This document shows, in pieces, positions 1-40,011 of a stretch of 40,011 nt of DNA. This DNA is from Acidimicrobiia bacterium. GTDB taxonomy: Bacteria > Actinomycetota > Acidimicrobiia > Spongiisociales > ZC4RG35. A program made the position numbers and the translations under genes. The notes under the pieces are model-generated. The model was not told the origin of the DNA, made no database searches, and saw nothing but the letters and a program-made list of their open reading frames with translations. Location: NCBI GenBank assembly GCA_025928935.1, contig JAICNB010000026.1, positions 1 to 40,011 on the forward strand, written 5' to 3'. Position 1 is the first letter of the stretch. Every line of letters begins with the position of its first letter.

Positions 1-41
1 CCGCCAGGGGATTTAGCCCCAAACCACCAGGCGACTGGCGG
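1..41. other. Inverted repeat at window edge
   Basis: CCGCCAG at 1-7 is the exact reverse complement of CTGGCGG at 35-41, and a smaller GGG/CCC pair (8-10, 17-19) lies inside. This could be the terminator hairpin of a gene ending just left of the window. There is no T-run, so the call is weak. Nothing else is evident before the first gene. Confidence 0.3.
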
Positions 42-144
42 GCCAGCTGTCCTCCCGTTTCCAAGGGTCCCCGTGACCTGACCGCTCGGCTGAACACCTT
101 CTGACCCCTACTAATCTCGACCCATCCCCATACAGGAGTTGGGT

Positions 145-2454
145 TTGTTCGCGCGTCTTGGCCGTTGGTGTTTTCGTAATCGGGGCAAGGTGGCCCTGGG
201 CTGGCTTGCCGCCCTGATCCTTGGTGGCGTGCTGGCCAACGCATTGATCGGCACCGCCTACAGCACCGAGTTCGCCCTCCCCGACGTGGAGAGCCGCCAG
301 GGCTTCGACATCCTCGAGGAGCATTTCGAAGGTTCCGCCGCCGGTGGTGAGGGTGGCACGATCGTGTTCCGGGCCGAGCAGGGCGTCACCGACCCCGAGG
401 TTCAGGCTGCCATGACCGAGTTCTTCGATGAGGCCAGTCAGATCGAGGGGATCACGCTGGTCACCCCCTACAGCCCCGAAGGGCAGCAACAGATCTCGGT
501 GGTAGGGCCCGAGGCGGGGAAAATCGCATACGCCCAGATCGGCATCTCCCGTGACACCACCCTGGAGGAGGCCGGCGAGATCAGCGAGCAGCTGCGGGAG
601 ATGATGCCCGAGATCGATGGGCTTCAGATCGAGATCGGCGGCCAGATCTTCGCCGAGTTCGAGGTGCCCAGCTCCGAGCTTCTCGGTATCGCCTTCGCCA
701 TCATCGTCCTGATCCTGGCCTTCGGGTCAGTGCTCGCCATGGGCCTTCCCATCGGGATCGCTCTGGCCGGGATCGGGCTCGGCACTTCGCTGGCCGGGCT
801 CCTCAGCAACGTCATCTCCATTCCCGACTTCTCCAGCACCGTGGCGATCATGCTCGGGCTCGGCGTCGGCATCGACTACGCCCTCTTCATCGTCACCCGA
901 TACCGGGAGAACATGCGCGCCGGAGCCTCAATAGAAGAGGCAGCGGTGGTTGCCATGGACACCGCCGGCCGCGCCGTTGCCTTTGCCGCGTCGACCGTCG
1001 TCATCTCGCTGCTCGGAATGTTGCTGATGAACCTCTCTTTCATCACCGGGATCGCCGTCGTTTGTGCCGTCGTCGTGGCGATCACGGCTATCGCATCGCT
1101 CACCCTGCTCCCGGCCATGATCGGATTCGCCGGGCAGCGGGTCGAGGTGACCCGCTGGCGCGGCCTCATCGCCGCCCTTCTGCTCGCCGTTGGGCTGGTG
1201 GGCGTGGCCATCTCCTTCCAGCCACTCGCCATCGTGGGGATCGCCCTGGCCGCGGTGGTTCTGGTCGCCAGCCTTGTCTTCGCCCCGTTGCGGCGTGAGG
1301 TGCCCCGCCGCACGCCGAAGCCGATCCAGGAGACCGTGCCCTACCGATGGAGCCGGTTCATCCAGCACCGGCCATGGCTGGCCGCCATCGCCGGCACCTT
1401 GCTCCTTCTGGCCCTCGCCTTCCCCTATCTCGATCAGCGCCTCGCCTTCTCCGACGAGGGCAACTACCCGGAAGACACGACCACCCGCCGCGCCTACGAC
1501 CTGCTGGCGGCCGGGTTCGGGCCGGGGTTCAACGGGCCCCTGTTGTTGGCCGCCGAGATACCCGAAGGAGCCGACCCGGCGCAGCTCGAGGCAGTAAGTC
1601 AGGCCCTCGCTGCCGACACCGGAGTTGCGTTCGTGACCCCGGCCATCCCCAACGACCCGACGGCGCCGACGGCGGTGTTGTGGAGGCTGTTCCCGACCAC
1701 CGCCCCCCAGGACGAGGAGACGACCGAGCTAGTTCTCCGGCTGCGTGACGGTGTGCTCCCGGAAGCGACCGAAGGGACCAACCTGGATGTCGCCGTGTCC
1801 GGAGGCGTGGCTGCTGCGGTCGACTTCTCCGAGTACCTGACCGACCGGCTGCCCATGTTCATCGGCGTGGTGCTGGCGCTGTCCTTCGTCCTGTTGATGC
1901 TGGTCTTCCGATCGCTGCTGGTGCCGCTCAAGGCGGTGATCATGAACCTGCTCTCGCTGGCCGCCGCATTCGGGATCGTGACCGCGATCTTCCAGTGGGG
2001 CTGGGGAGGGGAGCTGCTGGGGATCGAGCCGGCGCCGATCGAGCCCTTCGTCCCGATGATGATGTTCGCCATCGTCTTCGGTCTCTCGATGGACTACGAG
2101 GTGTTCCTCTTGTCGAGGATCCATGAGGAGTTCGTCCGGACCGGCGACAGCAGGGGCTCGGTGGCAGACGGGCTGGCCCTGACCGCACGAGTCATCACCG
2201 CAGCGGCGGCGATCATGGTGGTGGTGTTCGGCAGCTTCATCGGAGAGGCCGACCGGCTCGTCAAGCTGTTCGGGGTGGGCCTGGCCAGCGCGGTTCTGGT
2301 CGACGCCACCGTCGTCCGCATGCTGTTGGTCCCGGCGACGATGGAGCTGCTCGGCGATGCCAACTGGTGGCTGCCCAAGTGGCTCGACCGCTTGCTGCCG
2401 AAGATCTCGGTGGAAGGCCACGCCCTGGAGCCCGTCGAGGTCGAGACGGTCTGA
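145..2454 (+). CDS. MMPL/RND-family membrane transporter
   Basis: Inner-membrane exporter of the MMPL branch of the RND superfamily, whose members move lipids or hydrophobic compounds using the proton gradient. The two-repeat plan is visible. A first helix (about residues 15-37) precedes an extracytoplasmic loop. A helix bundle from about residue 175 carries the motif GLGVGIDYALFIVTRYRE (near 238). A second loop and second bundle carry GLSMDYEVFLLSR (near 645). The Asp-Tyr pair in each motif is the family's proton-relay position. Length (769 aa) fits single-unit YdfJ-type members. Start: TTG at 145 sits 6 bases after AGGAG (134-138); the in-frame TTG at 139 directly abuts that SD and is less likely. 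No substrate can be inferred and no accessory subunit is adjacent. The next gene is convergent. Confidence 0.92.
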   Translation: MFARLGRWCFRNRGKVALGWLAALILGGVLANALIGTAYSTEFALPDVESRQGFDILEEHFEGSAAGGEGGTIVFRAEQGVTDPEVQAAMTEFFDEASQIEGITLVTPYSPEGQQQISVVGPEAGKIAYAQIGISRDTTLEEAGEISEQLREMMPEIDGLQIEIGGQIFAEFEVPSSELLGIAFAIIVLILAFGSVLAMGLPIGIALAGIGLGTSLAGLLSNVISIPDFSSTVAIMLGLGVGIDYALFIVTRYRENMRAGASIEEAAVVAMDTAGRAVAFAASTVVISLLGMLLMNLSFITGIAVVCAVVVAITAIASLTLLPAMIGFAGQRVEVTRWRGLIAALLLAVGLVGVAISFQPLAIVGIALAAVVLVASLVFAPLRREVPRRTPKPIQETVPYRWSRFIQHRPWLAAIAGTLLLLALAFPYLDQRLAFSDEGNYPEDTTTRRAYDLLAAGFGPGFNGPLLLAAEIPEGADPAQLEAVSQALAADTGVAFVTPAIPNDPTAPTAVLWRLFPTTAPQDEETTELVLRLRDGVLPEATEGTNLDVAVSGGVAAAVDFSEYLTDRLPMFIGVVLALSFVLLMLVFRSLLVPLKAVIMNLLSLAAAFGIVTAIFQWGWGGELLGIEPAPIEPFVPMMMFAIVFGLSMDYEVFLLSRIHEEFVRTGDSRGSVADGLALTARVITAAAAIMVVVFGSFIGEADRLVKLFGVGLASAVLVDATVVRMLLVPATMELLGDANWWLPKWLDRLLPKISVEGHALEPVEVETV

Positions 2455-2520
2455 CCCATCGGCGGTCGGCGAACCTGCGAGCTCCCAACTGCACCGCACT
2501 CGCTGCGGTTCTTCTCGACC

Positions 2521-2554
2521 GAGACACGGGTCTGGCGCTAGGGCCCCGTGTCTC
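2521..2554. terminator. Bidirectional terminator hairpin between convergent genes
   Basis: GAGACACGGG (2521-2530) and CCCGTGTCTC (2545-2554) form a perfect 10-bp stem with a 14-base loop. It sits between the MMPL gene and the convergent membrane-protein gene. The right arm and part of the loop are the last codons and TAG of the minus-strand gene. There is no clear T-run, so termination is inferred from the stem and its position. Confidence 0.65.
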
Positions 2555-3305
2555 CCGGACCCTGGTCCGGCGGGGGCGCCCCCGTGATGTCCCCCTGCCC
2601 GGGCGCCGTCGCCGCTGGCGATGGGACGGCCACCGTCGCCCGGGGCTGGCGGATCGCAAATACCAGCATGATCACGGCCAGCACTCCGAGCACCAGGCCG
2701 CCCAGGACCAGGCCGATGGAGATGGGCAGGAGAATGCCGACTCGAGCGCCTGCGTTGAAGTCTGCCGAAACGCCGGCCGAACCATCAGCGTTCATGATGA
2801 CCCCGGTCCACTCTCCCGATTCCAGATCCCAGGTCACGCTCTGCGTTCCTTCCCCCTCCGCCGAGGCAACCCAGAAGTCCAGCTCTCCCGGTGGCCCCGG
2901 GGGGGCGCCACCCTCCACGGTGTCATAGGTGACTTCCTCGGAGAATGGGCTGGTACGCAACACTTCGGCCAAGCCCACGCCGTCGAGATAGGAAGCCACC
3001 TCTTCCTCCGGACCGATCCCGATGAAAATCGAGGACACGTCGGTCGGGTCCGCCTCGAAGCGAACCGTGGCCAGCTGGCTGGAGGGGAACCACGCGGTAG
3101 GGCGGGCGGCCACCAAATCGATCGGCCCGGTGATCAGGGCGTGAGTGTCGGTGGAGAGGGAGACGGTTTCGGCTTGGTAGAACCCGTCGGAGGTGCGTTG
3201 GGTCCCATAAGCCCAGAGCAGCACCGCACCCGCCGCCACCAAGGCGAAGGCCACCAGTCCGAGGATCGCCCCAATGATGGCCATGATGACTCTGCCGGCA
3301 CTCAT
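2538..3305 (-). CDS. Membrane protein with two helices and a large external loop
   Basis: A 255-aa protein of unknown function. An N-terminal helix (about 7-32) is followed by an extracytoplasmic domain of about 155 residues, a second helix (about 190-216) and a Pro/Gly-rich cytosolic tail of some 35 residues. The segment after the first helix (WAYGTQRTSDGFYQAETVS) resembles the start of many uncharacterised actinobacterial membrane proteins that I know only as hypotheticals. The ATG start has a strong GAGGAGG SD 5 bases upstream. It is transcribed alone, away from the downstream sppA gene start and convergent with the MMPL gene. No catalytic motif is visible. Confidence 0.8.
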   Translation of the reverse strand: MSAGRVIMAIIGAILGLVAFALVAAGAVLLWAYGTQRTSDGFYQAETVSLSTDTHALITGPIDLVAARPTAWFPSSQLATVRFEADPTDVSSIFIGIGPEEEVASYLDGVGLAEVLRTSPFSEEVTYDTVEGGAPPGPPGELDFWVASAEGEGTQSVTWDLESGEWTGVIMNADGSAGVSADFNAGARVGILLPISIGLVLGGLVLGVLAVIMLVFAIRQPRATVAVPSPAATAPGQGDITGAPPPDQGPGDTGP

Positions 3306-3403
3306 GTTGCCTCCTCGATCTCTTGGTCACTGATCGACACTACGCGGCCAGCCTGCGCATGAGCACGGCCCCGCCCCGACGTGCCGGTGTCTTCATGGTT
3401 TCG

Positions 3404-3433
3404 CCCGAGGGGGAGAGGCTGCCTCCCTCTGGG
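3404..3433 (-). terminator. Possible terminator after sppA
   Basis: An imperfect G/C-rich hairpin (CCC-GAGGGGGAGAGGC against TGCCTCCCTCT-GGG) lies 22 bases beyond the sppA stop codon on the minus strand. It has bulges and no T-run. Confidence 0.3.
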
Positions 3434-3454
3434 ACGATGAGGACGTCAGCTAGC

Positions 3455-5254
3455 TCACATCCGCCCACTCCCGGACCAGAACGATGGCATCACCGCCTGG
3501 ACCGCCGGCGTCCGCGGAGACCCGGTCACGGCATCGACCAGATCGACGAGCGTTGCAGTCAACTGCCGCACCGGTTCGCTGCTCTCCTTTCTCTCGGGGA
3601 GCCTGATCCCCCTCTTCTGGGGGTAGACCCGCACCGCCAGACCCCGCCCCGGTGCGATCCCCGCCACCTCCGCAGCCAATTCCAGTGCCCGATGGGTGCC
3701 ACCGAGAGCGTCGACCAGGCCGCGCTCGAGAGCCTGTGCCCCGGTCCAGATCCGCCCTTTGGCCAGTTGCTCGACAGCAGCCGGGTCGAGGGATCTCCCT
3801 TCGGCCACCAGAGACTTGAACTCCTCGTAGATCGAATCGAGGCTGGCCTTGAGCCTCTCCCGCTCCGAGTCGGTGTAGGGGTCGTTGGGGACGCCGAAGG
3901 TGGCGTTCTGGCCCAGGTGCAACTCCTCCCAGTCGACGCCGACGCGCTGCCACGCGTTCCGCGTGGCGAGCTTGCCGGCGACGACGCCGATCGACCCGGT
4001 GATGGTGCCGGGCTGGGCCACGATCCGATTCGCTGTAGCCGAAATCCAGTAGCCGCCCGAGCCGGCGACGTTCGCCATCGACACGACCACCGGTTTCCCC
4101 GCCTCACGGGCCCTGACCGTTTCCCGGCGGATCACTTCGGAGGCAACGGCAGAGCCCCCAGGGGAGTCGACCCGGAAGACGATGGCTTGAACCTTCCTGT
4201 CGTCGATTGCTGCCCTGAACGCAGCGGCGACGTCATCAGCCCCGAGCGACAGGCCCCGGGACAGGGGGTCGAAACGGGACCTGCCCCGGTGTATCGAGCC
4301 GGTCCCGTGGATGAGTGCGACCTTGGCGCCTCTCCGGTTGGGTCGCCCTGCTCGTCTCAGATAGGCGTCGACCAACATCAGCTGTCTGCCTGCCTCCAGG
4401 GCGGAGTGGTAGGCCTCATCGCGGTAGGAGGATCTGTCGACCAGCCCGGCTTCCACTGCCTCGGAGGCAAGCAGTGGTGCGTGGTCGATGAGTTCCCGGA
4501 CCTGGTCCGGTGGCAGACTCCTTGCGGCTGAGATCCCCGACACCATCTGCTCGAACTGGTCCTCGAGCACGGCGCGAGTCGCCTCCTCATGAGGGGCGGT
4601 GAAGCCCTGTTCGGTGAGGGTGTACTTGGCCGACTTGTACTCCCTTCGATGATCGAGGTCAGGGAACACACTCACCCGGTCCAAGAGTCCACGGAGGAAG
4701 GGAACCCTGGCCACCACTCCGGTCACGTGGACCTGACCATGCGGTTGGAGATGAATCTCCTCGAAGGCGGTGGCCAAGTAGTAGTCCACGGTGGCGAGCC
4801 CACCTTCGCCGAAGCTCTCGGCAAAGGCCACCGTCCGCTTCCCCGCGGCCCGGAACCGCATGATCGAATCCCGAAGCTCCTGGGCGTGGCCCAACCCGAT
4901 CTGACCGTTGCCGAGGCGGGCCACCATCCCCACCACGCGATCGTCCCCCGAGGCTCGGGCCAGTGCATCGGTCACGTCACGCAGGACGAGTGCTCCGGGG
5001 TTGATGTACCGCCCAAGAGCGCCGGACATCGGCTCCTCCCTAACCCCATGGTCCAGGTCGAGCTCGAGCACGGTTCCCCTTCGCACCCATCTCCGCGCCA
5101 ACCCCAGGAGCGCGAGCAGGACCAATATCAGCCCGAGGACGATCAGTGCGCCGGTCAAGTCGGTGAGCGCGGAGACGACCGCCATCATGACGATCAGTGC
5201 CAGCAACACCACAGCGGCAAGTACCAGGGCCTGGAGAGGGCGCACCAGCTTCAT
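3455..5254 (-). CDS. sppA: Signal peptide peptidase SppA, two-domain form
   Basis: Membrane serine protease of the S49 family that degrades leftover signal peptides in the membrane. The 599-aa length, with tandem S49 domains, matches the long (E. coli 67K) type rather than the short Gram-positive type. Two helices occupy residues 1-53. The N-terminal domain carries the general-base lysine at Lys207 (REYKSAKYT). The C-terminal domain carries the nucleophile Ser399 (MANVAGSGGYWIS), after RVDSPGGSAVASE. These positions closely parallel Lys209/Ser409 of the E. coli enzyme, so it should be active. The minus-strand ATG has GAGGAG 6-7 bases upstream. It is divergent from the nucleoside hydrolase gene. 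Two membrane helices at the N-terminus instead of one is a small difference from E. coli. Confidence 0.93.
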   Translation of the reverse strand: MKLVRPLQALVLAAVVLLALIVMMAVVSALTDLTGALIVLGLILVLLALLGLARRWVRRGTVLELDLDHGVREEPMSGALGRYINPGALVLRDVTDALARASGDDRVVGMVARLGNGQIGLGHAQELRDSIMRFRAAGKRTVAFAESFGEGGLATVDYYLATAFEEIHLQPHGQVHVTGVVARVPFLRGLLDRVSVFPDLDHRREYKSAKYTLTEQGFTAPHEEATRAVLEDQFEQMVSGISAARSLPPDQVRELIDHAPLLASEAVEAGLVDRSSYRDEAYHSALEAGRQLMLVDAYLRRAGRPNRRGAKVALIHGTGSIHRGRSRFDPLSRGLSLGADDVAAAFRAAIDDRKVQAIVFRVDSPGGSAVASEVIRRETVRAREAGKPVVVSMANVAGSGGYWISATANRIVAQPGTITGSIGVVAGKLATRNAWQRVGVDWEELHLGQNATFGVPNDPYTDSERERLKASLDSIYEEFKSLVAEGRSLDPAAVEQLAKGRIWTGAQALERGLVDALGGTHRALELAAEVAGIAPGRGLAVRVYPQKRGIRLPERKESSEPVRQLTATLVDLVDAVTGSPRTPAVQAVMPSFWSGSGRM

Positions 5255-5385
5255 AGGACTCTCCTCGATCGAGTGGGCCGGACCCTAGGACAGACCCCCG
5301 GGCCTGACGTCTCAGGGCCATTCGACCTTCGAGAAGCAGCCGCGGTCCTCTGGCAGACCCAATCGTGGTTCGGCGAAGATCGATT

Positions 5386-6789
5386 GTGAGCAATCGAACG
5401 CGTGTCACCGAACTGCTGCTCGGTGGCCTTCTGGCGGTTTCGTGTAGTCCTGAGGGAGGGGAGGGCTCGACGACGACAGTGGGACCTTCCACGGAGGCCG
5501 CCCGGTCGGTTGTGGTGGACACGGACCTGGCTTCCGACGATCTGGTTGCCCTCAGCTTCCTGTTGTCCTCGACAGAGGTCGATCTGGTGGCCGTCACGGT
5601 GTCCGGGACCGGTGAGGTCAGATGCCCCCAGGGGCTGGACGTGATCCGAGGTCTGCTCGCCGTCACCGGTGACGACGACATCCCGGTCGCCTGTGGACGG
5701 TCGGCGCCGCTGGCAGGGGACCGGGCCTTTCCGACCGAATGGCGCGACGCGGCCGACGATGCCTGGGACCTCGATCTGCCGAAAGTCGCCGCTCCGTCCG
5801 GCGAACGCACCGCTGTCGAGTTGCTCATCGAGGCACTCGACCCGGATGGGGTGACCGTGCTCACCCTCGGGCCCCTCACCAACCTCGCCGATGCTTTCCG
5901 GGCCGACCCCGACCTCGCCGGCAACGTGTCGTCGGTGGTGGTGATGGGAGGCGCGGTAGACGTTCCGGGGAACGTGTTCGACGAGGGTGCCGAACCGCCG
6001 GTTGCCGAGTGGAATGTGTATGTCGATCCCACCGCGGCGGCGGAGGTATTCGGGTCGGGGGTGTTGGTGACCATGGTCGGTCTCGACGCCACCAGTGAGG
6101 CTCCGATCACCGGCGACTTCCTCGAGCTATTGAGGACCAACAGTCATACCGAGCCGGCGTCCCTGGTACTCACATTGCTCGAGAACAACCCACTCGTCTA
6201 CTCCGGAGAGGCGTATTTCTGGGATCCCTTGGCTGCAGCGGTCGTAGTCGATCCTGGTCTTGTCATGACAGAAACCATTCCGATCAGCGTGGTGACCGGC
6301 GATCGCGACCTAGGGCAGACGGCGCGCAACGCCGGAGGCGACCCGCTCGCGGTTGCGATGGGCGCCGACGCCGCTGCGTTCGAGGAGCTTCTGATCCGAA
6401 CTCTCGATCAGCTCGAACCGGACCACCCAATTGCGACGTTGCCGCCCCCGTCGGCGGAGATGGCGATCACGTATGACGGCACGGATTGCTCTCTCGCCGG
6501 CCCAACCGCGACGGATCAGGGTCGGGTGAGGTTCACCTTCGAGTCGAGCGAGCCCGGATGGTTCGCAGGCGTCGTCCATCTGACCGGCGACCGGACCACT
6601 GCGCAGATCACGGCGGCGATCGAGGCGGGGGAACAGCTCAGGTTGGATGAGCTCGGACTCGACCGGCCGACGATCGTCGGCTCGGCCGGGGGGACCAGCG
6701 TGACGGCAGAGCCTGATCATTACATGGTGCTGTGCGGCTCCGAGGTCGGCGATCTGCTCATCGCCGGGACATTCGCCGTCGATTCATGA
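5386..6789 (+). CDS. Exported nucleoside hydrolase-like lipoprotein
   Basis: Member of the inosine/uridine-preferring nucleoside hydrolase fold, which cleaves the N-glycosidic bond of ribonucleosides. The Ca/ribose-binding signature is present as VVVDTDLASDDLVAL (canonical DTDxGxDD), followed by TLGPLTNLA, VVMGGAV, EWNVYVDPTAA and DPLAAA in family order. The N-terminus (TELLLGGLLAVSC) looks like a lipoprotein signal peptide with the lipid-attached Cys directly after AVS. An outer-surface enzyme is therefore likely, whereas most family members are cytosolic. About 110 C-terminal residues beyond the hydrolase fold look beta-rich and are unassigned. Start: GTG at 5386 gives the best signal peptide; an in-frame GTG at 5365 adds seven basic residues. 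It stands alone, divergent from sppA. Confidence 0.85.
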   Translation: MSNRTRVTELLLGGLLAVSCSPEGGEGSTTTVGPSTEAARSVVVDTDLASDDLVALSFLLSSTEVDLVAVTVSGTGEVRCPQGLDVIRGLLAVTGDDDIPVACGRSAPLAGDRAFPTEWRDAADDAWDLDLPKVAAPSGERTAVELLIEALDPDGVTVLTLGPLTNLADAFRADPDLAGNVSSVVVMGGAVDVPGNVFDEGAEPPVAEWNVYVDPTAAAEVFGSGVLVTMVGLDATSEAPITGDFLELLRTNSHTEPASLVLTLLENNPLVYSGEAYFWDPLAAAVVVDPGLVMTETIPISVVTGDRDLGQTARNAGGDPLAVAMGADAAAFEELLIRTLDQLEPDHPIATLPPPSAEMAITYDGTDCSLAGPTATDQGRVRFTFESSEPGWFAGVVHLTGDRTTAQITAAIEAGEQLRLDELGLDRPTIVGSAGGTSVTAEPDHYMVLCGSEVGDLLIAGTFAVDS

Positions 6790-6892
6790 GCCTGTCCAGG
6801 GCGAATGCGATCGAGAACAGGACGACGAAGACGATGTCGGTCGCTCTCCTATTCGCTCCCAGACCTCCTCATTCCAGTTCCCTGCTCAAGAA

Positions 6893-6913
6893 CGCTTGGG
6901 TCAGCGCCGGGGT
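6893..6913. repeat. 21-bp direct repeat, copy 1
   Basis: The sequence beginning CGCTTGGGTCAGC and ending GCCGGGGT recurs exactly, in the same orientation, at 8269-8289. Both copies are intergenic and flank the DUF2892 and sigma-factor genes. A small CGCT/AGCG hairpin lies inside the repeat. Confidence 0.85.
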
Positions 6914-6952
6914 GGCTGCCGCGGATTCCGAAGTCTCACGATGGCCCCGGCA

Positions 6953-6978
6953 GGAAACCCGGTATCCCTTTGCCCGTT
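6953..6978 (+). promoter_or_regulatory. Possible ECF-type promoter of the DUF2892 gene
   Basis: GGAAAC (6953-6958) and CGTT (6975-6978) are separated by 16 bases, matching the usual GGAAC-N16/17-CGT(C/T) layout of ECF sigma promoters. They lie 50 bases upstream of the DUF2892 start and next to a gene for an ECF sigma factor, so autoregulation is conceivable. Short motifs like this occur by chance. Confidence 0.35.
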
Positions 6979-7027
6979 CTGTTCGTCTCTGTGGTGACTC
7001 GGTTCAAGAGACGAAAGGAGAAGCGGG

Positions 7028-7258
7028 ATGAGATTCACCAACGAGGCAGGTTGGGATCGGATCGCCAGGATGATCCTCGGTGCGGTGGTGCTGTACCTGG
7101 GTTGGAGCGGCACCGTTGAAGGAGGGCTCGGCGACTTCTTGAAAGTATTCGGATTCGTCCCCCTGCTCACCGGAGCCGTGGGCTGGTGCCCGATATATGC
7201 CGCCTTCGCGTTCCGCACCAATAGCAGGCGGTCCCGTGAGCCAGCTGCAACCGTCTGA
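7028..7258 (+). CDS. DUF2892 (YgaP-type) small membrane protein
   Basis: A 76-aa protein with two helices and the typical DUF2892 pattern: an N-terminal NEAGWDRIARMILGAVVL segment, a short loop, then FVPLLTGAVGWCPIYAAF with a single Cys in the GWCP motif. In YgaP-like proteins this domain anchors a rhodanese; here it stands alone, as in many genomes. The function of the stand-alone form is unknown. ATG start with AAAGGAG (7014-7020) 7 bases upstream. It precedes the sigma-factor gene on the same strand, 137 bases away. Confidence 0.88.
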   Translation: MRFTNEAGWDRIARMILGAVVLYLGWSGTVEGGLGDFLKVFGFVPLLTGAVGWCPIYAAFAFRTNSRRSREPAATV

Positions 7259-7343
7259 TGGTGTGCAGTTCGGAAATAAGCGAGGCGGTCGGTCCCAGCA
7301 CCGGCCGTCTTCGCTCCTTTCCATTCCGGGGTGTCGGGGAGAG

Positions 7344-7369
7344 GACTCGCTTACCGTGAGTGGCGAGTC
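7344..7369 (+). promoter_or_regulatory. Inverted repeat upstream of the sigma-factor gene
   Basis: GACTCGC (7344-7350) pairs perfectly with GCGAGTC (7363-7369) across a 12-base loop, 26 bases before the sigma-factor start. It could be an operator or a leader hairpin. No other support is seen. Confidence 0.35.
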
Positions 7370-7395
7370 GAAGTGTCGACGATGAGAGGTGTCAG

Positions 7396-8169
7396 ATGAC
7401 CGAGCGGCCGACAGTGAGCGGCTTGTCTGATGACCTCGGCGAACACAGCGGTCCTTTGTACCGTTTCGCTCTAACCATCACCAGGGATCCGCACCTGGCT
7501 GCCGATCTGGTGCAGGACACGTTCCTGCGGGCGCTGGAGCGCTCCGATCAGTACCAAGGGGAGGCTCCGCTTCGCGCCTGGCTCCGTCAGATTCTGCACA
7601 ATCTGGCAATCGACCGCGCCAGACGCGCTGCACGGGAGATCGTCGTGGAGGACGTCGAGGCGAATTGGCACGACGATGCCTACACGGTCGATCCGGCAGC
7701 CGTGGCCCAGCGCACACTCACTCGAGAAGAGCTCGAAGATGGCTTGGCGCGGCTGCCCTTCATTTATCGGGTCGTGGTGATTCTCCATGATGTCGAGGGA
7801 TGGACGGTGCGACAGATCGCAGAGGTTCAGGACATCTCGCTACCCGCCGCCAAACAGCGTCTGCGTCGGGGTCGGATGTCGCTGGTCAGCGCACTGGCCG
7901 AGGGGCACGAACGACGTAGACACCTGGAAGGAGTGCCAATGCGCTGCTGGGACGCCCGACAACACGTCTCCGATTATCTCGACGGGATCCTCGATGAGGC
8001 AACAGCACATCTCGTTGAAGCCCATCTCGAGGTCTGTCCGACCTGTCCTCCGCTGTATGCAGCGCTTGTCGGAGCGCAGCAGCGTCTCGGCGCCCTCCGC
8101 GATCCTGATGCGGTGATCCCACCTCAACTCGAACAACGGATTCAGTCGTTGCTCGGCGCCGGGCGCTGA
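7396..8169 (+). CDS. ECF sigma factor with fused C-terminal zinc-finger (anti-sigma-like) domain
   Basis: RNA polymerase sigma factor of the ECF class. Region 2 spans about residues 17-80 (RFALTITRDPHLAADLVQDT, then LRAWLRQILHNLAIDRARR). Region 4 spans about 112-165 (LPFIYRVVVILHDVEGWTV, IAEVQDISLPAAKQRLRRGR). From residue 182 the chain continues in frame into a zf-HC2/ZAS-like domain with His210-x3-Cys214-x2-Cys217, the motif of zinc-binding anti-sigma factors. That domain is normally a separate protein. Start: ATG at 7396 has GAGAGG 6 bases upstream; the in-frame ATG at 7360 has none. A strong internal SD and ATG at 7926-7941 could also yield the zinc-finger part alone. Signal and targets are unknown, although a redox role fits the motif. 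Confidence 0.9.
   Translation: MTERPTVSGLSDDLGEHSGPLYRFALTITRDPHLAADLVQDTFLRALERSDQYQGEAPLRAWLRQILHNLAIDRARRAAREIVVEDVEANWHDDAYTVDPAAVAQRTLTREELEDGLARLPFIYRVVVILHDVEGWTVRQIAEVQDISLPAAKQRLRRGRMSLVSALAEGHERRRHLEGVPMRCWDARQHVSDYLDGILDEATAHLVEAHLEVCPTCPPLYAALVGAQQRLGALRDPDAVIPPQLEQRIQSLLGAGR
7926..7933 (+). promoter_or_regulatory. Internal Shine-Dalgarno before the anti-sigma domain
   Basis: GGAAGGAG lies 5 bases before an in-frame ATG at 7939, inside the sigma-factor gene and exactly at the junction between region 4 and the zinc-finger domain. This is stronger than the SD of the main start. Confidence 0.6.
7939..8169 (+). other. Possible independently translated 76-aa anti-sigma-like product
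   Basis: Starting at the internal ATG, the reading frame gives a complete zf-HC2-type protein beginning MRCWDARQHVSDYLDG, whose length is usual for a free ZAS anti-sigma factor. The same frame is also read as the C-terminus of the sigma factor because no stop separates them. Whether both products exist is an inference from the SD and start placement. Confidence 0.45.
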
Positions 8170-8268
8170 CCCAGGACCCGCATCGCTGGGCCGGTGAGAG
8201 TCCTTGGGCGGATCGAGGTCGCCCTCGTGGCCTCGCCGGGCGTAAGTGTTAGCCCATCATCCTCGGAG

Positions 8269-8289
8269 CGCTTGGGTCAGCGCCGGGGT
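8269..8289. repeat. 21-bp direct repeat, copy 2
   Basis: Exact second copy of the repeat at 6893-6913, located between the sigma-factor gene and the alpha/beta hydrolase gene. The bases on either side of the two copies differ, so identity is limited to the 21 bases. Confidence 0.85.
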
Positions 8290-8372
8290 CGTCCAGAGTG
8301 GTATGTCAGCGCCTTCGCCGAAGGGTCTTTCTCCTCTGGGCTTGGTCTCGCCCGTGGTGACATGATCAAGTC

Positions 8373-9350
8373 ATGGCTGGGCCACGTCTGATCGCGTTTG
8401 GTGCAGCACTCGCCGGCGTCGGAGCGTTTGTCTACCGCTACCGACGTGATCTGAAAGAAGCGCAGGATCGGCTCGATGCGGTTGAGCGCGAAGTCATCTC
8501 GACACCGTTCGGGGCCGTCGAGTATGCCGCGCGCGGCGTCGGTGAACCGCTGTTGGTGAGTCATGGCATCTTTGAAGGGTGCGCCGGTGCTCTCCTATCG
8601 GTGCGCGACCTGATGCCGGGGCGCCGGGTGATTGCCCCGTCGCGATTTGGCTACCTCGGATCTGATCTACCTCCTGCCGCCACCCCGGCGGACCAGGCGG
8701 ACGCCTTCGTCTCGGTGCTCGACCATCTGGGATTGGAGCGGACCGTGGTGGTTGGTATCTCCGCCGGCGCCACGGCGGCTCTGCAACTTGCCTTACGCCA
8801 CCCTGCCCGGGTCGAGCGCCTCGTGATCATCTCGGGGAACCTGCCGGGCAGCACGACGGCCGTTGCCCAGCCCAAGTGGGCCAGGTTCCTCAACAGGGAT
8901 CTGCCGATCTGGACGCTCAAGGTCTTGAACCGGCGTCTCCTGGCCCACTTGGCAGGGGTTCCCGGAGACTTTCGACCCAGTGCTGAGGACGACCGCTTCG
9001 TATCCGAGTTCATCGACGGTCTCTTCCCCATCGCTTCCAAAGTTCGAGGCATCGACTTCGACGCCTTCCTCTCCAACCCCGACGTCAACGACTATCCCCT
9101 CGAACAATTGACAGTTCCCACCTTGCTCATCCACGCCAGTGACGACCCTCTGGTCCGCTACGAGGCAGCCGTCGAGGCAGCAGAACGCATCCCTGACTCG
9201 ACTCTGGTCACGCTGGAGTCGGGAGGCCATCTCGGGCTGGGCCAATCCGCACGGATACGAAGGGAGGTCGACTCGTTCACCTCGCCTGTCGGCGAAGGTG
9301 GAGCTGAAGGTCACCCATCAACATCAGCTCGGAAAGGAGTCTTGCTGTGA
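8373..9350 (+). CDS. Alpha/beta-fold hydrolase
   Basis: A 325-aa hydrolase of the alpha/beta superfamily. The oxyanion-hole HG is at LLVSHGIFEG (about 61-69), the nucleophile Ser130 lies in VVGISAGATAAL, the acid is Asp257 or Asp258 (LLIHASDDPLV), and the base is His286 (LESGGHLGLG). The catalytic triad is complete and in normal order. A hydrophobic N-terminal stretch (residues 5-20, then YRYRR) may be a membrane anchor, with the domain starting near residue 42. The substrate cannot be told from sequence. The TGA stop overlaps the GTG start of the flavodoxin-like gene by 3 bases, so the two are probably co-translated. Confidence 0.88.
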   Translation: MAGPRLIAFGAALAGVGAFVYRYRRDLKEAQDRLDAVEREVISTPFGAVEYAARGVGEPLLVSHGIFEGCAGALLSVRDLMPGRRVIAPSRFGYLGSDLPPAATPADQADAFVSVLDHLGLERTVVVGISAGATAALQLALRHPARVERLVIISGNLPGSTTAVAQPKWARFLNRDLPIWTLKVLNRRLLAHLAGVPGDFRPSAEDDRFVSEFIDGLFPIASKVRGIDFDAFLSNPDVNDYPLEQLTVPTLLIHASDDPLVRYEAAVEAAERIPDSTLVTLESGGHLGLGQSARIRREVDSFTSPVGEGGAEGHPSTSARKGVLL

Positions 9351-9847
9351 ACATCGAGTACTACCACGCTTCCAGATTCGGCAACGGGGCGAAGGTGGCA
9401 GAGGAGTTCCGAAGACAGGCTGCTCTGCTCGGTGCGACGGTCAACGTCCACCACATCCGTGACACAGACCCGAAGAGACTGGCCTCGGCGGACCTCTACG
9501 TCTTCAGCTCGCCCGGCCAGTGGGGGAAGCCGATCAAGAAGGTGCGGCGCTTCCTGAGCGAACTGGATCTGCCGGTTGGAACGAGGTGCGCCGTTCTCAC
9601 CACCGAGATCGCGCCACGCCCGGACAAGGAGACCGGAGCCCTCCCCACCGAGGAGGAACAGGCCAAGTGGCAGAGGGTGCGCCCAATAATCAACGAGTTG
9701 CTCCAGAAGGCCGGACTGGCCCGGATCGCCGAAGACAAGATCCTGGTGACCGAGATCAGGGGCCCGCTCGAAGACGGGTGGGAGGCCAAGGTGCAGAGCT
9801 TCGCCGAACAGGTGGTCACCGCGACGGCGGGTGCGCAGAGGCAATAG
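9347..9847 (+). CDS. Flavodoxin-like protein
   Basis: A 166-aa protein resembling the flavodoxin/HemG-like fold. The first strand and phosphate loop appear as IEYYHASRFGNGAKVAEEF, followed by ADLYVFSSPGQWGKPIKKV, the segment that contacts the flavin ring in relatives, and CAVLTTEIAPRPD. FMN binding and an electron-transfer role are inferred from the family. The GTG start overlaps the upstream stop (GTGA) and is preceded by AAGGAG at 9334-9339, so it forms an operon with the alpha/beta hydrolase. The loop lacks the exact TGNTE signature of classical flavodoxins, and a non-binding relative is possible. Confidence 0.75.
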   Translation: MNIEYYHASRFGNGAKVAEEFRRQAALLGATVNVHHIRDTDPKRLASADLYVFSSPGQWGKPIKKVRRFLSELDLPVGTRCAVLTTEIAPRPDKETGALPTEEEQAKWQRVRPIINELLQKAGLARIAEDKILVTEIRGPLEDGWEAKVQSFAEQVVTATAGAQRQ

Positions 9848-10025
9848 CCAAGAATCGGCTCGGCACGAGTCGTAGTCGAGACGGGCGTCAGCACGTTTTG
9901 TCGGGGAACAGCGGGGACGCCCTGATCGTGGGATGCAGACCTGACCACATTTCGCGCCGTTCCATCGGAGGGCCCAGTGGCCGATCCCCCTGAGTTCGCA
10001 ATGTGGGGAGTTCGGGCCACATACA

Positions 10026-11711
10026 GTGACGAGGTTGAGTCAGGCATTATCGGATCTTGCCTCTGCCCTCGGTCGCCGGGTTGAGACCGCACCGGACCCG
10101 GACCGCGCCGCCCGGGCGGAGCAGCTCCGTCGTCATGTCGCCGAGTATCTGGCTCCTCGGGCAGCCGACCTCTCAGCTCCGCTGGTGGTGGTCTTGTTGG
10201 GATCGACGGGGGTGGGCAAATCGAGCCTGTTCAACGCGATCGCCGGCGCTCCGCTGTCTGAATCGGGTCTGATCCGTCCCACCACCCGACGCCCGGTGGC
10301 GCTGGTCCACCCCACCGATAGCCCCGGTCTGGGCGAGAACGGTCCCCTCGCCGGCATCTCCGGGCGTGACCAACTCGATGTCAGCATCGATCCTGCCATC
10401 GCCCCCGGGCTGATGATCGTGGACGCCCCCGACTTCGACAGCGTGGAACGCTCCAACCGGGAGCTGGCTCTGGAGCTCTTGGAGGCGTCCGATCTGGTGA
10501 TCTTCGTCACCACGGTCACCCGCTACGCCGACCAGGTCCCATGGGACATCCTGGCCCGGGCTCGCCAACGGGGAGTGCCGTTGCTGGCGGTGATCAACCG
10601 CATGCCCACCGACACAACCGATGAGGCGGCAGTGATGGCCGACTACCGCGCCCTCATCGAGAGGGGCGAGCTCGACCGCCAAGGGGCGTTCGGTGAATTG
10701 GAGGTCGTCTCGGTGCCGGAGGGTGCGACCGACACTGCCGTAGACGGTCTGCGACGGGAAGCGGTTGGACCGATCCTCGAGGCGATCGAACGCCTCCGAG
10801 AAGACGACGATGAGCGGCGCTCGATGGCCCGACGCAGCCTCGACACCGCCCTGGCCGGTCTCCCCGAGGCGGTAGAGAGAATTGCCGCCGAGGTGGAACG
10901 CGAGCAGCAGGCTGCTGCCTCGCTAAGAGCAGCCCTCGAGTCGAGCTACCGGGCGGCCCGAAACGAGCTCGACCGGGAGATCGAAACCGGGACGTTTCTC
11001 CGCACCGAGGTGCTCCGGCAATGGCTCGATTACGTCAACGCCGGTCCGGTCGCTCGTTACATCTCGGAAGGTGTGGGCCGGGTGGCCGCCTCTCTTCGCA
11101 ACCTGTTACGGCCCACCCCGCCACCGCCGGCTCCCGAGGTGCGTGAGGCGGCCTTCGCCGACCTGGTGACCTCGGTGGTGCGTCATGCCGACACCGCAGC
11201 ATCCAAAACGGCCGCCGTCTGGGTCGACGACCCGCACGGCGCCGTGGCCCTCTCGGAGGACGCCGGGCTGTGGGGCTCTTCGCCTGGCATGACATCGGAG
11301 CTGAATGCGCAGCTGGGGGAATGGATGGAAGTGATCGGCGATGAGATCCAGGTCATGGGTGCCCAACTCAAAGGCAGGGCACAGGCGGCCAGCATCGGCA
11401 TCAACGTGGTCGGGACGAGCGCCATCCTCGCCGTGTTCATCCATACCGGTGGACTGACCGGAGCCGAAATAGGCATCGGCGCCGCCACTGCCATCCTCAA
11501 TCAGAAGCTGCTGGAGGCGATCTTCGGCGAGGCCAACGTCGCCGCATTCGTCGAACAGGCACGGGGTCGTCTCGATCAGATCCTGGATTCGGTGTTCACC
11601 GCCGAACAGCAGAGGTTCCTCACCGCCCTCGGCCCCATGGCGCAACCGACCGATCTTGCCTCCGATCTGCGCCGGGCCGCACATGCCGCCGCCCGGGTGG
11701 AGGCGCAATGA
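10026..11711 (+). CDS. Dynamin-like GTPase, first of a tandem pair
   Basis: A 561-aa P-loop GTPase. Walker A/G1 is LLGSTGVGKSSLFNA (Gly59-Ser67), the G2 threonines lie in IRPTTRRPVAL, G3 is VDAPDFDSVE, and G4 is degenerate (VINRMPTD instead of NKxD). A long helical region follows (about 265-370). Near the C-terminus a hydrophobic hairpin-like stretch (about 455-490) could insert in membrane. This layout fits bacterial dynamin-like or YfjP-type proteins, which remodel membranes. GTG start without a clear SD. The stop overlaps the ATG of the second GTPase (ATGA), so a heteromeric pair is likely, as reported for several bacterial dynamin-like pairs. Confidence 0.85.
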   Translation: MTRLSQALSDLASALGRRVETAPDPDRAARAEQLRRHVAEYLAPRAADLSAPLVVVLLGSTGVGKSSLFNAIAGAPLSESGLIRPTTRRPVALVHPTDSPGLGENGPLAGISGRDQLDVSIDPAIAPGLMIVDAPDFDSVERSNRELALELLEASDLVIFVTTVTRYADQVPWDILARARQRGVPLLAVINRMPTDTTDEAAVMADYRALIERGELDRQGAFGELEVVSVPEGATDTAVDGLRREAVGPILEAIERLREDDDERRSMARRSLDTALAGLPEAVERIAAEVEREQQAAASLRAALESSYRAARNELDREIETGTFLRTEVLRQWLDYVNAGPVARYISEGVGRVAASLRNLLRPTPPPPAPEVREAAFADLVTSVVRHADTAASKTAAVWVDDPHGAVALSEDAGLWGSSPGMTSELNAQLGEWMEVIGDEIQVMGAQLKGRAQAASIGINVVGTSAILAVFIHTGGLTGAEIGIGAATAILNQKLLEAIFGEANVAAFVEQARGRLDQILDSVFTAEQQRFLTALGPMAQPTDLASDLRRAAHAAARVEAQ

Positions 11712-13279
11712 CCCCCCTCGAGCGGTTGGAGGAGGCAGCTACGGCCGCCGCCGATCTAGGCTTGGCAGACCATGCACGGTCGGCCCGGGCGTTGGCGGAC
11801 CGGATCCGTCAGCGGCTCGGTTTCACGGGCGGGCTGTACGTGATGGCACTGGTCGGTGGCACCGGGGTAGGCAAATCCTCGGTGCTCAATGCCCTCGCCG
11901 GCGAGGAGGTCAGCCCGGCCAGGGCCCTGCGACCCACCACCGAGCAGCCGCTGGCCTGGGTGGCCAGCGACGCTCGGGAGGAGGTCCGTCCCTTGCTCGA
12001 TTGGCTCGGTGTCGAGCGAGTTGTCGGCCACGACCGCTCCGACCTGGCCGGGGTGGCCATACTCGACTTGCCCGACGTCGACAGTGTCCGTCTCGAGCAT
12101 CGGGCCACGGTCGATGCCCTCCTACCCCGCATCGACGCGGTGGCCTGGGTGGTCGACCCCGAGAAGTACGACGACGAGCGCCTCCACGAGTATCTCCGCC
12201 GCCTGGCGCCCCACTCAGAGCGGATGCGGTTCGTATTCAACAAGGCCGACCATCTCGAGCCCCAACAGCGACAATTGCTGGCCGATGACCTCCGTGGTCG
12301 GTTGGCGGCCGATGGGATCGATGGAGTCACGATCGACATGGTCTCGGCTTTGGATGGCGGCGGGTTCGAGGATTTGCGATCCGAGCTGAGCCGGGCCGCC
12401 GAGGGAAAGGCGATCGTGGCAGCCAAGCTCGCCACGGACGCCGCCACCGAGGTCGATGCGATTGCCCGGGCGGCGGGGCTGGAGCCAGGCAAGCCGCACA
12501 GCCCGTTGCTCCCGACCAAGGAAAGGGAAATGGCGATTGCCGCCGCGGTGGAGGGGGCGATGGCCCTGGTCGATCCGGTCGGGGTGTCCCGCCAGATGGA
12601 AGAGGCGGTGTCGCATCGGGCCCGCCGTCAGGGGGGCTCGCTCCTGGCCCGAATCCTCACCCTCTTCTCGTCCATCACCGGGCGGAAGCGGCGACAGGCG
12701 GACCCTGGCGCCTATCTGCTCGAGTGGCGACGGCGGGGGAGTCTGGGCCATGTCCTCAACCCGGTTCGCTCGGCCCTGGTGAAGGCGGCTGGGGCGGTTC
12801 CGCCAGCCACCAGGCCAGCGGTCCTGAGAACGCTCGGAGCGGACGACGCCGAGACCGAGGTGACCAGGGCCCTCGACCGTGCCACGCGTCAGTCCGCCGG
12901 CGAACTAACCGTGCCCCGCTCGATGCTCTGGCCGGTGGTCGGGTTCGTGCAGCTGCTGTCGGGGGCGGTCCTACTGTTCGCGATCGCCTGGTATTTGCTC
13001 GTCATCTTCGGGCCGGGCCAGCTGCCGGTGGCCACCGTAGATGTTCCCTATCTGGGACCGGTTCCGACGCCCCTCCTCCTGATCACTGGCGCGCTCGTGT
13101 TGAGCCTTCTCCTCGGTTTCGTGCTCAACCTCCATGCGAGATGGATCGGCCGGCGGGCAGGGCAAGAGGTAGCGGCGCGGGTGGGAGAGGCGGTGTCCCG
13201 GTCGATAACCACCGTCGGCTTCGCCGGTCTCGATGCGGTGGAGGCGGCTCGTCGCCATCTTTCCTCAGTGGCCGCTTAG
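11708..13279 (+). CDS. Dynamin-like GTPase, second of a tandem pair, membrane-anchored
   Basis: A 523-aa GTPase with intact motifs: G1 ALVGGTGVGKSSVLNAL (Gly50-Ser58), RPTTEQPLAW for G2, ILDLPDVDSV for G3 (about 117) and NKADHLE for G4 (177-180). Two transmembrane helices lie near 408-432 and 456-478, joined by a short loop, which places both ends in the cytosol. It overlaps the preceding GTPase gene by 4 bases. The intact G4 here and the degenerate one in its partner suggest division of labour. Function is presumably membrane remodelling or repair; no other gene in the operon clarifies this. Confidence 0.87.
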   Translation: MTPLERLEEAATAAADLGLADHARSARALADRIRQRLGFTGGLYVMALVGGTGVGKSSVLNALAGEEVSPARALRPTTEQPLAWVASDAREEVRPLLDWLGVERVVGHDRSDLAGVAILDLPDVDSVRLEHRATVDALLPRIDAVAWVVDPEKYDDERLHEYLRRLAPHSERMRFVFNKADHLEPQQRQLLADDLRGRLAADGIDGVTIDMVSALDGGGFEDLRSELSRAAEGKAIVAAKLATDAATEVDAIARAAGLEPGKPHSPLLPTKEREMAIAAAVEGAMALVDPVGVSRQMEEAVSHRARRQGGSLLARILTLFSSITGRKRRQADPGAYLLEWRRRGSLGHVLNPVRSALVKAAGAVPPATRPAVLRTLGADDAETEVTRALDRATRQSAGELTVPRSMLWPVVGFVQLLSGAVLLFAIAWYLLVIFGPGQLPVATVDVPYLGPVPTPLLLITGALVLSLLLGFVLNLHARWIGRRAGQEVAARVGEAVSRSITTVGFAGLDAVEAARRHLSSVAA

Positions 13280-13333
13280 CCGGTCATCGGGGCGTGTCGC
13301 TACTCGGCTGGGCAGCTCGCTCGCCTGTCTGTG

Positions 13334-13363
13334 TTGACGGCTCTCGACCCTCATCCCTATACT
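13334..13363 (+). promoter_or_regulatory. Sigma-70-type promoter of the arsR-YCII operon
   Basis: TTGACG (13334-13339) and TATACT (13358-13363) are separated by 18 bases, which is close to consensus and stands out in this GC-rich sequence. The -10 box overlaps the left arm of the palindrome at 13359-13382. Confidence 0.75.
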
Positions 13364-13382
13364 TAACTTTGAGGTTAACTAT
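13359..13382 (+). promoter_or_regulatory. Palindromic operator over the -10 box
   Basis: ATACTTAAC, six bases, then GTTAACTAT: the arms match at 8 of 9 positions. The site spans the -10 box and the predicted transcription start of the ArsR-family gene, so repression by that protein is likely. Confidence 0.7.
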
Positions 13383-13740
13383 AGAGATCAAGGCAGACAC
13401 CGGACTGGATGTCGTGTTCGAAGCGCTCGCCAGCACACATCGGCGGGGGGTCATCCACGCTCTCAGTCTGCGACCGCACTCGATCAGCCAGTTGGCCTCG
13501 ATCCAGGGGCTCTCGCTGCCTGCCATCCACAAGCACATTCGGGTGCTCGAGGATGCGGGGATGGTGATCCGAAAGAAGACGGGACGAACCAACTTCCTCG
13601 CTCTGAGCAGAAAGCCACTCCGCGACCTGCAGGAGTGGGTGGGTGGCTTCAACCCTTACTGGGGAGACGACAAGGAGAGCCTGGAGAACTACGCCCGCCA
13701 CTTCGGCGGACGCGACGCCGAAAAGGAGGCACGACCATGA
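13369..13740 (+). CDS. ArsR-family winged-helix regulator
   Basis: A small DNA-binding regulator. The core begins VFEALASTHRRGVIHAL, continues with ISQLASIQGLSLPAIHKHIR (helix-turn-helix, recognition helix at SLPAIHKHIRVLE) and the wing AGMVIRKKTGRTNFLAL. This is the type that pairs with YCII or SRPBCC proteins rather than a metal-binding ArsR: no Cys is present. The start is uncertain: TTG 13369 fits a leaderless transcript from the promoter above (about 123 aa), while GTG 13414 is the next candidate (about 108 aa), and neither has an SD. The TGA stop overlaps the ATG of the YCII gene (ATGA). It probably represses its own promoter through the palindrome. Confidence 0.82.
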   Translation: MRLTIEIKADTGLDVVFEALASTHRRGVIHALSLRPHSISQLASIQGLSLPAIHKHIRVLEDAGMVIRKKTGRTNFLALSRKPLRDLQEWVGGFNPYWGDDKESLENYARHFGGRDAEKEARP

Positions 13741-14030
13741 AGAAGTTCGTCTTTCTCTACCAGGGGCTCTGGGAGCCAGGGAACAAGGAGATGATGGACG
13801 GCTGGACCAGCTGGATGGCCGAGATCGGCGACAGCCTCGTCGACGGGGGCAACCCCTTCGGGCAGGGCCGTGAGGTGACCAACACCGGGTCGAGCGACCT
13901 CCCGCTCGGGCCGGAATCGACCACTGGCTACAGCATCGTCGAGGCTGAGACAATGGACGATGCCGAGAAGCTGCTCGCCAACTGCCCGATCGTCACCAGC
14001 GTCCAGATCTACGAAGCGATGGCCATGTAG
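13737..14030 (+). CDS. YCII-related (YciI/DGPF-type) protein
   Basis: A 97-aa protein starting MKKFVFLYQG, with WTSWMAEIGDSLVDGGNPFG and GYSIVEAETMDDAEKLLANC, the usual YCII order of a ferredoxin-like alpha/beta fold. Such proteins are commonly encoded next to ArsR regulators and ECF sigma factors; their chemistry is mostly unknown. ATG start with AAGGAGG 8-9 bases upstream, overlapping the regulator's stop by 3-4 bases, so the two genes form one operon under the TATACT promoter. The family's conserved His is not obvious here. Confidence 0.82.
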   Translation: MKKFVFLYQGLWEPGNKEMMDGWTSWMAEIGDSLVDGGNPFGQGREVTNTGSSDLPLGPESTTGYSIVEAETMDDAEKLLANCPIVTSVQIYEAMAM

Positions 14031-14173
14031 GGGTACGGCCAGGTTGCTCTGTCGCTGGGGACGTGGGCCCGTAGGGGATATCGGCTGGCGGCGGCCGACT
14101 CGATCGATTCTCACTTTGTTCCTGAGGACTTATGGCCCTGGGATATGGGACCGCTTCGTGGAGACTGGTTGCT

Positions 14174-14353
14174 ATGAGCAGCAATGCGGGCGCTGTTGGC
14201 GGTGGAGCGATCTACGGCCTGGGGATCTTCGGAGCCCTCGTCTACTACTGGCAGCAAGCCGATGTCTTCTGGGAGTACCTCCTGGCAATCGTGCAGGGTT
14301 TGTTCTGGCCGGCCTGGATGGTGTACGAGGTCTTTACGACTCTCGGGGGTTGA
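14174..14353 (+). CDS. Small two-helix membrane protein
   Basis: A 59-aa protein: MSSNAGAVGGGAIYGLG, helix one, YYWQQADVFWE, helix two ending FWPAWMVYEVF. Short proteins with this layout (Gly-rich start, a Trp/Phe loop, a FWPA-V-YE ending) are widespread in actinobacteria and cyanobacteria as hypotheticals. Function is unknown. In-frame upstream starts (14132) would add 14 residues lacking this pattern, so ATG 14174 is preferred although its SD is weak. Confidence 0.7.
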   Translation: MSSNAGAVGGGAIYGLGIFGALVYYWQQADVFWEYLLAIVQGLFWPAWMVYEVFTTLGG

Positions 14354-14472
14354 CCGCCCACCAACCACCAGCCCATTCCGGCGGGGCACGCCCACATCAT
14401 GGCGTGATCAGGGCCTCGCGGCTCTGCGACCCATCGGTGACGCGTCACGTCGCCCGGCTCGCCATCAGTTGA

Positions 14473-14502
14473 TTGAACCGGGGCACGGAGGCGGCGTACG
14501 CT
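14473..14502 (+). promoter_or_regulatory. Candidate promoter at the head of the TIR gene cluster
   Basis: TTGAAC (14473-14478), an 18-base spacer, then TACGCT (14497-14502). Transcription would begin about 20 bases before the ATG at 14528, leaving room for the GGGGG SD. Confidence 0.5.
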
Positions 14503-14527
14503 GAGGTAGCAAACCGGACAGGGGGAC

Positions 14528-16111
14528 ATGACCGGAAGCACCTCTCTTTGGGGGGCCACCTATTTCCTGGCGCTGTTCGCCGCGGTGCTCGCCCTCCCGA
14601 CCAGTTGGTTCCTCCTCCTTCGCTATCGGCGCTCGATCCTCCGGCTCATGAACGGGCGGTCTTCCGGTAGTCAGGAGACAGACGACCTCTACCCGGTCCG
14701 TGAGCATCCCCTGCCATCGGCGTCACCGGACACCAAAGCCGTCGAGGTGGGGATGCGACGCAACGTGCTCGTGGTGGTCGTCGTCGCACTCGTCTCGGGG
14801 TTCGCCTTCTCCGCGTTGTTCCTGGTTTGGAACGACTTCGGGATCTCGATCTGGCGGCTGTCGACCATCGGGATCCTCTACACGTGGCCGGGGGTGATCG
14901 GCATCTGGATCGTCACCGGGGGACGGCGACGGTGGGTGCTCACCGCGCTGACGGTCTACTTCGTCGGACTTGCCATCGCCGTGATCGTCGGGGGCGGGTC
15001 ATGGGAGGTACCGGCGCAGTTGTTCCTGTTCAGCCTGGTCCCCACCGCGGCGCTCATCGGATTCCTCTCCCGTCGCTTCCGCGGCGTGGGCGCCCTGGTG
15101 CTCGGCACGATGATGGTGGCTCTGGCCGGTTCTCAAGCCTTCGCCTTCGCCGTCCTCGGCAACGAGACCTTGATCACGGCCTGGGCCGATCTGCTCACCG
15201 GGCTCGGCGTGACCAACGGCATGGTGGCCTGGCTGGCCCTGGTCGGTGTGGGCTTCGTCGTGTCCCTCGTCCTCGGAGTCGTGGCCACCCGTTTGCTGGC
15301 CGGTTGGTATGCGCGATTTGGCTTCTCGGATGAGATGCTCCTTCTCGGCGCGACTTTCCTGGTCTTCGCCATCGACCAATCCGGTACGGCAAGCACGACC
15401 GAGGCAGGCCCCTTCGGGATCGGGGTGCTCATCTACCTCCTGGCCGGCGTGATCGCCTTCACCATGTACCGCCTCATCCATCGCCGACCTGTCGACCCGA
15501 CTTGCCTGTTGGTGCTCAGGGTGTTCTCGGCCGACCCGACCCGTCAGCAGCTCCTCGACCGGATCGCCTCCAGTTGGAGGTATCTGGGCCCGGTCAGGAT
15601 GATCGGTGGTCCCGACCTTGCCGCGAACAACGTCGAGCCGGACGAATTCCTCGCCTTCGTGAGCGGACGGACACGGAGACTCTTCATCAGCGGTCCCGCG
15701 GACCTGGCCGAGGGGATACGGGCCCTCGAGACACGGACCGACCGGGACGCTCGCTACCGCATCGATGAGTTCTTCTGTTTCGACGACACCTGGCGACCTA
15801 CGGTGGACGAGCTGCTGGCGCGATCCGACGCCGTGCTGATGGACCTGCGTTCCTTCGGCGCAAACAACCTGGGGTCGACCCACGAGCTGCAGCTACTCGC
15901 CTCACGTGGGGCATTGGGCCGGACCGTCCTCCTGGTCGGCCCGCAGACAGATCGTGATCTGCTCCACTCGACTATCGGACCCGGAGAGCACGAAGACGCG
16001 AAACTGCTCGAGGTCCGGGACGACGACCCGGACCAGGCGTTGGCCGCCCTCACCGAGGCTGCTGCCACGGCCCGACCGCCCACCGGAAGTAGGTTGCACC
16101 GATCGGACTGA
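14528..16111 (+). CDS. Polytopic membrane protein with cytosolic Rossmann/TIR-like domain
   Basis: A 527-aa protein. One helix (about 8-30) and a linker are followed by about eight helices (77-320). A soluble domain of about 200 residues begins near 325 (LLVLRVFSADPTRQQLL). It contains MIGGPDLAANNVEPDEFLAF, YRIDEFFCFDDTW, a stretch SDAVLMDLRSF, and STHELQLL, with a Glu in the place where TIR or deoxyribosyltransferase-like domains keep a catalytic Glu. I recognise this domain only from uncharacterised membrane proteins; the TIR-like or nucleotide-binding reading is an inference. ATG start with GGGGG SD. Its TGA (16109-16111) overlaps the only plausible start of the TIR gene that follows, so the two are probably co-translated and may act as membrane sensor and effector. 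Confidence 0.8.
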   Translation: MTGSTSLWGATYFLALFAAVLALPTSWFLLLRYRRSILRLMNGRSSGSQETDDLYPVREHPLPSASPDTKAVEVGMRRNVLVVVVVALVSGFAFSALFLVWNDFGISIWRLSTIGILYTWPGVIGIWIVTGGRRRWVLTALTVYFVGLAIAVIVGGGSWEVPAQLFLFSLVPTAALIGFLSRRFRGVGALVLGTMMVALAGSQAFAFAVLGNETLITAWADLLTGLGVTNGMVAWLALVGVGFVVSLVLGVVATRLLAGWYARFGFSDEMLLLGATFLVFAIDQSGTASTTEAGPFGIGVLIYLLAGVIAFTMYRLIHRRPVDPTCLLVLRVFSADPTRQQLLDRIASSWRYLGPVRMIGGPDLAANNVEPDEFLAFVSGRTRRLFISGPADLAEGIRALETRTDRDARYRIDEFFCFDDTWRPTVDELLARSDAVLMDLRSFGANNLGSTHELQLLASRGALGRTVLLVGPQTDRDLLHSTIGPGEHEDAKLLEVRDDDPDQALAALTEAAATARPPTGSRLHRSD

Positions 16112-18150
16112 GATCCTGGATCAAGCGTGGTCTGGCCAGCCCGAGGATCTTCATCAGCTATCGCCGGAGCGATGCGGGGGGACACGCGGGCAGGCTTCAG
16201 GCCGAGCTCAGCGAGTACTACGGCCCCCGCGCCGCCTGGATCGATCACGCCAAGATCGAGCCGGGTGAGGAGTTCGCCAAGGCCCTGGCAGACGCTCTCG
16301 CCCAAAGCGATGTCCTGCTCGCCGTCATCGGCCCTGATTGGTTGACAGCCGAGAAGGAAGGTCTTCGCCGGCTCGACGACCCTGAGGATTGGGTGCGGCG
16401 CGAGGTAGCCGCCGGCCTTGCCGGACGTGCCGTGGTGACTCCGGTCCTGGTCGGCCACGCCATCTTGCCCACGGTCGAGGAATTGCCCGAGCCGTTGCAG
16501 GCCCTTCCCCTGCGTCAGGCCATCGAGGTCAGACCAGAACGGTTCGAGGACGACGTCGAAGACCTGATACGCCGTATCGGAGGATGGCGACGCCGCTGGC
16601 GTGGCTTCCCGCTTTGGGCCTGGGCTCTCGCCGTAACCGCTGTGGCGGGGCTTCTCCTCGTGGCCCTCTTGGTGAGGAGGAACATGGCTCCCCTGATCGA
16701 CCCCCAGCAGGTCGAGGCGGTGGCCGGGGTGCCCGAGGAGATCGACCTCCTCTCCTGGGCCACCGACGACCGTGATGGGGAGCTCACCCTCATTGCCGAC
16801 CCGGTGTCCTCCAACCAAGGCTCGGTGGACAACCTCGGCGACGGGCGGGTGGTCTACACGGCTCGGCGCGGCACCGTCGGAGATGACAGCTTCGGGTTCA
16901 GCGTGAGGGACGAAGGTGGTCTCGAGACCTCAGCAACCGCCCATGTCGAGGTGATCCTTGGTGCCATGAGCGGGGCGTTCAACGTCGCGGTTTCGGAGCT
17001 CGCTGTGACGGGTTCGGATCAGCAGGTCGGGTTGGATCTGTCGGAGGCTCTCTACGACCAAATCGTCGAAGTGCTCGGGGACCAGAGCGAGGTCGAGGTC
17101 GAGGTGGCCGAGCCGGCCGTGGTGGGGCCGCTGTCCGGCGACACGCCGGATGCCAGGGCCGAGGCCGCCGCCGAGCTCGCCGAGCGTGCCGAAGCCGACG
17201 TGGTTGTGTTGGGCACCGTCGAGGAGTCCGGGGGCCTTACCGACGTCGCCGCCGAGTTCTTCGTGTCGGACCGCAACCTGACCGGGGCCGAAGAGCTCGC
17301 CGGGGTTTACCCTCTCGACACCGTCTCGTTGGCCACGACCGACCCGGTTGCGGTGCGACGCCGCACCGCCGAGACCCTCGAGGCGCCCATCCTCGCTCTC
17401 ACTCAGCTCGTTCTCGGGCTCAGCCACTATCAGCTTCACGAGTACGCCGAGGCCGAGACCCTGTTCCAGGCGGCGCTTGCGGCCTGGCCGGGTGCCGACG
17501 GGCAGCAGGTCGTTCTCAGCCTTCTCGGCAACGTCACCGGCCTCGATGGCGATCTCGATGCTGCGGAAAGGTACTTCGCAGACGCCCTGGCCCTCGACCC
17601 GGATGAGGCCCGGGCCCGCTTCGGGGCGGCCGAGATGACCTACCAGCTAGCCAGGGGCCGGATCTGCGGCGGAAGCGGCGAGGCCGATCTGGTCGGGCTC
17701 GAGGATGCCGTGTCTCAATTCGAAGAGGTCGTCGAACTCCCAGGGCCTCTGCTCGCCTTCATCCCCGAACGGGCCCGGGTCGAGATCGGAAAGATCTATC
17801 AATGCCTGTATTCGAACGGCGGCGGTGGTCTGGATCAATCACGACAGATCCTCGAGGAGGCTATCGCCGACATCGCGGACGAAACCCGGCTGGTCGATCT
17901 GACCGCGGACGCACACTTCTCGCTGGGCAACTACCACTTGCTCACGGGCGATCGGCAAGCGGCGATCGCCGAGTACGAAGCGGCCGTTCAGACGACCAGA
18001 AACGACATCCGAAAACGAGGCTTCCTCTATGCACTCGCTTTTATCTTCCAATGCCAACTCGACGATCCGGCCCGGGCCGAGGCCTACCTTCGAGAGGCGC
18101 AATCGCTTCCCGGTCCCCCACTCGACCCGATCCAATGCCCGGCTCCTTGA
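16108..18150 (+). CDS. TIR-TM-Ig-TPR membrane protein with non-canonical start
   Basis: A 680-aa protein if started at CTG 16108. The TIR domain (about 12-150) has RIFISYRRSDAGGHAGRL, WIDHAKIEPGEEF, SDVLLAVIGPDWL and LDDPEDWVRREV; Glu99 is the likely NADase glutamate. One helix (167-190) follows. An exposed cadherin/Ig-like repeat comes next (DDRDGELTLIADPVSSNQG to FSVRDEGG), then a GTPase-unrelated alpha/beta region, then TPR-type helices (about 430-670; YAEAETLFQAALAAWP, LDAAERYFADALALDP). The frame is closed by TAG at 16090 and has no ATG, GTG or TTG before the TIR domain. CTG 16108 gives a CTGA overlap with the upstream stop, the same geometry as the ATGA overlaps elsewhere here. The first canonical start, TTG 16342, would delete most of the TIR domain. 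A frameshift fusion to the upstream gene is the alternative. Confidence 0.85.
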   Translation: MRSWIKRGLASPRIFISYRRSDAGGHAGRLQAELSEYYGPRAAWIDHAKIEPGEEFAKALADALAQSDVLLAVIGPDWLTAEKEGLRRLDDPEDWVRREVAAGLAGRAVVTPVLVGHAILPTVEELPEPLQALPLRQAIEVRPERFEDDVEDLIRRIGGWRRRWRGFPLWAWALAVTAVAGLLLVALLVRRNMAPLIDPQQVEAVAGVPEEIDLLSWATDDRDGELTLIADPVSSNQGSVDNLGDGRVVYTARRGTVGDDSFGFSVRDEGGLETSATAHVEVILGAMSGAFNVAVSELAVTGSDQQVGLDLSEALYDQIVEVLGDQSEVEVEVAEPAVVGPLSGDTPDARAEAAAELAERAEADVVVLGTVEESGGLTDVAAEFFVSDRNLTGAEELAGVYPLDTVSLATTDPVAVRRRTAETLEAPILALTQLVLGLSHYQLHEYAEAETLFQAALAAWPGADGQQVVLSLLGNVTGLDGDLDAAERYFADALALDPDEARARFGAAEMTYQLARGRICGGSGEADLVGLEDAVSQFEEVVELPGPLLAFIPERARVEIGKIYQCLYSNGGGGLDQSRQILEEAIADIADETRLVDLTADAHFSLGNYHLLTGDRQAAIAEYEAAVQTTRNDIRKRGFLYALAFIFQCQLDDPARAEAYLREAQSLPGPPLDPIQCPAP

Positions 18151-18158
18151 CGCCGGCG

Positions 18159-18181
18159 TAGGGTTCCCACCTGCCGGCAGG
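18159..18181 (+). promoter_or_regulatory. TAGGGT hexamer and 12-bp palindrome before the lipoprotein gene
   Basis: A possible -10 box TAGGGT (18159-18164) precedes the perfect palindrome CCTGCCGGCAGG (18170-18181), which sits about where transcription would start, 11 bases before the ATG at 18193. No good -35 box is seen. Confidence 0.35.
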
Positions 18182-18192
18182 GAGTCGGGGGG

Positions 18193-19155
18193 ATGAAACA
18201 GATCGCGGCCGTCGGGGTGCTCGCTCTCCTGGTCGCCGCCTGCGGCGGGACCACAGGTTCTTCGACTACGTCGAGTGGGACTTCTACGTCCCTGGCGAGC
18301 ACGACGTCCTCTGTCGCCGGCTCCACCACCGAAGGTCCCACGATCACCAGCGCATCCGACACCACAGACGGTCCGCCCCAGACGTTGCCGGCGGTGATTG
18401 CCCAGGTTGGATTCGCTTTCGCCACCGGCGACGACCCCCGGGTCCTGGTCCGGGTGTCGGTCGGTGAGAGCCCCGACGGGCCATGGTTCCCTGCGGGGTT
18501 CTCGGATGAGACGCCGACTCTCACCGGGCCGAGCTATTGGGTTCGTTTCGACATAACCAACACCGACCAGCTCAATGCAGTCCTGACGGATCTCGACATC
18601 TCAGGATTCGACGCCGGCACCTTCCTGGGCGAGGACATCTGTGAGCTCGAGGCACCGCTGCCGCGGGACGGTCAGACGGTGTGCATCGTCGGTGATTTTC
18701 CCGTGCAGCAGGGAGGGAACCAGGCAGACTTCGTCGTGGGCGGGGTCGGCGTGAGGCAGGGCGGGCCCGACCGGTGGTACGACCCACCGATCCCGACCAG
18801 TCTGGAGTTCGGCGGCGCCCGGCACAGCTTCGCGTTGGTGTTCGGCACTGATGAGGGATTGCGGGTGGATGGGACGGCCGACGGCTCTGAAGTCGTGATC
18901 GATGACTTCGGGATCTCCGGATCGGTTCGCCTCGGTTGCAGCGGCGGGAACCCGTTCGATGGACAACCAGCCCTCGAGGCCTACGTGATCGAGACCTTCT
19001 CGGCCGACGGGAGCCGCGCTGACCCTTGCACCAACATCCCCACCGGAAACCTCGAGTTCTTTCCCGACTTCGATGGCGACAACGCCTACCTCTACTTCGG
19101 GACGGAGGGGGCGGCGACCACCACCATCCCCTTCACTACGACCCTCTCCGGCTGA
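18193..19155 (+). CDS. Secreted lipoprotein of unknown function
   Basis: A 320-aa exported lipoprotein. The signal peptide MKQIAAVGVLALLVAAC ends in a textbook lipobox (VAAC, lipidated Cys17). A Ser/Thr-rich linker of about 45 residues is typical of actinobacterial surface lipoproteins. The rest (about 65-320) appears beta-rich, with Cys pairs (DICELEAP/TVCIVG and LGCSGG/DPCTN) that could form disulfides. No family is recognised. ATG start with a GGGGGG SD. It lies between the first TIR gene and the alpha/beta hydrolase on the same strand, which makes it a candidate external sensor or substrate of the cluster; this is inference from position. Confidence 0.82.
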   Translation: MKQIAAVGVLALLVAACGGTTGSSTTSSGTSTSLASTTSSVAGSTTEGPTITSASDTTDGPPQTLPAVIAQVGFAFATGDDPRVLVRVSVGESPDGPWFPAGFSDETPTLTGPSYWVRFDITNTDQLNAVLTDLDISGFDAGTFLGEDICELEAPLPRDGQTVCIVGDFPVQQGGNQADFVVGGVGVRQGGPDRWYDPPIPTSLEFGGARHSFALVFGTDEGLRVDGTADGSEVVIDDFGISGSVRLGCSGGNPFDGQPALEAYVIETFSADGSRADPCTNIPTGNLEFFPDFDGDNAYLYFGTEGAATTTIPFTTTLSG

Positions 19156-19194
19156 GGGCGACCGCGTAGGCTCGACGCCGAAAAGGGGGACTCC

Positions 19195-20169
19195 ATGGGC
19201 CACATCACCTTCGTTCACGGGATCATGAACCAGCCCTCGCCCGCCCGTCTCCTCAAGGAGTGGAAGCGGGACCTGGCTGACGGCGGGGACGGCGTCGATC
19301 TCGATGTGTACGGCGTGACTTCGTCGATGGTCTACTGGGCGGACGTCATGTATGCCGCGGCTACCGACGCCGGTGGCGGAACCCAGGAATCGATCGAATA
19401 CGAGGGCATCGCGCCGGGCGCCCTCACCGAGATCGACGAGACCTACATCGCAGAGGCCAGCGGGGACGAGAAGGACTTCATCGAGTCGATGATCACCAAA
19501 TACGACCTCGACCATCCCGATGAGCAGGCAGGGGATCCCGCAGCCGAGGAGCCGGCGGGGGAGCCCGCGCCTGACGTGTCGGCCGAGGCAAGGGTGGCGG
19601 CGGCCTCCGCCTTGGAGGCGGTGCCTCTGCCCTGGTTCGTGAAGCGACCGTTGATGCGGCTCCTCTTGCGTGATGTCCATCACTATCTCTTCAACACCAG
19701 CCATTCCCCTCGGTCCGGCTCCAACTACAAGGTGCGTGACGAGGTGAGGAAGCGATTCGTCGATGACCTTGGGGCTGTCGACGGCGGGCCTCATGTGGTG
19801 GTGGCCCACAGCCTCGGCTCGGTGATCGCGTACGACTGCCTGAAACGGGTCGCCCAGAGCAAGAAGGTGGACTTGCTGGTCACGATCGGCACGCCGCTCG
19901 GCATGTCCGAGATCCAGGACAACATGAAGCCGGAATGGTCGAAGGACGACGGCTACCCCGGCGACTTGCCACGCTGGGTGAACGTGGTCGACCGTCTCGA
20001 CCCGGTATGTGTGGCCGACCCGATAATCGCCAACGACTACAGACGCAAGAAGGAGTCCGTGGTGATCGACGAGGTCGTGTCCAACGGCGGGGTGATGCGA
20101 CACCCGTCCGGCAAGTACTTCCGACAGGCGGTGGTTCAGGATGCCGTGCGTGAAGGCCTGGGTCTTTGA
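19195..20169 (+). CDS. Alpha/beta hydrolase (lipase/PGAP1-like) of the TIR cluster
   Basis: A 324-aa cytosolic hydrolase with a complete triad. HG is at ITFVHGIMNQ, the nucleophile is Ser206 (VVVAHSLGSVIAYD), the acid is Asp269 (NVVDRLDPV) and the base is His303 (VMRHPSGKYF). An acidic, Ala/Pro-rich insertion (about 105-140) separates the first strand region from a helical lid. The type is lipase/esterase-like. Related hydrolases are known as effectors in bacterial conflict systems together with TIR and trypsin-like domains. There is no signal peptide. ATG start, SD GGGGG 6 bases upstream. It is followed after 9 bases by the TPR gene and belongs to the same transcription unit. The substrate (lipid or protein) cannot be told. 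Confidence 0.85.
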   Translation: MGHITFVHGIMNQPSPARLLKEWKRDLADGGDGVDLDVYGVTSSMVYWADVMYAAATDAGGGTQESIEYEGIAPGALTEIDETYIAEASGDEKDFIESMITKYDLDHPDEQAGDPAAEEPAGEPAPDVSAEARVAAASALEAVPLPWFVKRPLMRLLLRDVHHYLFNTSHSPRSGSNYKVRDEVRKRFVDDLGAVDGGPHVVVAHSLGSVIAYDCLKRVAQSKKVDLLVTIGTPLGMSEIQDNMKPEWSKDDGYPGDLPRWVNVVDRLDPVCVADPIIANDYRRKKESVVIDEVVSNGGVMRHPSGKYFRQAVVQDAVREGLGL

Positions 20170-20178
20170 GGGACAGGG

Positions 20179-21081
20179 ATGTCGTTCTTCGACTCGCCAC
20201 TCGGTGAGCGGCTCCTCACCAGCCTCGATACCGGCAAACCCGAAAACATCGACGCCGCGGTAGGGGCCGTCCAGGCGAAGGTGTGGGCGGGCACGGTGGA
20301 GCCCGATCAGGTCGACGAGGTCCTGACCAGGCTGCAGCGAGACCGGCAGGTCCAGCACGTCATCGACATCGCCGACGCGGCCACCGCGGTCGGCTCGATC
20401 ACTCCCGAGGGCCGCCGCCGCTACTGCCAGATGCTGATCGAGTCGGGTGCACTCCATGCCGCCGAGCTCGCCTGCGCGGAGCTCCTCGACCTCGCCGAGG
20501 ATGCCAAGGAACGGGGAGAGGCACTGGGGCTGCTCGGACGGATTCGCAAGCAGCGATATGTCACCAGTCGCCGGCCCCAGGACCTGATCGGGGCAGTGGC
20601 CGCCTATCAGTTCGCATACGAAGGAGGCAGTGACCGACTCTGGCATGGGATCAATCTGCTCGCGCTGACCAGCCGGGCTCAACGCGACGATGTACCGGTC
20701 CCCGATCCGGTCGACACGGATTCCCTGGCGCACAAGATCCTCGGCGAAGTCAGACAGACCGAACCCGAAGTACGGGAGATCTGGGAGCGAACGACCGAAG
20801 TCGAGGCCCTGATGGCCCTGGGGGACAAGCCTTCTGTCGACGAAGCCGTGGAGGTGGCCCAGCAGCTCGCCGGCAGCAAGAGCGTTCGGCCATTCGAGCT
20901 GGAGAGCCTTCGTCGTCAGCTGGCCGACATCTGGGAGCTCGAGCCGCATCACCCGGTCCTCGTGGCGATCGCCGACCAGAAGCTCCATCTCGGGGCCCGG
21001 GCCCATGTCGAGTTGCCTGACACGCCGGTCAGTTGGAGAAGATCTTCGGGACCGCACTCCCCGTGGGGTACAAGCACCTGA
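20179..21081 (+). CDS. TPR-like protein (TRAFs-binding/DUF4071 type), probably split from the protease
   Basis: A 300-aa helical-repeat protein. Segments such as RYCQMLIESGALHAAELAC, RGEALGLLGRIRKQRYV and RLWHGINLLALTSRA follow the pattern of the TPR-like region found N-terminal to trypsin-like, caspase-like or TIR domains in conflict-system proteins (DUF4071-like). Its last 16 codons overlap the protease gene in another frame. In relatives as I know them, these repeats and the protease lie in one chain. The conserved junction (LEKIFG) is in the protease frame, so the final residues of this frame (SWRRSSGPHS) look like read-through. ATG start with an AGGGACAGGG region upstream. It is either a genuine overlapping pair, a -1 frameshift, or a one-base indel. 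Confidence 0.8.
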   Translation: MSFFDSPLGERLLTSLDTGKPENIDAAVGAVQAKVWAGTVEPDQVDEVLTRLQRDRQVQHVIDIADAATAVGSITPEGRRRYCQMLIESGALHAAELACAELLDLAEDAKERGEALGLLGRIRKQRYVTSRRPQDLIGAVAAYQFAYEGGSDRLWHGINLLALTSRAQRDDVPVPDPVDTDSLAHKILGEVRQTEPEVREIWERTTEVEALMALGDKPSVDEAVEVAQQLAGSKSVRPFELESLRRQLADIWELEPHHPVLVAIADQKLHLGARAHVELPDTPVSWRRSSGPHSPWGTST

Positions 21082-21743
21082 TGAGAGGTCTCGAATGCGC
21101 CGAATCGGTGGGGAAGATCACCGACGCCTCAGATGAGCCCTGGGGAACCGGATTTCTGCTCCGCGGAACCCTGATCCATCCCGACTTCGGCGATGAACCT
21201 GTCCTGCTCACCAACGCTCACGTCTGCAGTCCCGAGCCCGGTGTCGGCAAGCTGCTGCCCGGTGAGGCGAAGGCCGTTTTCGATGTGACCAAGTCGGTGG
21301 ACGGGTCACAGCTCGTAATCGCCGGCTTCGAGTGCCTGTGGAGCTCGCCACCTTCGGTCTGCGACGTCACCATCCTTCGCTTCACCGGGCCCGACCCGGC
21401 GCTCAAGAGCGAGCTCGACGTCGCTGCGTCTCCCCAGCCGGTGACGGAGGGCGCCTATGTCTATGTCATCGGCCACCCGGCCGGGGGCGGGATCAAGTTC
21501 TCGATCAGGGGCAACGACCTCCTCGCCTACGACGACGAGATGTTCAAGGTCCACTACACCGCCCCCACCGAGGGGGGCAGCTCGGGAAGCCCTGTCTTCA
21601 ACCAGGCATGGCAGTTGATGGCCGTGCACCACGCCGGCGATTCGAAGATGCGTCGTCTCGACGACCCCTCCGCCACGTACCAGGCCAACGAGGGAATCAC
21701 GATCAAGGGGATCAGAGAGGAGTACGTGAAAAATGGGCGATGA
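21033..21743 (+). CDS. Trypsin-like serine protease
   Basis: A 236-aa S1-type protease without signal peptide, so it acts inside the cell. The triad is complete: His63 (LLTNAHVCS), Asp111 (SVCDVTILRF) and Ser184 (GGSSGSPVF). The N-terminal segment LEKIFG...LMRGLECAESVGKI is the linker seen before the protease in TPR-protease conflict proteins. The TTG at 21033 is the first start in a frame that opens at 21021 and has no SD, which suggests that expression depends on the upstream TPR frame. Its stop overlaps the M15 peptidase start by 11 bases. In comparable systems such proteases activate partner effectors by cleavage; here that is an inference. Confidence 0.88.
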   Translation: MEKIFGTALPVGYKHLMRGLECAESVGKITDASDEPWGTGFLLRGTLIHPDFGDEPVLLTNAHVCSPEPGVGKLLPGEAKAVFDVTKSVDGSQLVIAGFECLWSSPPSVCDVTILRFTGPDPALKSELDVAASPQPVTEGAYVYVIGHPAGGGIKFSIRGNDLLAYDDEMFKVHYTAPTEGGSSGSPVFNQAWQLMAVHHAGDSKMRRLDDPSATYQANEGITIKGIREEYVKNGR

Positions 21744-22542
21744 CACGATCCCTCCGGAGTTCCTGGAGCCGGAGGGCGACGCCGAGCGCCAGGACCCTGA
21801 CCTGGTCCTGGAGACGGCAACGGCGACCCTGCGAAATCTGTGGAGAGAGTGGATGTGCAGACGCGGAGACGGGACCTTCACCGACGTCGAATTCTTCGGT
21901 CGCAGGATCGGCGGAGTGCCCACGCCGGCGGTCGACGCCTATCGAGCGCTCGAGCGGGCCCTGCACACTGCCGGTTACAGACCGGATTCCCGGTGGGCGT
22001 ACAACTGCAGGCTCATCGAAGGCACGGATCAGCCGTCGCTGCACTCGGCCGGGATCGCGGTGGACATCGACCCGGACGAGAACCCGTACTCGGAGGGCGA
22101 CCCTTTCGCCGGGAAGATCGGTCCCGACCACGTGGCAGCGGCCCTCGCCATCCGCAACACCGATGGCGCCCGGGTGTGGTCGTGGGGCGGGCATTGGAGC
22201 AAGCCCGATCGGATGCACTTCCAGCTGGACCGGGGACCGGCGGCGATGGACGTGGATTGGCGCACGGTTCCCGGTGGGGAGGACGACGACGGCGGGGGAG
22301 ATACGGATCTCGAGGAGGATGAGATGGTCTTGTCGAAGGGTATGAAGAGCCCGGCCGTGAAGCGGTTCCAGGAGTGTCTGCTCGGCTGGGACCCCAAAGC
22401 GCTGCCCAAGGACGGAGCCGATGGGATCTACGGCAGCGAGACAGTCGATTGGGTGGGCCGGTTCCAGGCGAGCTTCGGTCTGGAGAAAAACGGGCGGATC
22501 GACGGGGTGACGGCGGCTCTGCTCGTGGCCCACGGCAAGTAG
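21733..22542 (+). CDS. M15-family D,D-carboxypeptidase/endolysin-like peptidase with peptidoglycan-binding domain
   Basis: A 269-aa zinc peptidase. The M15 motif SLHSAGIAVDIDP supplies His104 and Asp111, and DRMHFQL supplies His162 as the third ligand, with Asp159 as probable base. This fold cuts D-Ala-containing peptidoglycan peptides. After an Asp/Gly-rich linker (about 175-200) comes a PG_binding_1-type helical domain (KSPAVKRFQECLLGWDP, DGIYGSETVDWVGRFQ). No signal peptide is visible, as in phage endolysins, so release to the wall is unexplained. ATG start within the end of the protease gene, SD GAGAGGAG about 10 bases upstream. It is followed after 8 bases by the second TIR gene. Confidence 0.88.
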   Translation: MGDDTIPPEFLEPEGDAERQDPDLVLETATATLRNLWREWMCRRGDGTFTDVEFFGRRIGGVPTPAVDAYRALERALHTAGYRPDSRWAYNCRLIEGTDQPSLHSAGIAVDIDPDENPYSEGDPFAGKIGPDHVAAALAIRNTDGARVWSWGGHWSKPDRMHFQLDRGPAAMDVDWRTVPGGEDDDGGGDTDLEEDEMVLSKGMKSPAVKRFQECLLGWDPKALPKDGADGIYGSETVDWVGRFQASFGLEKNGRIDGVTAALLVAHGK

Positions 22543-22550
22543 AGGCAGAC

Positions 22551-23534
22551 ATCAGGGTCTTCCTGAGCTATCGGCGGGACGACACGGCGGGACGGGCCGG
22601 CAGGCTCCACGACGCCCTGGCCTCACATTTCGGCAACCGCAACGTGTTCATGGACGTGGCCGCCATCGAAGTCGGCACCGACTTCGTCGACCAGGTGGGG
22701 CGAGCCATCTCGACCAGCGACGCCTCCCTGGTGGTGATCGGCCCGGTCTGGCTCGACGCGACCGACCCGGAAGGTCGTCGACGTCTCGACGACCCAGAGG
22801 ACCACGTCAGGTCCGAGGTGCTCTCCGCCTTGGCGTCGGGCAAACCGGTGGTTCCGGTGCTGGTCGGGGAGGCATCACTGCCCTCCGAGGATCAGCTGCC
22901 TGACGAGTTGGCCCCCCTGGTGCGCCGGCAGGCCGTGGAGCTGCATGACGAGACGTGGTCCCAAGACGTCGAAGTGCTCGTGCGACGTCTCGAAGGTAAG
23001 GAGACCGTGAGAGAGCCCCGCCGATGGATCCCACTGGCGGTCGGCCTGGCGGTAATTGGCGTGGCCGGCGCTCTGATCTGGATGGCGCAGGCGGGCGACG
23101 GCGAAGGACTGACCATGTGCCCCGAGCCGGATGAGACATGGACGACGATCGAGGTTGCACCCGAAGCCACGGACGTCGAGCAGTTGGCCGATGGCCGGGC
23201 CCTCCGCTACACGGTGGTGGGCACTGATTTCAGGACAGAATCGGAGGAGTGGCAGGTTGTGTTACACGTGAGGTTGCGCAACGAGTCCGAAGACGTCCCT
23301 GGCAACGACGACCACACCGGCTATGGCGAGTCGATCTTCGATGCCCTCTATGTAGATCAGGTCTCGGTGGGAGGCCCCGATTGCTTCGGCGAGAACACGG
23401 GCGACAGCGATCTCGCCCCGGGAGAGCAGGCGATCGCCCGGGTCGGGTTCATCTCGACCCTGGATCCCACCGATCAGAGTCTCATGCTCGAGACCGATGG
23501 CCCACTGCTGATCGAGATCACACCGGGCGGCTGA
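22551..23534 (+). CDS. TIR-TM protein, second copy, with probable ATC start
   Basis: A 327-aa protein if it starts at ATC 22551. TIR domain: RVFLSYRRDDTAGRAGRL, VFMDVAAIEVGTDF, SDASLVVIGPVWLDA, RRLDDPEDHVRSEV, with Glu89 as likely catalytic residue. It is clearly a paralogue of the first TIR protein. One helix (160-179) is followed by an external beta-rich domain of about 145 residues with two Cys, possibly DUF4352-like. AGAGG (22541-22545) lies 5 bases before ATC, giving the start MRVFLSYRR that TIR proteins normally have. No ATG, GTG or TTG is nearer than TTG 22449, and ATG 22374 would overlap the M15 gene by 169 bases with an unlikely basic extension. It ends 2 bases before the convergent FHA-TIR gene. 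Confidence 0.85.
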   Translation: MRVFLSYRRDDTAGRAGRLHDALASHFGNRNVFMDVAAIEVGTDFVDQVGRAISTSDASLVVIGPVWLDATDPEGRRRLDDPEDHVRSEVLSALASGKPVVPVLVGEASLPSEDQLPDELAPLVRRQAVELHDETWSQDVEVLVRRLEGKETVREPRRWIPLAVGLAVIGVAGALIWMAQAGDGEGLTMCPEPDETWTTIEVAPEATDVEQLADGRALRYTVVGTDFRTESEEWQVVLHVRLRNESEDVPGNDDHTGYGESIFDALYVDQVSVGGPDCFGENTGDSDLAPGEQAIARVGFISTLDPTDQSLMLETDGPLLIEITPGG

Positions 23535-23536
23535 GC

Positions 23537-24556
23537 TCAGATCCCGCGGCTGCGGGCGGAGCGCACCAGGGCGGCTCCGATGGCGCCGACGAGGCCGCCC
23601 CCCATGAACACCAGGAAGGGGATGAGCACGGTCTCGAAATCGGGCAAGTCCTGGCCGAAGCCACCATTCGTCACTGCGCCGAAGCCGGCGATGATGAACC
23701 ACACGAACCCTGCGATCGCGGTGATGCCGCCCAGCACCTCCAGGACCTGGCCGATGCGGAGCTTGACCCGATCGGGGTTGGTCCTCCCCTGACGCTCGAG
23801 CACGTCGATGATGGCCGAGTCCAGTCTGGCCAGCTTGGCCGGGTCGAGCCCGGTGATGTCGACTGACTGCGTCCGCTGCAGTAGGAACTGCAGATCCTCG
23901 GGGTAGCGAACATCCTCCTGCACCGCCGGGATGATCGGCACACGCAGATTGCGCGCTGCGGTGATCTCGTCCAGCACCCATTCCTTGGCCACCGAGTTCG
24001 AGCTCACCAGGAGGACCACCACGGCGGACTCCTTGATCCCGGATTGGATGCTCGCCGCCCAGGCCGACCCGCCCTTGATGTCGGCCTCGTCGAGCCATGC
24101 GTCCCACCCTCTTCGCTCCAGCCACGTGGCCAGTGCCCGGGCCGAGCGCTTGTCCTCGGAGGCATGACTGATGAACACCCGTCTCGATCGTCCGCCACCC
24201 GCAGCAGGCGGAGAGGTCGTCGGCGCCGGCGTGGGGTGGGAGATGCTGCCCGACGATTCGATGCGCCCTCGAGCCAGGCCGATACGGATGTCGTCGCCGT
24301 CGCGCAGGTCGACCCAGTCGAGGACGGCGCGTCCGTTGACTGTGGTGCCGATGCCCGATTTCAGATCTCGCAGGAGAAGATGAGCGCCGTCCCAGGTGAG
24401 CTCGGCATGACGGTCGGCCACATCATCGATCTGGATCTGGATGTCGGCGTCGTCGGCCCGACCGAGAACCTGGGCGCCAGGCCTGAGGTCGACGATCGTT
24501 TCGGTGCCGTCCGGGGCCAGTACCACCAGGCGGGGCGTGGTCGATGGGATGTCCAT
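23537..24556 (-). CDS. FHA-TIR protein with two C-terminal membrane helices
   Basis: A 339-aa protein. The FHA domain (about 20-95) keeps the phosphothreonine-binding residues Gly32-Arg33 (VLGRADDA), Arg49-His50 (DRHAEL) and Asn74-Gly75. A Pro/Ser linker leads to a TIR domain (about 125-240): RRVFISHASEDKRSA, WDAWLDEADIKGGSAW, VVLLVSSNSVAKEWVLDEI, with Glu197 in the catalytic position. Two helices (about 274-296 and 309-331) close the chain, leaving the TIR and FHA parts in the cytosol. The FHA domain implies control by a Ser/Thr kinase, none of which is encoded in this window. The ATG start has AAGGAG 6 bases upstream; an open frame extends further up to 25225 but is antisense to other genes. 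Confidence 0.92.
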   Translation of the reverse strand: MDIPSTTPRLVVLAPDGTETIVDLRPGAQVLGRADDADIQIQIDDVADRHAELTWDGAHLLLRDLKSGIGTTVNGRAVLDWVDLRDGDDIRIGLARGRIESSGSISHPTPAPTTSPPAAGGGRSRRVFISHASEDKRSARALATWLERRGWDAWLDEADIKGGSAWAASIQSGIKESAVVVLLVSSNSVAKEWVLDEITAARNLRVPIIPAVQEDVRYPEDLQFLLQRTQSVDITGLDPAKLARLDSAIIDVLERQGRTNPDRVKLRIGQVLEVLGGITAIAGFVWFIIAGFGAVTNGGFGQDLPDFETVLIPFLVFMGGGLVGAIGAALVRSARSRGI

Positions 24557-24643
24557 CACCTGCTCCTTTCGACCTGGCTCTTCGTATCCGAACACTACGT
24601 GGCGAGCCGGGACGAGACCCGGAGGACCGGTACCATCCCAGGG
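24557..24643. promoter_or_regulatory. Divergent promoter region between FHA-TIR and SLOG-like genes
   Basis: These 87 bases must hold the promoters of both genes. On the plus strand TACCAT (24631-24636) lies 7 bases before the GTG at 24644, suggesting a leaderless transcript. On the minus strand a TAGTGT hexamer lies upstream of the FHA-TIR SD. A shared regulatory region links the two genes. Confidence 0.45.
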
Positions 24644-25174
24644 GTGGCGACCGTCCTGTTCTCGGGGCACATGGTGGATGCCGCGGACCGCCACGAGCCC
24701 CGCTTTCCGGCCGAGCGAGTCCCCTTGGCGCAGCGTGCCATCGCTGACGCGGTCTGGCTCATCGACGAAATCGACACGATGGCCATCTCCGGGCTTGCCT
24801 GTGGGGGTGACCTCCTCTTCGCCGAGGAGTGGCTGAAGACAGGCCGGCCCTTGCAGGCCTATCTGCCACGTGAGGAGGCGGAGTTCCTCGACGAGTCTGT
24901 CCGGTTCGCCGGGGAGGAGTGGGTAGACACGTTTCGTCAGGTCACCGCCGATCCGAACCTGATGGTGATCGGCCCGGACGAGGAGATGCTCCGTCTGGAC
25001 GATCCGCACACCGCCAACAACCTCCGCATGCTGGACGCCGCATTGCTGCGCCCCGGCAGTCTCCACGGCCTGTTTCTCTGGGACGGCAAGGGAGGCGACG
25101 GTCCGGGGGGGACCGAGCACCTCGCTTCCGCCGTCGTCGAGGAGGGCGGAAGCCTCACCATCCTCCGCCCGTGA
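24644..25174 (+). CDS. SLOG-like putative nucleotide-binding sensor
   Basis: A 176-aa protein beginning MATVLFSGHMVDAADRHEPRF, followed by ISGLACGGDLLFAEEWL, LQAYLPREEAEFLDESV and GLFLWDGKGGDGPGGTEHL. The GHM-D-x-R-PRFP start and the SG-ACGGD loop match domains that sit at the N-terminus of large TPR and TIR-associated conflict proteins and resemble the SLOG (LOG/DprA-like) Rossmann fold. Such domains bind nucleotides or nucleotide-derived signals, including products of TIR enzymes in some systems. Start: GTG 24644, because upstream codons in this frame are antisense to the FHA-TIR gene. It is free-standing here, which is unusual, and divergent from the FHA-TIR gene. Confidence 0.75.
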   Translation: MATVLFSGHMVDAADRHEPRFPAERVPLAQRAIADAVWLIDEIDTMAISGLACGGDLLFAEEWLKTGRPLQAYLPREEAEFLDESVRFAGEEWVDTFRQVTADPNLMVIGPDEEMLRLDDPHTANNLRMLDAALLRPGSLHGLFLWDGKGGDGPGGTEHLASAVVEEGGSLTILRP

Positions 25175-25211
25175 GCCCAGTACGGCCACTTCGGCGTAGA
25201 TTCGGCCGGCG

Positions 25212-25835
25212 ATGGACCGGGGCACACTTCAGGAGGACGTCTACATCCCGGTCGCCGTGGACGCGGAACGGGTGATCGAAGGAATCCCGATGGTCCGGGC
25301 CACGTACTTCGTGGTCAGGACGAATGCCCCCACGGCCTTCTGGGAGCTCGAGCTCCCGGCGGTCACCTCGTTGCACGGTGTCGGTGCCATCGGCATCGCC
25401 GGGGTGGTCTACGGGACGCTCCGTGATCGTGGCACCACCGGGATCGACCTGTTCTCGAGCCCGGACGACGTCGCGGCGATCTTCGCCCTGGAGGCGGAGG
25501 GGCTCCCGCTCTCGGTCGATCTAGAAGATGTCTGGATCCCGAAGCCCTGGATCATGGCCGCCCAGACCGACGAGCCGACGGGCAACGGCGACGAACTGGC
25601 CCGCGGCGAGGTCTTCCGTGTGGCGCTGCCCGTCTTCCAGCAGGCGTATCGCTACACAGCCGGGGATCTCGACATGATCGCGCTCCTCGGCACCGAAGCC
25701 CTGGGGCAGATCCTCTACTCACCCGAGGAGACGGATGCGCTGCACGCCTGGTCGGTAGAACAGATCGAGATCACCCGGCAGGCCTTCCCGTCGAAGACGG
25801 TGAAGCTCCGCTGGCGGGAGGCGAGCAGTGCCTGA
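25212..25835 (+). CDS. Protein of unknown function coupled to the MBL gene
   Basis: A 207-aa soluble protein with no recognised family. It has mixed alpha/beta character, a Gly-rich hydrophobic stretch (VGAIGIAGVVYGTL), and neither signal peptide nor clear helix for the membrane. A TAGATT hexamer (25196-25201) lies 10 bases before the ATG and could be a -10 box with a near-leaderless start. Its stop overlaps the GTG of the metallo-beta-lactamase gene by 8 bases, and the GGGAGG serving that start lies in its last codons, so the two are translated together. It may be a partner or regulator of the MBL enzyme. Confidence 0.75.
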   Translation: MDRGTLQEDVYIPVAVDAERVIEGIPMVRATYFVVRTNAPTAFWELELPAVTSLHGVGAIGIAGVVYGTLRDRGTTGIDLFSSPDDVAAIFALEAEGLPLSVDLEDVWIPKPWIMAAQTDEPTGNGDELARGEVFRVALPVFQQAYRYTAGDLDMIALLGTEALGQILYSPEETDALHAWSVEQIEITRQAFPSKTVKLRWREASSA

Positions 25836-26688
25836 GCTGGCAGTGACCATGCTCGACGTCGGCTGGGGCGATTGCATCCTCCTGGACAGCCGGGACGACA
25901 GCGGAGATCGCCGCTTCGGCCTGATCGACTGCAACGACTTCGAGCGTCAGCGCACCGCGCTCCCGTTCGTCATGCGCTATTTCGAGAGGCTGGGGATCGA
26001 CTGGAAAGCCCGCGCCCACAACTTCGAGTGGGTCTTACTCACCCACGGTCACGCCGACCACGCCCGGGGGCTGAAGGAGATGATGAGCACCTTCGGGACC
26101 AACCATTTCTGGTATCCCAAGTCGGTCGCCTCCACCACCTACGGCGTCCTCCTCGACTTCGCCAACCGATCGGACCGGGTCCTGCACCATCAGGCGGTCG
26201 ACGAAACCAAGATCCTCGATGCTCCTGAGGTAACATTCCATGCGGACCTTCGCATCCTCTGGCCCAATTTCGACCAGATCGACACCCAGAACGAGAACAA
26301 CAACTCAGTGGTGCTGGCCGTCACGCTCGGCAAGTCGACCATCGTGCTCACCGGAGACGCCGAGGCCGAGAACTGGCCGGAGATCGTCCCGCGTTTGCCT
26401 GCTACCACCACCTATCTTCAGGTACCCCATCACGGTGGTCGCAATGGGGTCTTCGACCCCCACGAGTCCACTCCATGGCTGGATCGCATCAGCCATCGAA
26501 AGACACGACTGGTGATGAGCAGTCACATCGTGCCCCACGGCCATCCGCATCCGGATGTCGTGAGTGTCTTCGCCGCTCGCCGGTTCGTCAGCTATCGGAC
26601 CGATCGGAACTATCACATCACGCTGAGCACCACCGGCGACCGGGTCTCGGTCGGGTACAGCCACGTGAGCGGGCGCCTCCCTCACTGA
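25828..26688 (+). CDS. ComEC/Rec2-like metallo-beta-lactamase-fold hydrolase
   Basis: A 286-aa stand-alone MBL enzyme of the ComEC-nuclease branch. Metal-binding HxHxDH appears as LLTHGHADHARGL, with the later ligands in IVLTGDAEAENW and LQVPHHGGRNGVF and a final His near SSHIVPHGHPH. The family sign ENNNSVVL precedes the LTGD strand. ComEC-type domains are nucleases or phosphodiesterases. Stand-alone forms occur beside trypsin-like and TIR components in conflict systems, where their substrate is unclear. No membrane segments are present. The GTG start overlaps the upstream gene's end. It is the last gene of the same-strand run that starts at the SLOG-like gene. Confidence 0.88.
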   Translation: MPELAVTMLDVGWGDCILLDSRDDSGDRRFGLIDCNDFERQRTALPFVMRYFERLGIDWKARAHNFEWVLLTHGHADHARGLKEMMSTFGTNHFWYPKSVASTTYGVLLDFANRSDRVLHHQAVDETKILDAPEVTFHADLRILWPNFDQIDTQNENNNSVVLAVTLGKSTIVLTGDAEAENWPEIVPRLPATTTYLQVPHHGGRNGVFDPHESTPWLDRISHRKTRLVMSSHIVPHGHPHPDVVSVFAARRFVSYRTDRNYHITLSTTGDRVSVGYSHVSGRLPH

Positions 26689-26695
26689 CGCCGCA

Positions 26696-26701
26696 TAAGG
26701 T
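26696..26701 (+). promoter_or_regulatory. TAAGGT -10-like box before the nitrilase-family gene
   Basis: TAAGGT ends 6 bases before the ATG at 26708. The GGAGG between them touches the ATG too closely for a normal SD, so a leaderless transcript is likely. The identical hexamer has the same spacing before the GTG at 39625. Confidence 0.4.
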
Positions 26702-26707
26702 GGAGGA

Positions 26708-27550
26708 ATGGGATTTCGCCTGGCACTGGTCCAGCCGCTCGCCCACCGTCCGCCCGACGACGAGCGGAACGTGATGGACGCATTGGGGCAGGTCTCGTTC
26801 GCCGCCTCCCAGGGTGCGGAGGTCGTTGCGTTTCCCGAGACCTACCCGGGCCCGTGGCGGACGCCGATGACCTTCGACCCCACAGAGGCGATGGCCGGCG
26901 CAGCGAGGGAGCACGGCGTCACCATCCAGTTCGGCACGCTGGAAGAAGTGCCGGATGAGCCGAGGGCGGCATACAACGTCCTGAAGCTGGCCGGGCCGGA
27001 CGGAACCATCAGCGGTGTCTACCGTCGCACCCACCCGCCCGGGCCGTGGATCTACACGGGCGGGGTCTGGGAGTTCGACTATCGGGTCGGTGAGGAGTAC
27101 CCGGTGTTCGAAAGCGAGCACGGGACCGTCGGGCTGGCGATGTGCAGCGAAGCGTTCATGCCCGAAGTGGCCCGAGCCCTGGCGCTGCGAGGCGCGGAGA
27201 TCATCTTCATGCCCGCCGGGATCGACAAGAAGAAGTTGTGGACGGTGTGGCGGAACCTGATCTGGGCGCGGGCATCGGAGAACCTCGCCGTGGTGATCAC
27301 GACCCAGAACCTCTTCGACGCATCCGAGCGAGGACTGGCGATGGTGGCGCAACCCGAAGAGATCGTGTTCGAGGCGGAAGGTCCGGGGACCTTCCTGATC
27401 GATGTCGACCTGGCCCGGATCCGGGAGATGCGCGTGCAGGAGGACGGTCTCAAGTCGTCGGAGGAGTACGGCGCCAAGCCTGGTGTGCTCACCCAGTGGC
27501 AAAGACCCGAGATGCAGGACAAGGTCTATCCCACCGTGACCCGGATCTAG
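26708..27550 (+). CDS. Carbon-nitrogen hydrolase (nitrilase superfamily) with Lys-to-Arg change
   Basis: A 280-aa member of the nitrilase/amidase superfamily, which hydrolyses amides, nitriles or N-carbamoyl compounds with a Glu-Lys-Cys triad. Glu44 (VVAFPETYPG) and Cys146 (LAMCSEAFMPE) are in place. The usual lysine of the YRK-x-H-P motif is Arg107 in VYRRTHPPG; the codon is CGC, two changes away from a Lys codon. Later strands (GAEIIFMPAG, WARASENLAVVITTQN) are normal. The substitution could mean altered chemistry, a binding role, or loss of activity. Its TAG overlaps the convergent PspC gene's TAG in a shared CTAG. Confidence 0.85.
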   Translation: MGFRLALVQPLAHRPPDDERNVMDALGQVSFAASQGAEVVAFPETYPGPWRTPMTFDPTEAMAGAAREHGVTIQFGTLEEVPDEPRAAYNVLKLAGPDGTISGVYRRTHPPGPWIYTGGVWEFDYRVGEEYPVFESEHGTVGLAMCSEAFMPEVARALALRGAEIIFMPAGIDKKKLWTVWRNLIWARASENLAVVITTQNLFDASERGLAMVAQPEEIVFEAEGPGTFLIDVDLARIREMRVQEDGLKSSEEYGAKPGVLTQWQRPEMQDKVYPTVTRI

Positions 27551-27744
27551 CCCTCTTCCGGGATGATCACCCAGAGGACGATGTAGATCAGGATCTGTGG
27601 CCCGGGCAGGATCAACGAGAGCACGAAGATCAGCCTCATCGTCCCGCGCTCCATCCCGAAGCGGTCGGCGAGGCCGGCGGCGACCCCGGCGATCATCCGC
27701 CCCTCCTTGGGTCTCACCAGCCGTGGCGTCTGACCGGCAGTCAT
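27547..27744 (-). CDS. PspC-domain membrane protein
   Basis: A 65-aa protein that is essentially one PspC domain: RLVRPKEGRMIAGVAAGLAD, FGMERGTMRLIFVLSLIL, then a helix ending LWVIIPEEG. PspC proteins take part in envelope (phage-shock type) stress responses; stand-alone single-domain forms are common in actinobacteria. ATG start chosen from the family's usual N-terminus. It is convergent with the nitrilase-family gene with a 4-base overlap of the two stop codons and no room for a terminator. Confidence 0.9.
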   Translation of the reverse strand: MTAGQTPRLVRPKEGRMIAGVAAGLADRFGMERGTMRLIFVLSLILPGPQILIYIVLWVIIPEEG

Positions 27745-27862
27745 GAGTCCACCCTAGGTGACGCCGACGCCAAGACGATCGGGTTGGAATGTCCGTAATC
27801 CGGGAACCGGCCCCCGACAGATTGCGTATCCTTCGGAGCGGAGGCGAACAAATGGGACGAGC

Positions 27863-28837
27863 ATGAGCGTGCCGGCGCCCATCGCTGGGGGAGTCGGCCA
27901 ACCATTGCTACAGCGCGTCTGGCTGCGACGGCTCGGGCGAACCGCCTTGGTCGTGCTCGCCGTGATCGGGGTCCCCGCCCTGGTGGTGCTGCTGACCGGC
28001 GGTGAGGCATCGGTCATCTACTGGATCGACGTCGTCATGTTCTCCCTCTTCGCCTACACGATCGGGTTCTGGCCGCTCTGGGTGGTGCTGATCGTCCCCT
28101 TCGGTCTGGTGAGCTGGATCCTGGGCAGGTTCGCCCCCACGGTGGCGGAGCGTGTCGGCCGCTACTTCACTCCTGTGATCTGGATCCTCGGCGGGACCAG
28201 TGCCTTCCTGGTCATGGGCCCGACTCCGGAAGAGGGTGTGTCCCTCCCCACTGGATACCCCAAGGTGGGAGCGCTGCTGGTCATGGTCGGGGCCAGCCTC
28301 CTCTCCGCCGGGCTCCTGGTGGCGGTGAGGCGGATCCAAATGCCCACCCAGGATCTGTCACCGATCCCGCTCTCCCGGTCCCTGACCCCGCTGCCCTGGA
28401 CCGCGGCGCCCCAGACGGTGGAACCGGTGGAGGAGTTCTGGTCACCGGAGCCCGTGGTCGCCTGGCGCGCCTGGCAGTGGACCGGGTCGGTGCTCCGCGG
28501 CGTGGTGACCGAGTGGCCACGAAAGGACTTCATCGCCTGGTGTGACCACTGTGTCGAGCCACCAGGTTGGGACCATCCGTGCGGGATCTATGGGGTGCCT
28601 CTGCCGGGCCAGGTGGGGGCCATGTTCCCGGGCAAGCCCGACGTGGTGGGCCGGGTCAACCTCTCCGGGCTGGTGGTCGAGCACGAGACCGGGTACCGGG
28701 CCTCCAATGCCACCATCCTCGATCTGTGGGCTCGCTCCCCGTTCGTCGCCGATCAACTGGCTGCTCTGTACCCCGATGTCAAGGTCCACCGTGGTGATCC
28801 ACCCGCCGACGAGGAGGCGCTGTCATGGCCAACATAG
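27863..28837 (+). CDS. Membrane protein with conserved C-terminal Trp/Cys domain
   Basis: A 324-aa protein of unknown function with about five helices within residues 25-155 (LVVLAVIGVPALVVLL, VMFSLFAYTIGFWPLWVVL and others). A cytosolic region begins EPVVAWRAWQWTGSVLRGV and contains WCDHCVEPPGWDHPCGIYG, with three Cys and a His that could bind metal. This Trp-rich CGIYG module occurs in other actinobacterial hypotheticals as far as I recall. ATG 27863 is chosen because upstream codons lack an SD and protein-like composition. Its last 13 bases overlap a 46-aa gene, suggesting co-expression. Confidence 0.8.
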   Translation: MSVPAPIAGGVGQPLLQRVWLRRLGRTALVVLAVIGVPALVVLLTGGEASVIYWIDVVMFSLFAYTIGFWPLWVVLIVPFGLVSWILGRFAPTVAERVGRYFTPVIWILGGTSAFLVMGPTPEEGVSLPTGYPKVGALLVMVGASLLSAGLLVAVRRIQMPTQDLSPIPLSRSLTPLPWTAAPQTVEPVEEFWSPEPVVAWRAWQWTGSVLRGVVTEWPRKDFIAWCDHCVEPPGWDHPCGIYGVPLPGQVGAMFPGKPDVVGRVNLSGLVVEHETGYRASNATILDLWARSPFVADQLAALYPDVKVHRGDPPADEEALSWPT

Positions 28838-28965
28838 GAAAACCTCTACGCAAGATCCGGGTGGAGCCGGAACCCAAGCGAGCCCCCCGTCGGGAGACAG
28901 CGCCGGTTCGGCGGGAGGACCCGAAGCGGGAGCCGGCCCGTCCGGGGAAGCGGGTCGACAGCTAG
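28825..28965 (+). CDS. 46-aa basic, proline-rich small protein
   Basis: A short gene with a strong SD (GAGGAGG, 28811-28817, 7 bases upstream) and ATG at 28825, ending TAG at 28963-28965. The product begins MANIGKPLRKIRVEPEPKRA and is rich in Arg, Pro and Glu, with repeated EP/RE dipeptides; it is probably disordered. The NIGKP-RRI-VEPEP beginning is familiar from tiny actinobacterial hypotheticals, usually encoded after a membrane protein as here. Function is unknown. It overlaps the upstream gene by 13 bases. Confidence 0.7.
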   Translation: MANIGKPLRKIRVEPEPKRAPRRETAPVRREDPKREPARPGKRVDS

Positions 28966-28971
28966 CCACGG

Positions 28972-29820
28972 GTGGCGCCCCGTCTCACAGCTGAGGTCTC
29001 CGAGAGTGTGTGGCGAGCACTCTCCGTGGAATCGGAGAAGAGTGGGGAGCCGATCCCGTCCGTGCTGGATCGGGTCCTGTCCGCCGCATTCGACCTCGAC
29101 AGGCACACCCTGTTCCAGGTCTCGACCTCGAACGCCCTGGTCCAGGGTGTGTTTCGCGGCTCGGTCACCGTGGGAGACCTGAAACGAAACGGCGATTTCG
29201 GGCTGGGGACCTTCGAAGATCTCGATGGGGAGCTGGTGATGGTCGAGGGGGTCTGTTACCGGGCCACGGGCGGGGGTGTGGTCACCTCACCACCCGACGA
29301 TGCCTCGGTCCCCTTCGCCGTGGTCACCCACTTCCATGCCGATGTGTCGACGACGACGGGGGCCGGGTCCCTGGCCGACCTCACCGCAGCGGTCGACTCG
29401 AGCAGACCGTCGGAGAACCTTTTTGTGGGGATCCGGGTCGACGGGCGGTTTGCCCGGCTGGCGTTGCGGGCGGCCTGCGCGGCCGAGCCGGGGGAGGGTC
29501 TGCTCGAGGCGACAGCCCATCAGAGCGAGTTCGACGTGGTCGACGAGGTGGGGACCCTGGTCGGGTTCTGGGCGCCCACATATGCCCGGGCAGTGAACGT
29601 GCCCGGCTATCACTTCCATTTCATCTCCGAGGATCGGCGATTCGGCGGTCATCTGCTCGGCATGGAGGCCGGCCCCCTGGAGGTCGGCATCCACATCGAA
29701 TCTGAGCTACACGTCGCCATCCCCGAGACCGAGGAGTTCCTTGCTGCCGATCTCAGCGGTGACCATGAAGAGGCGTTGCATCGGGCGGAGACCGCGGAGC
29801 ATCGGGCCGGGACCGGATAG
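28972..29820 (+). CDS. budA: Acetolactate decarboxylase with N-terminal RHH-like extension
   Basis: Converts 2-acetolactate to acetoin, diverting pyruvate to a neutral product. The family core starts at about residue 43 (HTLFQVSTSNALVQGVF), with GDFGLGTFEDLDGELVM, and the zinc site HFHFISEDRRFGGHLL provides three His; a Glu-rich end (IPETEEF) supplies the distal Glu. Residues 1-42 (APRLTAEVSESVWRALSVE and so on) are not part of the core and look like a ribbon-helix-helix (CopG-like) motif, as seen in some actinobacterial homologues. GTG start without an SD. No acetolactate synthase is nearby, so it relies on acetolactate from branched-chain amino acid synthesis. Confidence 0.9.
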   Translation: MAPRLTAEVSESVWRALSVESEKSGEPIPSVLDRVLSAAFDLDRHTLFQVSTSNALVQGVFRGSVTVGDLKRNGDFGLGTFEDLDGELVMVEGVCYRATGGGVVTSPPDDASVPFAVVTHFHADVSTTTGAGSLADLTAAVDSSRPSENLFVGIRVDGRFARLALRAACAAEPGEGLLEATAHQSEFDVVDEVGTLVGFWAPTYARAVNVPGYHFHFISEDRRFGGHLLGMEAGPLEVGIHIESELHVAIPETEEFLAADLSGDHEEALHRAETAEHRAGTG

Positions 29821-29857
29821 CCGGCAGAAGGGACGGACCCGTCTGTTTTCAGGCCGG
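29821..29857. terminator. Terminator hairpin between convergent genes
   Basis: CCGGC (29821-29825) pairs with GCCGG (29853-29857), and an inner 5-bp stem (29831-29835 with 29840-29844) is followed by TTTT (29846-29849) on the plus strand. It lies between the acetolactate decarboxylase gene and the convergent VOC gene; the right arm is inside the end of the latter. Confidence 0.5.
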
Positions 29858-30241
29858 GGGTGGCGTGCTCAGAGCGAGGATGTTTCCCTCGCTGTCCTTG
29901 AACCAGGCCGCTTTGCCCATACCGTCCGGTGAGGAGATCACGCCGTCGATCGTCTTGCCCAGCTCCCCGAAGTCGACCTCCTCGAATGTCACCCCCTTTC
30001 CCCTGAGCTCCCCGATCATCTCGTCGAAGTTCTCGACGCTGAACCCGGCGGCCGTCGCCTGATTGGTCCCGGCGAACGGAGACACGTACACCAGGAAGTG
30101 GGTTCCACCGGCCTCGTAGTGCGCGCCCCCGTATTCGTCCTCCCAGACGGGTTGGAGCCCTAGTTTCTCCGAATACCAGGCCTTGGCCCGATCCAGGTCC
30201 GACGCCGGCAGAGCGGCAGTGAGAGGTGTGTTTGCGAACAC
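29849..30241 (-). CDS. VOC-family (glyoxalase/bleomycin-resistance-like) protein
   Basis: A 130-aa protein with the two beta-alpha-beta-beta-beta modules of the vicinal oxygen chelate fold: LTAALPASDLDRAKAWYSEK and GLQPVWED in the first, AAGFSVENFDEMIGELRGKG and AWFKDSEGNILALS in the second. The family binds a metal and acts on varied small molecules; the substrate is unknown. GTG start (30241) with AAGGAGG just upstream. A perfect palindrome lies directly before the SD and may be an operator. It is downstream of the cysteine-synthase-family gene on the same strand. Confidence 0.88.
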   Translation of the reverse strand: MFANTPLTAALPASDLDRAKAWYSEKLGLQPVWEDEYGGAHYEAGGTHFLVYVSPFAGTNQATAAGFSVENFDEMIGELRGKGVTFEEVDFGELGKTIDGVISSPDGMGKAAWFKDSEGNILALSTPPPA

Positions 30242-30256
30242 ATGGCCTCCTTTCCC

Positions 30257-30270
30257 TGTAGGAACCTACA
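30257..30270 (-). promoter_or_regulatory. Palindrome before the VOC gene
   Basis: TGTAGG-AA-CCTACA: both 6-base arms are exact reverse complements. It sits a few bases upstream of the SD of the VOC gene in a 72-base intergenic space, as an operator would. Confidence 0.45.
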
Positions 30271-30313
30271 CCTGCCCCGCGATGAGCCGGCCCGGGCCAA
30301 TACCTGAATCGGG

Positions 30314-31273
30314 CTACTCCCACAGATCGGTCGACAGGTACTTCATCCCCGAGTCGGCTATCACCACCGCCACTGTCGCTCCCGGATGGTCGGTGACGAG
30401 GAGGCGCTCCGCCGCGGCCACGCAGGCCCCGGCGGAGAACCCGGCGAAGATCCCTTCCTCCCGAGCCAGACGTCGGCTGGCCTCGATGGCTGCGGCGTCC
30501 GAGATCTGAATCATGCCGTCCACGGTGCTGCTGTCCACTCCTTGCAGCTCGCTCATGGCATAGCCGCCCCCTTGGATCCGATGGCCGGGATCGGTGACAG
30601 GCCCGCCGGCCAGGGCCGCCGCCCCTTCTGGCTCCACCACGTAGCAGGAGACAGACGGGCTTTGGCCCTTCAGATAGCGGGCGACGCCGGCGAAGGTCCC
30701 GCCAGTGCCGACGAAATCACAGAACACCTGGATACTCCCGCCGGACTGACTCCACATCTCTGCGCCCGTGCCCAGCTGATGTGCGTTTGCATTGCCGGGC
30801 AGGCTGAACTGGTCGGCCCGAAACGCATCGCGCTCCGACGTGACTCGCTGGGCGGTCTCCTCTACCAGGGCCAGGTCCTCACCGGAGACGTGACCGTGAG
30901 CGGAGCCCTCCTTCTGGTCGACCAGGACCACCTCGGCGCCGAGGGCACGCATCATCAGGGCCCTTTCCTCCGAGTTGCCCCGTGACATCACTGCGACAAA
31001 GGGGTAGCCCTTGACCGCACACACGATGGCCAGCCCGGTACCGGTGTTGCCCGAGGTCAGCTCGACTACGGTGCGACCAGGCGACAAAGAGCCGTCGGCC
31101 TCCGCCTCCTCGATCATCTGCAGGGCGATTCGATCCTTCTTCGACCCACCCGGGTTCAGGTACTCCAACTTGGCCAGGATCTCCCCGTCTCCGTTCCAGA
31201 TTCGGTCGAGGCGGACCAGAGGGGTTCCCCCGATCGCGTCGAGAACCGAAGTAGAGACCGATCCCACCGCCAT
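30314..31273 (-). CDS. Cysteine synthase/cystathionine beta-synthase family enzyme
   Basis: A 319-aa PLP enzyme of fold type II that makes cysteine from O-acetylserine (or a relative) and sulfide. The PLP lysine is Lys46 in NPGGSKKDRIALQM, the substrate loop is TSGNTGTGLA (73-78), the phosphate-binding loop is GTGGTFAGVARYL, and GISAG-like FAGFSAGACVAAA is near the C-terminus. There is no C-terminal CBS domain, so it is closer to CysK/CysM than to full-length CBS. The start at ATG 31273 is chosen to give the usual N-terminus (VLDAIGGTPLVRL); the frame is open further upstream. It follows the giant-protein pair after 46 bases on the same strand. Confidence 0.92.
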   Translation of the reverse strand: MAVGSVSTSVLDAIGGTPLVRLDRIWNGDGEILAKLEYLNPGGSKKDRIALQMIEEAEADGSLSPGRTVVELTSGNTGTGLAIVCAVKGYPFVAVMSRGNSEERALMMRALGAEVVLVDQKEGSAHGHVSGEDLALVEETAQRVTSERDAFRADQFSLPGNANAHQLGTGAEMWSQSGGSIQVFCDFVGTGGTFAGVARYLKGQSPSVSCYVVEPEGAAALAGGPVTDPGHRIQGGGYAMSELQGVDSSTVDGMIQISDAAAIEASRRLAREEGIFAGFSAGACVAAAERLLVTDHPGATVAVVIADSGMKYLSTDLWE

Positions 31274-31319
31274 CGGATGGAATCTATCTGGCACCTCGAC
31301 GGTGAAGTTGCGGACCCGG

Positions 31320-34300
31320 CTACAACCCCACGTAGTCGGCGTACACCAGTCGCTGTTCCCACACCGGGCGTCCTCGCGGGGCACCGAGGTCGGCAGGGTC
31401 TCCCGGGAGCTTCTCCCATTCCTCGATGGCGACCCGCCAATTGGAGTCGGCGCCGGGGCGACGGAGCGGAATGTTCACCGGGCTGGCAAGTGCTGCGACC
31501 CAGGCCGCCTCGAACATGTTCCTCCCGGTGCCCTTGACCTCCATCTCCACCACGTCGACCGTCTCCCAGCCGAGGTCGCTGCCGATGTCGGGATCACGAC
31601 GTTGGAGCCGGGCCACCATGAGCCGGTTCATCCGCACCCAGTTCCCCAATCCGACCACGTTCTGGGGGAAGGCTCGGGTCTGCGGTGACGGGGCCGAGGT
31701 GCGCACTCCGACCGGGCCGGACACCACCACCCGGACATGACGGACGTCGGTGCGGCTGACGCTGGCAGTGCGCTCAGGGGTGAGTTGGACAAAGTCGCAG
31801 AGCACCTGTGGGGAGAGATGACACCGGTCGATGCTGTGCGGCTGATAGCGGGCAAGGCTGAGCCTGACGAAGGGCCACAGCTTGGAGCCCGGCTCGATGG
31901 CGATATCGACATACCAGAGCTGGCGCTCCTCGTTGTATTGCGGCTCATAGCCGAGAACCACGACCTGGGCATCCTTGTCGGGCAGGAGCAGAGTCACCGG
32001 CCCGGCCACCGGAGTGGCGTCGCCGGGCCGGTCTTCGAGACCGAGAGCTCGCATCAGGTTGTCCAATTCGAGGAACATGGCCCGGTTCGGCACCGGCTGG
32101 CTCACCCAGACCGGGTCCGATCCCCACTGGCTGACCAGCTTGTCAAGGCCGGCGTCGTTGGCAGCAGGGGCGAGCAGCACACCCAGCAGCTCGCCGGCAC
32201 CCGATGAGTACCAGGGGCGCTCCAGATAGATCCGCACTCCGGCTCGTCTGCGCCTTCGCAGCGCCACCGGCTGTTCCGGCTCGGTCCCCTCGTCCCAACG
32301 GAGCAGTGGCAGCACCGAGTGGACGATGGGGGCGGCGGGCCTCGCCGAGCTGAGGATGTTCAAGGTCTCGACCGGGCCCACCACGCTCTGCCCATCGTCG
32401 ACCGGGAGATCGGGGTCGGTCGGGCCGGGAGTCAGCGTCTCGGCGTCGAAGTACTCCCGGAATCGGGTGGAGGCCCGGAACCGGTAATCGATGTGGTGAT
32501 GCTTGGTGTCGCCGAGCAGATGACGCACCCCATGGACCCAGACCGGCCCGAACCCCGGCACATCCACCTCCACGTCTGCAGGAGGGGGAGGAGTGGGCTG
32601 AGGTGGCGGCACCGGTGCCGGGGCCAACACGGCCAGATCCTCCTCCTCACGAATTCGGCTGGTGAACGCCACTCCACCGTGGCGTTGCTCGCTCGGTCCA
32701 TCCAGGGAGAGGTCATCCACCGGGTCGACCCAGGAAGTCTCGGCGGTGAGCTGTTCGGTGCTGGGGCCGTGGACGTCGACCGCCCCGAAGAACACGACGT
32801 CGGTGCTCCCTTCACCGGGACGGAGCGGGGTCAATGCGGTGGGACGGGGCACCTCCAGGGGGCGGGGCACGGCATGGACCAGAGTGACCTCGTCGAAGGG
32901 GGTGAATGCCCAGAGCCAGCCATCGGCCGCGGCCTCGGCGATGTCCGGGTTGTCCCTCAGCACCTGGGGCAAGATCAGCCACAACCCGAACAGGTCCAGA
33001 TCCTCCCGCTCCATCGATGAAGCGAGACGGAACCGCTGGGTGTCACCGGGAGGGAGCCCGACCCGAAGCTCCCCGCCGACCAGCCGGCCCTCGAGGACGT
33101 CCGATCCCACCAGCTCGAGCCGGAACGAACGGGGCACCGGCCACTGACCCCGGTATCTGGCGGTGAATCCCTCGGTCCCGAAGGGAAAGACGATGTTGCG
33201 GTCCCGTCCGGCCTCGGGGAAGACCAGGGAGATCCCTCGGGCCACCACGTCGGGGAGATAGGGGATGGCCAACTCGTCTGTGTCGTGGATCACGTACTGT
33301 CCGGGAGCGGGCGGCTCGCCGGCGGTCAGCGGCAGCGTCTTCCGCTCGGAAAGAGGCACCGACGACTCGCTGGCCAGCGCGATCCCCTCTTGTGGCTCAC
33401 GCAGCTGAGGGTTGTCGAGCCGGGGGATGTCGACGTCGAACAGGGTTCCCGCCTCACGCAGTGCCACCGCCAGCATCGACTGGTGCCGGTTGGGGTCGGT
33501 GGACCCGATGGCTGTGTCGAACGCTCCGTGTAACTCGGCCTCGCTCTGACTGGTCTTGGGCGGGACCAGATGCCGCTCGCTCGACGGGCGATATCCCAGG
33601 TCCACGTGCTCCGAGGCATAGGGCTGAGGCGGCGTGACCGTGATCTCCAGGGTCGCCCGGTCCTGGTCGACACCGGAGCGGATCACCACCTGACGCAGGG
33701 ACTCCCCGAAGGTCAGCTCATGCCGCGCCACCACCACCGGGGGGGCCACCGGGTCCCAGCGAAGGAAGGGCCGGAGTGGGCTCACCGTGGCGATCTCCTC
33801 AACGCTGGGAAGCTCGAGACCGGGCCGGATGACCGCCCTGGGGTCGAAGATGGCGGTGTTGGCCATGTACTCGTGCTCCTCGGCCAGAACGGCATCGGCG
33901 AAGGCCCGATCGACCAGCGTCGCCCTGCCGATCCCGACTCCTGCGACCGGGCCCGCCGATCGTCGCGTGCGGAGACGACCCAGCACCGGCTCCGGGATCT
34001 GGTCGAAGTGGAGAACCTCCGACGGCGAATCGCCCATGACCCCCCGGGTCTCGACGATGTGAGCGGCAGCCGCTCCCCGCAGGATCGGGAGCAGTGGTGG
34101 GTCGGCGGCATCCGCGGTTGGCGGCAGCATGGCGGCGACCGAGGACAATGTGGGTTCGTCGGGGTCGGGGGACGGGCCGAGCAGATGAGGACGGCTGTTC
34201 CCCGCCAGGTCGACCGCCCACGCTCGGAAGGCATAAGACCTCCCGTACCGGAGCCGGGGAAGGGTGCCCGGCTCGACCCGATTGGTCACCACAAGGGGGG

Positions 34301-35831
34301 TCACCGGGTCGGGGTCGACCTCGGTCTCCTCCACGATCTCGTCACCGTCTTCGTGGCGGACCCGCTTCCCGGGCCGGGGCGCGGCCAGGCTCCACCCGTC
34401 CCAGCCGAACATCGCCTCATGGACATGGACCGGGCTGTCATCGACTCCGACGGTCTCGGTGGCGGTCGTGCCCTGGATGAACCCGTCCTCGGCCAGATCC
34501 TTGGCGATGGGATCCTCCTCGTGGATCTCGGCGTCGATCCGGCGGGCGTGGAGCGTGTTCCAGGTTTGAGATTCCTCGTCCCAGACCTCGACCCGCATCC
34601 CCCGGGTCACGTCCTCGGTGCCGAGCATGGTTGGCTGATTCCCCTCGATGCCGCCCGCGATCTCGTGCTGGCGCCCCATTCTCACCTGGGTGTTCAGCGC
34701 CTTCTTCCGTCGGGCGACGGTGAAGCCGATGGAGCGGAGGGCGGTGGGGGCGGCATGAACCGGCGCCTCTTCGTCCTCGATGCCGGTGAGCCGGGGCAAC
34801 GCCCAGATGAACCGGTCGAGCTTCAGCGCAGTTCCGTCGGGGTCGAGGTCGAGCACGGCGAAGTTGTCGGTGTCGCCGAGTCGGAGGGCACCCTGATGCC
34901 AATCCTCGGAGTGATCGACGGTGACCATGTCGTCGCCGACCGCCACGCACTCGGTGCGGGTCGCCCGGCTGATGACGTCCCCTTCGACAGTGACCGATGC
35001 CGTGAGGTGCTCGCTGTCGGCCAACCGCGGCGGGTCGCCGACGACGAGATCGATGACCAGCCCGAGGCGACGCTGCAGCGCCGGATGGTCGGAGACGAAG
35101 GTGCACCGCTCGTGGAAGTCGGGGTCGGGGCGGGGCACCTCGGCCACCACCGGGTCCTCGGAGGGTCGCTCCTGATAGGGCAGGGCCGACTCCGGGCGCT
35201 CGTAGAAGCGGCGGGCTCGATGCACCTCGAGCACAGTCCGGGTCATCGGGTCGGCACCGCCGAGGATCTCCTCGAGCTGGTCGAGCGGGATCGGACGGCG
35301 CCGAGGCCCACCGTCACGGTCACGCTCCCCCAGCACCATGTCGAAGCTCCGGGTGACCACGCTCTCGTCCCAGGGCCCATCTCGGCTCCCCACCCATTGG
35401 CTCAACAGTCGGCCCAGCGGGTGGGCCGAGGGCAGAGGCGGGGAGGTGGGGCTGGTGAATAGTGGGAGCAGGTGCAGCGCCTTCCCGGCGTCGTGGACGG
35501 CGGCTGCGTTGAAGGTGCGCCAATGCCGATCCGACCAGTCGGGTGGCTTGGGGCCCCGAACCGGTGTATCGGCTGGGAAGACCCCGTCCCATGCCGCGCT
35601 GTCGAGCACTTTCAACAAGGGCTCGGCCTCGATCAGCCCGATCTGGTCGGAGAGCTCGATCTTTGCCTCCGCCACTACCTCGGCCCAATGGAGGAACACA
35701 GGGAACTGGTCGAGGCGGCCCTCCGGCTTGTCGGGGGTGAGCCGGGGTGAGATGAACAGGGACACGTGGAACTCGGCGCTCTCCGACTTGGAGTGGGGGA
35801 GGGCGACGACGGTGAAGCTCTCGGTGACCAC
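31320..35831 (-). CDS. Giant protein of unknown function, 1503 aa
   Basis: Very large protein, no recognised family as a whole, no signal peptide and no clear transmembrane helix. It appears mostly beta. A stretch LRYGRSYAFRAWAVDLAGNS (about residue 537) resembles the end of a fibronectin-III-like domain. A proline linker (PPPQPTPPPP, about 1070) separates the last third. Near 1190 a run of Arg (LRRRRRAGVRIYLERPW) begins a region with QYNEERQLWYVDIAIEPGS and RYQPHSI. The GTG start comes 3 bases after the TGA of the upstream 1217-aa gene, so the two are translationally coupled and probably form a complex. Base composition and codon use look like neighbours, so recent transfer is not evident. 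Confidence 0.85.
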   Translation of the reverse strand: MVTESFTVVALPHSKSESAEFHVSLFISPRLTPDKPEGRLDQFPVFLHWAEVVAEAKIELSDQIGLIEAEPLLKVLDSAAWDGVFPADTPVRGPKPPDWSDRHWRTFNAAAVHDAGKALHLLPLFTSPTSPPLPSAHPLGRLLSQWVGSRDGPWDESVVTRSFDMVLGERDRDGGPRRRPIPLDQLEEILGGADPMTRTVLEVHRARRFYERPESALPYQERPSEDPVVAEVPRPDPDFHERCTFVSDHPALQRRLGLVIDLVVGDPPRLADSEHLTASVTVEGDVISRATRTECVAVGDDMVTVDHSEDWHQGALRLGDTDNFAVLDLDPDGTALKLDRFIWALPRLTGIEDEEAPVHAAPTALRSIGFTVARRKKALNTQVRMGRQHEIAGGIEGNQPTMLGTEDVTRGMRVEVWDEESQTWNTLHARRIDAEIHEEDPIAKDLAEDGFIQGTTATETVGVDDSPVHVHEAMFGWDGWSLAAPRPGKRVRHEDGDEIVEETEVDPDPVTPLVVTNRVEPGTLPRLRYGRSYAFRAWAVDLAGNSRPHLLGPSPDPDEPTLSSVAAMLPPTADAADPPLLPILRGAAAAHIVETRGVMGDSPSEVLHFDQIPEPVLGRLRTRRSAGPVAGVGIGRATLVDRAFADAVLAEEHEYMANTAIFDPRAVIRPGLELPSVEEIATVSPLRPFLRWDPVAPPVVVARHELTFGESLRQVVIRSGVDQDRATLEITVTPPQPYASEHVDLGYRPSSERHLVPPKTSQSEAELHGAFDTAIGSTDPNRHQSMLAVALREAGTLFDVDIPRLDNPQLREPQEGIALASESSVPLSERKTLPLTAGEPPAPGQYVIHDTDELAIPYLPDVVARGISLVFPEAGRDRNIVFPFGTEGFTARYRGQWPVPRSFRLELVGSDVLEGRLVGGELRVGLPPGDTQRFRLASSMEREDLDLFGLWLILPQVLRDNPDIAEAAADGWLWAFTPFDEVTLVHAVPRPLEVPRPTALTPLRPGEGSTDVVFFGAVDVHGPSTEQLTAETSWVDPVDDLSLDGPSEQRHGGVAFTSRIREEEDLAVLAPAPVPPPQPTPPPPADVEVDVPGFGPVWVHGVRHLLGDTKHHHIDYRFRASTRFREYFDAETLTPGPTDPDLPVDDGQSVVGPVETLNILSSARPAAPIVHSVLPLLRWDEGTEPEQPVALRRRRRAGVRIYLERPWYSSGAGELLGVLLAPAANDAGLDKLVSQWGSDPVWVSQPVPNRAMFLELDNLMRALGLEDRPGDATPVAGPVTLLLPDKDAQVVVLGYEPQYNEERQLWYVDIAIEPGSKLWPFVRLSLARYQPHSIDRCHLSPQVLCDFVQLTPERTASVSRTDVRHVRVVVSGPVGVRTSAPSPQTRAFPQNVVGLGNWVRMNRLMVARLQRRDPDIGSDLGWETVDVVEMEVKGTGRNMFEAAWVAALASPVNIPLRRPGADSNWRVAIEEWEKLPGDPADLGAPRGRPVWEQRLVYADYVGL

Positions 35832-35834
35832 GGC

Positions 35835-38800
35835 TCAGTCTCCTGCGAAGGCGAGGCAGTAGTCGGTCCAGGCCGGCGAGGACCCGTCGTCCTCGACCAT
35901 CACCTCGAGGAAGTTGGGATCGCCGTTGGAGCCTGCGAATCGGCGTTCGGCGTGGATGGTGACCGAGGTGGAGAAGAACAACACCTCCACCTCGATGGTG
36001 AGAGAGGCGCTGCCCACCATCTTCCCGGTGGCGAACTCATACAACAGCTCCAGGTAGAGCTCGATCGAGGCCGAGATCAGGCCGAGGACGTCGACCTCGC
36101 CTCGGAGCCGGAAGTAGCCGGCCAGCGATCCGGCGTCGGCCTCGAGCCGCATGTAGATTCCGATCATCGCCGAGATCGACCCGGAGGCGACACCGAAGTC
36201 GACGGCGAGCACAGCGCCGGCTTCCAGGCCCAGCTCGAGGACGTCTAGCCCGTCGGGGGAGAGCCGAATGCCGAACCAACCCCCGCCGCCGATGAACAGG
36301 ACCGCCAGTGTGAAGGGCCGCTCCCGCGTGCAGAAGTCGAACCCGACGGTGACCGCCTTGCCCAGGAAGGGGACCTGGACATCGGCGCCCAGGGAGATGT
36401 TGGAGAGGTTGAACACCCCCACCGCCACGTTGGGAAGGGCCAGGGTGAATCCGGCGTTGAGGCCTTCAGCTGTGACCTCGAGGAATGGCGGGTCGGAGAA
36501 ACCGTCGAAGGGGATCAGGTCCTTGAGGATCTCGATGAAGCCCAAGATGCCGACGAACTCGATCTCGTTGAGGACGACGTCGACATCGGGCTTGCCTGCG
36601 GAGCCTGCCTTGAATGACAGATGGTCGAACTTGAAGCGGACCAGGTCGGCCCCGGGCAGGAGGTTGAGTGTGAAATCACGGAGCTCGGCGAGCGCATCGA
36701 CCTTCATCCCGTCCTTGCCGCTGGCTCTCCCCTCCACCGACAGGGCAAAGCTGTCCTCTTTCAACTCGAGGATCGGATCGGCCTCGGGCCAGGACCGCAT
36801 CTTCGGCGCCCATTCGAATCGGAAGTTGAAATCGATCGAGCCACCGGCCAGCCCGTTGAGGAAGTCGAAAAGGTCGTCGATGAGGTCGGCGGCATCGGCG
36901 ACGCTGGAGAGGACATCAGCCAGGGAGAGCAGCCGTTCACGGATCAGCGGGGGAAGCTGCGGGGCGACCAGTCGGATCTGGCCGACGGCATCGCGTAGCG
37001 CCTGGAGCGGGTTGGCGAGGGCGGCCTCGATCTCGTTCTTGGCCGCGTTGAGCAACCCATCGAGGGTGTCCAGGACGTCGTCGACCGCATCGTCGATGTC
37101 GTCCTTCAGGTCCTCGGCGGCCTGAAGTGCGGCCTCTGCCTGGTCTTGCAGCTCCTGGGCCTTTCCCACCACCCGGTCGACCTGACGTTGGGCGTCGACG
37201 ACGGCCTCCTCGACCATGGTCTTGGCCCGCTCCAGGTCGGCGATGAAGCCCTCGATCCGTTCCAGGGTCTCGGTGACGATGTTCGGGGCGTCGTCGATAT
37301 CGATGCCGACGAGGGCGAGGATGTCGAGCAACTCGACGATCCCGAACAGCTTGGGGAGCCGGATCTGGGCGAGGAACTGCGTCGGGTCGAATCCCCCGGT
37401 GGCTACCGAGTCGATGTCGCCGACCGTTCCTTTGAGACGGGAGAGCCCATCGATCATCAAGTTGGGCTGAATGAAGCCTCCCGCCTTGTCCGACCCGGCT
37501 CCGGCGTCGCCGAACTTGAGCTCGGGCGGGTTGGCGACCTTGGCCCAGACCTCGCCCGCGTTGGCCGCGCCGCCGAATCCGTGGTCCAGGTAGGGCTGGG
37601 CGTATGAGATGGCGATCGGGCCCACCGGGGAGAGGCGTTCGACCGCCGGGATCAGCACGTCGGCCGTGGTCAGGTGCGGGACCGACGTGCCTTGAATGGC
37701 GGTGCCCGAGAAATGGAGCGTGCTGGTCGGCAGCATCGTCTCGCCACCTCTTACAACGGGAGTGAAGGCAACCTCCTGGCCGGCGCCGGGCACGTGGGAT
37801 GCGTCCGGGTCGTCGATATACGCGTCTTCCACCTCGTCGAAGCCCTGAAAGGCGGCGGCCACCCAGAGCAGCGGAGCCTGGAGACGGACCCGTCGCCCTT
37901 CCCGGTCGACAGTGTGGAGGATGAACCTGAACTTCTCTCCGTCGACCATCGGGAAGAAGTACCGGCCCTCATCGGCGAGGGGCGGCTCGGGATCGAGCGT
38001 CGGGGTGACGGTCGGGGCGAGCCTCACCTCGGTGAAGGGGAGATCTCCCTGCTCGAACCAACGGGTTGGCTCGCCGATCTCCAGGAACTTGCGCTGGTAG
38101 AGCGACGCGATGGAAGGCGATGCCTTCTTCATCTTGCGCTCGGTCAGCTTGACCAGCGTCGCCCTGTGTCCGAACGGGAACAGGTACCCCGGGTACTCCA
38201 CTCTCACGTATTGGTCCCGACCCATCGGGGCAATGTGGTCCCAGGCGAGGATGGCCAAAATGCCGCTCTGGTCGTATGGCTCGGTGTCCCAGCGGCCGTG
38301 GAGGTTGAGCCAGGCACCCAGACTGGACAGCCAGAGTCCCCTGGCATCCACCGGTTGTGGTGGGATCGGGCCGTCCCTGCCAATCCAGGTCTCGGCGCTC
38401 TGGCGGACCAGCATGTGACGGTCGGCACCGTCGAGGGACATCCGGAAGGGATCGTTGGAGTGGACCGGTTGTTTCAGGGCCTTCCAATTGGGGAGCGCTT
38501 CCCGGTCCCGTGCCCACACGGCGCGGATCACCCGCTGACCGGCGGTTCTCTCGTCGACGAGATGTTGGCCCTCAACCTCCGTCCGCACCCCGAGCCTGGT
38601 GTGCCATAGCTCGATGCGATGTGGAGCGCCCTCGGCTGCGACCGGTGCCATCGCATGGGCCCACCCCCCCTGGTCACTTGGGGAGATCTCGAGACGGAAG
38701 GGAGCCGCGATGGCCGTCTCCAGCAAATCTGTCGGCCGACTCAGCGTGGGTCGTCTCGGGATGCGGATCGGACGGTCGGGCCGGATCAAACCGGGCTCGC

Positions 38801-39488
38801 CGAGGATGCCGGAGACCAGATTCTCGTCGAGACGGATCGCCGTCCCGGCCCGGTAGGTGAGGAGGTCCCGCATCCGACGCATCCCACGTGCCCTGACTGC
38901 CAATGAGCCGGCGGGGCTCAGCTCGGGAGCCCGGGTCCGCGCCGTCGCCCTGGTGAACACCACGCCGTCGGGGCCGGGGACTCCGATCACGTCGTCGGGC
39001 AGGTGGATCACAGGGCCGGTCGGTGGCAAAGGTGTCGAGCCGGTTCTGGCCGTGGCCAGCGGGTGGACGATCATCTGCAAACGACCCATGGCATCGAGGA
39101 TTCCAACCGTCGAGAACTTCACGATGTCTGTCTCGGAGATGGCGAAGACGAGACGGGTGGCCCGGGCCGGGATGGCTCCTACCGGCGGCGACACCTCCTG
39201 TGCGTCCTCGACCTCGTATATGGCCTCCTCACCCAGATGCTGATAAGAGAAGCTCACTACCAGCCGGGCGTCGGGGGAGGTGGAACGGAGCACCGGAGAA
39301 TCCCCTTCGACCAGCTCGACGTCGTATCCCGCCACAGTCAGCGAGACGAGGTCCTCCGGGCGGATGATGTCGACTTGGATGTCAGGTGCCGGGACGGGCT
39401 CGGGCTCCCTGGGTGTGAGTCGACGCCATCCAGCGCCAAACCTGAGTTCTGTCCCCGGAACGTGCACGTCCGTGTGGTCGTTCCCCAT
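35835..39488 (-). CDS. Giant protein of unknown function with coiled coil and beta-rich C-terminus, 1217 aa
   Basis: First gene of the giant pair. The N-terminal two-thirds is a mixed region with many short beta motifs (VEYPGYLFPFGHRATLVKL and others). A long heptad-like helical section (about 750-835; AQRQVDRVVGKAQELQDQAE) follows. From about 880 to 1200 comes a continuous series of amphipathic strands with Gly-rich turns (IGGGGWFGIRLSPDGL, DFGVASGSISAMIGIYMRL), suggesting a beta-sheet groove or barrel that could contact lipid. No signal peptide. ATG start with GAGG 5-6 bases upstream. I know of no characterised relative; structural, transport or particle-forming roles are all possible. Confidence 0.85.
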   Translation of the reverse strand: MGNDHTDVHVPGTELRFGAGWRRLTPREPEPVPAPDIQVDIIRPEDLVSLTVAGYDVELVEGDSPVLRSTSPDARLVVSFSYQHLGEEAIYEVEDAQEVSPPVGAIPARATRLVFAISETDIVKFSTVGILDAMGRLQMIVHPLATARTGSTPLPPTGPVIHLPDDVIGVPGPDGVVFTRATARTRAPELSPAGSLAVRARGMRRMRDLLTYRAGTAIRLDENLVSGILGEPGLIRPDRPIRIPRRPTLSRPTDLLETAIAAPFRLEISPSDQGGWAHAMAPVAAEGAPHRIELWHTRLGVRTEVEGQHLVDERTAGQRVIRAVWARDREALPNWKALKQPVHSNDPFRMSLDGADRHMLVRQSAETWIGRDGPIPPQPVDARGLWLSSLGAWLNLHGRWDTEPYDQSGILAILAWDHIAPMGRDQYVRVEYPGYLFPFGHRATLVKLTERKMKKASPSIASLYQRKFLEIGEPTRWFEQGDLPFTEVRLAPTVTPTLDPEPPLADEGRYFFPMVDGEKFRFILHTVDREGRRVRLQAPLLWVAAAFQGFDEVEDAYIDDPDASHVPGAGQEVAFTPVVRGGETMLPTSTLHFSGTAIQGTSVPHLTTADVLIPAVERLSPVGPIAISYAQPYLDHGFGGAANAGEVWAKVANPPELKFGDAGAGSDKAGGFIQPNLMIDGLSRLKGTVGDIDSVATGGFDPTQFLAQIRLPKLFGIVELLDILALVGIDIDDAPNIVTETLERIEGFIADLERAKTMVEEAVVDAQRQVDRVVGKAQELQDQAEAALQAAEDLKDDIDDAVDDVLDTLDGLLNAAKNEIEAALANPLQALRDAVGQIRLVAPQLPPLIRERLLSLADVLSSVADAADLIDDLFDFLNGLAGGSIDFNFRFEWAPKMRSWPEADPILELKEDSFALSVEGRASGKDGMKVDALAELRDFTLNLLPGADLVRFKFDHLSFKAGSAGKPDVDVVLNEIEFVGILGFIEILKDLIPFDGFSDPPFLEVTAEGLNAGFTLALPNVAVGVFNLSNISLGADVQVPFLGKAVTVGFDFCTRERPFTLAVLFIGGGGWFGIRLSPDGLDVLELGLEAGAVLAVDFGVASGSISAMIGIYMRLEADAGSLAGYFRLRGEVDVLGLISASIELYLELLYEFATGKMVGSASLTIEVEVLFFSTSVTIHAERRFAGSNGDPNFLEVMVEDDGSSPAWTDYCLAFAGD

Positions 39489-39624
39489 GTCGGCCTCGAG
39501 TCCCCTGAAGCTCAGCCGGCGACCCTACTCCTCACTGTCAGCGGTTGTCGGTGACAGCGGACTACGGGCTCCAGCCTTGCTGACGCGGCTGGGCCGGCAT
39601 GGCCGCAGCGGATAAGGTCGGAGT
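39489..39624. promoter_or_regulatory. Divergent promoter region with TAAGGT box
   Basis: These 136 bases separate the giant-protein operon (minus) from the cyclase-type gene (plus). TAAGGT (39613-39618) lies 6 bases before the GTG at 39625, which implies a leaderless message. No convincing -35 box or minus-strand promoter is seen. Confidence 0.4.
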
Positions 39625-40011
39625 GTGAGCGAGCACTCGCGCCAGGAGGTGGCTCGAAGGGGCGGAGTCGACCCCGGCTATGTAGAAAGGCTGGTGGAAC
39701 TCGGGATCCTGAAGCCGGACAAGGGAGGCGCCTTCTCCTCGGGTGATGTGCGCAAGGCCCGTTGGATTCACAGCCTGGAAGAGGCCGGCGTGCCCCTCGA
39801 AGAGATGGCTGAGGCAGTGCGCAGCGGAGCTCTCTCCTTCTCGTTCCTCGACATGAGTGCCTTCGACCGGTTCGCAGGGCTCGCCAACGTCACGTTCCAA
39901 GAGGTGAGCGAGACAAAGGGCATACCACTCGAGCTTCTGATGGTGGTCCGGGAGGCGTTCGGCCTGGCCGAACCCCGACCACACGACTATGTCCGTGAGG
40001 ACGAGCTAGCC
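39625..40011 (+). CDS. Adenylate cyclase-type protein, N-terminal regulatory part (cut by window end)
   Basis: 129 codons without a stop, running off the window. The segments GVDPGYVERLVELGILKPDK, GAFSSGDVRKARWIHSLEEA, LSFSFLDMSAFDRFAGL and LELLMVVREAFGLAEP match the helical regulatory domain that precedes the class III cyclase domain in actinobacterial adenylate cyclases (Rv1264-like in arrangement). The catalytic domain should lie beyond 40011 and cannot be checked here. GTG 39625 is preferred; there is no SD, but a TAAGGT box 6 bases upstream fits leaderless translation. A MerR-like regulator is the alternative, since the first 50 residues resemble a helix-turn-helix. Confidence 0.7.
   Translation, partial: MSEHSRQEVARRGGVDPGYVERLVELGILKPDKGGAFSSGDVRKARWIHSLEEAGVPLEEMAEAVRSGALSFSFLDMSAFDRFAGLANVTFQEVSETKGIPLELLMVVREAFGLAEPRPHDYVREDELA

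Follow-up and report, generated by a model that had tools for sequence, protein, structure and literature searches.

A widespread, horizontally moving pair of very large bacterial proteins, with Tat signals on one partner in some lineages

Results

Two adjacent giant genes at one locus

The DNA analysed here, referred to as the window, is a stretch of 40,011 nucleotides from an Acidimicrobiia bacterium (contig JAICNB010000026.1). Its minus strand carries two very large genes. Gene A, which starts with ATG and encodes 1217 aa (131.9 kDa; 35835-39488 (-)), is followed after only 3 nt by gene B, which starts with GTG and encodes 1503 aa (165.3 kDa; 31320-35831 (-)). Both extents were taken from the open reading frames and from homologues, and the lengths and spacing agree with those given in an earlier note on this sequence. 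The 3′ end of A contains a Shine-Dalgarno-like AGGAGA (35839-35844 (-)), 7 nt ahead of the B start codon, suggesting that translation of B may be coupled to that of A. G+C content at the three codon positions is 0.69/0.45/0.84 in A and 0.73/0.48/0.84 in B, values that match those of the window's remaining genes, and other genomes encode intact homologues at 54-62% identity. Because of these codon-position values, the AGGAGA before B and the intact homologues, we regard A and B as real genes rather than GC-rich shadows.

Both proteins are acidic, with only two Cys in A and four in B (positions 243, 295, 1337 and 1345), and their combined mass is ∼297 kDa. The genome that contains the window has one copy of the pair, with a gene for a cysteine-synthase-like enzyme 3′ of B and a divergent gene before A. 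Elsewhere, the window encodes a protein of 562 aa in which FHA and TIR domains are combined (TIR_2, E 2e-25; 23537-25225 (-)), possibly a signalling or defence effector, as well as an alpha-acetolactate decarboxylase (28972-29820 (+)). Two adjacent and mutually related genes of 561 and 523 aa (10026-13279 (+)), of which the first encodes a dynamin-type GTPase domain, form a bacterial dynamin-like pair.

Searches of A and B against Pfam, NCBIfam, PHROGs, PDB sequences and profiles returned nothing beyond chance coiled-coil matches to the helical stretch of A, which bears out the earlier claim that neither protein belongs to a known family. We also found no description of the pair in the open-access literature, and saw no catalytic motif among the invariant alignment columns. 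A match to NCBIfam ZorA (E 3.8e-6) is far under the model cut-off, covers the helical stretch only and was discarded as chance coiled-coil similarity. The PGAP label 'apolipoprotein A1/A4/E' on a rhizobial A likewise stems from the helical region and is below the Pfam cut-off. A role as phage structural protein was rejected, as the PHROGs matches concern the coiled coil only and no phage record carries the pair; one IMG/VR contig (L174; loci of relatives carry L numbers) holds an A-B pair.

A two-gene module in ten phyla

Homologues turned up in a few percent of the genomes sampled, namely 4 of 99 among near relatives, 8 of 395 within the class, 12 of 396 within the phylum and 14 of 395 in a further class of that phylum. 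A first contig scan with A alone gave no matches. Scanning ∼85,000 species genomes with a pattern from the B alignment identified 376 stretches that encode relatives, which is a lower bound. The best 80 of these, several of them metagenome bins with taxon labels that may be wrong, are assigned to ten phyla altogether (Actinomycetota, Pseudomonadota, Myxococcota, Acidobacteriota, Cyanobacteriota, Chloroflexota, Balneolota, Ignavibacteriota, Armatimonadota and Bacillota). Plasmids carry the pair in Cupriavidus, Diaphorobacter, rhizobia, Ruegeria and Streptomyces.

A gene for A ends at most 400 nt upstream of B in 106 of the 107 B genes with an intact start. The median gap is 3 nt and 103 of the gaps are within 50 nt; at the sole unpaired B, the contig cuts the locus. 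Distances among A proteins correlate with those among B proteins (r = 0.95). A and B are very probably obligate partners, and this fixed pairing across relatives supports the coupled giant proteins of the earlier note. Apparent A-B fusions in L048 and L056 were dismissed: the long open reading frames are wrong-frame extensions, and A sits in another frame. Nocardia abscessus has two A-B pairs in tandem (L109:2888-19384).

The orientation of the immediate neighbours of the pair is near-random, and no Pfam family occurs in more than two of 86 such neighbours. This fits a self-contained, stand-alone two-gene operon. A search for recurrent partner genes gave none beyond small clades. Barrel and Ig-like proteins accompany the pair in Balneolota, Ignavibacteria and Armatimonadota; among them are a putative outer-membrane barrel gene (∼640 aa, called from sequence appearance only) in L133, L135 and L146 and a small secreted Ig-like protein, both beside the pair in Balneolota and Ignavibacteria (barrel and Ig-like genes at L133:14178-16658 and L146:3479-4357 and 13564-15462; no Pfam family above cut-off). 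A secreted serine-protease-like gene lies 3′ of B in three Streptomyces, and Ig-like genes do so in L053 and L055.

In a quick tree of 100 B proteins, which has some long branches, supported clades mix Sphingomonas, betaproteobacteria, actinobacteria, a cyanobacterial bin and an acidobacterial bin. The B of the window adjoins copies from its own order/family (L024, L025) inside a 35-row clade whose A proteins have no signal peptide. The disagreement of this tree with taxonomy indicates that the pair has probably spread by repeated horizontal transfer. Overall, A-B is an undescribed, widespread and horizontally moving two-protein family.

Predicted architecture of A and B

To describe A, we used an AlphaFold2 model of residues 18-1217 (50 alignment rows; pLDDT 79.5, pTM 0.61). 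An N-terminal beta domain with RPxDL and PPQHxxEEA motifs (residues 37-136; 39081-39380 (-); pLDDT mostly >90) precedes a large beta-rich core, which includes GRDQYVRV..FPFGHRA..TER and is the most conserved part of the protein (residues 247-657; 37518-38750 (-)). Residues 744-877 (36858-37259 (-)) are confidently predicted as a helical bundle or coiled coil, which is an insert missing from several relatives. The fold of B was read from the AlphaFold2 model of a compact homologue, L149 (pLDDT 84.8, pTM 0.70), in which a largely helical N-terminal third is followed by Ig/Fn3-like domains. The earlier note had seen no clear helices in either protein, a view that the helical regions of both models contradict.

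Alignment to the modelled homologue places the string of Ig/Fn3-like domains at B residues about 986-1503 (31323-32876 (-)), downstream of the most conserved B signature, LPRLRYG...VDLAGN (residues 525-545; 34197-34259 (-)). The B model matches Fn3 triplets with Z 9.6 over 266-272 residues and an rmsd of 13-14 Å over the string, a likeness at the level of fold only, and B has no match to Pfam fn3. The predicted fold nonetheless supports the Fn3-like regions noted earlier and assigns them to B.

At the C terminus of A, residues 1009-1184 (35937-36464 (-)) are predicted to form an amphipathic antiparallel beta-meander with porin-like geometry, at a pLDDT of about 65-87. Its strands are 9-18 residues long. 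Across 50 homologues, one face of the strands from residue 1009 is almost uncharged with a mean hydropathy of +1.7 to +3.2, and the opposite face has 13-48% charged residues. Among the matches listed by VIA, A model residues 979-1168 superpose on OmpG (Z 12.6, 180 residues, 3.5 Å), and other porins appear too. Among those listed by Foldseek, MTP and lipovitellin give the three best E-values (4.7e-5 to 9.2e-4), at a global TM of only 0.06-0.07 and a prob of about 0.2; a BFVD fold search gave no usable match. Strand faces and folds thus lend support to the proposal of a strand-rich C terminus suited to lipid contact, and locate it in A. On the model, we consider the case that this sheet contacts lipid or membrane to be evenly poised, and its hydrophobic face would fit a carrier, a pore or a plain core alike.

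Tat signals on A in part of the family

The A protein of the window has no Tat or Sec signal: it lacks RR-x-[FLVI] with a hydrophobic run, and the open reading frame upstream of the ATG gives none. The statement of the earlier note that neither protein has a signal peptide thus holds for the window copy but fails for the family, as in 17 relatives the conserved part of A is preceded by a canonical Tat signal, in several cases with an AxA-type cleavage site (L027, L028, L030, L052, L054, L056, L077, L078, L090, L093, L133, L146, L157, L175, L176, L178 and L184). In S. meliloti, for instance, it reads ITRRDFLGAAAAAPIMTATANLALAAEP; R. ruizarguesonis has ISRRGFLLASAVLPVAPEATFADS, Ruegeria ISRRTFLGSSLAITAAPALA and an actinobacterium TRRTFLGGLAVVAAVVATTSPAQA. 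A strict Tat pattern occurs in 11 of 102 A proteins compared with 25 of 1112 other genes. On B, no Tat signal was found in 76 proteins, and the strict pattern fits no true B of 111; its sole match (L056) is the wrong-frame N-terminus of an open reading frame. Mapped on the B tree, the Tat label changes 6 times versus 14.1 when shuffled. Because most of the Tat signals are on deep branches, their absence from the signal-less clades may reflect loss just as well as repeated gain elsewhere. Tat export is probably a genuine property of the family.

Two copies of the pair, both divergent and rhizobial, are linked to tatA. On plasmid pC of S. meliloti LMB1, a gene for a 55-aa TatA starts 50 nt after B (L077:19637-19804); on an E. 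adhaerens plasmid, a related tatA lies directly 3′ of B (L179 about 4220-4360 (-)), the B there being degraded and about 30% identical. Other plasmid tatA genes (Sinorhizobium B11, Jiella) were set aside because they belong to denitrification or respiration clusters without the pair. The window's own genome encodes TatA. In S. meliloti, A has 331 kDa and B 192 kDa, together ∼523 kDa, and rhizobial A proteins reach 334 kDa. The largest A seen, with 3311 aa and a Tat signal, is that of Ruegeria sp. THAF33, where B has 1899 aa (L184:3897-19531 (-)).

At the site of the Tat signal in other members, A of the window has the motif LRFGAGWRRL (residues 15-24; 39417-39446 (-)). Of 96 A proteins, 11 contain the pattern LRFxxGWRxL (in L089 it falls within the lectin part), compared with a mean of 0.17 in shuffled tails, and about ten members of the window's clade, from more than one phylum, have it. 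The motif might serve for docking or targeting; its conservation is explained in part by common descent of the tail.

Some members have additional surface modules, each in a single member only: two N-terminal LysM in the A of Williamsia, which belongs to the signal-less clade; an N-terminal similarity of the L089 A to lectin PLL3 (PLL-lectin-like propeller, E 1.9e-5); and three CWB2 wall-binding repeats at the C-terminus of the L054 B. Taken over the whole family, the Tat signals, the tatA genes and the LysM, lectin and CWB2 modules narrow the earlier choice of 'intracellular or surface' to surface or secreted; for the window copy, that choice is not narrowed.

Discussion

Our preferred explanation, which we hold to be about evenly balanced against all others, is that A and B make up an obligate two-subunit envelope or secreted complex in which B is carried by A through Tat where a signal exists. 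The analysis itself shows the pairing, the family and its spread, which members have Tat signals, the tatA genes behind B on two plasmids and the predicted folds; the physical A-B complex, its export and its contact with lipid or membrane are what we infer. In this view, a horizontally mobile operon encodes both subunits of a single large complex without enzymatic function. B would serve as a multi-Ig/Fn3 scaffold, and A would have two beta-rich core domains as well as the amphipathic beta-meander at its C terminus, which may bind lipid or insert in a membrane. The 'large particle' suggested earlier would be plausible. Because A has the Tat signal and B has none, assembly in the cytoplasm and folded exit, with B as hitch-hiker, would be the most likely route in Tat-bearing lineages. 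In some members, the extra lectin, LysM or CWB2 domains may then anchor the complex to glycans or the wall. The window copy would be the same complex, with the short N-terminal motif replacing the signal, and might be released, wall-bound or cytoplasmic; we rate action outside the cytoplasm slightly below even for this copy.

Several points stand against this explanation. Neither the window's A nor any member of its 35-row clade has a signal peptide, and the likeness of A to lipid-transfer proteins and outer-membrane barrels is one of fold only, with very low global TM-scores and the limited pLDDT of the C-terminal part. Moreover, the reported reach of Tat cargo is ∼150 kDa (PMC6708511), compared with ∼297 kDa for the window pair and ∼523 kDa in S. 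meliloti. On the other hand, export of signal-less subunits by Tat-exported partners is established (PMC4273604, PMC10924467). In Tat hitch-hiker complexes such as E. coli PaoABC (PMC4273604), one subunit has the signal and its adjacent partner has none, as in the Tat-bearing relatives of A-B. Unlike these, A-B has no redox cofactor domain and is far larger, and the window copy lacks the signal. Pending function, A-B is best called a very large variant of such signal-plus-hitch-hiker envelope complexes. Giant bacterial surface proteins such as Giant1-5 of A. kunkeei (PMC12863079) are also very large and encoded by consecutive genes, whereas A-B consists of exactly two different subunits in fixed order in many phyla. 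The bead-on-string Ig-like domains of B are shared with alpha2-macroglobulin and complement C3, which are among its Foldseek matches, but B lacks the thioester CGEQ motif and a Pfam A2M domain.

The alternative that fares best, though doubtful, is that the pair of the window's clade is a cytoplasmic two-subunit scaffold or compartment and that the versions with a Tat signal form a side branch that has moved out of the cell. The lack of a signal on A or B in this clade, the few Cys and a short N-terminal motif of docking-peptide type are in line with such a location. However, the LysM-bearing A of Williamsia falls within the same signal-less clade, and Tat-bearing members are scattered over deep branches. 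Strings of Ig/Fn3 domains, as in B, are typical of extracellular proteins.

Alternatively, A-B could be a secreted carrier of lipid or hydrophobic material akin to large lipid-transfer proteins such as MTP and lipovitellin, which share large amphipathic beta sheets and helices with A and provide its top Foldseek E-values. The strands of A with one uncharged face would suit such a carrier. Tat quality control makes it unlikely that folded cargo exposes a naked hydrophobic sheet, which also speaks for a carrier. We nevertheless think this unlikely, given the global TM and prob values of these matches. A-B is bacterial and has two subunits, with an Fn3-type partner; A has no Pfam match to Vitellogenin_N/LLTP, and its helical part is an insert instead of the superhelix of those proteins.

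Still less probable is a released membrane-active complex, in which the meander of A inserts, B and the lectin or wall domains bind target cells, and signal-less copies exit by lysis. It would account for the hydrophobic strand face and the barrel-like C terminus of A, of which residues about 996-1188 superpose as an antiparallel meander on OmpG and CymA (Z about 12), as well as for the lectin and wall-binding additions and the patchy horizontal spread with plasmid copies. Yet the pair has no recurrent neighbour for immunity, lysis or delivery, and neither protein resembles a known toxin family in Pfam, NCBIfam or PHROGs. Unlike outer-membrane beta-barrels, the meander is part of a 1200-aa protein without Sec signal, with Tat in some relatives, and the hosts found are mostly monoderm actinobacteria. 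A defence system component, finally, is very improbable: dpd or other island genes are found near some of the copies in rhizobia, but no PADLOC system recurs among the 86 immediate neighbours, and the Pfam search of A and B revealed neither a nuclease nor an NTPase or sensor domain.

Returning to the envelope or secreted complex, its most far-reaching version, which we consider speculative and rather unlikely, is that A-B complexes of 300-520 kDa are assembled first, exit in folded form via Tat and then work extracellularly as particles that bind lipid or membranes, some plasmids bringing a dedicated TatA. An uncatalogued two-protein family with nearly 3000 residues per locus in ten or more phyla is in itself a large annotation blind spot. 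If Tat-bearing members export intact A-B complexes, the family would provide a direct test of the Tat cargo size limit, and such export would also bear on why tatA travels with the pair.
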